A stretch of 40,979 nucleotides of DNA from Minisyncoccota bacterium. GTDB taxonomy: Bacteria > Patescibacteriota > Minisyncoccia > UBA6257 > 02-FULL-45-10c. The notes below the pieces were generated by a model, which saw only the letters and a program-made list of their open reading frames with translations, did not search any database and was not told where the DNA came from. Positions within the stretch are counted from its first letter, which is position 1. Each line of letters starts with the position of its first letter. The DNA lies in contig JAQUPE010000006.1 of assembly GCA_028716745.1 (NCBI GenBank), positions 1-40,979 on the forward strand, given 5' to 3'. Shown piece by piece: positions 1 through 40,979 of this stretch. Made by a program: the position numbers and the translations under genes.

Positions 1-119
1 TCCTCTTTCGGCCTTAGGCTCATTAAAACCAGCTGGCTGTGCTTTCCCGTATAAAGCACTTTCCGGAAATTATTATTTTCCAGAGTATCTTTTTCTATGT
101 TTGTATTAAATCCTTTCAT
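1..119 (-). CDS. Cupin-domain protein, N-terminal fragment (runs off window)
   Basis: The reverse strand from an ATG at 119 reads MKGFNTNIEKDTLENNNFRK, followed by VLYTGKHSQLVLMSLRPKE up to the window edge. I recognise this as the start of a small cupin protein of the mannose-6-phosphate isomerase-like type, where NFRKVLYTGKHxQLVLMSL is a conserved opening. The metal-binding histidines lie downstream, outside the window, so the substrate is unknown. The start is supported by a -10 (TATAAT) at 155-160. Only about 39 codons are visible. Confidence 0.75.
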   Translation of the reverse strand, partial: MKGFNTNIEKDTLENNNFRKVLYTGKHSQLVLMSLRPKE

Positions 120-154
120 ATTTTTATTATTTATTAATTTAACGACTTATTTTA

Positions 155-160
155 ATTATA
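155..160 (-). promoter_or_regulatory. -10 hexamer upstream of the cupin gene
   Basis: The reverse strand reads TATAAT, preceded by GG. It lies 35 nt before the cupin ATG, so this gene would have a leader of about 28 nt. The leader ends in TAATAAAA two nt before the ATG. No -35 consensus is obvious. Confidence 0.5.
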
Positions 161-163
161 CCT

Positions 164-400
164 TTATTTTTTAAATTTTTTAACGATATCCACCAAGGCG
201 AAAATAACGCCAATGCCCATTAATCCGTACCCTATCAGCCGGTTCTCTCCAAAAGCAATTCCCGCAATAATAAAAGCAAACGCAATGGCCGCCATTTTAG
301 AAATCGGCCTTTGTTCTTTTTTTCTCACAAAAAACATAACTGCCCCAATTATAGCAAGCGCAACAATAGCTATTAAAATATATGTTTGTGAAGTATTCAT
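164..400 (-). CDS. Small membrane protein, unknown function
   Basis: A 78-residue protein with two hydrophobic segments. The first spans roughly residues 6-24, followed by a basic RKKEQR stretch. The second spans about residues 36-68, with a glycine-rich GYGLMGIGVIF part, and the protein ends in a lysine-rich tail. It looks like a two-span inner membrane protein with basic loops. I do not recognise a family. It has its own extended -10 promoter at 433-443 and follows the PsbP/Kre9-like gene on the same strand with a 52-nt gap. Its function cannot be inferred from its neighbours. Confidence 0.6.
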   Translation of the reverse strand: MNTSQTYILIAIVALAIIGAVMFFVRKKEQRPISKMAAIAFAFIIAGIAFGENRLIGYGLMGIGVIFALVDIVKKFKK

Positions 401-432
401 TTAATTTATCTGCTTTGATTGTCCGTATTTTA

Positions 433-443
433 ATTATAGCAAA
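433..443 (-). promoter_or_regulatory. Extended -10 promoter for the small membrane protein gene
   Basis: On the reverse strand TTTGC precedes TATAAT, giving TGC-TATAAT, an extended -10 element. It lies 32 nt before the ATG at 400. The same TTTGCTATAATT string occurs ahead of the pilin gene at 27,522 and the response regulator gene at 27,974. Confidence 0.55.
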
Positions 444-452
444 ATTTTCCGC

Positions 453-1484
453 CTAATGGATGCCAAAAACTCCGTCGCTTTTGTCATATACGCTGTTTTC
501 CTTGCTATCTTCAATAATGACAAGATATTTTTCCGATGCCGGCAAATCCGTTATTCCCCATACTTCCGCGTATAATTCCTGTACCGTCCATTCATAACTG
601 CCCGTATTCAGCGTATTTGAAACAATGGCGGCGTTGAAATTCTGGCTGTCCGGATTTCCGGAAATTTCCAGCCGTATATTCACGCTTTCCACCGAATCCG
701 GCGCGCTCCAAGTTATTTTTACTTTTTGCCCCTTAGCCCAGCTTTCCCCTCCCTTGGGAGATAAAACTTTTATTGAAGGCAAATCAAAAATCTTAAAAGT
801 AGAAATTATTTTATTAAAAGCATCCAGTCTTTGCTTATCCTCCGGATATTTAGCAAAATCTGTTTTATACATCAGATACATGTTAAATACCCTGCCGTTT
901 TTCTCAAAACTGACGCTTTTTATTTCGGTCGGTTCCATTGACGCTTTCGGCAATATGCTGATTACGGCGTTTTGTTCATTTATCTCTGCTTCCGTTTCGG
1001 AAACAGAACCCGATTCCACCCTAGAATTAAATTCTTTTACAAAATCTTTCAATGATTGTCCGGACGAAAGAGTTCCGATAAATTCAACTCCGCCATATCC
1101 GCTCTCATTTGTGGCTCCCGGCCCGAATAAAGCATTTTTGGGATTATATTTATTAGCTTCCGCATTCCATTCTTTCGGATATTCAAACGAATATCCGCCT
1201 TCTTTATTTATATAAGTAGAATTTATATGATCATCAGATTCATTTATAGTTTGAATCTTATTATTGAAAAAATTAAAGACAACTCCTGCCTCAGCTATCA
1301 CTAAAATAATAGCTGTCCCTAAAATAATTTTTTTCTTGCTTTTTATCAGCCCCACAATGCCAATAATAAACGCTATTAGTCCCATTAACTGTCCACCGGG
1401 GCTATCATCATATCCGCCATATATAAACATAAACACCCCAAATAATGCTGCGAAAATGGATAATATTATTATCTTTATATTCAT
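453..1484 (-). CDS. PsbP-like / Kre9-KNH domain surface protein
   Basis: A 343-aa protein. The start is placed at MNIKIIILSIFAALFGVFMF (ATG at 1484) because the frame upstream of it overlaps the preceding gene. The N-terminus carries three hydrophobic segments within about the first 75 residues. They are followed by a PsbP-like module (INKEGGYSFEYPKEWNAEA, about residues 90-235). The C-terminal ~105 residues open with VLSPKGGESWAKGQKVKITW, typical of the Ser/Thr-rich Kre9/KNH-type extracellular Ig-like fold (Pfam PF10342 type). I infer a membrane-anchored protein with its globular domains outside the cell. It sits 12 nt after the LamG pilin gene, so the two are probably co-transcribed. The substrate is unknown. 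Confidence 0.65.
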   Translation of the reverse strand: MNIKIIILSIFAALFGVFMFIYGGYDDSPGGQLMGLIAFIIGIVGLIKSKKKIILGTAIILVIAEAGVVFNFFNNKIQTINESDDHINSTYINKEGGYSFEYPKEWNAEANKYNPKNALFGPGATNESGYGGVEFIGTLSSGQSLKDFVKEFNSRVESGSVSETEAEINEQNAVISILPKASMEPTEIKSVSFEKNGRVFNMYLMYKTDFAKYPEDKQRLDAFNKIISTFKIFDLPSIKVLSPKGGESWAKGQKVKITWSAPDSVESVNIRLEISGNPDSQNFNAAIVSNTLNTGSYEWTVQELYAEVWGITDLPASEKYLVIIEDSKENSVYDKSDGVFGIH

Positions 1485-1495
1485 ACAGTTTATTT

Positions 1496-3001
1496 TTATC
1501 GGCAAAGATGCTCTCCGCCCAAAACTTTTGCGTAATGTTCGCCTATTTCTCCTCCGCATGCACCACTGCCAACCGTACATCCGCCATTTGTAAGAGCTGT
1601 ATTAAAGATAGCAACCTCATCTATTTTTCCATTAATATATCTTCCCGAACCAAAAGTAGATTTTCCTATCAGCATAGTAACTGTTGAATGATCAAGGGGC
1701 AACGCAGTATTTATAACTAAATCCGCTTCTCCATTTACATATCCGATAAATTTGCTGCCATCATAAGTAAATGCAAGATAATACCACCGGCCAGTTTCTA
1801 AAGTATGAGAACCACTGCCGTCATAAGTTCCAACGGCTGGATCTTCTACATACATAGCTAATTTTCCGTTAGATTTTATAAGCAAAGTAAATCCTTTACC
1901 GCTTGATTCTTTGGCGACAACTGAATTATAAGATTCCGTATAGCCATTAATATAAACCCAAGCTTCAAATGTCATATAAGGAGAAGGACTCAAGCTAGCA
2001 TCATGAGGCACGCTGATATAATCACCTCCGCCATCTAAACTAAAAGCATTGCCGACTATTCCGGCTCCGCCCGCCGTTGCATTGTCCTGCAACGTTCCCT
2101 CATTAGTTCCATAATAATCCGTAGCATCTCCTTCTCCCTGCCAATAAGAAACTAAGCCATCTGTATTTCCTGATCCGCACGATAATACCGCTTTACATTC
2201 CCCTCCGAAACAATAATCTGATGAACAATCCCCATCCACCGAACAAGCTAATCCTTCGGCGCATGGATCGCAGATGTCTCCTCCGCAATCTACATCTGTT
2301 TCATCCTGATTTTTTTCGCTGTCTATGCAACTATCAGGAGCAGCTAATGTCCAAGCCTGATTTGCAATAAGATTTCCGCCGCTTCCAATTTCAAATCGCG
2401 TAGAAGTCGCCCCGCCATCATTAACAGCGTTGTCTGCGAGGAATTTAGCTGACTCTATGCCTGCAGATAGAGCCCAGGAGCCTTTGACGTATGTATAGTA
2501 GAGTCCGCCTGTGGCTGTGTTGGTGGGGTCTATAGGTAAAGCTGCAAATAGAGATCCTGCTGAGGTTTGGACTTGGGTGAAGTCTACGGGGATCCAGCCT
2601 GTGCCATCTATCTTTCTGTAGTTAGTAGATGTCTTGCAGGCATAGGACCATCCTGCTGGGAGAGCTGCTAGTCCGAGGTCTGAGCAGTCTGCTGCGTTAC
2701 TAGGTAGAGATATATATACGGTATTGGCTGTGCCGGTTAGGGTGTAGTTATATGATTGAAATAGACCTATGGCGCTGTTTATTGTTTGGAGATCTGAGAG
2801 TCTTTGAGCGTCTCTAGCTTGTCTGTTTAACTCTGTGGGGTTGATTACTAATATAGTTACTGTGGCTAATATAGCTAGGATGCCTAGGACGACTACGAGT
2901 TCGACGAGGGTGAAGGAGGATTGGAGGTATTTGGAGACGCGGACTGTTCTTTTCCTGCAAAAAAATAAACGAGGAAAATAGAAAGTTATTAGCCTTATCA
3001 T
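1496..3001 (-). CDS. LamG-bearing type IV pilin-like protein (minor pilin/adhesin)
   Basis: A 501-aa protein. A prepilin N-terminus (SSFTLVELVVVLGILAILA, mature residue Phe30, Glu at +5) is followed by a CPR pilin middle domain (TGWIPVDF..ALPIDP, to about residue 215). Next comes a Cys-rich linker with nine cysteines (residues about 222-275, ETDVDCGG..CDPC..DCSSDYC). A LamG/concanavalin-like domain follows (LVSYWQGEGDATDYYG to VAIFNTAL) with an odd Gly/Cys-rich C-terminus. The leader is long (29 aa), and residue -1 is Ser, not the usual Gly. The first ~570 bp differ in codon use (CTA, AGA, CTC) and strand skew from the LamG half. They are closely related to the same part of the gene at 31,282-32,562. 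A TATAAT lies 9 nt before the ATG. Probable role: a minor pilin displaying a carbohydrate- or protein-binding domain. Confidence 0.85.
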   Translation of the reverse strand: MIRLITFYFPRLFFCRKRTVRVSKYLQSSFTLVELVVVLGILAILATVTILVINPTELNRQARDAQRLSDLQTINSAIGLFQSYNYTLTGTANTVYISLPSNAADCSDLGLAALPAGWSYACKTSTNYRKIDGTGWIPVDFTQVQTSAGSLFAALPIDPTNTATGGLYYTYVKGSWALSAGIESAKFLADNAVNDGGATSTRFEIGSGGNLIANQAWTLAAPDSCIDSEKNQDETDVDCGGDICDPCAEGLACSVDGDCSSDYCFGGECKAVLSCGSGNTDGLVSYWQGEGDATDYYGTNEGTLQDNATAGGAGIVGNAFSLDGGGDYISVPHDASLSPSPYMTFEAWVYINGYTESYNSVVAKESSGKGFTLLIKSNGKLAMYVEDPAVGTYDGSGSHTLETGRWYYLAFTYDGSKFIGYVNGEADLVINTALPLDHSTVTMLIGKSTFGSGRYINGKIDEVAIFNTALTNGGCTVGSGACGGEIGEHYAKVLGGEHLCR

Positions 3002-3010
3002 GGTCAGATA

Positions 3011-3016
3011 ATTATA
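3011..3016 (-). promoter_or_regulatory. -10 hexamer of the LamG pilin gene
   Basis: The reverse strand reads TATAAT, 9 nt before the ATG at 3001. A normal 6-7 nt discriminator would put the transcription start within 2-3 nt of the start codon. Confidence 0.55.
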
Positions 3017-3078
3017 GTATGAGATAAGTTAATTTAAAAATGCCTGCCTCTTTATTTTTTCTAAAAGAACTATTATTA

Positions 3079-3084
3079 TATAAA
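3079..3084 (+). promoter_or_regulatory. -10 hexamer of the tRNA-Asn gene
   Basis: TATAAA ends exactly 6 nt before the first base of the mature tRNA. This predicts a primary transcript with a 5' leader of only 0-2 nt. Confidence 0.4.
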
Positions 3085-3090
3085 TACTAT

Positions 3091-3162
3091 TCCGGGATAG
3101 CTCAGCGGTAGAGCGGCGCCCTGTTAAGGCGATGGTCGTAGGTTCGATCCCTACTCCCGGAG
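3091..3162 (+). tRNA. tRNA-Asn (GTT)
   Basis: A full cloverleaf can be drawn. The acceptor stem is TCCGGGA with TCCCGGA. The D arm is GCTC-AGCGGTA-GAGC. The anticodon loop is CTGTTAA with GTT at 3123-3125. The T arm is GTAGG-TTCGATC-CCTAC. The discriminator is G73, as expected for asparagine. The anticodon stem has one mismatch at its outer end. The 3' CCA is not encoded (the sequence continues G-C-A-A), so a CCA-adding enzyme is needed. It is a single isolated gene. Confidence 0.95.
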
Positions 3163-3234
3163 CAAAGATTTCGATTAAAAAATCATCATTGATATGAGGA
3201 GCTTTTATTTGATTTTTTAATGTATTTATGGTAT

Positions 3235-3240
3235 TATAAC
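3235..3240 (+). promoter_or_regulatory. -10 hexamer of the 75-aa protein gene
   Basis: TATAAC, exactly 6 nt before the ATG at 3247. This is the leaderless spacing seen at many genes here, and it supports 3247 over the upstream in-frame ATG at 3220. Confidence 0.45.
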
Positions 3241-3246
3241 AACAAT

Positions 3247-3474
3247 ATGAAAACAAAAGATTTATTGGAACTTAATCAAATCAAAACATCCCTTTTAGAT
3301 TTTATGAAATCTTACAACAAAAGCGTCCCCGCCGGCTTTCCTCGCGCATCAGCCAAGATATTGAAAAGCTTTCAATTATTGCACCCTACGCTTTTTAAGG
3401 TTAACGACGAATGGTCCATCGATAAACACAGAAAAAGAGTAATGGACTGGATTCCCTCGAGCTCTAAATTATAA
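3247..3474 (+). CDS. Small conserved-looking protein, unknown function
   Basis: A 75-aa soluble protein starting MKTKDLLELNQIKTSLLDFM. It contains a SVPAGFPRASAKILKSFQ stretch and ends in KHRKRVMDWIPSSSKL. It is rich in Lys/Arg and likely helical (helix-loop-helix). It has no signal peptide or membrane span. I chose the ATG at 3247, not 3220, because a -10 box sits 6 nt before it. A strong terminator follows directly, so it is a monocistronic gene. I have a vague impression of similar small proteins in CPR genomes but cannot name a family. Confidence 0.65.
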   Translation: MKTKDLLELNQIKTSLLDFMKSYNKSVPAGFPRASAKILKSFQLLHPTLFKVNDEWSIDKHRKRVMDWIPSSSKL

Positions 3475-3502
3475 AAAACATCCTGAATTAGGATGTTTTT
3501 TT
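3474..3502. terminator. Bidirectional intrinsic terminator
   Basis: AAAAAACATCCT pairs with AGGATGTTTTTT around a short GAATT loop. The A-run and T-run flank the stem on both sides. It separates the convergent 75-aa gene (+) from the EamA gene (-). Confidence 0.85.
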
Positions 3503-3506
3503 ATTA

Positions 3507-4364
3507 TTAAAACTTTATACGCAATAAAATCATGCCAATAACAACAACGGCTGTAGCCAGAATTTTTTGCCTGAAATGTTCTTTTTCTTTGAGAAATATT
3601 ATTCCTCCGATAACGGTTAATAAAGTAACCATTTGTAAAAGCGGATAAGCTAATGTTATATCCATAACGGAAAAAGTCTTAAGAGTAAAATAATAGCTTG
3701 CCGTTTGAATAATCGTTCCCGCAAAAGCAATCCAGCCTTTTGTCCTAAGCAGGTGCTTAAAACCCTCAATGTTTTTCGGCAAAAATACGGCCAATAAAAT
3801 AGTGGGAAATAAATAAACCAAAAAATTATAAACTTCCGGATTAAAATATCCCAGGGAGGCCTTATCCACTATAGCCACAATTGATGCTAATAATGCGCTT
3901 CCTAACGTCCAAAGAATACCGGGGTCTGTAAGCCTTCCCCATTTTCTTTCCGGGTGCCAGATTAAAAGCGAGATACCCAAGAAAATAAGGGCCGTTGCGA
4001 TTGTTTTAAAAATTGTCGCGGTTTCTCCCAAAAGCAATATTCCCAAAATAAAAGTCCATATTATTCTGGATTGGCTTACCGGCTCCCGCAAAGACAGATC
4101 TGTTTTTTTATAAGCGATAAAAGCGGAAACGGCTAAAACTGCCCAAAGAATGCTGGCGATACCAAGAAAAAGTATTGCATTGCCGCTTTTTGGAAAAGAA
4201 AAATTTATAGCCGCCAAAGGCAATGAAATTGCCGCTGAAACCAAATTACCAAAAAAAGCATAGGGATAAGCCTCAACATTTTTAAGAATGTATTTATGAA
4301 TTATTTTAGTGATAACTCCGCAAATTATCGCTATAAATAAAAATATAAAAGCCTGTAGGGACAT
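3507..4364 (-). CDS. EamA/DMT-family transporter
   Basis: A 285-aa protein with about ten hydrophobic segments arranged as two halves of five, the EamA (drug/metabolite transporter) layout. Typical features are LSLREPVSQSRIIWTFILG at the end of the first half and the late repeat AYPLLQMVTLLTVIGGIIFL followed by KEKEHFRQK. It sits in the cytoplasmic membrane. The substrate cannot be read from the sequence. Its ATG is 2 nt after the obgE stop, so it is translated from the same mRNA. The terminator at 3474-3502 ends the unit. Confidence 0.8.
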   Translation of the reverse strand: MSLQAFIFLFIAIICGVITKIIHKYILKNVEAYPYAFFGNLVSAAISLPLAAINFSFPKSGNAILFLGIASILWAVLAVSAFIAYKKTDLSLREPVSQSRIIWTFILGILLLGETATIFKTIATALIFLGISLLIWHPERKWGRLTDPGILWTLGSALLASIVAIVDKASLGYFNPEVYNFLVYLFPTILLAVFLPKNIEGFKHLLRTKGWIAFAGTIIQTASYYFTLKTFSVMDITLAYPLLQMVTLLTVIGGIIFLKEKEHFRQKILATAVVVIGMILLRIKF

Positions 4365-4366
4365 GG

Positions 4367-5341
4367 TTATTTTTTAGCGTATTTTTTCTTAATAATCGCG
4401 TTGAGGATTTTCTTCACTTTTTCAATGCTATCAAAATCGTATATGGAAATAGGCATTACATTGGAATTTAATTTCTTCAAAGTCTCTTTTTTCTTTTTTA
4501 ACGCAGCCGCGCTCAACACATCGCTTTTTGTAAGAAACAAATATTCTTTCTTTTTTAATAATTCCTTATTATAGGCGCCGAGCTCTTTCCTGATAATTTT
4601 ATATTCTTTAACCGGACTAGTGGATTCCGCCGATACCAAATGAAACAATATCTTTGTCCTTTCCACGTGGCGTAAAAACTTAATGCCCAAGCCCTTTCCC
4701 CCCGAGGCGCCCGCAATAATTCCCGGGATGTCCGCCAAAATCAATTCATAATAAGCGCCCAAATGCGGCTCCAGCGTGGTAAAAGGATAATTTGCTACTT
4801 TACTTTTGGCATTGGTCAATTCATTTATCAAGCTTGATTTGCCGGAATTAGGAACGCCGATTAAGCCGACATCGGCGATAAGCTTAAGCTCCATCCGCAA
4901 AACAAATTTTTCTCCGGCTAAACCTTCCTGAAATCTTCTTGGGCTGGTATTGCGCGGAGAACGAAAAAGAAAATTGCCCTTTCCCCCATGACCTCCTTTT
5001 GCCACGACTACCCGCTCCCCGATAGCGGTAATTTCCTGGTCAATTTTAGTTTCCAAATTATGAATAACCGTTCCCACCGGAACTTTTAAAATCAAATCTT
5101 CGCCATCCTTGCCGTCAACAAACTGCCCCCTTCCGTCCTGCCCTTTTGTCGCGGTTAAATCTTTTTTATAGCGGAACTGCCTCAACGCTCCGAGATCAGC
5201 AACTCCTTCGCAATAAATACTGCCTCCGTCCCCTCCGCTTCCGCCGGCAGGCCCAAGGCTCATAACGTTCTTATTAAAAGCCACGGCGCCTTTCCCGCCG
5301 TGTCCCGCAGAAACTGTAATTTTTATATCATCTATAAGCAT
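4367..5341 (-). CDS. obgE: GTPase Obg/CgtA
   Basis: A 324-aa ribosome-associated GTPase involved in 50S maturation and stress signalling. The N-terminal Obg fold (about 1-155) has the glycine-rich GHGGKGAVAF and GPAGGSGGDGG motifs. The G domain has P-loop GVPNSGKSS, switch II DIPG and a TKSD specificity motif. The C-terminal OCT domain of Bacillus-type Obg is absent, so this is the short form. The upstream -10 (TAGAAT at 5348-5353) lies 6 nt before the ATG, suggesting a leaderless transcript. It is the first gene of an obgE-eamA pair. Confidence 0.95.
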   Translation of the reverse strand: MLIDDIKITVSAGHGGKGAVAFNKNVMSLGPAGGSGGDGGSIYCEGVADLGALRQFRYKKDLTATKGQDGRGQFVDGKDGEDLILKVPVGTVIHNLETKIDQEITAIGERVVVAKGGHGGKGNFLFRSPRNTSPRRFQEGLAGEKFVLRMELKLIADVGLIGVPNSGKSSLINELTNAKSKVANYPFTTLEPHLGAYYELILADIPGIIAGASGGKGLGIKFLRHVERTKILFHLVSAESTSPVKEYKIIRKELGAYNKELLKKKEYLFLTKSDVLSAAALKKKKETLKKLNSNVMPISIYDFDSIEKVKKILNAIIKKKYAKK

Positions 5342-5347
5342 TTTACT

Positions 5348-5353
5348 ATTCTA
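5348..5353 (-). promoter_or_regulatory. -10 hexamer of obgE
   Basis: The reverse strand reads TAGAAT with exactly 6 nt to the obgE ATG. Confidence 0.5.
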
Positions 5354-5393
5354 ATCTAAATCGCTTATAAAAGCCAAAAAATCCTTAAATTGC

Positions 5394-5399
5394 TATAAT
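5394..5399 (+). promoter_or_regulatory. -10 hexamer of the lactate permease gene
   Basis: TGC-TATAAT (extended -10), 10 nt before the ATG at 5410. The expected leader is about 3 nt, and no SD is present. Confidence 0.55.
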
Positions 5400-5409
5400 A
5401 AATTAATAA

Positions 5410-6906
5410 ATGCTTAGTCTTCCATTTGTTTTATCAATTATTCCTTTTGCGGTTTTTCTTCTGCTTCTGCTTTGGAGAAAAATGACGCTTCTTAAAGTTT
5501 CCGCTCTGACGCTGGTTATAACGGCAGCGCTGACGCTTTTTTACTGGAAAATAATCCCTGCACTGCTTTTAGTTTCTTTTGCCAAAGGATTTTTCGTGGC
5601 TCTGGATATTTTTCTCATAATTTTGGGCGCCATATTCTTTTTGGAAGTCCTCAGGGATTTAAAGGTCATAGACAATATTTCATATTATTTGGAATCTTTT
5701 TCAAAAGACTACAGGATACAAGTAATAATCTTGGCGTGGTTTTTCGAAAACTTTTTGGAAGGAACGGCAGGCTTTGGAACCGCATCGGTAATTGTCGCGC
5801 CGCTTCTTATCGGCCTCGGATTATCGCCCCTTAAAGCAATTATTATCTCCCTTTTGGGAAACAGCACCTCCGTAGTTTTCGGCGCCGCCGGAACGCCTAT
5901 ACGCGTCGGATTTGCCGGCCTGGATTATTCAACTATCCCGCAATTATCCGCTTGGATAAATTGCATCGGATTTATAGTCCCTATTTTTATGCTCTTAACC
6001 TTGGTGGCCGATAAACAAGATAAGAAAAAACAATTTTGGGAAGCGCTGCCTTTCGCCATTTGGGCGGGAATTGCCTTCGTAATTCCTTCCGCATTGGTTG
6101 TTTTTCTTGGCCAGGAATTCCCTTCCATTCTGGGCTCTGTTATAGGACTGCTATTGGTTTTACTGACAACTAAGCTTGGGATTTTCTCTCCAAAAAATAT
6201 CCGCACCGCCCACGAAATATGGGAACCCAAACAAACGCTTTCTTATTTCAGGGCATTCTTTCCGTATTGTCTTTTAATTATTGCTCTTATTCTGGGAAAA
6301 ATATTTCTTGGTTCAATAAATTTTTCTATTCCGCTTGATATCAATCACAAATTCAATTTATTCAATCCGGGATTTGCGTTTCTTATTGTAGGATTGCCGG
6401 TCGCTCTCTTTTGGGGCTCAACAAGACACAAAATAGCCCTTCAGGCCATAAAAGTAGCGATTAAAAGCTCCATTGAACCATTTTTAGTTATTGCTTCCAT
6501 TTCTATAGTCGTTCAATTGATGATTAATTCCGGACAAAATTTAAGCGGTCTTCCCTCTTCAATAGCGCTGATAGCGAAAAATTTTGAAACGGCGATGCTT
6601 CCTTTCTGGGCTCCATTTATCGGCGCCTTCGGAAGCTTCATTACCGGCAGTGCAACTATTTCCAATATCATGTTCGGTAATTTTCTTAATTTTGCCTCCC
6701 AGGCAATAAATATGGACTCAGCAAAAGTTCTGGCGCTGGCGCTGGTAGGCGGAGCCTTGGGAAATATGACTGCATTAGCCGACATGCTTGCCGCCGAAGC
6801 TGTTGTCGGATTAAAAAATCACGAAAGGCATGTTTTAAAAGGAGTTATTATCCCCTGTCTTATCTGTCTGATTCTTACAGGAATCATAGGAGTTTTAATA
6901 ATTTAA
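5410..6906 (+). CDS. lctP: L-lactate permease family protein
   Basis: A 498-aa polytopic membrane protein of the LctP/LldP family (lactate:H+ symport). The hallmark stretch ENFLEGTAGFGTASVIVAPL is at about residues 114-133. It is followed by LGNSTSVVFGAAGTPIRVGF and the late GAFGSFITGSATISNIMFGN, which mirrors the first motif. About 13-14 hydrophobic segments are seen and the length is near the family norm. In a fermentative organism it could export lactate rather than import it; that is inference. A bacteriohemerythrin gene follows after 18 nt. Confidence 0.88.
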   Translation: MLSLPFVLSIIPFAVFLLLLLWRKMTLLKVSALTLVITAALTLFYWKIIPALLLVSFAKGFFVALDIFLIILGAIFFLEVLRDLKVIDNISYYLESFSKDYRIQVIILAWFFENFLEGTAGFGTASVIVAPLLIGLGLSPLKAIIISLLGNSTSVVFGAAGTPIRVGFAGLDYSTIPQLSAWINCIGFIVPIFMLLTLVADKQDKKKQFWEALPFAIWAGIAFVIPSALVVFLGQEFPSILGSVIGLLLVLLTTKLGIFSPKNIRTAHEIWEPKQTLSYFRAFFPYCLLIIALILGKIFLGSINFSIPLDINHKFNLFNPGFAFLIVGLPVALFWGSTRHKIALQAIKVAIKSSIEPFLVIASISIVVQLMINSGQNLSGLPSSIALIAKNFETAMLPFWAPFIGAFGSFITGSATISNIMFGNFLNFASQAINMDSAKVLALALVGGALGNMTALADMLAAEAVVGLKNHERHVLKGVIIPCLICLILTGIIGVLII

Positions 6907-6912
6907 TTTTGT

Positions 6913-6918
6913 TATAAT
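6913..6918 (+). promoter_or_regulatory. -10 hexamer of the bacteriohemerythrin gene
   Basis: TATAAT, 6 nt before the ATG at 6925, squeezed into the 18-nt gap after lctP. It is consistent with an independent leaderless transcript. Confidence 0.55.
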
Positions 6919-6924
6919 TAATTT

Positions 6925-7341
6925 ATGAATAAATTTGTTTGGACTCCTAAATATAGCGTCGGCATAGATTCTATAGATGATCAGCACAAGCATTTTTTTG
7001 ATATGGCTAATAAAACTATGGAATTAGCCGGCGAATCAAAAACCGAACCAAGAACAATTTTTGAGGCACTGGAAGAACTTGGCGACTATGCCTTCTATCA
7101 TTTTGGAACCGAAGAAGATTATTTTGACAGCCTTCATTACACTGAAGCCGATGCGCACAAATCAATCCATAATACTTTCAGGCAAAAAATCCAAAACATA
7201 ATGACTTCCGCCCGAGAAGGAGAAAATATCCATAAAATAGCCAAGGAAGCCGCTTCTTTTGCCGGCGATTGGCTTTTCAATCATATTCTGGAAATGGATA
7301 AAAAATACGCCGTATTTTTTCACGAACACGGAGTTAAATAA
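6925..7341 (+). CDS. Bacteriohemerythrin
   Basis: A 138-aa four-helix protein that binds O2 at a di-iron centre. All expected iron ligands are present in order: His21, His59 and Glu63 (HxxxE), His78 and His82 (HxxxH), His120 and Asp125 (HxxxxD). The opening VWTPKYSVGIDSIDDQHKHF is classic. There is no signal peptide, so it acts in the cytoplasm. Possible roles are oxygen scavenging, transport or sensing. It has its own -10 box and lies directly after lactate permease, which could suit an oxygen-sensitive fermenter. Confidence 0.92.
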   Translation: MNKFVWTPKYSVGIDSIDDQHKHFFDMANKTMELAGESKTEPRTIFEALEELGDYAFYHFGTEEDYFDSLHYTEADAHKSIHNTFRQKIQNIMTSAREGENIHKIAKEAASFAGDWLFNHILEMDKKYAVFFHEHGVK

Positions 7342-7355
7342 TTTCCTTTTTTACA

Positions 7356-7384
7356 TTGACAAAAGGCTGTTTTAATGCTATTTT
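7356..7384 (+). promoter_or_regulatory. Promoter of the sigma-factor gene
   Basis: -35 TTGACA (7356-7361), a 17-bp spacer, and -10 TATTTT (7379-7384). It has a consensus -35, unlike most promoters here, and predicts a leader of about 45 nt. A small inverted repeat (TTACA..TGTAA) lies in the leader. Confidence 0.65.
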
Positions 7385-7423
7385 ATTAGTAGTTACATTT
7401 ACATCTGTAAAATCTATGCTTTT

Positions 7424-7430
7424 GGAGGAG
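7424..7430 (+). promoter_or_regulatory. Perfect Shine-Dalgarno sequence (GGAGGAG)
   Basis: GGAGGAG with 6 nt to the ATG at 7437. It is the only strong SD I found before any gene in the window, although the 16S rRNA encoded here has no matching anti-SD. Confidence 0.8.
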
Positions 7431-7436
7431 CACTAG

Positions 7437-8261
7437 ATGATAAGAGAATCGGAGGTCGTAGAGAAAATCGTGTTCGACGTCTTAAATGACGGCTTGAGCG
7501 CGAGAGCAAAGAAAAAGCTCAGGGAAAGAATCATTTCTGCGTCCCGGCCGTTCATCAGACACATTTCCCGCCGCTATGATTTTGGCGTGGTCCCCAAGGA
7601 GGACTTGATCGCGCATGGAGAGGTGGGAGCGCTGGAGGCGCTGGAGAAATTCCGTCCTGAGCTCGGCTACAAGTTCACGACTTTCGCCGGGTATTACATA
7701 AGGAAAGAGATGCTGAAGGCCATAGGCCTGTTTTCCAGAGACATCGTATTGCCAGCGTGGATACTCGATGAAATCAGAAAACTGGAAAAGACCAAAAATC
7801 TGCGGCGACTGAATTTCGCCGAAGAAGAAAGGCTTTACCAGCTCATGGAGTTCCTGGCTGAAAGCAAGACGATATCCCTAGATACTCCCTTCAGGGATTC
7901 CGACTACTACAAGTTCGGATTTGGCCTGATCGACAGGGAGGATGAGGAGCTGGACACGGAAGAGCTGGAGTCTCTGAAAGAGATTCGCTTTACCGACGTC
8001 CTGTCCGACAAGACAAAAGGCATCGAGACCATCCTGGAGGAAGAAGAGATCAAAAGATTCTTCCGCAAAGCCAAACAACTGCCCGAAAAGGAGAGGGCTG
8101 TTGTGGCAATGAGATTCGGTTTCGAAGATGGGAAATTTCACCTCATCTCCGAAATAGCGGAAGAGCTTGGCTTCTCCGAAGGAACCGTGTCCAGGCACCT
8201 CAAGAGAGCCCTGGATCATCTCGGATGGATTCTCTGCAGGAAGTACCTGTGCATCCGTTAA
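7437..8261 (+). CDS. RNA polymerase sigma factor, sigma-70 family
   Basis: A 274-aa protein. Region 2 is visible as HISRRYDFGVVPKEDLIAHG and ALEKFRPELGYKFTTFAGYY (about residues 37-95). A region-3-like acidic linker follows. Region 4 is at about residues 205-262, with LPEKERAVVAMRFGF and the helix-turn-helix ISEIAEELGFSEGTVSRHLK. Region 1.1 is absent, as in alternative sigma factors. Codon use favours AAG, GAG, CTG and GTC, and G+C is visibly higher than in the flanking genes, which use AAA, GAA and TTA. It also has a textbook promoter and SD and ends at a GC-rich terminator. These signs point to recent transfer, or to a gene under different expression constraints. Its regulon is unknown. Confidence 0.85.
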   Translation: MIRESEVVEKIVFDVLNDGLSARAKKKLRERIISASRPFIRHISRRYDFGVVPKEDLIAHGEVGALEALEKFRPELGYKFTTFAGYYIRKEMLKAIGLFSRDIVLPAWILDEIRKLEKTKNLRRLNFAEEERLYQLMEFLAESKTISLDTPFRDSDYYKFGFGLIDREDEELDTEELESLKEIRFTDVLSDKTKGIETILEEEEIKRFFRKAKQLPEKERAVVAMRFGFEDGKFHLISEIAEELGFSEGTVSRHLKRALDHLGWILCRKYLCIR

Positions 8262-8266
8262 CAAAA

Positions 8267-8297
8267 GGCCCGCATTTACCGCGGGCCAATTTTTTTA
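8267..8297. terminator. Intrinsic terminator between the sigma-factor gene and nrdJ
   Basis: GGCCCGC pairs with GCGGGCC around an ATTTACC loop, followed by AATTTTTTT on the plus strand and TTTTGTT on the minus strand. It serves two convergent genes. Confidence 0.85.
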
Positions 8298-8298
8298 T

Positions 8299-10536
8299 TT
8301 ATTTATCGCATCCTCCAGCTACGCAAGCCAGTTCATGAGAACCCTTGCTCTCGTCTTCTTTTTCATAAAGCAATATCTGAGCAAAATCTATAGTCGGTAT
8401 TCTGGAAACCAAGTCCTGATAAACTTCTTTGCTTATTTCTTCATAAGGAGCCAGTGCATAGGCATGATCTTCCTTGGGCAAGAAAGAAAGTCCTCCAACC
8501 ATATCCCAATTTTCATAAAGCCAATGCGCCACCAAGAGCCACTCATTTTCCCCTACTGTAATTGTTACGGAAGGATTATGTTCGGTAAAGCTTGTTTTAA
8601 CCAGCTTCCAATATTCAAGCTGCTCCAAAGCGGTAAAATCTTTTCTAAAATTAGAATCGGACGGCGCCTTGATAGGAAATTCCAAAACGTAAGTTGTCGC
8701 GGTATCAAGAGTCTGTCCAACTTCAGGATAATAAGGAACTTTTTGATCCCTTAACATTCTGAACAAGCTATCCGTAGCAGAGATACGAACTCTCCTAATA
8801 TAATACGGCGCATAACGAGAATGCAGTCCCGAAGCCGCATCTACCAGCTGCGAAACTGTTCCTGACGGCTTAACGCAGGTTATGGCGCGCGCAGCATTAA
8901 TTCCAAACCTTTTTGCATAAACTTTATTAACCGCAATCGCCTCTTCTCTCATCGCTTCCAAAGTTTCTTTTTTGCGCACTACATCGCAATCCCATTGTCC
9001 GGTGATAGAAACCCCGAGCAATCTTTCGTCCTCGCAATTCTTTTTCCATTCTTTTGAAAGATATTGGAAATTGGTAAGAGTTGCCTGATAGGTTCCCAAA
9101 ATAGTCGCTAAACGGACTTTTTCCAATAATGTCTTTTTAGTTTCTCCGTCCCGCGCTATAACTTCCGTAAGATTGCAGAACTCTTTTGATTTCAAAATAA
9201 TTTCTCCGCAAGGGTTAGTTCCTGCCGTAGCCACGTCTTTTTCGAAGCCCTTCCAGCGGCGAGCCGGCATTTGATATTTAAGTCCTCCGCGATTCAAAAG
9301 ACCCCTTTCTCCTGTTCCGCTTTTAGCCAAGGCCATCCATTCATCCAAAAACTGGACTGAGCCCGGCTTCTCGCTGTAAGCGGTAGAATTATTGGCCATG
9401 CTTCTCTGCGGTTCAGTAAGATAGAACTGACCCTTTTTGCAATCGCGCATCTCCTGATCGTCCAAATCGGAAAGAGACAAAAGCGCGCTGCGGCGAACCC
9501 CTCCCATAACAACTACTTCTCCTATTTTGCAAATAATGTCATGAACATCCAGAGACGTCAGTCTTCTTCCTTGCCTCGCCAAAATTTTTCTGCGGCAAAA
9601 ATCCAAAACTTGCCTTAATGGTCCCGGACCGGCGCTCTTCCCGCCCATAGTTCTTAAGCGCGAACCGGCTGGACGGATTGTTGAATAATCAAAAGACACA
9701 TCTTTCCCGTCAAACCACGCTTCCATTCCGGCAAGCAAAGCATCTGCCCATCCCTCTTTGCTGTCCTCTACAGGTACTGGAGCCAATTTTTTTCCTGTCT
9801 GGCGTTTTATCTGAGGCAATTTTTGAACCGTTTGCTGCTCAACAGAAAAACCGACTCCTGTTCCGCACATTAAAATATATAAAATTTCCGCAAAATCTCT
9901 CAGTTTTGTCGGCGCAATAAAAGAACAATTATATGCGGCTACATTGCTCTTTCTCGCTGCCGGACCGGATGCCCACATGAGTCTCATTGAAGGCATTACT
10001 TCCTGTTTCAAAATTGCTTCGTGCAATTCCTTATATTCTTCTTCCTTTATCTTGTCTCCCATATTCTCTTTCATGAAATCCATATAGCGCTGGACAGTTT
10101 CAATCCAGGTCTCTCTCCTGTTTTCATCCTCTATCCAACGGGCGTAAGAACGATAATAAACAAACTCCGCGAGAGCGTTGCGGAAATATTTTTTGCTTTG
10201 ATCAGCCAATTCTTTTACGCGTTCAGGAATTTTTCTTGATTGTTCCCTTAGCCTGCCTCTTTCCTGGCGATAAAGAATATATGCCTTTGCGGCCTTAGGA
10301 AAATCAGCCAAAATAGTTTCCTGCTCAACAATATCCTGTATGCCCTCAACCGTAGGGATGTCGCGGCCGCCGGAATACTTCTTTTCCATTTCCTTAACAA
10401 CACGGTCGCAAACTTTCTCCGCATCTTCTTCTGTTCCCTCGGAAGCGGCGATCATCGCCTTTAAAATAGCTGTTGTAATTCTGCTTTTATCAAAAGGAAC
10501 TACGTTCCCCTCTCTTTTTCTTATTGATTTAATCAT
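8299..10536 (-). CDS. nrdJ: Adenosylcobalamin-dependent (class II) ribonucleotide reductase
   Basis: A 745-aa single-chain enzyme of the ribonucleoside-triphosphate reductase (RTPR) type. An N-terminal ATP-cone (residues 1-92) is followed by the 10-stranded barrel. Expected residues are Cys204 (YNCSF), Cys443 and Glu445 in NPCGE (thiyl radical site), and Cys454 (FCNLTEV). The C-terminal redox pair is Cys738 and Cys743 (CVAGGC), spaced as in the Lactobacillus enzyme. It makes deoxyribonucleotides independently of oxygen but needs coenzyme B12. The ATG overlaps the ftsZ stop by 4 nt (ATGA), so translation is coupled to the division gene. No B12 synthesis genes are seen here. Confidence 0.93.
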   Translation of the reverse strand: MIKSIRKREGNVVPFDKSRITTAILKAMIAASEGTEEDAEKVCDRVVKEMEKKYSGGRDIPTVEGIQDIVEQETILADFPKAAKAYILYRQERGRLREQSRKIPERVKELADQSKKYFRNALAEFVYYRSYARWIEDENRRETWIETVQRYMDFMKENMGDKIKEEEYKELHEAILKQEVMPSMRLMWASGPAARKSNVAAYNCSFIAPTKLRDFAEILYILMCGTGVGFSVEQQTVQKLPQIKRQTGKKLAPVPVEDSKEGWADALLAGMEAWFDGKDVSFDYSTIRPAGSRLRTMGGKSAGPGPLRQVLDFCRRKILARQGRRLTSLDVHDIICKIGEVVVMGGVRRSALLSLSDLDDQEMRDCKKGQFYLTEPQRSMANNSTAYSEKPGSVQFLDEWMALAKSGTGERGLLNRGGLKYQMPARRWKGFEKDVATAGTNPCGEIILKSKEFCNLTEVIARDGETKKTLLEKVRLATILGTYQATLTNFQYLSKEWKKNCEDERLLGVSITGQWDCDVVRKKETLEAMREEAIAVNKVYAKRFGINAARAITCVKPSGTVSQLVDAASGLHSRYAPYYIRRVRISATDSLFRMLRDQKVPYYPEVGQTLDTATTYVLEFPIKAPSDSNFRKDFTALEQLEYWKLVKTSFTEHNPSVTITVGENEWLLVAHWLYENWDMVGGLSFLPKEDHAYALAPYEEISKEVYQDLVSRIPTIDFAQILLYEKEDESKGSHELACVAGGCDK

Positions 10537-11738
10537 GATTTTTTATTTTTATTTCTGCGAAGAAACGCTGGTACTTCCCAAATTTCGGCAGAATCTTTTT
10601 TAGACGACTTTGTTGATTTATCTTTTTCCAACTTATCCTTTTCTTTCTTAGAGTCCATTATGATTGGAGGGCTGGAATACTCGTGAAGGCTAACCTTGTC
10701 CGGAGGCGATGAATTAAAAAGACTGTCCATCTGAGAAGGAGTCTTTGTCATGCCTAAGCCGTTAAATCCAGTGGCTATAAGCGTTACTTTTATGTTTCCA
10801 GGCTTAACTTTTTTATCATGATAAGCTCCAAAAATAACTTTTGCGGATGGATCTATGGACTCCGCTATAATTCTCGCTATATCGCTAACTTCGTTCATCT
10901 TTAAATCTTTACTGCCCGAAATTCCAAACAAAACTCCTTTGGCTCCGTCTATTGAAAGTTCCAAAAGCGGAGAATGAATTGCCTGATTTATGGCCTTCAT
11001 TGCTCTATCCTGGCCGGAAGCCATGCCAAGCCCGATAATGGCCGTGCCCGCATCCTGCATGATCGCTTTAACATCGGCAAAATCAACGTTCACTATTCCC
11101 GGCAAAGCAATTAAATCCGCTACTCCCTGAACCGCATGCCTCAAAACATCATCAACGACTTCAAAGGCTTTCATTACTGGGGTTTCTTTATTTATAACTG
11201 TAAAAATTCTGTCGTTGGGAACGATTATTAAAGTATCAACTTTATCTTTAAGTTTTAAAATTCCTTCCTGCGCTATTTTTGCGCGCTGAGAACCTTCAAA
11301 AGAAAAAGGCTTGGTAACAATTGCAACCGTCAAAGCACCCAGCTCTCTGGCTGCTTCCGCAACAACCGGAATAGCTCCCGTGCCTGTACCTCCGCCCATG
11401 CCTGCAGTTATAAAAACTAAATCAGCTCCCTTGAGCGCGTCTATGATTTCAGCTTTTGTTTCTTCCGCAGCCTGCCTTCCCAGCTCCGGATTCATTCCGG
11501 TTCCAAGTCCTCTAGTTAAATTCTTTCCAATATGAATTTTATGTTTAACATCGCAATAATCTAAATCTTGAATATCCGTATTGATAGCGACAAAATCAAC
11601 GCCTCGGCAAAAATGATCTCTCATTCTATGAACAGCATTGCCTCCTCCTCCTCCGACTCCCACTACTTTTATTTTCGCGGGGCTTCCTCCTAATTTTGCG
11701 CTAGCGCTTTTTTTGTTTTTTGTCTCTGATTTTTTCAT
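10533..11738 (-). CDS. ftsZ: Cell division protein FtsZ
   Basis: A 401-aa tubulin-like GTPase that forms the division ring. The nucleotide-binding GVGGGGGNAV (the usual Cys in GGGGCN is Gly here) and the tubulin signature GGGTGTGA (115-122) are present, as is the T7-loop region. A charged linker (KKEKDKLEKDKSTKSSKKDS) leads to the C-terminal peptide IWEVPAFLRRN, which binds FtsA. It is third in ybeY-ftsA-ftsZ-nrdJ, 24 nt after ftsA. Confidence 0.96.
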   Translation of the reverse strand: MKKSETKNKKSASAKLGGSPAKIKVVGVGGGGGNAVHRMRDHFCRGVDFVAINTDIQDLDYCDVKHKIHIGKNLTRGLGTGMNPELGRQAAEETKAEIIDALKGADLVFITAGMGGGTGTGAIPVVAEAARELGALTVAIVTKPFSFEGSQRAKIAQEGILKLKDKVDTLIIVPNDRIFTVINKETPVMKAFEVVDDVLRHAVQGVADLIALPGIVNVDFADVKAIMQDAGTAIIGLGMASGQDRAMKAINQAIHSPLLELSIDGAKGVLFGISGSKDLKMNEVSDIARIIAESIDPSAKVIFGAYHDKKVKPGNIKVTLIATGFNGLGMTKTPSQMDSLFNSSPPDKVSLHEYSSPPIIMDSKKEKDKLEKDKSTKSSKKDSAEIWEVPAFLRRNKNKKS

Positions 11739-11762
11739 TTTGTTTAAATTATTTAAAATTTG

Positions 11763-12992
11763 TTATGGCAATATAAAACTTTTTATTTTTCTAACCAAAG
11801 ACTTAAAACTTCCATCTGTCATATCCACTGTCATTCGGCTACTTCCCTCAAAAACCAGTCCTAAAGCGCAAGAAAACTCGGGATCTTCAATTTGAACATT
11901 CAATTCTCCGCTTGAAACCTCTATTTGCGAAGAATCGGGTATTCCCAGCTGCACCGGCAGGCGCAATTCCTGCCTCGCCAGATCAATTATACCCGGCATC
12001 TTCGATCCGCCGCCAACCAGCACCGCTCCTCCGGGTAATTTTCCAAGCTTATCAATAACTTTAAGTTCATTATTAACAAATTCAAAAATTTCAGCAAGTC
12101 GATCTTCGGTAATTTCGGCAATAAATTTTCTGGTAGTAACAACTTTTGAATTAGAATCTATTTTTTTAAGATCCACCGATTCGCGAGCGGAAATTCCTTT
12201 GGAACTTGCCGATCCGAAAGACATTTTTACAGTCTCCGCCAGGTCCACAGGGATTCTCAGTCCTATCGCTATATCATTAGTAATATTTCCGGCTCCGACA
12301 GGCATAACAGCCGCATGCAATAATTTATTTTCTTCGTAGACGCACATGCTGGTAGTGCCGAATCCGATATCTATTAAAACAACTCCCAAATCTTTTTGAT
12401 TTTTTGAAAGAACAGAACGCGCATCGGCAAGCGGAGCCAAAACTAAACCGCCGATTGTTCCGCCGGCCATTTCAACGGCTCTAGTTAAATCTTTTATTGC
12501 CGGGCCGAAAGCATCAAGGATTAAGCTGTTTACTTCCAATCTATTTCCAACCATTCCCAATGGATCGCGGATATTTTCCACTCCATCAACGACATATTCC
12601 TTAGTAATAATATGAATTATTGCGCGATTTGGCGGAAGCTTGAGAGCTTGCGACGCCTGAACCACTCTTTCCATATCTTCTTTTGTAATTTCAAAATCAG
12701 CGCGAGATACCGCGACTATCCCGCGGGAAGTTTGCGCATTAATATCGGCGCTTCCAATATTCAAAAAAATATTTCTTAAAGCCGGACGAGAAAAACTTTT
12801 TATTTCTGCAAAAACTTGATTCAACGCTCTGATTAATTCCGTAAAATCATCAACCGATCCTCTTTTCATTCCGCCGGAAGGATATTTTAAAACTTTTATC
12901 AGCGATAATTGGCCGTCTTTTTTAACTCCAGCAACAACCGCCTTGATGGCGTTGTCTCCAATATCTAAACCGGTGATATAAGTTTGCGACAT
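11763..12992 (-). CDS. ftsA: Cell division protein FtsA
   Basis: A 409-aa actin-like ATPase that tethers FtsZ to the membrane. Phosphate 1 is GLDIGDNAIKAVV (residues 8-20), the connect/phosphate 2 region is VVLIDIGFGTTSMCVYEENK, and the adenosine motif is AVLVGGGSKMPGI. The SHS2 (1C) domain is inserted after about residue 84. The C-terminus SFKSLVRKIKSFILP is a short amphipathic helix, the expected membrane anchor. ftsZ follows after 24 nt. Confidence 0.95.
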   Translation of the reverse strand: MSQTYITGLDIGDNAIKAVVAGVKKDGQLSLIKVLKYPSGGMKRGSVDDFTELIRALNQVFAEIKSFSRPALRNIFLNIGSADINAQTSRGIVAVSRADFEITKEDMERVVQASQALKLPPNRAIIHIITKEYVVDGVENIRDPLGMVGNRLEVNSLILDAFGPAIKDLTRAVEMAGGTIGGLVLAPLADARSVLSKNQKDLGVVLIDIGFGTTSMCVYEENKLLHAAVMPVGAGNITNDIAIGLRIPVDLAETVKMSFGSASSKGISARESVDLKKIDSNSKVVTTRKFIAEITEDRLAEIFEFVNNELKVIDKLGKLPGGAVLVGGGSKMPGIIDLARQELRLPVQLGIPDSSQIEVSSGELNVQIEDPEFSCALGLVFEGSSRMTVDMTDGSFKSLVRKIKSFILP

Positions 12993-13034
12993 AATTTAAA
13001 GTTTGAATAAATAAAAAAAGGCCGGAAAATTTAT

Positions 13035-13063
13035 AGCCGTCGGAGCTATTATTCCGACTGGCT
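13035..13063 (-). terminator. Possible hairpin at the end of ybeY
   Basis: AGCCGTCGGA pairs with TCCGACTGGCT (one bulge), spanning the ybeY stop. The T-run on the minus strand starts only about 15 nt later. It may be an attenuator or mRNA-stability hairpin, not a full terminator, since ftsA follows 56 nt after ybeY. Confidence 0.3.
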
Positions 13064-13435
13064 AAGCCTCACTCTTTTAAAAACTTCCGCTTCCTTTTTT
13101 TCCATCTTCATTCTATCATTTTTCTTCTTGTGGTCATATCCCGCGATGTGCAAAACTCCGTGCGTCAGCATGTAAATTAAGTCCCACTTGCTCTTTTTTA
13201 TGAAAAATGGGTTTAAGTGTATTTCTCCCAAAAACTTCTTTTTCAAATCCGGCCTGGGAAAATCCCCCTTAGCACAATAAGACAGGACATTTTTCTCCAT
13301 CTGCCTGTTGCCCACCAGATAAACCTCGAGGTAGCCCCTTAAGCGCAAAATTTTGGCCAGCTCTTTGGCCTTTTTCAGGATTATGGCCTTGTATTTTTCG
13401 GCCCTGGGATCTATAACAAAAACTTTAATTTCCAT
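13049..13435 (-). CDS. ybeY: Endoribonuclease YbeY (rRNA maturation)
   Basis: A 128-aa zinc metalloprotein required for 16S 3'-end maturation and ribosome quality control. The motif HGVLHIAGYDH gives the zinc ligands His92, His96 and His102. I chose the ATG at 13435 (MEIKVFVIDP), not the in-frame ATG seven codons upstream. A TATAAT lies 9 nt before it, and the upstream codons would run through that promoter. It heads the operon with ftsA, ftsZ and nrdJ. The role in 16S 3' processing is notable because the 16S 3' end here is abnormal. Confidence 0.92.
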   Translation of the reverse strand: MEIKVFVIDPRAEKYKAIILKKAKELAKILRLRGYLEVYLVGNRQMEKNVLSYCAKGDFPRPDLKKKFLGEIHLNPFFIKKSKWDLIYMLTHGVLHIAGYDHKKKNDRMKMEKKEAEVFKRVRLSQSE

Positions 13436-13444
13436 ATTGCTCCA

Positions 13445-13450
13445 ATTATA
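13445..13450 (-). promoter_or_regulatory. -10 hexamer of the ybeY-ftsA-ftsZ-nrdJ operon
   Basis: The reverse strand reads TATAAT, 9 nt before the chosen ybeY ATG. A weak GGAG lies between the two. A G-rich tract on this strand begins about 24 nt further upstream. Confidence 0.55.
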
Positions 13451-13473
13451 ATCCATTTCACGGCATTATAAAG

Positions 13474-13524
13474 TCCCAGCCCCTCCGCACCACCCTTCGC
13501 CCCTTCCGCCCAGCCCCCTCCCTA
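13474..13524 (-). other. G-rich tract with G-quadruplex potential
   Basis: The minus strand holds at least six runs of three or more G within about 50 nt. These include GGGAGGGGGCTGGGCGGAA followed by GGGG, i.e. four runs with loops of 1, 2 and 5 nt, which fits the standard G3+N1-7 motif. It is a strong outlier in this AT-rich DNA and lies just upstream of the ybeY/fts promoter. Its last part overlaps repeat copy A. Confidence 0.6.
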
Positions 13525-13567
13525 AAAACCTGTATACTATATGTTACAATTATCATATAATATACAA
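13512..13567 (+). repeat. Dispersed palindromic repeat, copy A
   Basis: A 56-bp segment matching 31218-31272 at 50 of 56 positions (5 substitutions, 1 gap). The conserved core is TACAATTATCATATA, flanked by near-inverted arms (TGTATACTATA and TATAATATACA, one mismatch). It lies in the spacer between the yqeY terminator and the ybeY promoter. Confidence 0.75.
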
Positions 13568-13612
13568 GTTAGATTAAAGGATTAAGAGGTTTAATTAGAG
13601 AATATTATCAAT

Positions 13613-13640
13613 AAAAAAGACCCCCTAGGGGGTCTTTTTT
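13613..13640. terminator. Perfectly palindromic intrinsic terminator
   Basis: AAAAAAGACCCCC pairs with GGGGGTCTTTTTT around a 2-nt TA centre. It ends the rpsU-yqeY unit on the minus strand. Confidence 0.9.
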
Positions 13641-13650
13641 AATTTTTAGA

Positions 13651-14094
13651 TTAACCTAATTTTTCTTTTATCTTGTCGCTGATAATCTTTGCATCCGCCT
13701 TCCCCTTCAATTCCGCCATCACCGCCTTCATAACCATTCCGAAATTGCTCTTGTCGGCTATGCCAGCCAAAATCTTTTCAACTGCCGCGGAAACCTCTGT
13801 TTCGCTCATCTGCGCCGGCAAATAAACCTCGATCATTCCAAGCTCAATCTTTTCCTTGTCGGCTAATTCCGGACGGCCTCCTTTATTAAAAGCCTCTATC
13901 GATTCTTTTCTTTTTTTTGCTTCACGGCTTAAAACTTGAACCTCTTCCTCTTCCGATAAAACAGCGTCTTTTCCTTTTTTAATTTTTTCGTTAAGCAAAG
14001 AAGAATTAAGCATTCTTAAAACGCCAACCTTATCGGCAGCGCCGGCTTTCATAGCCTCTTTTAAGTCCTTGAGAATTATTTCTTGGATGGCCAT
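13651..14094 (-). CDS. yqeY: GatB/YqeY-domain protein
   Basis: A 147-aa helical protein with the YqeY fold: DLKEAMKAGAADKVGVLRML at the start, SREAKKRKESIEAFNKGGRP in the middle and NFGMVMKAVMAELKGKAD near the end. The domain is shared with the tail of the GatB amidotransferase subunit and is thought to bind tRNA. The standalone form's role is not established. It starts 1 nt after the rpsU stop; rpsU-yqeY pairing is common in bacteria. Confidence 0.9.
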   Translation of the reverse strand: MAIQEIILKDLKEAMKAGAADKVGVLRMLNSSLLNEKIKKGKDAVLSEEEEVQVLSREAKKRKESIEAFNKGGRPELADKEKIELGMIEVYLPAQMSETEVSAAVEKILAGIADKSNFGMVMKAVMAELKGKADAKIISDKIKEKLG

Positions 14095-14095
14095 T

Positions 14096-14305
14096 TTAGG
14101 AAATTCCTAACTTTTTATTTCTTTCAGTTTCTTTTCTTTTCACTTCGCGATGGATAGCAGAAAGACGCCTTTTAATACGGCTGATTGGGCGGTCATGAAA
14201 ACGCCTTTTTCTGGCTTCTCTTAAAATACCGCTCTGCATAACTTTTTTGGAAAAACGAAATATCAATGAATTGGCCGTTTCCCCTTCTTTTTTCTGTACG
14301 TGCAT
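14096..14305 (-). CDS. rpsU: 30S ribosomal protein bS21
   Basis: A 69-aa highly basic protein. The core LIFRFSKKVMQSGILREARK-RRFHDRP matches bS21. bS21 sits beside the 16S 3' end and normally helps mRNA SD pairing, so its presence beside an rRNA without an anti-SD is worth noting. The -10 (TATAAA) is exactly 6 nt before the ATG. Confidence 0.92.
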   Translation of the reverse strand: MHVQKKEGETANSLIFRFSKKVMQSGILREARKRRFHDRPISRIKRRLSAIHREVKRKETERNKKLGIS

Positions 14306-14311
14306 AGTTCT

Positions 14312-14317
14312 TTTATA
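14312..14317 (-). promoter_or_regulatory. -10 hexamer of rpsU-yqeY
   Basis: The reverse strand reads TATAAA with 6 nt to the rpsU ATG. Confidence 0.55.
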
Positions 14318-14350
14318 CTATATTATTTCAAGCCCATTTGTCTAGTCTGA

Positions 14351-14737
14351 TCAAATTAGGTCTTCTTTTCGAGTACTTTTAAAAAAATCTCTATGATTTT
14401 CCCTTATTTCAGAATCACCCTTCCATCCGCCCATCAAATGAAGATGCAAGTGGTCAACTATTTGCCCGCCCTCTCTTCCAACATTAAAAGCTAATTTATA
14501 GCCCTTTAAATTAAGCTTAGAAGCTAAATCTTTAGCCGAATAAATCAAAGACGCCAAAACATCGCGATGATTTCCCTCTAAATGCGCTATTGATTGGATG
14601 TGCTCTTTTGGAACAATTAAATAATGAATTGGGGCGGACGGCTTAATGTCCTTAAACGCCACCAATTTATCATTTTCTAAAACAAAATCCGCCGGAATTT
14701 CCCTATTTATTATCTTGCAAAATATACAATCTGCCAT
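14351..14737 (-). CDS. HIT-family (histidine triad) nucleotide-binding protein
   Basis: A 128-aa protein of the Hint type. The opening CIFCKIINREIPADFVLEND carries the CxxC typical of zinc-binding HIT proteins. The catalytic triad is DHLHLHLMGG near residue 100. It hydrolyses purine phosphoramidates such as AMP-lysine. It is the last gene of lepB-hisS-HIT, 13 nt after hisS. Confidence 0.92.
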   Translation of the reverse strand: MADCIFCKIINREIPADFVLENDKLVAFKDIKPSAPIHYLIVPKEHIQSIAHLEGNHRDVLASLIYSAKDLASKLNLKGYKLAFNVGREGGQIVDHLHLHLMGGWKGDSEIRENHRDFFKSTRKEDLI

Positions 14738-14750
14738 TGAATAAAAATTC

Positions 14751-16052
14751 CTATTTTAGGCGCTTCTTAACTTCGGCTACAGCCTTCTTAATAAGCACCG
14801 TTTCCTGAACCCCCGACTTCATATCCCTAATAATTACAGAGTCGCTAAAAGCCTCCTTTTGACCCAAAATTAGGGCTATCTCAACCCCTTCCTTGTCGGC
14901 AGCCCGCAATTGGGCATTTAGAGAATCCTTGCCGAGAGACTCGGACGCCCTAACTCCCGCACGAATAAAATCTTCTAAAAGCGCCAAGCTCTTTTTTCTC
15001 GCTAAATCTCCGATATTAATCAAAAACACTTTCGCTTTCGGTCTTGCGCCAAAATTTATTTTTAAAAGCTTTAAAGCCTCGACTATCCTTTCCACTCCAA
15101 TCGCGCCTCCGGTAGCAGAAGTTGATCTGCCCCCAAGCATTTCCGCCAAATAATCGTAACGTCCTCCTCCGGCCAATGCCAAATCAAAACTTTTTCCCTC
15201 CTCCGAAACACCGCTGGTAAAAATTTCAAAAACTGTGCGATTATAATAATCCAATCCGCGGACCAAATGAGAATCTAATTCGTAAGGCAAGCCCAATTCT
15301 TCCATATATTCCAAAAAACTCTTGAAATGCTTGTGGCAATTATTGCAAAGATCATCAAGAATCGCAGGCGCTTCTTTTCTTATCTCGGCGCAATCCGAAT
15401 TGGAACAATCCAAAAGACGCAACGGGTTATCCTCAAATCTTCTATTGCAGTCTTTGCAAAGATCTTTCTGATGATTTTTATAATATTCGATCAGCTTTTT
15501 CCTATATGCCGGACGGCAATTTTTACAGCCAATGGTATTAACATGAATAATTAAATTCTTTATTTTTAAATTTTCCAAAAGCCTGAAAATCGGAAGAATT
15601 ACCTGAATGTCATAAATCGGCTCATCGCCCCCTCCGATAATTTCAAAACCCGCTTGATTAAACTGCCTATATCTTCCCGCCTGCGGCTGCTCATAGCGGA
15701 ACATCGGTCCGTCATAATAAAGCTTCAACGGCTGGCCCAAATGAGACAAGCCATATTGAATATAAGACCTCATAATCCCCGCAGTTCCCTCCGGGCGCAA
15801 AGTTAATTTGTCTCCTCCCCTGCTTTGGAAAGTAAACATTTGTTTTTCCACAATATCTGTCGTCTCTCCCAAAGAACGCTGAAATAAATCCGAATTTTCA
15901 ACTATCGGAGTATCTATTCTCAAAAAATTATAAGCTTCGGCAGTTTCTTTGAGTTCTTTTCTTATTTTTTCCCAATACAATTGCTCGGAAGGCAAAATGT
16001 CATGCATTCCTTTTATGGATTGGAAACTAGAATTCTTTTTTGTCTTTGGCAT
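14751..16052 (-). CDS. hisS: Histidyl-tRNA synthetase
   Basis: A 433-aa class II synthetase. Motif 2 lies in MFRYEQPQAGRYRQFNQAGF. The histidine-A motif is LVRGLDYYNRTVFEI, and motif 3 is in GGAIGVERIVE. The C-terminal anticodon-binding domain begins near residue 340. An internal Cys-rich segment (CKNC, CKDC, CSNSDC, CNNC; about 178-245) looks like a zinc-ribbon-like insertion, as in some hisS variants. The start is 2 nt after the lepB stop. Confidence 0.95.
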   Translation of the reverse strand: MPKTKKNSSFQSIKGMHDILPSEQLYWEKIRKELKETAEAYNFLRIDTPIVENSDLFQRSLGETTDIVEKQMFTFQSRGGDKLTLRPEGTAGIMRSYIQYGLSHLGQPLKLYYDGPMFRYEQPQAGRYRQFNQAGFEIIGGGDEPIYDIQVILPIFRLLENLKIKNLIIHVNTIGCKNCRPAYRKKLIEYYKNHQKDLCKDCNRRFEDNPLRLLDCSNSDCAEIRKEAPAILDDLCNNCHKHFKSFLEYMEELGLPYELDSHLVRGLDYYNRTVFEIFTSGVSEEGKSFDLALAGGGRYDYLAEMLGGRSTSATGGAIGVERIVEALKLLKINFGARPKAKVFLINIGDLARKKSLALLEDFIRAGVRASESLGKDSLNAQLRAADKEGVEIALILGQKEAFSDSVIIRDMKSGVQETVLIKKAVAEVKKRLK

Positions 16053-16054
16053 AA

Positions 16055-16618
16055 TTATTGAGCCTCAAATAAAAGAGGCGCGTTATTATAAACTTGAGCT
16101 TCTGTAACCGGCAACAACCTCAACCTGACCAAGCCCAACAAATTCTTTTCCGGAAGAGGGCCCCAGCTTCTGGAATCATAGCTAAAATCTCTATTGTCGC
16201 CCATAACAAAATACTGTCCTTTATCAAGAGTTACATCTAAAGTATTTTCCATTTTTAAGCTAGCCTCCAAATAATGTTCATTTAAAACGAATCCCTCCGG
16301 ATGCTCTTTGGTAAACAAATGAACCTCGCCATTATTTATTAATACCCTTTCTGTAGGCAAGCCTATAATTCTTTTAATATAATAAACCGACGGATTGCCG
16401 GGCGGCCTGAAAATAACTACCTCTCCCCTTTGAGGCTCCCTGAAACGATATGTTATTTCATCAACAAGAAGATAATTTCCGCTGGAAAAGTTAGGCTCCA
16501 TGCTGGCGCCGCTTACTAAAAATGGCTGAGCCAAAAAAGTCCTGACAACAAAGACAGTCACAGCAGCTACCAAGACAACTTCTGCTACTTCCCAGATTGC
16601 TAATAAAAATGCCTTCAT
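16055..16618 (-). CDS. lepB: Signal peptidase I
   Basis: A 187-aa membrane protease that removes Sec signal peptides. It has one N-terminal membrane span (about residues 8-28). The catalytic Ser39 is in SGASMEPNF and the general base Lys82 is in YYIKRIIGLP. Box E, GDNRDFSYDSRSWGPL, is present. It would process exported proteins such as the transglycosylase and cohesin protein encoded nearby. It is divergent from pth across a 47-nt AT-rich spacer and is the first gene of lepB-hisS-HIT. Confidence 0.95.
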   Translation of the reverse strand: MKAFLLAIWEVAEVVLVAAVTVFVVRTFLAQPFLVSGASMEPNFSSGNYLLVDEITYRFREPQRGEVVIFRPPGNPSVYYIKRIIGLPTERVLINNGEVHLFTKEHPEGFVLNEHYLEASLKMENTLDVTLDKGQYFVMGDNRDFSYDSRSWGPLPEKNLLGLVRLRLLPVTEAQVYNNAPLLFEAQ

Positions 16619-16653
16619 TTAATTAGAAAATAGTTAAATCTCTATTATTTTAC

Positions 16654-16659
16654 TATAAT
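16654..16659 (+). promoter_or_regulatory. -10 hexamer of pth
   Basis: TATAAT, exactly 6 nt before the pth ATG at 16666. Confidence 0.6.
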
Positions 16660-16665
16660 ATAGCT

Positions 16666-17193
16666 ATGCATTACAAGATTGTCGTCGGCCTCGGAAATCC
16701 CGACAAAAAATATGAAAAAACCTATCACAACGCCGGTTTTCTGGCCATCGATTTTTTGACCAAAAACAACAGTGAAAAATGGCAAACCGCCTCCTCAAAA
16801 GATTTCGAGTATTTGAAAACAAATGGATTAGTTTTTGCTAAAACGCTTGTTTATATGAACGAATCCGGCAAAGCGTTGAAATCAATAATTAAATATTTTA
16901 AGGCAGATCCAAAAGACCTGTTAATTGTTCATGACGACTCGGATATTGTTTTGGGAAACTATAAGCTCTCCAATAATCGCGGCGCAGCCGGACATCATGG
17001 CATAGAAAGCGTTCAGCAACATATAAAAAACAATGATTTCGGGCGTTTAAGGATCGGTATTAGGCCAATGCCAAAAACAGACACAGCCCGAAGGGTGAAA
17101 GCGGAGGAATTTGTTCTCAAAAAAATATCCCGCCCCAGCATGGCAATATTAGAAAAAACTTTTCAAAATATTTCCAAAGAATTATTTAGTTAG
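16666..17193 (+). CDS. pth: Peptidyl-tRNA hydrolase
   Basis: A 175-aa enzyme recycling peptidyl-tRNA. It has VVGLGNP (Asn11), catalytic His21 in YHNAGF, the MNESG asparagine, the HDDSD aspartate and RGAAGHHGI. The length is close to the usual 180-195. Its 3' end overlaps the pilMN 3' end by 12 bp (convergent), with no terminator between them. Confidence 0.95.
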   Translation: MHYKIVVGLGNPDKKYEKTYHNAGFLAIDFLTKNNSEKWQTASSKDFEYLKTNGLVFAKTLVYMNESGKALKSIIKYFKADPKDLLIVHDDSDIVLGNYKLSNNRGAAGHHGIESVQQHIKNNDFGRLRIGIRPMPKTDTARRVKAEEFVLKKISRPSMAILEKTFQNISKELFS

Positions 17194-18696
17194 CTTGAAA
17201 GATAAAGTAAAGGTAACGCTCCCGTCGGAATTAGCTGTAATTCCGGATAAGGGCAATAAAACGTCCTTGAAATTTTTGTTGTCGGCAACATTATTCTTAA
17301 AAACAATAGCTTTTTCTTCCGAAGTGGCAGTGGCTATAATTACCAGCGCTTTTGCCGGAGAATCAAAAGAGAATCTTTGTATGGTAATATTGTCCCCTGC
17401 GAGAGCCCAAATGCTTTCTATAAACGATGAATATTTATTAGATTTTGATTTTGCCGCCAAAGCCTTGCTTATCAACTGATTGAATTCCTGCGCTTTCTTT
17501 TGCAAGTCAATCACCTCCTTATTGTCTTGATGCAGCGTAATTGTAGAAAAATCTCTTTCCAAGTTGCTTGATATGGTCGCCAAAAGCCTATCGCTGAAGA
17601 AAAATACTAAAAGTAAAAAGCAGAACGTTGTTAAAAGAGCATTCCTCCAAATTTTTACAAACGACAAAATTTGCTCCTCCAAAAATCTTTCTTCGGTTCC
17701 GATGGCCATCAAGCTTATAAAAAAATCTTTGGACCTAGGAATTATGCCTCTTAAGGCGCTGCCTAAGGCGGCAAACCAAATCGCCGGCATTTCGGCAAAA
17801 TGATTTTCTAAAACAAGCGGCTGCGTATTAAGAGTTGGAAAACCTTCCTTTAAAATTTTTATTACTTCCTGCTGAAGACCGCGCGATACCAAAATAAGGT
17901 CTCCGACCTGATCGTTCCAATGGCTGCTGTAAAAAGTAAGAATTTTTTTAACCTCCTGAATAATAATGTTCTTAAACATCTCCTGAGACACCTGCCTTTC
18001 TTGTCCTGAAATCCACGGCACAAAATAGTGAAAATATAATTTGCCATTTCTAACTATTAAAAAATTCAATCCTTCGGTCGATAAATTCATAGCCACATAA
18101 GGCCTATTTTGATCTATGCCCACCCCCTTTTCTTTTATCAAACGAGCTATTGATAGGCTGGAAAACTCGACTGCAACCGTCCTAAAACCCGCCTGCTTAA
18201 ACGCCGAAACATAATCTTCTATAACCTGTTTATTTATAAAAGACCCTAAAATTTCCAGTCTTTCGCCCTCTTTCTTGGAGTCTCCCACTTTTTCCCAGTC
18301 AAAATAAGCGGTCTTAATATCTATCGGAGATATAAGCTGAAGATTTAGCGCCGCCGCTTCTTGTATATGCTTTTCACTAGTTATCGGAGGAAGATTGAAT
18401 GATTGAGTATAGACATGATTCGGCGGAATCGAAGCAATAATACAAACTTTGTCGTCCGCTTTGCTAATTCCAACTTGCCTTCTGATTTGTTCCAATGCCT
18501 CGGCAAACTTGGCGCCATTTTTTAATTTTCCGTCTTCAATAATTCCGGGCGCCAAAGAAATACTGGCCTTTTTAAAATCTCCATCGCTCAAGACTACATA
18601 ATTTACCGAAAATTCGCTGATGCTTAATCCTCCGATAACCGGCTGAGGATTTATTAATTTCAATAATTTTTTTAAAACAGAATTAAAATCCATCAT
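17182..18696 (-). CDS. pilMN: PilM-PilN fusion, T4P inner-membrane assembly platform
   Basis: A 504-aa protein. The N-terminal ~340 residues have the actin-like PilM fold (IGGLSISEFSVNYVVLSD; MNLSTEGLNFLIVRNGKLYF; LVLENHF before the end). One membrane span follows (about residues 350-372, LLTTFCFLLLVFFFS). A PilN-like region comes after it, with coiled coil and a small alpha/beta domain (ITIQRFSFDSPAKALVIIAT). The arrangement resembles GspL, in which cytoplasmic and periplasmic parts are one chain. Separate pilM and pilN genes are usual, and no PilO is seen. It is the last gene of the T4P cluster. ATG codons at 18696 and 18693 are both possible starts. Confidence 0.8.
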   Translation of the reverse strand: MMDFNSVLKKLLKLINPQPVIGGLSISEFSVNYVVLSDGDFKKASISLAPGIIEDGKLKNGAKFAEALEQIRRQVGISKADDKVCIIASIPPNHVYTQSFNLPPITSEKHIQEAAALNLQLISPIDIKTAYFDWEKVGDSKKEGERLEILGSFINKQVIEDYVSAFKQAGFRTVAVEFSSLSIARLIKEKGVGIDQNRPYVAMNLSTEGLNFLIVRNGKLYFHYFVPWISGQERQVSQEMFKNIIIQEVKKILTFYSSHWNDQVGDLILVSRGLQQEVIKILKEGFPTLNTQPLVLENHFAEMPAIWFAALGSALRGIIPRSKDFFISLMAIGTEERFLEEQILSFVKIWRNALLTTFCFLLLVFFFSDRLLATISSNLERDFSTITLHQDNKEVIDLQKKAQEFNQLISKALAAKSKSNKYSSFIESIWALAGDNITIQRFSFDSPAKALVIIATATSEEKAIVFKNNVADNKNFKDVLLPLSGITANSDGSVTFTLSFKLTK

Positions 18697-18830
18697 ACCA
18701 GGCAGTGAAAATTCGATTAATTTTAAACGACGACCCTAACTTAATAATTGTATCAGACAATAAAACTTTTGCTTAATTTTTAAATTTACTCCAACCGTTG
18801 CCAGGGCAATCGAATTTCTACTGCCTGGCA
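18696..18830. repeat. Inverted repeat (23-bp arms) at the pilMN start
   Basis: Left arm 18696-18718 (TACCAGGCAGT..AAATTCGATT) and right arm 18808-18830 (AATCGAATTT..ACTGCCTGGCA) are reverse complements with about three mismatches, separated by 89 bp. The left arm abuts and includes the first base of pilMN. The interior holds a TGA-TACAAT extended -10 candidate at 18747-18752 on the minus strand. This accounts for most of the 177-bp gap between pilMN and the PilX-like gene. Confidence 0.65.
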
Positions 18831-18873
18831 TAATTTAAAACCTAATCATTAAACGGCCAAATCACCGAACGCC

Positions 18874-19314
18874 TTACAGCGCTACCTCCTTCATGGACTC
18901 AGACGTTATCTGTCCGGTATTTGGATTAACGGCAATAACAGCTTCCATTTTTTTCTTCCTAGTAAAAGAGGTTCCTATTGAAGAAATTTTATATTTCCCG
19001 CTGCCGCCGCACTCTGCCGTATCTTTACAAATAACAACAAACGCGCTCGAACGCTTTCCGATATTGCTGATTGTATATCCGCTAGACGTAAAAGACTTAT
19101 CTCGAGACAAGCGCATAATTCCGTCCTGAATTCCAGCCTTAGCGGCGCCAAGAGATTCTGCCGACAATCTAACGCCATAATCGGTTTTGTTTAAGTAATA
19201 AGCTCCTGCCGTGACAATCAATGCGGTATCAAAAACTGCTCCGCCTAAAATTAAAAGTGTCGGCAGCGCCGCTATTCCCATTATTCTCTTTTTTGTGAAC
19301 AATTTTTTAAACAT
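18874..19314 (-). CDS. PilX-like minor pilus protein, putative
   Basis: A 146-aa protein. A basic start (MFKKLFTKKR) and one hydrophobic segment (about 13-40, MGIAALPTLLILGGAVFD) are followed by ESLGAAKAGIQDGIMRLSRD, a pattern seen in PilX/GspK-type proteins. A beta-rich tail includes a Cys pair (CKDTAEC). The prepilin site is not clear. It starts 2 nt after the LamG pilin-like gene, within the T4P cluster. I infer a minor pilin or priming-complex component. Confidence 0.55.
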   Translation of the reverse strand: MFKKLFTKKRIMGIAALPTLLILGGAVFDTALIVTAGAYYLNKTDYGVRLSAESLGAAKAGIQDGIMRLSRDKSFTSSGYTISNIGKRSSAFVVICKDTAECGGSGKYKISSIGTSFTRKKKMEAVIAVNPNTGQITSESMKEVAL

Positions 19315-19316
19315 TT

Positions 19317-21416
19317 TTATAAACTGTAATTTACCGTAACGTCCGTAACTGTCGGAGTTTGGTTTCTCGCCGCGTTGGTACTCAAGAAAATTTTATATCT
19401 GAAATATCTGTAGTTATAACAATTTTTGACCGTAAATAAAGTCGGAATATCAACAAGGGCTGAGCCGGAACTTGGATAATAAGTGGAATCGGTTCCGTCA
19501 TAACCTTCGAAATTCCACGGGCCGGTAGAGCTATTTGAAGTCGCAAATTGAAACCTTACCGTAGTTCCCGAAGGCAAAGTGCCCTGGTACATAATAGAAT
19601 TGAAAGCAACGCCGCCAGTACGCTCCGTATCAAAAGTGCTTGATTCCAAATAGCCAGTCATTGTATTCGGGGTCCAGGCATTTTTAACTTTATAACTCAC
19701 TCCTGGAGTAACACATCCATTTGTTTCTGCATTGGCACAATTAAAACTAATCCAGCCGACAATATCATTCCACGCCCATCCGGAAAATTCTCCATTGGTA
19801 TCAATAACAACTTTATAGTTAGAGTGAACGCAATTATCTGTGGTATCGGCGCAGTTAAAACTTATCCAGCCAATATTATCGTTCCAAGCCCAACCGCCAA
19901 GCGTTCCGCCATCGTTTGTTACCTTCCAATTTCCCGCTCCTCCGCTGCATATATCTCCATTAGGGGTGGTATTGCAATTGAAGGCAATATTCCCCACCGA
20001 AGAAGAGGCATATCCCTCAAGACGGTTATAAAAAACATTTACATTGTCAGTAGAATAAAGATCCCACCAGCCCATCACATCATTCCACGCCCAGCGATTT
20101 GAAGACTCTATGGTGGTATTTCCACTCGGCGGGGCTTCTTCCTGAGCTTCTAAATCTATTGCTATGGAGCCGCCGGTTCCCGCGTAATCAATAATATTTG
20201 AGCCAAAAAATGTATCTGAAAAATTAGTTATTGGACCCGCAGCTCCGCTTCCCCCGGACCAATCGGTCTGAGTTACAGTAGTATTTACCCAGCGAGTTAA
20301 ATAACCATTTGCATCCACAGAATTACTGACTCCATTTAAGGTCCAAGTTGTGGCAACAGAAACTTTTTGAGTCGACGGATCATCATTATTTACATTATAA
20401 GTTGATTCTATATTCTGGCTGGAATCACGAGAAACATCTTCGATGTAGAAGGAACGGGTATAAATAACGCTGGTATAAATTCTTGAAATTTCTTCGGCGG
20501 ACAAAGCACGATTATAAATACGGACATCATCAAGATTTCCACTAAAAGCACCTGAGCCCGGCCACCTCCCTAATGTAGTTTGATTAATATTTACATCTCC
20601 TAAAGTACTAATATCTGTATTGCAAACATCGGTATTTCCATCTATATAACAACGTAAACGACCGGCTGACGCATCACGAACTAACGCAAATAAATGCCAA
20701 TTATTATCGGCATAATTTCCAGAAATGGTCGGCTGAAAACTGTTAGCATTTTCATCTCTGACATAAGCTCGCAGTGTTCCACCGGAAAACATACCTGTCA
20801 CAGCACGAGAATTCCCACCATTTATTTGATTTATAAAAGAAGCGTTTGTTGCCTGTCCGGCAATATTAGTTTTAAACCAAACAACTTGCGAAAAAGAATT
20901 TGTTCTTGGATTTAAATTGCCCTCTAATCCAATATCAACATAATCATCTGAGCCATCAAAACTTATACATTTCCCTGCCTTACAGCCGCTAGAATCAACT
21001 CTTGTTGGGCTATTAACTAATGTTCCTTTGTGATTTTCTCTCGAAAAATCTTGGGCAATATTGCCACTTCCTTCATCAAATTTCCAATAACCTATTAATC
21101 CATCAACAATATCGTTATGTATAATACTTTCTTCTCCCAAAACCGCTATTGTCGTTGTCGGAGTCTGTACAAGAAAATATTTATTATTTATTCCCTTTAA
21201 AAGAGAATGCGTATTTTCCCAATATGCCTCAGTCATCAGCACCACTTTGTCATAAAGAGCATTTGCATAAGAAGCAGCTGTCTGGCTTTGGTCGGTTGTT
21301 TTTCCGGCCCTAGAAGCAAGCATAATACCGCCGGTCGTAGCGCCGATCATAACCAAGCTAACACCCAGGCCGAGAGCCAATTCAATTAAAGACTGCCCCT
21401 TATTTCTCTTTGGCAT
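19317..21416 (-). CDS. Pseudopilin with an internal LamG domain and GWAWN repeats
   Basis: A 699-aa protein. The prepilin start is KG-QSLIELALGLGVSLVMIG, with Glu at +5. A short pilin helix leads to KYFLVQTPTTTIAVLGEESI, after which a complete LamG domain is inserted (GLIGYWKFDEGSG to IYNRALSAEEISRIY, about residues 106-315). The pilin-type sequence then resumes as VIYTRSFYIEDVSRDSSQNI. The C-terminal part has three W-A-W-N-D-x-x-G-W units (DNA about 19735-19785, 19853-19895, 20068-20097), each linked to a Cys-bearing FNC segment. It is a minor pilin/adhesin candidate. It has a TATAAT 8 nt upstream of the ATG. Confidence 0.8.
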   Translation of the reverse strand: MPKRNKGQSLIELALGLGVSLVMIGATTGGIMLASRAGKTTDQSQTAASYANALYDKVVLMTEAYWENTHSLLKGINNKYFLVQTPTTTIAVLGEESIIHNDIVDGLIGYWKFDEGSGNIAQDFSRENHKGTLVNSPTRVDSSGCKAGKCISFDGSDDYVDIGLEGNLNPRTNSFSQVVWFKTNIAGQATNASFINQINGGNSRAVTGMFSGGTLRAYVRDENANSFQPTISGNYADNNWHLFALVRDASAGRLRCYIDGNTDVCNTDISTLGDVNINQTTLGRWPGSGAFSGNLDDVRIYNRALSAEEISRIYTSVIYTRSFYIEDVSRDSSQNIESTYNVNNDDPSTQKVSVATTWTLNGVSNSVDANGYLTRWVNTTVTQTDWSGGSGAAGPITNFSDTFFGSNIIDYAGTGGSIAIDLEAQEEAPPSGNTTIESSNRWAWNDVMGWWDLYSTDNVNVFYNRLEGYASSSVGNIAFNCNTTPNGDICSGGAGNWKVTNDGGTLGGWAWNDNIGWISFNCADTTDNCVHSNYKVVIDTNGEFSGWAWNDIVGWISFNCANAETNGCVTPGVSYKVKNAWTPNTMTGYLESSTFDTERTGGVAFNSIMYQGTLPSGTTVRFQFATSNSSTGPWNFEGYDGTDSTYYPSSGSALVDIPTLFTVKNCYNYRYFRYKIFLSTNAARNQTPTVTDVTVNYSL

Positions 21417-21424
21417 TTAATTAA

Positions 21425-21430
21425 ATTATA
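21425..21430 (-). promoter_or_regulatory. -10 hexamer of the internal-LamG pseudopilin gene
   Basis: The reverse strand reads TGA-TATAAT (extended -10), 8 nt before the ATG at 21416. Confidence 0.5.
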
Positions 21431-21465
21431 TCACAAATAAAATTAAATCAGGGCAAACTTGTGCA

Positions 21466-22590
21466 CTATTTTCCGTTATAATAAGCGGCATATATTTCCG
21501 CAGGAGAAAGAGCACGGCTATATATAGCAATTTCGTCTAAATTTGCTTCAGTCGAAGCAGAGCCAGCGCTTCTTGATCCGATAAAAAGACCGTTTGCCGA
21601 AGTATTTATTGTTCCGCTGCATCCAGACTGGGTTCTAACCAAAGAACCATCTATATACAATTTATTATCAGCGCCATCATAAGTTGCCGCAAAATGATGC
21701 CAACCATTTAAAAGACTGGCATAACTTACACCGGGGTTTAAACATGTACCGCCTGTAGTGTAAAAATAAATTTCAAAAGTTGAAGAATAAAAATTAACTA
21801 TAAAAGAAGCTCCTCCTCTGCTTACAACTGTGTGATGCCCAGCCGCATTACTTGTCTTATACATCCAACCCATTACAGTCATATAACTTACATCAAATAC
21901 ATTAGTGGCGTCTGAAACATATAGAAAATCATCTATTCCATTAAACTGCCCTGCATAAGTTCCAACTTTCCCGGCAGTATAATGAGTTCCAGATCCATTC
22001 CATGTTCCGTCAACTCCCATAAAAGTACTGGTCGCTGTTAAACCACCGCCTTCGTCAAATTTCCAATAACCAATTAAGTCGTGCGTCGATGGCAAATAAC
22101 AATTTGAATGAAGCGTAATATTTCCGTATGAATTTATTTCTAAAATTTTACATGAAGTTAAAGTGCCGGTCAGACTCATAGAAGTCGTAGTTGCAGAAAC
22201 GGGATATCCGGTAAGCCGTTCAAAAATAATTTCTTTAACTTCCCCTTGCGGAGGATCGGTAAACTCAACTTTTTGGTCAACGTCAATCATGCTACTCATT
22301 ACCCCATCGGCAAAACTGTCTCCATAAAAAATTTTATAATAATCTTTTGCCCCAGAAACTGCATTTATATAAATTCCCCAATCGCTGCTCTCTTCTTGAG
22401 AAACCGCGTTTTGCTGAGCAACGCGCAAATTGCCGAGCATGCTAAGCGCCGCTTCATCCAACTTCACGCGCCCCTGATAATTGGTCAAGCTATAAGCGGC
22501 CATGCCGGTTGAGATAGCCATCAGTCCGACATAAAGCAAAACTTCCACAAAAGTCATCCCAAGCTCTCTTTTATTTTTCATTTTCTGCAT
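21466..22590 (-). CDS. GspH/FimT-like pseudopilin with C-terminal LamG domain
   Basis: A 374-aa protein. Prepilin leader MQKMKNKRELG is cleaved before MTFVEVLLYVGL (Glu at +5). The helix and FimT/GspH-type body (LGNLRVAQQNAVSQEESSDW; residues to about 165) are followed by LamG (LIGYWKFDEGGG to IYSRALSPAEIYAAYYNGK). The LamG C-terminus has the usual YSRALSPAEI ending. The leader also has an internal ATG at codon 4, which could be the real start. It lies between pilC and the 699-aa pseudopilin gene in the T4P cluster. Confidence 0.82.
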   Translation of the reverse strand: MQKMKNKRELGMTFVEVLLYVGLMAISTGMAAYSLTNYQGRVKLDEAALSMLGNLRVAQQNAVSQEESSDWGIYINAVSGAKDYYKIFYGDSFADGVMSSMIDVDQKVEFTDPPQGEVKEIIFERLTGYPVSATTTSMSLTGTLTSCKILEINSYGNITLHSNCYLPSTHDLIGYWKFDEGGGLTATSTFMGVDGTWNGSGTHYTAGKVGTYAGQFNGIDDFLYVSDATNVFDVSYMTVMGWMYKTSNAAGHHTVVSRGGASFIVNFYSSTFEIYFYTTGGTCLNPGVSYASLLNGWHHFAATYDGADNKLYIDGSLVRTQSGCSGTINTSANGLFIGSRSAGSASTEANLDEIAIYSRALSPAEIYAAYYNGK

Positions 22591-22618
22591 CTTAATTTAT
22601 ATTATCCGGCGTTTAACT

Positions 22619-23827
22619 TTAAATATTTCCTACTAATTGATACATCGGAACAATAATAGCCAAAGCAATAGCGCCGATAATTAAACCTATAAATAAAAGC
22701 AGTACCGGCTCCAAAAAAGAAACCAAGCTTTTTACCATTGAATCAATTTCTGATTCATAAAAGTCGGATATTGTTTTTAAAATATCTTCCGTATGGCCAG
22801 CTTTTTCCGAAACTGCGATTAAATTGCTTATAACCGAAGGAAAAGCCGGCTCTCGCCTAAAAGCCTCACCAATAGTCATTCCCTTAGCCACTCCTTCCCG
22901 CGCTATGCGCTGCAAGCTTTCTCTAAAATCATCATTACCCACCGCACCAGCAGTAATTTCCAGCGATTCAAGAATCGGCAAACCAGACCTCATAAGCAAA
23001 GAAAGCGTAGAGGCAAATCTCTGCAAGGCCATTTCTTTTAAAACGCTTCCTAGCGCTGGGACTCTGGTTAAAAGACGAAATAAGACTTTTCTTACAATCA
23101 CAACCTTTGAAATCAATGCCCAAAGGCTCAAAACTAAAGCGACGAAGCCAATCATTATCACAATTCCATGCGCGTTCAAAAAAAGGCCTATTGTGAAAAC
23201 AATTCGGGAGAAAGTCGGGATCTCAAAGCCAGAATTAGTAAAAACCGCCGCAATTTTAGGCAAAGAAAAAGTAACCATCAAAATAAGAATTACCAAAGAT
23301 ATGCTGAGCAAAATAATCGGATATACCAAAGCTGAGCGGACTTTATTTTTTAATTCCTGTTCTTTTTCCAAAGCAGTGCTTAAATTAACAAGCACTGATT
23401 CAAGATTTCCTGATGATTCTCCCGCCTTTATCAAATTTATAAAAACCGGAGAAAAATACTTCTCGTACTTCATAAAGGTGGAATAAAAAGGCTGTCCTTT
23501 TTCTAAATTACTTTTTATTTCAATTAAAACTGCCTTCAACGCCGGCCTATTTAAATCCTGAATTAAAATATTTATAGCCTTAAATAAATCTGTTCCCGCC
23601 CGTAACATCAATGCGAGATATTTTGTAAGAAAAACTTTGTCTTCTATTGTTATGCTTTGTCCAAAAAATGTAATTGCCTTTCCCTCCCCGGCTCTTGCCA
23701 ATCTAATTGAAACAGGCCTCAGCCCTTTTGCAGACAAAGCCGCTAAAGCCTCGGCAGTGCTTCCAGATTCAATTTCTCCTTCCGCTATTTTTCCTCTTAT
23801 GTCCGCGGCTGTGTATCTAAATTTCAT
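22619..23827 (-). CDS. pilC: Type IV pilus inner-membrane platform protein PilC
   Basis: A 402-aa T2SF-family protein. It has two homologous helical domains (FLTKYLALMLRAGTDLFKAI and FASTLSLLMRSGLPILESLE), each followed by membrane spans. A final span at the C-terminus is LLFIGLIIGAIALAIIVPMY. It forms the platform turned by PilB. It starts 18 nt after the pilB stop, but the gap holds its own TATAAT exactly 6 nt before the ATG. Confidence 0.94.
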   Translation of the reverse strand: MKFRYTAADIRGKIAEGEIESGSTAEALAALSAKGLRPVSIRLARAGEGKAITFFGQSITIEDKVFLTKYLALMLRAGTDLFKAINILIQDLNRPALKAVLIEIKSNLEKGQPFYSTFMKYEKYFSPVFINLIKAGESSGNLESVLVNLSTALEKEQELKNKVRSALVYPIILLSISLVILILMVTFSLPKIAAVFTNSGFEIPTFSRIVFTIGLFLNAHGIVIMIGFVALVLSLWALISKVVIVRKVLFRLLTRVPALGSVLKEMALQRFASTLSLLMRSGLPILESLEITAGAVGNDDFRESLQRIAREGVAKGMTIGEAFRREPAFPSVISNLIAVSEKAGHTEDILKTISDFYESEIDSMVKSLVSFLEPVLLLFIGLIIGAIALAIIVPMYQLVGNI

Positions 23828-23833
23828 ATATTA

Positions 23834-23839
23834 ATTATA
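23834..23839 (-). promoter_or_regulatory. -10 hexamer between pilB and pilC
   Basis: The reverse strand reads TATAAT with 6 nt to the pilC ATG, inside the 18-nt intergenic gap. It predicts a separate leaderless pilC transcript. Confidence 0.55.
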
Positions 23840-23845
23840 ACTTTT

Positions 23846-25549
23846 TTACTCTCGAATAACCCTCAGCACTTCTTCCAATGTCGTCATTCCCAATTCCGCC
23901 TTTCTTAGTCCATCTTCAAACATTGAAATCATGCCTTGTTTTCGTGCCAGATTTTTTAAATTATCCAATGTAAACTCGGGGCCTACGATTAATTTTCTGA
24001 TTTCTTCGGTTACCTCCAGCACCTCATAAATACCCATTCTGCCTCTGTAGCCGCTGCCTCCGCAAGCCGGACAACCCTTGCCCGCATACAAAACTTGCGG
24101 CAATTTATAAGTCGTATCGATTTTTAATTCCTTGAGCTGCCTTTCTATTATTATCTGAACATCTTTCGGCGCAGTTATGGAATAAATGCATGATGGACAC
24201 ACTTTTCTCACCAGCCTCTGAGCCACAATTATATTAAGAACCGCCGCCACCAAAAACGGCACAATATTCATATCTACCAAACGAGGAATTGTTGTTGTGG
24301 CATCGTTGGTGTGCAAAGAAGATAGAACCAAGTGACCAGTTAAGGCAGACTGCACGGAAATGCCGGCTGTCTCTTCGTCGCGGATTTCACCGACTAAAAT
24401 TATGTTCGGATCTTGCCTCAAAATAGAACGCAAACCGTTGGCAAAAGAAATTCCCGCCTGCGCATTAATCTGCGTTTGATTTACATATTTAATATCGTAT
24501 TCGATAGGATCTTCAACTGTAACTATATTTACCTCCGGCTTATTCAACATGTTCAACAAAGAATACAAAGTCGTTGTTTTACCGGAACCGGTAGGACCGC
24601 AAACCAATACCATGCCGTAGCTTTTTTTAATATTTTCATAAACTATCTTGCTCATATCGTCCAACATGCCAAGTTCCTGAAGAGACAAAGGACGCTGGGC
24701 AGAAGCCAAAAGCCTCATTTCCACCTTCTCTCCATAATAAGTAGGAATAATTGAAACACGGATATCCAGCACATCATTGCCTATCTTAACGCGGAAACGT
24801 CCGTCTTGCGGCTTATAATGTTCGTCGATTTTTAAATTTGATAAAAGCTTTACGCGCGCGACAATCGCCGCATGAACTTCTTTCGGAATTTTAACTACTT
24901 CATGCAAAACACCGTCTACCCTGTAACGGATTAAAATTCCATCTTCAAATATTTCAAAGTGAATATCAGATGCTCTTGAAGAAAATGCGTACGAGACCAA
25001 AGTATCAACTATGGCCACTATCGGAACTTCTGCCGCCGCCTCCTCTCCTCGCTTTCCAAGACGCAAAGACTCATTAATATTTGCCTCAATAATTTTCTTG
25101 AAATTTTCGGAAAGACGAAGGCCATACATTGCATATCCCTTATTTAAATCTCCTTCTTGCGCGAGAAACGGCCTCACTTTTCCTTTAAGATAGCTCTCTA
25201 AAAATCCTATTGTTTCCAGGTTTCCCGGATCTTCCAATGCCACATCAAAAGAACCGTCGGGTTCTTTATTAAAAGATATGGCTCTTTTCTGCCTGGCTAT
25301 TTCCTCAGGCAATAATTTTAAAACTTCCTCGTCAATCGGCCGGCGGCTAAGATCAACTTTCTCGACGCCAAAATAAGAAGAAAGAAGATCATTAAAATAG
25401 GTCTGGCTGATTATCCCGCGGGATATTAACATGTCGGCGATTTGATATCCCTTCCTTTGAGCCTCTACCGCCACGGCATCAAAATTAGGCTCAGCTATAA
25501 GCCCCTCTTTAATGAGAATCTCCTTTAATTTTTGATCTGGAATTTGCAT
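23846..25549 (-). CDS. pilB: Type IV pilus extension ATPase PilB
   Basis: A 567-aa GspE/PilB ATPase. The N-terminal MshEN-type domain covers about 1-150. Walker A is GPTGSGKT (318-325), the Asp box TVEDPIEY (344-351), Walker B NIILVGEIRD (382-391) and the His box GHLVLSSLHTN (405-415). The zinc tetracysteine motif is Cys451, Cys454, Cys493 and Cys496. It powers pilin polymerisation. No retraction ATPase PilT is present in the window. Confidence 0.96.
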   Translation of the reverse strand: MQIPDQKLKEILIKEGLIAEPNFDAVAVEAQRKGYQIADMLISRGIISQTYFNDLLSSYFGVEKVDLSRRPIDEEVLKLLPEEIARQKRAISFNKEPDGSFDVALEDPGNLETIGFLESYLKGKVRPFLAQEGDLNKGYAMYGLRLSENFKKIIEANINESLRLGKRGEEAAAEVPIVAIVDTLVSYAFSSRASDIHFEIFEDGILIRYRVDGVLHEVVKIPKEVHAAIVARVKLLSNLKIDEHYKPQDGRFRVKIGNDVLDIRVSIIPTYYGEKVEMRLLASAQRPLSLQELGMLDDMSKIVYENIKKSYGMVLVCGPTGSGKTTTLYSLLNMLNKPEVNIVTVEDPIEYDIKYVNQTQINAQAGISFANGLRSILRQDPNIILVGEIRDEETAGISVQSALTGHLVLSSLHTNDATTTIPRLVDMNIVPFLVAAVLNIIVAQRLVRKVCPSCIYSITAPKDVQIIIERQLKELKIDTTYKLPQVLYAGKGCPACGGSGYRGRMGIYEVLEVTEEIRKLIVGPEFTLDNLKNLARKQGMISMFEDGLRKAELGMTTLEEVLRVIRE

Positions 25550-25561
25550 AAATCTTACTCT

Positions 25562-26146
25562 TTAAATTTTAAATACCTGCACCCAATGCAATACAAAACA
25601 TTTATTTATAATTATAGTAAAAAAAGCCGTTGGCAGCCAAAAATAATATAAAGAAAGGCGCCCATCTTTGTTTTTAAGAGAGTAAATTGCAGACGACAGC
25701 AAACTTATAAATAAAGTAAGAATAAGATAGGTTATCCATCCAGGATGGCTGGTTAAAAAAATCGCCAGAGCCAAAAAATAACATTCTTCCCGCTCCAGAA
25801 ACCTTTCCTCATATTTTTTATTGAAATATTTTACTCCGAAAAACGCCAGCAAGCTCATCGCCAAAGAAATCAAATGGGGCGCCCAAAAACGCGTAAACGC
25901 ATATTCAATGAAATAATTAATTTCCTGATAAGGAGGGAGTAAATATTTGGCCGATGCCGGTGAATTTTTCCAAACAGAGTACTGCATTATTGACCAATAT
26001 AAAGCGAATCCAAAAACTACCGCTATGGATATAAAAAAAACTGTCCTATATATAGCCGGATATTTGGACTGATATTTCTTTAAAAAAAACTGCATTCCGA
26101 ACGCCGCGGCAAAAATACCCAAAATACAATAATCAGTTAAGGTCAT
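25562..26146 (-). CDS. Polytopic membrane protein in the T4P cluster, unknown
   Basis: A 194-aa protein with about six hydrophobic segments (MTLTDYCILGIFAAAFGMQF at the start). There is an aromatic loop (KYLLPPYQEINYFIEYAF) and the motif GVKYFNKKYEERFLEREE in the middle. I chose the ATG at 26146 because TATAAT lies exactly 6 nt before it; a longer version would run through a transcription terminator. It lacks the GxGD aspartates of prepilin peptidase, so it is not an obvious PilD. Its position directly before pilB suggests a pilus-related role. I do not recognise the family. Confidence 0.65.
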   Translation of the reverse strand: MTLTDYCILGIFAAAFGMQFFLKKYQSKYPAIYRTVFFISIAVVFGFALYWSIMQYSVWKNSPASAKYLLPPYQEINYFIEYAFTRFWAPHLISLAMSLLAFFGVKYFNKKYEERFLEREECYFLALAIFLTSHPGWITYLILTLFISLLSSAIYSLKNKDGRLSLYYFWLPTAFFTIIINKCFVLHWVQVFKI

Positions 26147-26152
26147 AAAATT

Positions 26153-26158
26153 ATTATA
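26153..26158 (-). promoter_or_regulatory. -10 hexamer of the T4P-cluster membrane protein gene
   Basis: The reverse strand reads TATAAT, 6 nt before the ATG. This would also start the downstream pilB message (13-nt spacing between the genes). Confidence 0.6.
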
Positions 26159-26162
26159 ACAG

Positions 26163-26210
26163 AAAAAAACAGCCTGCTTCCACCGTCTAGCGGACAACAC
26201 AAGGCTGTTT
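26163..26210 (-). terminator. Intrinsic terminator after the pilin gene at 26,234
   Basis: On the minus strand AAACAGCCT pairs with AGGCTGTTT, enclosing an inner hairpin (GTCCGCTAGACGG), followed by a T-run. It separates the pilin genes from the membrane protein-pilB unit. Confidence 0.75.
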
Positions 26211-26233
26211 TCATATTTTTAACGTTAAATTCA

Positions 26234-26827
26234 CTATAAATCCAAATCTGCGTCTGTTCCCACTTCATAATAACTGACTGAATTGCCTCCGTCCCCCGTT
26301 TCTTTATCTTGGTCTCCTCCGGTTTTATAACGATTACTCTCTATGTCCGCATCTAATTCAAAAGTTTTTTCTGTATTATCACAGGCATAAGAATAAAAGT
26401 AGGTAGTGTCATTAACCGGATCTATAGGCAGCGCCGAAATCGGCGATCCGCCGCTTGAATCAATAAACCTTACCGGTATCCACCCGGCACCATTTACGCT
26501 TCTGAGGGGTATCACAGTCGAAGTTTTTCCAGGATGTCTTCCTCCGCAGCTTGCGGCTGTTTCAGCTACATATGTAAAACAAAGGCTTGAGCATCCTACA
26601 TAAGTTCCATCCAAATCTGTTGTTGAAGCAGTTGATAGATAAAAAGAAAGCGCATTGCCTATATTGGTTAAATCGGTAAATCTCTGCGAATCGCGCGCCT
26701 GCCTAAAAAGCTCAACCGGATTCAATACTATAAGAGTCGCAGTGCTGAGAACAACTAAGATACCAATAACAACGAGCAGCTCTACTAATGTAAAACCGCG
26801 TTTTTGCTTTTTTTGAAAACTATCCAT
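26234..26827 (-). CDS. Type IV pilin
   Basis: A 197-aa prepilin. Leader MDSFQKKQKRG is cleaved before FTLVELLVVIGILVVLS (Glu at +5). The globular part has the CPR pilin motifs GAGWIPVRFIDSSGGSPIS and ALPIDPVNDTTYFYSYACD, and four-plus cysteines. It ends YYEVGTDADLDL. It is a close paralogue of the next pilin (26,941-27,522) and shares the core with the two LamG pilins. It could be a major or an alternative pilin. Confidence 0.9.
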   Translation of the reverse strand: MDSFQKKQKRGFTLVELLVVIGILVVLSTATLIVLNPVELFRQARDSQRFTDLTNIGNALSFYLSTASTTDLDGTYVGCSSLCFTYVAETAASCGGRHPGKTSTVIPLRSVNGAGWIPVRFIDSSGGSPISALPIDPVNDTTYFYSYACDNTEKTFELDADIESNRYKTGGDQDKETGDGGNSVSYYEVGTDADLDL

Positions 26828-26900
26828 TTCTTTCTATTATGATAACAAATTAAAAGACGATGTGAAAACTATAATTGTTAATAGACTGATATACGGATAT

Positions 26901-26924
26901 AAAAAACTCCGGCCAAAACCGGAG
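26901..26924 (-). terminator. Intrinsic terminator after the pilin gene at 26,941
   Basis: CTCCGG pairs with CCGGAG around CCAAAA, followed on the minus strand by six T. It lies just after the pilin stop, so that pilin can be expressed alone. Confidence 0.8.
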
Positions 26925-26940
26925 CTTTCAAAATCGTTTA

Positions 26941-27522
26941 TTAGAGGTCTAATCCAGGATCATTACCTACTTCATAAACCGATGAGGAGCTTCCTCCATC
27001 TGTTGATTCTTTATCGTTCGCGCCGCTGCTGGCATAACGAGTGCTTTCCATGTCCGCGTCTAATTCAAAAGTTTTATTTGTGTTGTCGCAAGCATAGGAG
27101 TAAAAAAGATTGCCGCTGCTTGAAGGATCTGTCGGCAAAGCCGAAATAGGAGCACCGCCGGTAGCCATGTTAAAATTGACGCCAATCCAACCGCTCTGAT
27201 CAACAGCCCTAGAATTTATTCCTTGGCTTGTTCCAGAGTGCCTGCCCAAACAGTTCGCTGCCTGTGTGTTTCCATAATTGAAACAGTTAGAGCAAGAACC
27301 TGTCGAACCATACATCTGAGTCGTTGTGGCAGTAGAAAGATAAAGAGAGATGGCGCTGTTCAATGTTGATAAATCAGAAACTCTCTGTGAATCGCGCGCC
27401 TGAGCAAACATCTGCGCAGGATTTAATACTAATAAAGTAACTGTAGCCAAAATAGCTAAGATACCGAGAACGACGACTAGCTCAACTAACGTGAAACCTC
27501 TTTTAAGTTGTTTTGTGTTCAT
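26941..27522 (-). CDS. Type IV pilin, probable major pilin
   Basis: A 193-aa prepilin. Short leader MNTKQLKRG, mature start FTLVELVVVLGILAILATVT, Glu at +5. The body has four cysteines near residues 75-90 (SCSNC and AANCLG), then GAPISALPTDPSSSG and the terminal YEVGNDPGLDL. An extended -10 promoter and a dedicated terminator flank it, the arrangement expected of a highly expressed structural pilin. It is the first pilin gene after the response regulator. Confidence 0.9.
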   Translation of the reverse strand: MNTKQLKRGFTLVELVVVLGILAILATVTLLVLNPAQMFAQARDSQRVSDLSTLNSAISLYLSTATTTQMYGSTGSCSNCFNYGNTQAANCLGRHSGTSQGINSRAVDQSGWIGVNFNMATGGAPISALPTDPSSSGNLFYSYACDNTNKTFELDADMESTRYASSGANDKESTDGGSSSSVYEVGNDPGLDL

Positions 27523-27537
27523 AATTTTATTAGTTAA

Positions 27538-27543
27538 ATTATA
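27538..27543 (-). promoter_or_regulatory. Extended -10 promoter of the probable major pilin
   Basis: The reverse strand reads TTTGC-TATAAT, 15 nt before the ATG. The leader contains TAATAAAA, complementary to the altered 16S 3' end (UUUUAUUA), 2 nt before the start codon. Confidence 0.55.
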
Positions 27544-27590
27544 GCAAACTTATTCTTTTACACAAAGAGACGATGTTAATAACTTGCCCC

Positions 27591-27974
27591 CTAAACGGCT
27601 GGCTTGGGCTTCAAAAACTCCTTAGTCTTTTCAACCAAAAAATCAATAGAAACCCTGGTTTTAATAAGATAATCAACCGCGCCCAAATCTTTACCCTTCT
27701 GGATATCGCTCTCCTGTCCTAAATTAGAAATAATCATCACCGGTATTTTAGAGGACTGCGGATCGGATTTAATTGCTTCTAAAACTTCAAATCCTGATTT
27801 GCCCGGCAATATTAAATCAAGCAAAATTAAATCAGGCTTTGTATCTTTACTTAAAAGACTCAGCGCTTCGTTGCCGTTCAAGGCAGGAACAACATCAAGC
27901 CCTTCTTTTATAAGCCTATTTTTTAACAAAGACGATAAAAACTGGTCGTCTTCAACTAAAAGCACTTTGTTCAT
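27591..27974 (-). CDS. Single-domain response regulator (CheY-like)
   Basis: A 127-aa receiver domain with no output domain. Acidic pocket Glu8/Asp9/Asp10, phospho-acceptor Asp53 in LLDLILPG, Ser83 as the switch residue and Lys105 in DYLIKT. The C-terminus is FLKPKPAV. It is probably regulated by a histidine kinase outside the window and may act on pilus function as PilG/PilH-type regulators do; this is inference from location. Confidence 0.9.
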   Translation of the reverse strand: MNKVLLVEDDQFLSSLLKNRLIKEGLDVVPALNGNEALSLLSKDTKPDLILLDLILPGKSGFEVLEAIKSDPQSSKIPVMIISNLGQESDIQKGKDLGAVDYLIKTRVSIDFLVEKTKEFLKPKPAV

Positions 27975-27999
27975 AATTTACATTTATAAAATAATTTTA

Positions 28000-28005
28000 A
28001 TTATA
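28000..28005 (-). promoter_or_regulatory. Extended -10 promoter of the response regulator gene
   Basis: The reverse strand reads TTTGC-TATAATT, 25 nt before the ATG at 27974. It is the same string as upstream of the pilin and the small membrane protein genes. Confidence 0.5.
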
Positions 28006-28080
28006 GCAAAAAACAGCAATTTCTGAAAACCGCTCTTAAATTAAACCGAGAATAATAGAAAACTTTTTAGTTGACCCAAC

Positions 28081-28153
28081 CTCGTTTTTTAACGAGTTCT
28101 GTTTAAGGCACAGATATAAGCCTTTTACCAACCGAGGCTTCTAGCAACGGTTG
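28081..28153 (-). other. 16S 3' trailer with hairpins
   Basis: Three small stems follow the 16S gene: CAACCG/CGGTTG (28129-28134 with 28148-28153), AAGGC/GCCTT (28105-28109 with 28120-28124) and CTCGTT/AACGAG (28081-28096). They may serve processing or termination. No 23S, 5S or tRNA gene follows; protein genes start at 27,974. Confidence 0.4.
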
Positions 28154-28164
28154 TCCTAAAATTT

Positions 28165-29654
<1,490 letters not shown>

Positions 29655-29656
29655 AG

Positions 29657-30052
29657 ATTCAGCTTAAATCCAGTACTAGGATTAAAATTGAATCCTTCGA
29701 AATTTGATTACTTTAATCAATTGTGAATTTCAGCGCTAGGACTTTCGCAAATCCCGCGCAATTCCGAATTATCGACCGGAAAAATTCACATCATATTGGG
29801 ACAACTAAAAAATTCTCTATATTATTATTTGGACTCGCGAATTTAACTTAGAAAAATTAAATTCACGATATTGCACAATTTACTAATTGTTAATTTTCCA
29901 ATTTTAACTTATCAAAGCGGCGAATATTATCTCTGCTAAATTAGCAGAAAATAATACACCCATCTCGATGTCCTTAATTTTTTATTAATGGCGCCGAGAC
30001 GGATGTACTAAGCCTAGGTATTCAATTTTCAATTTATGGGTGATATTTCATG
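29657..30052 (-). other. 16S rRNA leader, chain of hairpins
   Basis: About 400 nt with no gene between the promoter and 16S. Stems seen are: 29957-29967 with 29995-30005 (11 bp, two wobbles); 29932-29948 (TCTGCTA/TAGCAGA) extended by ATTAT/ATAAT to 29926-29955; 29836-29846 with 29857-29867 (11 bp); 29722-29730 with 29782-29790 (9 bp perfect, 51-nt loop); 29705-29719; and 29679-29695. They are likely involved in rRNA folding, antitermination or RNase processing. I see no boxA-like match. Confidence 0.55.
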
Positions 30053-30059
30053 TCTTTCT

Positions 30060-30087
30060 ATTATATATAAATAGAATCCCCTGTCAA
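30060..30087 (-). promoter_or_regulatory. Consensus rRNA promoter
   Basis: On the minus strand: -35 TTGACA (30082-30087), 16-bp spacer, -10 TATAAT (30060-30065). It is the best sigma-70 promoter in the window, as expected for rRNA. Confidence 0.85.
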
Positions 30088-30134
30088 CAACGATTAAGAG
30101 TAATAATAGCTCTTATAAGGGCGAGGGGTCAAAC

Positions 30135-30162
30135 TTGATATATCCAATAACTTGTGTATAAT
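30135..30162 (+). promoter_or_regulatory. rpmE promoter
   Basis: -35 TTGATA (30135-30140), 16-bp spacer, -10 TATAAT (30157-30162), 9 nt before the rpmE ATG. It is divergent from the rRNA promoter. Confidence 0.7.
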
Positions 30163-30171
30163 ATTCCTATT

Positions 30172-30426
30172 ATGAAACCAGACATACATCCAGAATATTA
30201 TCCGAAAGCGAAGGTTAGATGCGCCTGCGGCGCAGTCTTTGAATTAGGATCTACCAAGCCTGAAATTCAGGTTGAAATCTGCTCAAAGTGCCATCCGTTT
30301 TTCACAGGCAAAGAAAAACTTATAGATACTGCAGGTAAAGTTGAGAAATTCAAAGCGCGCAGAGCCAAAGCCGACGCTGCTCCAAAAATCTCTAAAAAGG
30401 CCAGAGTTAAAAAGAATAAAAAGTAG
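30172..30426 (+). CDS. rpmE: 50S ribosomal protein bL31
   Basis: An 84-aa protein. It opens [20 protein letters not shown] and continues with [20 protein letters not shown]. Cysteines CxC and CxxC give the zinc-binding (C+) form, which is the standard L31 type. The tail is long and lysine-rich ([20 protein letters not shown]), longer than in E. coli. I chose the ATG at 30172 over one six codons upstream because that codon overlaps the -10 region. Confidence 0.92.
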
Positions 30427-30442
30427 CTCGCTTGAGCAACTG

Positions 30443-30470
30443 AAAACTGGTGGTTAGCCACTGGTTTTTA
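30443..30470 (+). terminator. Intrinsic terminator after rpmE
   Basis: AAAACTGGTGG pairs with CCACTGGTTTT (two G-U type pairs) around TTAG, followed by T residues. It separates rpmE from prfA. Confidence 0.7.
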
Positions 30471-30495
30471 TTTGTATTAAAATAAAACTATCAAT

Positions 30496-31230
30496 ATGAT
30501 ACAAAAACTTATTCTTGAAATACGAGCGGGGGCAGGAGGAGATGAAGCCGCAATTTTTGCCGGCGAAATGGGAAGGATGTATCAAAAATATTCCGCTAAA
30601 CGCGGATGGTCTTTTTCAATACTCGATAGCAACTCCACTACTCTGGGCGGATTTAAAAGCATGGTCGCACAGATAAAAGGAGAAAGCGCTTATGACGATT
30701 TAAAAAATGAATCCGGAGTGCACCGCGTCCAGCGAGTTCCTAAAACCGAAAAAGCGGGGCGCGTTCATACCTCAACTATTTCCGTTGCGGTTCTTCCCGA
30801 GGTTGAATTAAAACAGGTAAATATAAAACCGAGCGATTTGGAAATTACCACTTTCCGCTCCTCCGGCCCGGGCGGACAAAACGTCCAAAAAGTGGAATCA
30901 GCTGTCAGAATTTTGCATAAACCGACCGGCGTAGTAGTCGCCTCTCAAAGCGAACGATCCCAGCTCCAAAACAGAGAGTGCGCGATGTCTATTTTGTGTT
31001 CAAAAATATATGAAGCCCAGCGAAACGCCGAAGCGGCTAAGCTTGGCGCCGACCGAAAAGAACAAATCGGCACAGCCGACCGTTCCGAAAAAATGAGGAC
31101 CTATAATTTCCCCGACGATAGAATTACCGACCATCGCGTCGGCAAAAAATTCCATAATATAGAAAAAATCCTTGAAGGAGATCTCGATCCAATCGTCAAA
31201 GCCTTTAAAAAGCAGCAAGCCCCCTCCTAA
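30496..31230 (+). CDS. prfA: Peptide chain release factor 1, N-terminally short form
   Basis: A 244-aa protein, against about 355 in E. coli. The sequence begins directly at the PCRF domain (LILEIRAGAGGDEAAIF). The stop-codon recognition tripeptide is Pro82-Lys83-Thr84 (PxT, RF1 type: UAA/UAG). The catalytic GGQ is at 126-128 in SSGPGGQNVQ. The whole N-terminal helical domain (about 100 residues) and part of the C-terminus are missing. The region upstream is an rpmE terminator, so no hidden N-terminus is present. The last four codons and the stop lie inside the dispersed repeat (copy B). Confidence 0.85.
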   Translation: MIQKLILEIRAGAGGDEAAIFAGEMGRMYQKYSAKRGWSFSILDSNSTTLGGFKSMVAQIKGESAYDDLKNESGVHRVQRVPKTEKAGRVHTSTISVAVLPEVELKQVNIKPSDLEITTFRSSGPGGQNVQKVESAVRILHKPTGVVVASQSERSQLQNRECAMSILCSKIYEAQRNAEAAKLGADRKEQIGTADRSEKMRTYNFPDDRITDHRVGKKFHNIEKILEGDLDPIVKAFKKQQAPS

Positions 31231-31272
31231 AAACTTGTATAGTATAAGATACAATTATCATATACTATACAA
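31218..31272 (+). repeat. Dispersed palindromic repeat, copy B
   Basis: Matches 13512-13567. The arms TTGTATAGTATA (31235-31246) and TATACTATACAA (31261-31272) are perfect 12-bp inverted repeats around AGATACAATTATCA. It lies between the convergent ends of prfA and the LamG pilin gene and may act as a terminator there. Confidence 0.75.
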
Positions 31273-31281
31273 CTCGGGTTT

Positions 31282-32562
31282 TTATTTGGTGGCGTTGTAG
31301 AGAGCCAGAATTTCCGCGGCGGAAAGAGCGCGGTTATAAAGCCTCATCTCATCAATAATGCCGTTGAAAAAACGCGTGCTATTAATCAGCGATCCAACGG
31401 ACATTGTATTGGTAACGCTTCTTAAAGTTTTAGTTTGCGCCGTACTATTATCATAAGCTCCATTAATATAAATCGTTACGGCTGAGCCGTTATAGGTTGC
31501 TGCTATATGATACCAATTTCCAGTTCCATCTGTTACCGCCGAAACACTGTGTAATGATGTTGCGCTATTATCTGTATAATCAGTCTGAACAAAAGCATAA
31601 TTACCTGTATAATTCCAACCAAGCTTATAATAATCATAAGAATCTTGAATGCTAAAAATATTATTATCGGCTCCATCACTGGTCCCATGGCCTTCTATAT
31701 ATACCCAAGCCGCCATAGTAATTTTATTAGTACTTAAGCTCACGCTTGGACTTGCTTTGTTAACTGAATCATTTGATCCATCAAAATCTAAAGCTCCTCT
31801 TTGTTTACTAAAATCTGTCCAAACAGGAACACTGGCAAAAGTTAAATTATTTCCAATACCGCTCACATCATAAACAGTCGTTCCGCTCCCCTCATCAAAT
31901 GTCCAATAGCCGATAAGGGATGAATCTCTTTTGTATTCTTCAACTGCTGTAGGGGTTAATGTGAGAGTTGTTCCTACTTCAAAGCTGGCAATGGATGTTC
32001 CTCCGTCTGTCATGGATGCGCCTCCGTTTACGCTGGAGAACTTTTCTGATTCTGCTCTGGCTGTCATCTCCCATGAGGCTCCGGTTACATATGTGTAATA
32101 ACCGTCTGCCAATGTGTTGATTGGATCTATAGGTAAAGCAGCAAACATCTGGCCTACTGTGGTGGAGACAGATGTGAAGTTAACGGGTATCCAGCCTGTT
32201 CCGTCTACCTTGCGGTAGTTGGTAGCTGTCTTGCATGAGTAGGTCCAGCCTGCAGGTAGGGCTGGGAGGGCATATGAGGCACAGGTGGATGAGTTATCGG
32301 GGAGAGATACATAGACTATATTAGCTGTTCCATAGCTTGTTCCCTCTACGGATCTGTAGAGTAATAGAGCTTTATTGATTGATTCTAGGTCTGAGAGTCT
32401 CTGGGTATCTCTGCTTTGTTTGAAGAGTTGATCTGGTCTGACTACTAATAGAGTTACTGTGGCTAATATAGCTAGGATGCCTAGGACGACGACGAGTTCG
32501 ACTAATGTAAATGATGATCTGTCTTTAATAATAACTTTAGTTAGCCGAAAATCTATTTTCAT
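31282..32562 (-). CDS. LamG-bearing type IV pilin-like protein (second copy)
   Basis: A 426-aa protein. Prepilin start DRSSFTLVELVVVLGILAIL, with Ser at -1 and Glu at +5. The CPR pilin middle domain (LPALPAGWTYSC, GTGWIPVNF, MFAALPIDPINTL) runs to about residue 205. The LamG domain runs from LIGYWTFDEGSGTTVYDVSG to LYNRALSAAEILALYNATK. It is the same architecture as the 501-aa protein at 1,496-3,001, without its Cys-rich linker. The first ~570 bp share an unusual codon and strand bias with that gene. It lies 17 nt after the transglycosylase gene. Confidence 0.87.
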   Translation of the reverse strand: MKIDFRLTKVIIKDRSSFTLVELVVVLGILAILATVTLLVVRPDQLFKQSRDTQRLSDLESINKALLLYRSVEGTSYGTANIVYVSLPDNSSTCASYALPALPAGWTYSCKTATNYRKVDGTGWIPVNFTSVSTTVGQMFAALPIDPINTLADGYYTYVTGASWEMTARAESEKFSSVNGGASMTDGGTSIASFEVGTTLTLTPTAVEEYKRDSSLIGYWTFDEGSGTTVYDVSGIGNNLTFASVPVWTDFSKQRGALDFDGSNDSVNKASPSVSLSTNKITMAAWVYIEGHGTSDGADNNIFSIQDSYDYYKLGWNYTGNYAFVQTDYTDNSATSLHSVSAVTDGTGNWYHIAATYNGSAVTIYINGAYDNSTAQTKTLRSVTNTMSVGSLINSTRFFNGIIDEMRLYNRALSAAEILALYNATK

Positions 32563-32578
32563 TTTCCTTAAATTAAAA

Positions 32579-33886
32579 TTAGCTATTTAGAACATCTATA
32601 TCGGCCTGGAATTGTTTGGCATGTTCAACAACGGCTCTGCCATAAACATTTGTACAAGTATATCTATTCCAGCTTCCTCCGCAATAATATTTGGCTGCAG
32701 CAATTCTTTCATTTGTTTTAGCACCTGCATCTTTCAAATAAAGACCGGTTGCAACAAAAGCATCTCCATTTCTCCACGGAGAAGGAGGATTGCTACCCGT
32801 AATACTTTGAACCCTATCTCTATACATCTTCCAAGTAGAAGGGATAAATTGCGAAGGGCCCATTGCGCCGCCATAAGCTCCGTCTTTGTTGGCGCAAGAA
32901 ACCATCATTGATTCCGGATTTAAACCCAACTCCGAACATAAAGCCAAAAATATAGGGATGTCTCTGGTTGGATGCATTGCGGTTTTATAATTACATCTGC
33001 CTACATTTTGTCCAAGCGCCGATTCCCTATCAAGCACGGCTAAAATCAAAGCCGCCCTAACACCGGTAGACTGCTCGGCAAATTTGGCAAATTTATATGC
33101 CTCTTCAAAAGTCATTTCTCCTCCGCCCAACATTTCGAATATTCTGCTTCTAATCTGCGCGGCCGTTTTTTGAGTTTCTTTGACTAGCTCCTGATATTTT
33201 GATTCCTGCCCCTTGGTAACCTTAAGAAGGCTATCCTTTTCAACCTTAGTGCCGCTCAAAGAAGTTTTTTGAGAAAGCTGGTAATTTTTTAAAGAAGCAG
33301 TATCTGTCTTTTTTATAACCAGCTGTTCTTTTTTATCCACTAGATCTTTCCGCAATTCTATAATTTTATCTAAAGATACTTTTATGTTGTCCTGGATATC
33401 CATCAAATTATTCAGGTCATTAAAAAAATCGGAAAGCTGCGGCTTCTGAAAAATAATTTCCATCATTCCAAGATTTTCATTGGCATAAATGCTTTGAAGA
33501 GCGTTTGAAAGAATTCTCTTATTTTTATCTATTTCGCTTTCGGTACTGACTATTTCTTTTTGCGTACTTCCTATTTCATAATCTAATTTCTGAAGAGTAA
33601 GATTTACTGCTTTTATCTGTAAATTGATTTGGGCAATTTTTGTATCCAGCTTCTTAATTTCTCCGGACAAGCTATTCCCTTGAGTACGATACTGATCTAC
33701 GGTCTTTTGATATTCATCTATTTGCGCTTCTAATTGCGTCAATTGGGCCTCTAATTGAGCCCTTTCTTCTTCGCTTTGAGACGCAAAAACAGGCGAAAAA
33801 CCGCCTAATCCAAAAATAAAATTCAGAACAAGAGCCGATATGAAAGCTCTTTTAAAAAACAACAAAATCCTGAGATTAGTTCTCAT
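32579..33886 (-). CDS. Coiled-coil lytic transglycosylase (peptidoglycan hydrolase)
   Basis: A 435-aa exported protein. A signal peptide (about 1-35, ending VFAS) is followed by a long EnvC/CwlO-like coiled coil (residues about 36-250, Glu/Gln/Lys-rich with [20 protein letters not shown]). An SLT-type domain follows ([18 protein letters not shown] with the catalytic Glu in DRES, then [17 protein letters not shown]). It cleaves glycan strands of the wall, for growth, division or passage of pili. It has its own TATAAT 6 nt before the ATG. Confidence 0.9.
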
Positions 33887-33892
33887 TTTTTA

Positions 33893-33898
33893 ATTATA
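33893..33898 (-). promoter_or_regulatory. -10 hexamer of the transglycosylase gene
   Basis: The reverse strand reads TATAAT with exactly 6 nt to the ATG, within the 28-nt gap after L25. Confidence 0.6.
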
Positions 33899-33914
33899 AC
33901 AGACAAATAATACT

Positions 33915-34619
33915 TTATTTAGCAGGAGGAGTTTTCGCACCAGGCGCGGGCTGTCCGGCAGGGGCAGCTGCAGCTTTTTCGGCATCTCTTTCAGCTTTCT
34001 TTTCTTCTGTTTCAACTTTAACCTCTTCAACCTTGGCTGCGCCTTCTTGCTGCATGGCCAACTCTTCTTCTTCGGTAACCTTAGCAGTAATAGTTGCAAC
34101 AATTGTATCTAAAGAAATTTCTACTTTTACGGAAGATGGGATGTCCAAATCTTTAATATGAATGCTCTGTCCTATATCGGCTAATTTTGTCAGATCAACT
34201 TTGAAATTATGAGGAATGTTTCCTGGCAAGGCTTCGATTTCAATTTCGTGCAAAGATTTAACGAGGACTCCGTTCTTTTCCTTAACACCAGGAGCAATAC
34301 CGATAAATTCCATCGGTACTTTAACTTTAATCTTTTCGTCCATTTTAACTCTATAAAAATCAACCGCCAAAAAATCGCCGCTAATTCCATCATAAGCAAC
34401 GTCATGTATTAAAACAGGGTATTTTTGGTTATCAACTAGAACGTTAATAATCGTATTTTCGCCGGCTTCTTTAAAAATCTTTCTAAAGTCTTTTGTTGGA
34501 ACACTAACATGTATGTTCTCAAGCCCCTTTCCATAAAGTTCGCCTGGAACCAAGCCCTTCTTGCGAAGACCCCCAACCAATCTGCCCAATATTCCCCTTT
34601 TTTGAACCTGTAAATCCAT
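33915..34619 (-). CDS. rplY: 50S ribosomal protein bL25 (Ctc/TL5 form)
   Basis: A 234-aa protein. The N-terminal 5S-binding domain is RGILGRLVGGLRKKGLVPGE with GELYGKG (about 1-90). The C-terminal TL5 domain is beta-rich (about 95-185), followed by a charged Ala/Glu/Lys/Pro tail (EEKKAERDAEKAAAAPAGQP). The general stress/Ctc long form of L25. The -10 at 34629-34634 lies 9 nt before the ATG. Confidence 0.92.
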   Translation of the reverse strand: MDLQVQKRGILGRLVGGLRKKGLVPGELYGKGLENIHVSVPTKDFRKIFKEAGENTIINVLVDNQKYPVLIHDVAYDGISGDFLAVDFYRVKMDEKIKVKVPMEFIGIAPGVKEKNGVLVKSLHEIEIEALPGNIPHNFKVDLTKLADIGQSIHIKDLDIPSSVKVEISLDTIVATITAKVTEEEELAMQQEGAAKVEEVKVETEEKKAERDAEKAAAAPAGQPAPGAKTPPAK

Positions 34620-34628
34620 AGGTGTTTT

Positions 34629-34634
34629 ATTATA
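34629..34634 (-). promoter_or_regulatory. -10 hexamer of rplY, containing the aldolase stop codon
   Basis: The reverse strand reads TGG-TATAAT, 9 nt before the ATG. The stop codon of the upstream aldolase gene (34630-34632) lies inside the hexamer. Confidence 0.55.
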
Positions 34635-35493
34635 CCAACTTATTGAACAATTTCAAGCGCGCCCTGACCACCTTCTTAATTTCCTCAACTGCTTCAGGCA
34701 AAATCTTATAAGGCGCTACTTCCTTGGGATTTTCCGCCAACCCCTCCTCAACCCCTTTCCTCCAGGCAATTCTCAGCTCTGTATTGATATGTATTATGGA
34801 AACTCCCGCTTCAATCGCCGAAATAAAATCTTTATCACTAATTCCAGAACCGCCATGAAGAACGATGGAGGCTCCGGCCGTTTTACAAATTTGTTTTATT
34901 CTTTCAATATCTAAATTTGGATTACCCGATGAAATAATTCCATGAATATTGCCAACGGCCGGCGCAAGCAAATCAACTCCCGTTTCTTTAACAAAACGCT
35001 CAGCTTGTTCCTGTGTAGTCAAATCTTCCGGCTTAATAGAAACCCCTTCCGGCACCCCTTCAAAAATCTTGGAGGAAGTTCCGATATATCCAAGTTCTCC
35101 CTCAATCAGAATATTGGGATTAACCGATCTGACATAATCAACGACTTCTTTTGTTTTTTTAATATTTTCTTCAATCGGCAATTTCCCTGCGTCAAATAAA
35201 ACAGCATCGTATCCGGCCGCCACCGCCTTCTTAATTCCTTCCAAAGAATGAAAGTGGTCTGCATTCAAAAAAATTGGAAAATTATGTTCTTGCCTTAAAC
35301 TTTTTATTAAAGCCGCCGTCTGTTCAATATCTACAAAGCCCGCCTCTCCCTCCGAGGTTCCGATAATTACAGGAACATTTAATTCTTGCGCCGACTCAAA
35401 AATCGCTTTCAGCGCTACCAAATCCGATATATTAAAATGTCCGATGGCAGTTTTTTTATTTCCCGCCTCACGGATTATTTCTTTTAAATTCAT
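34630..35493 (-). CDS. fba: Class II fructose-bisphosphate aldolase family protein
   Basis: A 287-aa zinc-dependent aldolase of the ketose-bisphosphate type. Key parts are AIGHFNISDLVALKAIFE, NADHFHS (catalytic Asp and zinc His), ILIEGELGYIG, AVGNIHGI (zinc His), VLHGGSGI (zinc His, phosphate loop) and HINTELRIAW. It splits or forms fructose-1,6-bisphosphate in glycolysis. The related tagatose or inositol aldolases cannot be excluded. It is 17 nt after the cohesin gene on the same strand. Confidence 0.88.
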   Translation of the reverse strand: MNLKEIIREAGNKKTAIGHFNISDLVALKAIFESAQELNVPVIIGTSEGEAGFVDIEQTAALIKSLRQEHNFPIFLNADHFHSLEGIKKAVAAGYDAVLFDAGKLPIEENIKKTKEVVDYVRSVNPNILIEGELGYIGTSSKIFEGVPEGVSIKPEDLTTQEQAERFVKETGVDLLAPAVGNIHGIISSGNPNLDIERIKQICKTAGASIVLHGGSGISDKDFISAIEAGVSIIHINTELRIAWRKGVEEGLAENPKEVAPYKILPEAVEEIKKVVRARLKLFNKLV

Positions 35494-35510
35494 GCTTACA
35501 AAGTAAAAAC

Positions 35511-37238
35511 TTATTTTGCCACGTCTCCAACCTCCTTCTTGACGTATTTATCCATTTTATCAATGGTTTCGTCTATATGATTTATCAGCTCTTCGTCATC
35601 AAAAGTTCCCGGAGTCTTAATAGCCCTTTTTAATCCTTTTAAATCGCCTTTTACCGAATCAACAATTTTTGACACGTCTCTTTGGGTAATAATAATCCTC
35701 CGGCTTATTTTTTCTTGTTTCATCTTAAAATATAAATATCCCGCAATAAACCCTCCGGCTAAAACCGCGAGAAGAAAAATTATTACTCCCGTCAAAGTAA
35801 GATTAACAAATCCCAAAACAAAAACCGGCTTGCTTGAAACCTTAAAATCTTTTGATACCCATTCGCTCAGCGCCTTCCGCGAATCCTGGGTTCGGACCAT
35901 AACCTTATAAGAACCGTTTTGGAGGCTTTGCGTAAAACCATAATCAAAACGCCCATTGCTATCAACTGTAGCCATTCCATTGGCAACAGACAATCCGCCG
36001 TCCTGTTTATTGATTGATAATAAAACAGATTTATTCGGCAAAGTTGATCCTGACACCTGGAAAACATTATCTGAATCGGAATATAAAGGCTGTGTAATAA
36101 ATTCTATTTTAGGAGACGCAATCGGCAAAATTTTTATATCCAAATAGGCCTCGGATGTATTACCTGCCTTATCATAAGCGGTTATTTTAATACTGTGAGA
36201 TCCGGGTTCCTGAGGATCAAGTTTTAAAAAACCCTTATCATTTCTTATTGTTTGCTGATCATCTATTGATAATGAATAATAATCAATTCCCGAAAAGCTA
36301 TCGCTTCCATGAAATTCCAATACAGGAGAAGGATTATCGGACTGGCCGCTATCGCTTGAAGTTATTTGAAATGACAATGGCGGAGTTACATCAATAGAAA
36401 TTTTATGAGTAAAAACCGGCCCTACGCCAACATTATTTTTGAAGCGAACATGGGCATACCAAACCCCCTCCTTAAGAATTCCAAAATTTTTGCCATTAAA
36501 TAATTCCTTTTCAAAACTTGCCGGCACGCCATTAGGATTTTGATCTATTGATGCTCCAATAGCAGTAACATCTACCGGAACATTCCAAAAAACAACAACT
36601 TCTCCAAGATGATTATACCAAGCAGTTTCGTCGGGATATAAATTTACATCAACAGTAGGAGCCACCGGCAATTTCCCCGTTGGAACCGGCTTTCTTTCAA
36701 TTTTTTGAGGCACAACTACCGCTGCTGTCGAGGCCGCCGGAACAGAAGTTGAGACCCCGGAGATATCAAAACTGGTCGCTACCGTCTTTGTTAAGACATT
36801 GGTTCCCAGCCCGTCATTAGAAGCAACAGATCCATCAGAAAAACTTATTGTGGCCTTCCCCACTCCGGTAACTTTAAATTTCATATTCAAAACTTCCAAA
36901 GAATTTCCCGACACTCCCTGTGTCGTTCCTCCGATAAAGCTCATCTTTCCGGTTACATTAGAAAAATTAGGATCTTCAACCCAAAAATTAAATATCGAGG
37001 TGTTTCTGTCGACAGATGTCAATTGAATAGTCTCCGGAGAAAAATTGACTATTCCCTGCGCCGAATTAATATTTACTCCCTGACTATCAATAATTAAGCT
37101 AACCGTAACTGTATCTCCTACTCCGGCCGCCTGCCTATCCGGAACCAAAGTAATTGTTGCCGCATAAGTTTTTGAAGCCAGCAAAAAAATACTTAAAGCT
37201 AGCAGGCTTATAAAATATTTGGTTTTTTTATTTAACAT
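35511..37238 (-). CDS. Membrane-anchored cohesin-domain protein
   Basis: A 575-aa protein. A signal peptide (about 1-26, ending KTYA-A) is followed by a cohesin-like domain (about 27-165, VGDTVTVSLIIDSQGVNINS then GIVNFSPETIQLTSVD). A Pro-rich linker and Ig-like/Y_Y_Y-type beta domains follow (about 190-465, with VWYAHVRFKNNVGVGP and SIKITAYDKAGNTSEA). One membrane span (about 475-500, VIIFLLAVLAGGFIAGYLYF) and a ~70-residue cytoplasmic helical tail end the chain. Cohesins bind dockerins; the next gene upstream encodes a dockerin-tailed giant. I infer a surface anchor for that protein. The -10 overlaps the stop of that gene. Confidence 0.82.
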   Translation of the reverse strand: MLNKKTKYFISLLALSIFLLASKTYAATITLVPDRQAAGVGDTVTVSLIIDSQGVNINSAQGIVNFSPETIQLTSVDRNTSIFNFWVEDPNFSNVTGKMSFIGGTTQGVSGNSLEVLNMKFKVTGVGKATISFSDGSVASNDGLGTNVLTKTVATSFDISGVSTSVPAASTAAVVVPQKIERKPVPTGKLPVAPTVDVNLYPDETAWYNHLGEVVVFWNVPVDVTAIGASIDQNPNGVPASFEKELFNGKNFGILKEGVWYAHVRFKNNVGVGPVFTHKISIDVTPPLSFQITSSDSGQSDNPSPVLEFHGSDSFSGIDYYSLSIDDQQTIRNDKGFLKLDPQEPGSHSIKITAYDKAGNTSEAYLDIKILPIASPKIEFITQPLYSDSDNVFQVSGSTLPNKSVLLSINKQDGGLSVANGMATVDSNGRFDYGFTQSLQNGSYKVMVRTQDSRKALSEWVSKDFKVSSKPVFVLGFVNLTLTGVIIFLLAVLAGGFIAGYLYFKMKQEKISRRIIITQRDVSKIVDSVKGDLKGLKRAIKTPGTFDDEELINHIDETIDKMDKYVKKEVGDVAK

Positions 37239-37250
37239 TGTCTTACTGAA

Positions 37251-37256
37251 ATTATA
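37251..37256 (-). promoter_or_regulatory. -10 hexamer of the cohesin gene, containing the preceding stop codon
   Basis: The reverse strand reads TATAAT, 12 nt before the ATG. The TAA stop of the dockerin gene (37252-37254) is inside it. Confidence 0.5.
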
Positions 37257-40200
37257 AGCCTTTTAACGCTTTCAAGAAAATGCTTAAATCGCTTGAATCA
37301 ATTTTCCCGTCGCTATTCATATCTAAAGTTTTCTTAAGATTTTCATCTAAAGATTTCCACCTAAAAAGGAATATGCTCCAGTCTTTGGCGTCTATAACAC
37401 CGTCATTATTTAAATCCGCCTTAGGATAAGCCAATAAAGAGACTGTAAAGTTTTTTACCGGGGAAAAATTGCTTGATATATCTTTTGAATCTATCTGCCT
37501 AACAGTAATCGTATGGCTCTTTACTCCGAATCTCTGAGAATCCAAAACTATTTGATATTTACCGGCGCTATCAGCCACGCCTTTATAGTTAATAATGTTA
37601 TCCAATCTCGCCTCAATCGTGCTGCCGGGGGTCGCATATCCTGAAACCGTTAATTGTTTGCCCTTGGTAATTACCGATGAACTCAAAGCTATAGTCGGCG
37701 GAACAAATATGTCTTCAGCCACCAGCTTATTGCCCGACAATAAATCTGCGGTAAATCCAAGTATGCCGCCGCTTCTGCCGTCTTTATCTATTGCTTCCAC
37801 GGCAAACAAATAATTTGACTGTATAACTGCCGTAAACTTTTTATTAAAAGTTCCATCGGCCGCAACGCTTATTTCGTTGTCTGGCAGATAAGTATTTTTA
37901 TAAATCGATTCAATTAAGCTTCTTCGATAAACTTTTACCGTACCGCCAGGATACGCTCTTCCCGCAAATGAAATACTGGTTGGCTCAACCGGCGGCCCTA
38001 CGGAAGGCGTTGAAGGCGTAACGCCAGGAAGAGAAGGCGTAAGAGTTGCTAAATTAACTATATTGGAAATATCCCCGATATTGTTTACTTCATCGATCGC
38101 TTTAATTGCAAAATAATACGTAGTGGCTGAATTTAATCCGGAAACCACTATACTTTGTACCGTTCCCGCAACCAAAGGAGTCGGCTCTCCGCTAACCTGA
38201 ATTGCAGAGTCAAAATTTCCCGGCGTAAGCTCTGAAGTTGAATATCTTAAATCATAGCTGGTGGCCGTTCCTATATTGGCATCGTCTCCTGTCGCAGTCC
38301 AGGTTACAGTAATTGAAGAAGTAGTCGGAGCGGATAAAACTAAATCGGTAATTGCTGCTGGCGCAATAATATCGCCGGCAATAGGAACACCAACTGCAAA
38401 TTCAGAAAAACTATTCACCGTAAACTGGCATATTCCGCTATTAATTAAACATGTGGTAATCGGCACCCAGGTAGTTGCCCCTGTCGCCTTTTTAAGAACA
38501 GTCAGCGTTTGTCCGTTATAGCTTGTATTTACCGCAATTGATATTGTTATCGCCGCACTAGAAGACAAAGATGAGGCCGGCAAACCAAACCCTACCGCTC
38601 CAACAGGAGTATAGGAAGAAGATATATCAGAAGTTGAAACAGTAGTTGTTGCGCTTAACTGGCTGAAATCAGAACCGGAAACCGTATTTAAATTAGTCGT
38701 AACAGGAATAATAATTTCCGTTCCTCCGCCAAAATTGATACGTGTCTCCTGATTGAAAATGACTTGAGTCGTAGAAGCCGCAGTACCGGAAGTAGGCGTT
38801 ATCACGCCCGTACTAAATAAGTTGCTTATTTGCGCCGGCGGAATTTCTATATATGTAATCGTAATCGAAGCACTCATGCTTGAAGAAACATTTCCAGCAG
38901 CATCTTTTGCCCAAGCATAAAGAGTTTTATTTCCCGCATTAGAAAACGTATAGCTTGTAGGCGCAGCCGCAACCCATCCGGAGGCGGTAGGAGAAGGCGC
39001 TGTTGCCGATTCTTTTATTAAATATCCGGTTACGGCAGTGTCATCGGTAGCAGTAAAACTCGTTATTGATATGGTTAATAAATCAGAAGATGAAGGAATG
39101 GAAAATGCCGTAACCGTAGGAGCAGTTATGTCCGGAGCTATAACCGTAAATGTTTGAGCATTTGATGTTCCTCCGCCAGGAGTGGAATTGAAAACTGTAA
39201 TGTAAGCAGTAGAAGTCGCTACAATTAAATCAGAAGCCGGAATTATTGCCATTAATTGTGTTGAGCTGGCGTAAGTCGTTGTTCTGTTTGAGCCGTTGAA
39301 TCTGATGACTGAGCCATTTACAAAATTTGTTCCATTTACAGTTATTGTAAATTGAGCATCATTAATATTTTTAGTTGCTGGATCAATATCCGTCGTAGTA
39401 GGAACGGGGTTATTTACAACGAATTGTTTAGAATTTGAAACAAATGTGTCTGTAACCACCGTAATAAATGCCGATGAAGTAGCTGTGAGAAGATCTGATG
39501 CGGGAATAACAGCCGTCAATTCAGTTTGGCTTACATATGTAGTAGTCCTAGCAGAACCATTGAAATTTACGATTGAATTAACAAAGAAATTAGAACCGTT
39601 AACGGTCATTGTAAATTGAGAATCTCCGGCGATAGCGCTATCAGGCGAGATTGAAGAAATTACCGGCGTAGCATTTACCACAACAAACGTCTGCGCATTA
39701 GATTCGGCCAATACAGGAGACGGGTTGGCAACGGTGATTTGGAATGTTCCTGCAGAAGTTAAATCGGTGGAAGGGATTATAGCGGTGAGCTGAGTGGAGC
39801 TTACAAATGTTGTAGTTCTATTTGAACCATCAAATTTAATTGTGGCGCCATTCACAAAATTAGTTCCATTTACCGTTAAGGTAAATTGGGAATCGCCAAC
39901 GTTTTTGTTTGTTGGAGACATAGATGTTGTTGTCGGGGTTGGGTTATAGACTGTAAATGTCTGGGAATTGCTGAGTCCGCCTCCTGGTGTTGGATTGAAG
40001 ACTGAAATATATGCAGTTGAGGTGGCGGCAAGCAAGTCAGAGGCTGGGATTGTAGCTGTTAATTGAGTGGAATTTATATATGTAGTTGTCCTGTTGGAGC
40101 CGTTGAATCTGACTATTGAATCGAGAATAAAATTAGTTCCATTAACAATTAATATAAATTGAGCATCGCCTATTGTTTTAGAAGTTGGGAATATATCTGT

Positions 40201-40979
40201 AGTAGTTGGAATTGGATTGCCGACAGCAAATGTCTGCGCATTGGATTCAGCCAGCACAGGCGATGGGTTGGCAACAGTTACTAAATAATTTCCTGTAGAA
40301 ATAATATCCGAAGCAGAAATAATTGCTGTTAGCTGGGTAGAATTTATAAATATAGTGGATTTATTGTTGCCATCAAATTTCACAACCGCTCCGTTCACAA
40401 AATTTGTTCCGTTTACTGTCATTGTGAATTGGGAATCACCGGCATTCTTGTTTGTCGGAGATATAGATGTAGTTGTAGGAGTTGGGTTATATATTGTAAA
40501 TGTTTGCGTATTTGATATTCCGCCTCCTGGTGTTGGATTGAAGACTGAGATGTACGCGCTGGAAGTTGCTGCTGTTAAATCGCTGGCTAATATTGTCGCT
40601 GTTAGTTGGGTGGAATTTACAAATGTTGTTGCTCTGTTTGAGCCATTAAACCTTACTGTTGAGCCGGAGACAAAGTTTGTGCCATTAACGGTGAGAGCAA
40701 ATTGGGAGTCGCCGAGCGTTTTGGATATTGGAGAAATATCCGTAGTTGTTGGAACCGGATTATTAATAGTAACAACAGGAGAAGATGCTATATTCACTAG
40801 CGTTCCGGAATCAGAACCTCGCGATTGAGTCGTAAATGTATAATTGCCCGTAGTCCCCGGCGCTGTAACTCCGCTGGATCCTCCTCCTGCTCCGTATGTA
40901 ATGGTTAATGTTTGATTGTTTGCGAGTTCAAGAATTCTTGCGCTGATTACTCCTCCGCCTGGGAAGGTTGGGACTCCTG
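37252..40979 (-). CDS. Giant TIG-repeat surface protein with C-terminal dockerin (5' end outside window)
   Basis: The frame stays open to the window edge (more than 1240 residues). The in-frame GTG near 40797 lies mid-frame, so it is not taken as the start. In order: an Ig-like end; six IPT/TIG repeats of 88-91 aa in the order A-B-A-B-C-A (39139-40761); an Ig-like domain (DITAPTVTAFSIPSSSDLL); a unique beta region; a fibronectin type III domain (ITDLVLSAPTTSSITVTW); two Ig-like modules; and a type I dockerin (last ~57 aa). The dockerin has two calcium loops, DLNNDGVIDAKD and DMNSDGKIDSSD. The repeats are Thr/Ser/Asn-rich. Probable role: an extracellular adhesin held by cohesin. Confidence 0.85.
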   Translation of the reverse strand, partial: GVPTFPGGGVISARILELANNQTLTITYGAGGGSSGVTAPGTTGNYTFTTQSRGSDSGTLVNIASSPVVTINNPVPTTTDISPISKTLGDSQFALTVNGTNFVSGSTVRFNGSNRATTFVNSTQLTATILASDLTAATSSAYISVFNPTPGGGISNTQTFTIYNPTPTTTSISPTNKNAGDSQFTMTVNGTNFVNGAVVKFDGNNKSTIFINSTQLTAIISASDIISTGNYLVTVANPSPVLAESNAQTFAVGNPIPTTTDIFPTSKTIGDAQFILIVNGTNFILDSIVRFNGSNRTTTYINSTQLTATIPASDLLAATSTAYISVFNPTPGGGLSNSQTFTVYNPTPTTTSMSPTNKNVGDSQFTLTVNGTNFVNGATIKFDGSNRTTTFVSSTQLTAIIPSTDLTSAGTFQITVANPSPVLAESNAQTFVVVNATPVISSISPDSAIAGDSQFTMTVNGSNFFVNSIVNFNGSARTTTYVSQTELTAVIPASDLLTATSSAFITVVTDTFVSNSKQFVVNNPVPTTTDIDPATKNINDAQFTITVNGTNFVNGSVIRFNGSNRTTTYASSTQLMAIIPASDLIVATSTAYITVFNSTPGGGTSNAQTFTVIAPDITAPTVTAFSIPSSSDLLTISITSFTATDDTAVTGYLIKESATAPSPTASGWVAAAPTSYTFSNAGNKTLYAWAKDAAGNVSSSMSASITITYIEIPPAQISNLFSTGVITPTSGTAASTTQVIFNQETRINFGGGTEIIIPVTTNLNTVSGSDFSQLSATTTVSTSDISSSYTPVGAVGFGLPASSLSSSAAITISIAVNTSYNGQTLTVLKKATGATTWVPITTCLINSGICQFTVNSFSEFAVGVPIAGDIIAPAAITDLVLSAPTTSSITVTWTATGDDANIGTATSYDLRYSTSELTPGNFDSAIQVSGEPTPLVAGTVQSIVVSGLNSATTYYFAIKAIDEVNNIGDISNIVNLATLTPSLPGVTPSTPSVGPPVEPTSISFAGRAYPGGTVKVYRRSLIESIYKNTYLPDNEISVAADGTFNKKFTAVIQSNYLFAVEAIDKDGRSGGILGFTADLLSGNKLVAEDIFVPPTIALSSSVITKGKQLTVSGYATPGSTIEARLDNIINYKGVADSAGKYQIVLDSQRFGVKSHTITVRQIDSKDISSNFSPVKNFTVSLLAYPKADLNNDGVIDAKDWSIFLFRWKSLDENLKKTLDMNSDGKIDSSDLSIFLKALKGL
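39139..40761 (-). repeat. Six tandem TIG repeats (A-B-A-B-C-A)
   Basis: Units at 40489-40761 (A1), 40219-40488 (B1), 39946-40218 (A2), 39676-39945 (B2), 39412-39675 (C) and 39139-39411 (A3). Each has DSQF-x-TVNGTNF, FNGSNRTTT and STQLTA. A units end GGG-x-SN-x-QTFT; B units end PSPVLAESNAQTF. The A-B pair appears duplicated as a unit. Confidence 0.85.

What the first reader, a model, noticed from the sequence alone, without database searches (positions are those of the whole stretch)
19317..22590. LamG domains built into pseudopilins of the T4P cluster
Two adjacent cluster genes encode prepilins with LamG domains, and two more LamG pilins lie at 1.5 and 31.3 kb. LamG folds bind sugars or proteins. 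Four such pilins in 40 kb suggest a pilus tip or shaft decorated with different binding domains, as expected for attachment to a host cell.
Basis: partly seen in the sequence, partly recalled or inferred. Interest (0 to 1): 0.75.

Follow-up and report, generated by a model that had tools for sequence, protein, structure and literature searches.

The report
Lectin-like domains on pilus-tip pilins
Two proteins predicted to sit at the tip of this tiny bacterium's pili carry sugar-binding-type (LamG) domains, and the genome holds about twelve more pilins in which a nearly constant pilin stalk is joined to ever-different LamG heads, which looks like a swappable set of grappling hooks for surfaces or host cells.

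Summary
All four named genes encode LamG (PF13385) domains with E from 6e-21 to 7e-29 on pilin-type N-termini. The pair at 19317-22590 sits inside a pilB-pilC-...-pilMN operon. Comparison with relatives sharpens the picture. 21466-22590 is a GspH/FimT-like minor pilin with LamG grafted at its C-terminus. 19317-21416 is a PilV-like minor pilin with LamG inserted into the pilin head, then fused to a WNDxxGW-repeat protein that is usually a separate neighbouring gene. In relatives these two operon slots carry nothing, LamG, tandem LamG, FN3/DUF1554, Fib_succ_major or an NHL propeller. The genome has 14 LamG genes, all on pilins. About twelve share related pilin parts (93-100% DNA identity in the closest group, starting at the mature +1 codon) but LamG parts only about 25-40% identical. 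Tree tests against a sister genome show that pilin and LamG histories conflict, and that one LamG has moved between a tip pilin and the repertoire. Lectin-type modular pilins are known (S. sanguinis PilC), so this is a new variant of a known kind. Ligand, host and tip location were not tested. The constant-stalk/variable-lectin repertoire is the most novel part.

The parts
22096..22590 (-). GspH/FimT-like minor pilin domain (res 1-165), leader MQKMKNKRELG| then MTFVE (Glu5 present)
   Evidence: alignment A2 with non-LamG orthologues of about 152 aa; TIGR01708 GspH E 1e-4, below its cut-off; AlphaFold2 lollipop, helix 14-63, pLDDT 86-98 over most of res 11-160
21475..22083 (-). C-terminal LamG (ConA-like lectin) module of the GspH-like pilin
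   Evidence: PF13385 E 1.5e-22; predicted beta-sandwich; PDB hits include AbnA domain 4 (TMt 0.71) and S. sanguinis PilC 7oa7 E 2.8e-6
21117..21416 (-). N-terminal half of PilV-like minor pilin (res 1-100), G|QSLIE
   Evidence: alignment A1; homologue L056 hits TIGR02523 PilV at 20 bits, below cut-off 52
20475..21116 (-). LamG module inserted in the pilin head (res ~101-314)
   Evidence: PF13385 E 5.8e-21; absent as one clean gap in LamG-free relatives, with flanking pilin columns conserved on both sides
20172..20474 (-). C-terminal half of the PilV-like pilin head (res ~315-415: YTRSFYIEDVSRDS..DDPSTQKV..YLTRW..DWSGGSG)
   Evidence: invariant columns F323, R330, D346, S348, T349, W386, G388 in A1
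19320..20129 (-). WNDxxGW-repeat module (res ~430-699); a separate adjacent secreted gene in most relatives
   Evidence: sequence of relatives L052-L060; G001 match 63% identical as a separate ORF; no Pfam or NCBIfam match
18874..19314 (-). small pilin-like K subunit candidate; GIAALP..., no Glu5
   Evidence: conserved at this place in relatives, Glu5 absent there too; lack of Glu5 is a mark of K subunits (PMC9934059); no family hit
17182..18696 (-). PilM (N-part) with a PilN-like C-part
   Evidence: PF11104 E 1.4e-8; the PilN-like part is inference
22619..23827 (-). PilC platform protein
   Evidence: PF00482 E 1.9e-50
23846..25549 (-). PilB assembly ATPase
   Evidence: PF00437 E 1.5e-122, MshEN
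26234..26827 (-). type IV pilin without extra module, candidate major pilin
   Evidence: PF07963 E 1.3e-7; 43% to the repertoire pilin part
26941..27522 (-). type IV pilin without extra module, candidate major pilin
   Evidence: PF07963 E 1.4e-7; 47% to the repertoire pilin part
1496..3001 (-). repertoire gene: constant pilin part (2351-2914) + LamG (1589-2035)
   Evidence: PF13385 E 6.9e-29, N_methyl; 569 bp of pilin DNA 93% identical to a copy on C5
31282..32562 (-). repertoire gene: constant pilin part (31969-32511) + LamG (31309-31779)
   Evidence: PF13385 E 2.4e-26, N_methyl; 93% DNA identity over 440 bp to the copy on C11

Best explanation
The operon builds a type IV pilus whose minor-pilin tip complex (H-, V/I- and K-like) displays carbohydrate-binding-type modules. 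LamG is appended to the H-like pilin and inserted into a head loop of the V-like pilin, which also carries the WND protein. A separate set of about twelve genes supplies extra pilins with a near-constant stalk and different LamG heads, which could be exchanged into the filament or its tip. Recombination within the shared stalk DNA moves LamG modules between stalks, including to or from the tip pilin. The likely job is to recognise varied glycans on host cells or surfaces. Shown here: domain architecture, operon conservation, interchangeable modules, constant-stalk/variable-LamG structure, conflicting histories. Inferred: tip location, glycan binding, host attachment, co-assembly of the repertoire with this pilus.
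For: LamG and pilin domains. Insertion and C-terminal graft shown by alignment to LamG-free orthologues. Module turnover at the same operon slots (LamG, tandem LamG, FN3+DUF1554+endostatin-like, Fib_succ_major, FN3+WND, NHL propeller, none). Lectin-type beta-sandwich predicted. Repertoire: 14 LamG genes all on pilins; 18 pilin-domain matches, six contig ends lie inside the repeat; stalk DNA 93-100% in the closest group versus LamG protein about 25-43%; same pattern in a sister genome and in a third genome of another genus with a 3-contig assembly, stalks 97% and LamG 33%. LamG sister pairs across genomes supported 99-100% while the pilin parts reject that pairing at two loci (p-AU 9e-18, 3e-51). 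The LamG on the sister's GspH-like tip pilin is sister to a repertoire LamG here (100/99); positional pairing of the two GspH LamGs rejected, p 0.001. One prepilin peptidase in the genome. Precedents: PilC of S. sanguinis binds glycans (PMC9934059); PilX2 minor pilin with C-terminal propeller needed for normal host binding in a CPR bacterium (PMC12206443).
Against: No ligand, expression or filament data. H and V assignments rest on sub-cut-off model hits plus synteny; no J subunit was found. The AlphaFold2 model of 19317-21416 is poor in the pilin C-half (pLDDT 30-40), so the insertion rests on alignment, not on a model. Repertoire pilins have Ala/Ser instead of Gly before the cleavage site, so efficient processing is not assured. 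LamG-domain function varies widely in bacteria, and some copies may be non-binding. The sister genome is listed with 7% contamination.
Confidence: 0.62

Rival explanations
1. The modules bind abiotic or matrix polysaccharide (biofilm, sediment, plant or microbial exopolysaccharide), so the pili serve general attachment or twitching rather than host choice.
For: LamG and the other modules found at these slots are generic carbohydrate/protein binders; no host information in the sequence.
Against: The breadth of the LamG set in a 0.66-Mb genome and its turnover between sister species fit many changing targets better than one common matrix. This is weak evidence.
Confidence: 0.25
2. Diversification is driven by phages or other predators that use pili as receptors: heads vary to escape, and binding specificity is secondary.
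For: Constant stalk with variable exposed head and recombination between copies is the pattern escape variation would give.
Against: Copies inside contigs look like full genes with their own leader, no silent cassettes were seen, and some LamG orthologues persist between species at 67-79% identity, which suggests conserved function.
Confidence: 0.12
3. The filament is a DNA-uptake (Com-type) pilus and the extra domains help DNA capture.
For: Monoderm T4P also serve transformation, and extra modules on large minor pilins such as ComZ have been linked to DNA (discussion in PMC8179133).
Against: LamG is a lectin-type fold; a second T4P locus with PilT and the prepilin peptidase lies on contig C2 and is at least as good a candidate.
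Confidence: 0.06
4. The repertoire is an assembly artefact: repeats collapsed or joined wrongly.
For: Six contig ends fall inside the pilin repeat, so some pairings of stalk and head are uncertain in this assembly.
Against: Nine intact copies lie inside contigs, the sister genome repeats the pattern, and a 3-contig genome of another genus shows stalks 97% and LamG 33% identical.
Confidence: 0.04

Closest known systems
Modular type 4 pilins, N_methyl + PF13385 architecture (Raynaud et al. 2021, PMC8179133)
   Same: Pilin module joined to a carbohydrate-binding-type domain; that survey lists PF13385 among the most frequent extra modules and its 15 representative architectures include several CPR proteins.
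   Different: Here two neighbouring tip-operon pilins carry LamG at once, one as an internal insertion instead of a C-terminal graft, and a paralogous constant-stalk/variable-LamG set exists, which the main text of that survey does not describe.
Streptococcus sanguinis PilC (and the PilA-PilB-PilC tip complex; Shahin et al. 2023, PMC9934059)
   Same: Minor pilin with ConA-like lectin module, proposed tip location, second adhesive pilin beside it; fold match to 7oa7.
   Different: No Ig-like module found here; H/V/K-like rather than PilABC set; PilC did not appear in the PDB sequence search.
PilX1/PilX2 of Nanosynbacter lyticus TM7x (PMC12206443)
   Same: CPR minor pilins with extra C-terminal domains; PilX2 loss lowers host binding.
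   Different: Beta-propeller and jelly-roll-like domains, not LamG; different CPR lineage; not predicted there to have a PilD signal.
HIJK core minor-pilin complex (GspH, GspI/PilV, GspJ, GspK)
   Same: Encoded together; H- and V/I-like pilins, small pilin lacking Glu5 as in K.
   Different: No J recognised; H and V enlarged by lectin-type modules.
PilY1/PilC tip adhesins
   Same: The WND protein is a secreted non-pilin encoded among the tip minor pilins, and is fused to the V-like pilin in at least two lineages (window, L054).
   Different: No PilY1 propeller domain found; a sequence family without a name in Pfam or NCBIfam.

Membership tests
Modular type 4 pilins | Class III prepilin leader with Glu5 and hydrophobic stretch | tested here: met
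   G|QSLIE and G|MTFVE; A1, A2 alignments; Pfam N_methyl below cut-off for this pair
[quoted passage not shown]
   PF13385 in both
Modular type 4 pilins | Processed and assembled into filaments | not testable with these tools
   one prepilin peptidase is encoded; no protein data
LamG / ConA-like lectin fold (PF13385) | beta-sandwich core | tested here: met
   above cut-off; AF2 strands and PDB fold matches
LamG / ConA-like lectin fold (PF13385) | glycan binding | not testable with these tools
   needs a binding assay
HIJK core minor pilins | H-like pilin | tested here: inconclusive
   TIGR01708 GspH E 1e-4, 22 bits against 80 cut-off; position fits
HIJK core minor pilins | V/I-like pilin | tested here: inconclusive
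   homologue L056 hits PilV TIGR02523 at 20 bits against 52
HIJK core minor pilins | K-like pilin lacking Glu5 | tested here: met
   GIAALP... here, Glu5 also absent in relatives; identity as K not confirmed by any family model
HIJK core minor pilins | J subunit in operon | tested here: not met
   no fourth pilin between pilC and pilM
S. sanguinis PilC | Ig-like module between pilin and lectin | tested here: not met
   no Ig hit in 21466-22590
Neisseria-type pilin variation | silent partial cassettes feeding one expressed gene | tested here: not met
   LamG copies inside contigs are full genes with leaders; partial copies only at contig ends

The most novel reading that the evidence does not exclude
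A genome-scale constant/variable adhesin system: about a dozen pilin genes keep a homogenised stalk by gene conversion while exchanging hypervariable lectin heads, including with the fixed tip-complex pilin, so a reduced-genome episymbiont re-tools its pilus binding specificity by recombination.
Probability: 0.45. Interest if true: 0.82.

Novelty: new variant of a known kind. Interest (0 to 1): 0.64.

Why it matters
How ultrasmall CPR bacteria choose and grip hosts is largely open. This gives a concrete, testable set of candidate binding heads (14 in one 0.66-Mb genome), a conserved operon that says which pilins should present two of them, and evidence that heads are traded between stalks, offering a route by which host or surface preference could change quickly.

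Tried and rejected
Silent-cassette antigenic variation: rejected, LamG copies inside contigs are full genes. Simple gene duplication with promoter: rejected for the closest copies, since DNA identity starts at or about 22 bp before the mature +1 codon while leaders and upstream DNA differ. 19317-21416 as a plain C-terminal LamG pilin: rejected by alignment. AlphaFold2 of the whole 699-aa protein on a mixed alignment gave an unreliable pilin C-half, so it was not used for topology. The 699-aa model's best Foldseek hits are the binding domains of clostridial neurotoxins; this is the shared ConA-like sandwich fold at 11-21% identity over partial matches, not a toxin relation. LamG of L011 and its sister-genome counterpart: no conflict with the pilin tree found. 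L003 pilin pairing with its LamG partner: not rejected (p 0.45).

Full report
Observation. The two genes are real and placed as stated. Pfam finds PF13385 LamG in both, and in the genes at 1496-3001 and 31282-32562, with E from 6e-21 to 7e-29. The pair lies on the minus strand in the order pilB (23846-25549), pilC (22619-23827), 21466-22590, 19317-21416, 18874-19314, pilM/N (17182-18696), with gaps of 2-177 bp. Two plain pilins (26234, 26941) and a response regulator precede them.

Anatomy. Relatives were fetched by protein search and their operons read. In Wolfebacteria, Harrisonbacteria, Colwellbacteria and others the same place holds a ~152-aa H-like pilin, a ~210-aa pilin with G|QSLIE, a separate secreted WNDxxGW-repeat protein, and a ~145-aa small pilin without Glu5. 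None of these outgroup pilins has LamG. Alignment A2 shows that 21466-22590 is the H-like pilin plus a C-terminal LamG. Alignment A1 shows that in 19317-21416 the LamG interrupts the pilin head: LamG-free relatives pass straight from GxE... to ..YTRYFYVENVSRD, and conserved columns continue after the insert. The window protein then runs into the WND protein, which is a separate gene in the sister genome (63% identical) and in most relatives, but is also fused in L054. Model hits (GspH, PilV) are weak, so the H and V names rest also on synteny. The third gene lacks Glu5, a mark of K subunits (PMC9934059).

Module turnover. Within the GTDB family, the H-like slot carries LamG (G001), five FN3 with three DUF1554 and an endostatin-like domain (G003, 1248 aa), six FN3 with DUF1554 (G013, 1376 aa), FN3 with WND-like repeats (G007), Fib_succ_major (G014), WND-like repeats (G009), or nothing (G005, G008, G011). 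The V-like slot carries one LamG (G000, G001, G013, G014, G016), two (G003), or none, with an NHL propeller fused in G007. LamG in V-like pilins was also seen in other families of the order (L082, L091, L092) and LamG on H-like pilins in L081 and L085. These slots behave as display platforms.

Fold. AlphaFold2 gives the H-like protein a lollipop (helix 14-63) followed by a beta-rich module, mean pLDDT 80. Foldseek matches lectin-type sandwiches (trans-sialidase, arabinanase domain 4) and the solved S. sanguinis PilC minor pilin. The 699-aa model is good in LamG and in the WND part but poor in the second half of the pilin head, so it does not prove the insertion geometry.

Repertoire. The genome (660,737 bp, 98.3% complete) has 14 LamG genes. 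Eleven show a prepilin N-terminus and three are cut by contig ends inside the same pilin domain. Of 61 genomes searched (this one and 60 relatives), 35 have any LamG; only G001 (15), G000 (14), G003 (12) and G041 (9) have more than seven. A search with one stalk finds 18 copies or parts of copies, six of them at contig ends. In the closest group the stalk DNA is 93-100% identical over up to 569 bp, beginning at or about 22 bp before the TTC codon of mature residue 1, while leaders differ. A 28-bp piece of it occurs eight times without mismatch and once with two, and not at all in the reversed control. LamG proteins of the same genes are mostly 25-40% identical. The pattern recurs in the sister genome (that genome has 7% listed contamination) and in G003, a 3-contig genome of another genus, with stalks 97% and LamG 33% identical.

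Conflicting histories. Four LamG pairs across the two sister genomes are supported at 99-100%. For two of these, the stalks reject the same pairing (p-AU 9e-18 and 3e-51): stalks group within each genome while heads group across genomes. For the three LamG pairs whose stalks can be compared, LamG parts (67-79%) are more alike than their own stalks (55-62%). The LamG on the sister's H-like tip pilin pairs with the LamG of a repertoire pilin here (L005), and pairing it with the H-like LamG of this window is rejected (p 0.001). So LamG modules have moved between the tip pilin and the repertoire, or the stalks have been overwritten.

Interpretation. Type 4 tip complexes with lectin modules bind glycans in S. 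sanguinis (PMC9934059), and a modular minor pilin is needed for normal host binding in the CPR bacterium TM7x (PMC12206443). By analogy the LamG pilins here most likely present glycan-binding heads at or near the pilus tip for attachment to cells or surfaces. Architecture, operon linkage, module exchange and constant/variable structure are shown; location, ligand and host are inferred. Modular LamG pilins as such are known (PMC8179133). A literature search for 'modular pilin' with 'Patescibacteria' found no paper, and the repertoire with module exchange appears undescribed within the library searched; papers outside that library were not seen.

Noticed in passing
L171 (G041:C75) 876-5947, 8256-9077; also G060: In this genus of the same order TGA stands inside genes where Trp is conserved (WND motifs, LVGHWKFDE). 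LamG scores are higher with TGA=Trp (140.5, 76.6 bits) than TGA=Gly (113.1, 65.5): UGA=Trp rather than the UGA=Gly known from other CPR groups.
   Followed up: partly
window:19320-20129: WNDxxGW-repeat protein family, secreted, conserved in the minor-pilin operon of Paceibacteria, fused to the V-like pilin in two lineages, expanded in L063; no Pfam or NCBIfam match. A candidate non-pilin tip component.
   Followed up: partly
window:1496-3001, 31282-32562 and repertoire genes on other contigs: The residue before the prepilin cleavage site is Ser or Ala in the repertoire genes, but Gly in the T4P-cluster pilins of the window.
   Followed up: no
L009, L011, L005, L017, L026 just upstream of the pilin start: Leaders of several repertoire genes contain a GC-rich repeat-like stretch (SHAGGQAS, HAKGQAS), perhaps a REP-type element; not present in the window.
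   Followed up: no
L063: Contig titled Spirochaetia carries a Parcubacteria-type tip-pilin operon; probably misbinned.
   Followed up: no
window:37252-40977: Gene with at least six TIG repeats, FN3 and a C-terminal dockerin type I domain, open at the contig end.
   Followed up: no
L083 and neighbours, G003:C3:464-470 kb: A 2328-aa frame with six or more LamG hits in a relative.
   Followed up: no
G000:C2:90-98 kb (L172): Second T4P locus with PilB, PilT, PilC, prepilin peptidase and four small pilin-like genes, none with LamG; a third PilB-type ATPase lies on C11.
   Followed up: partly
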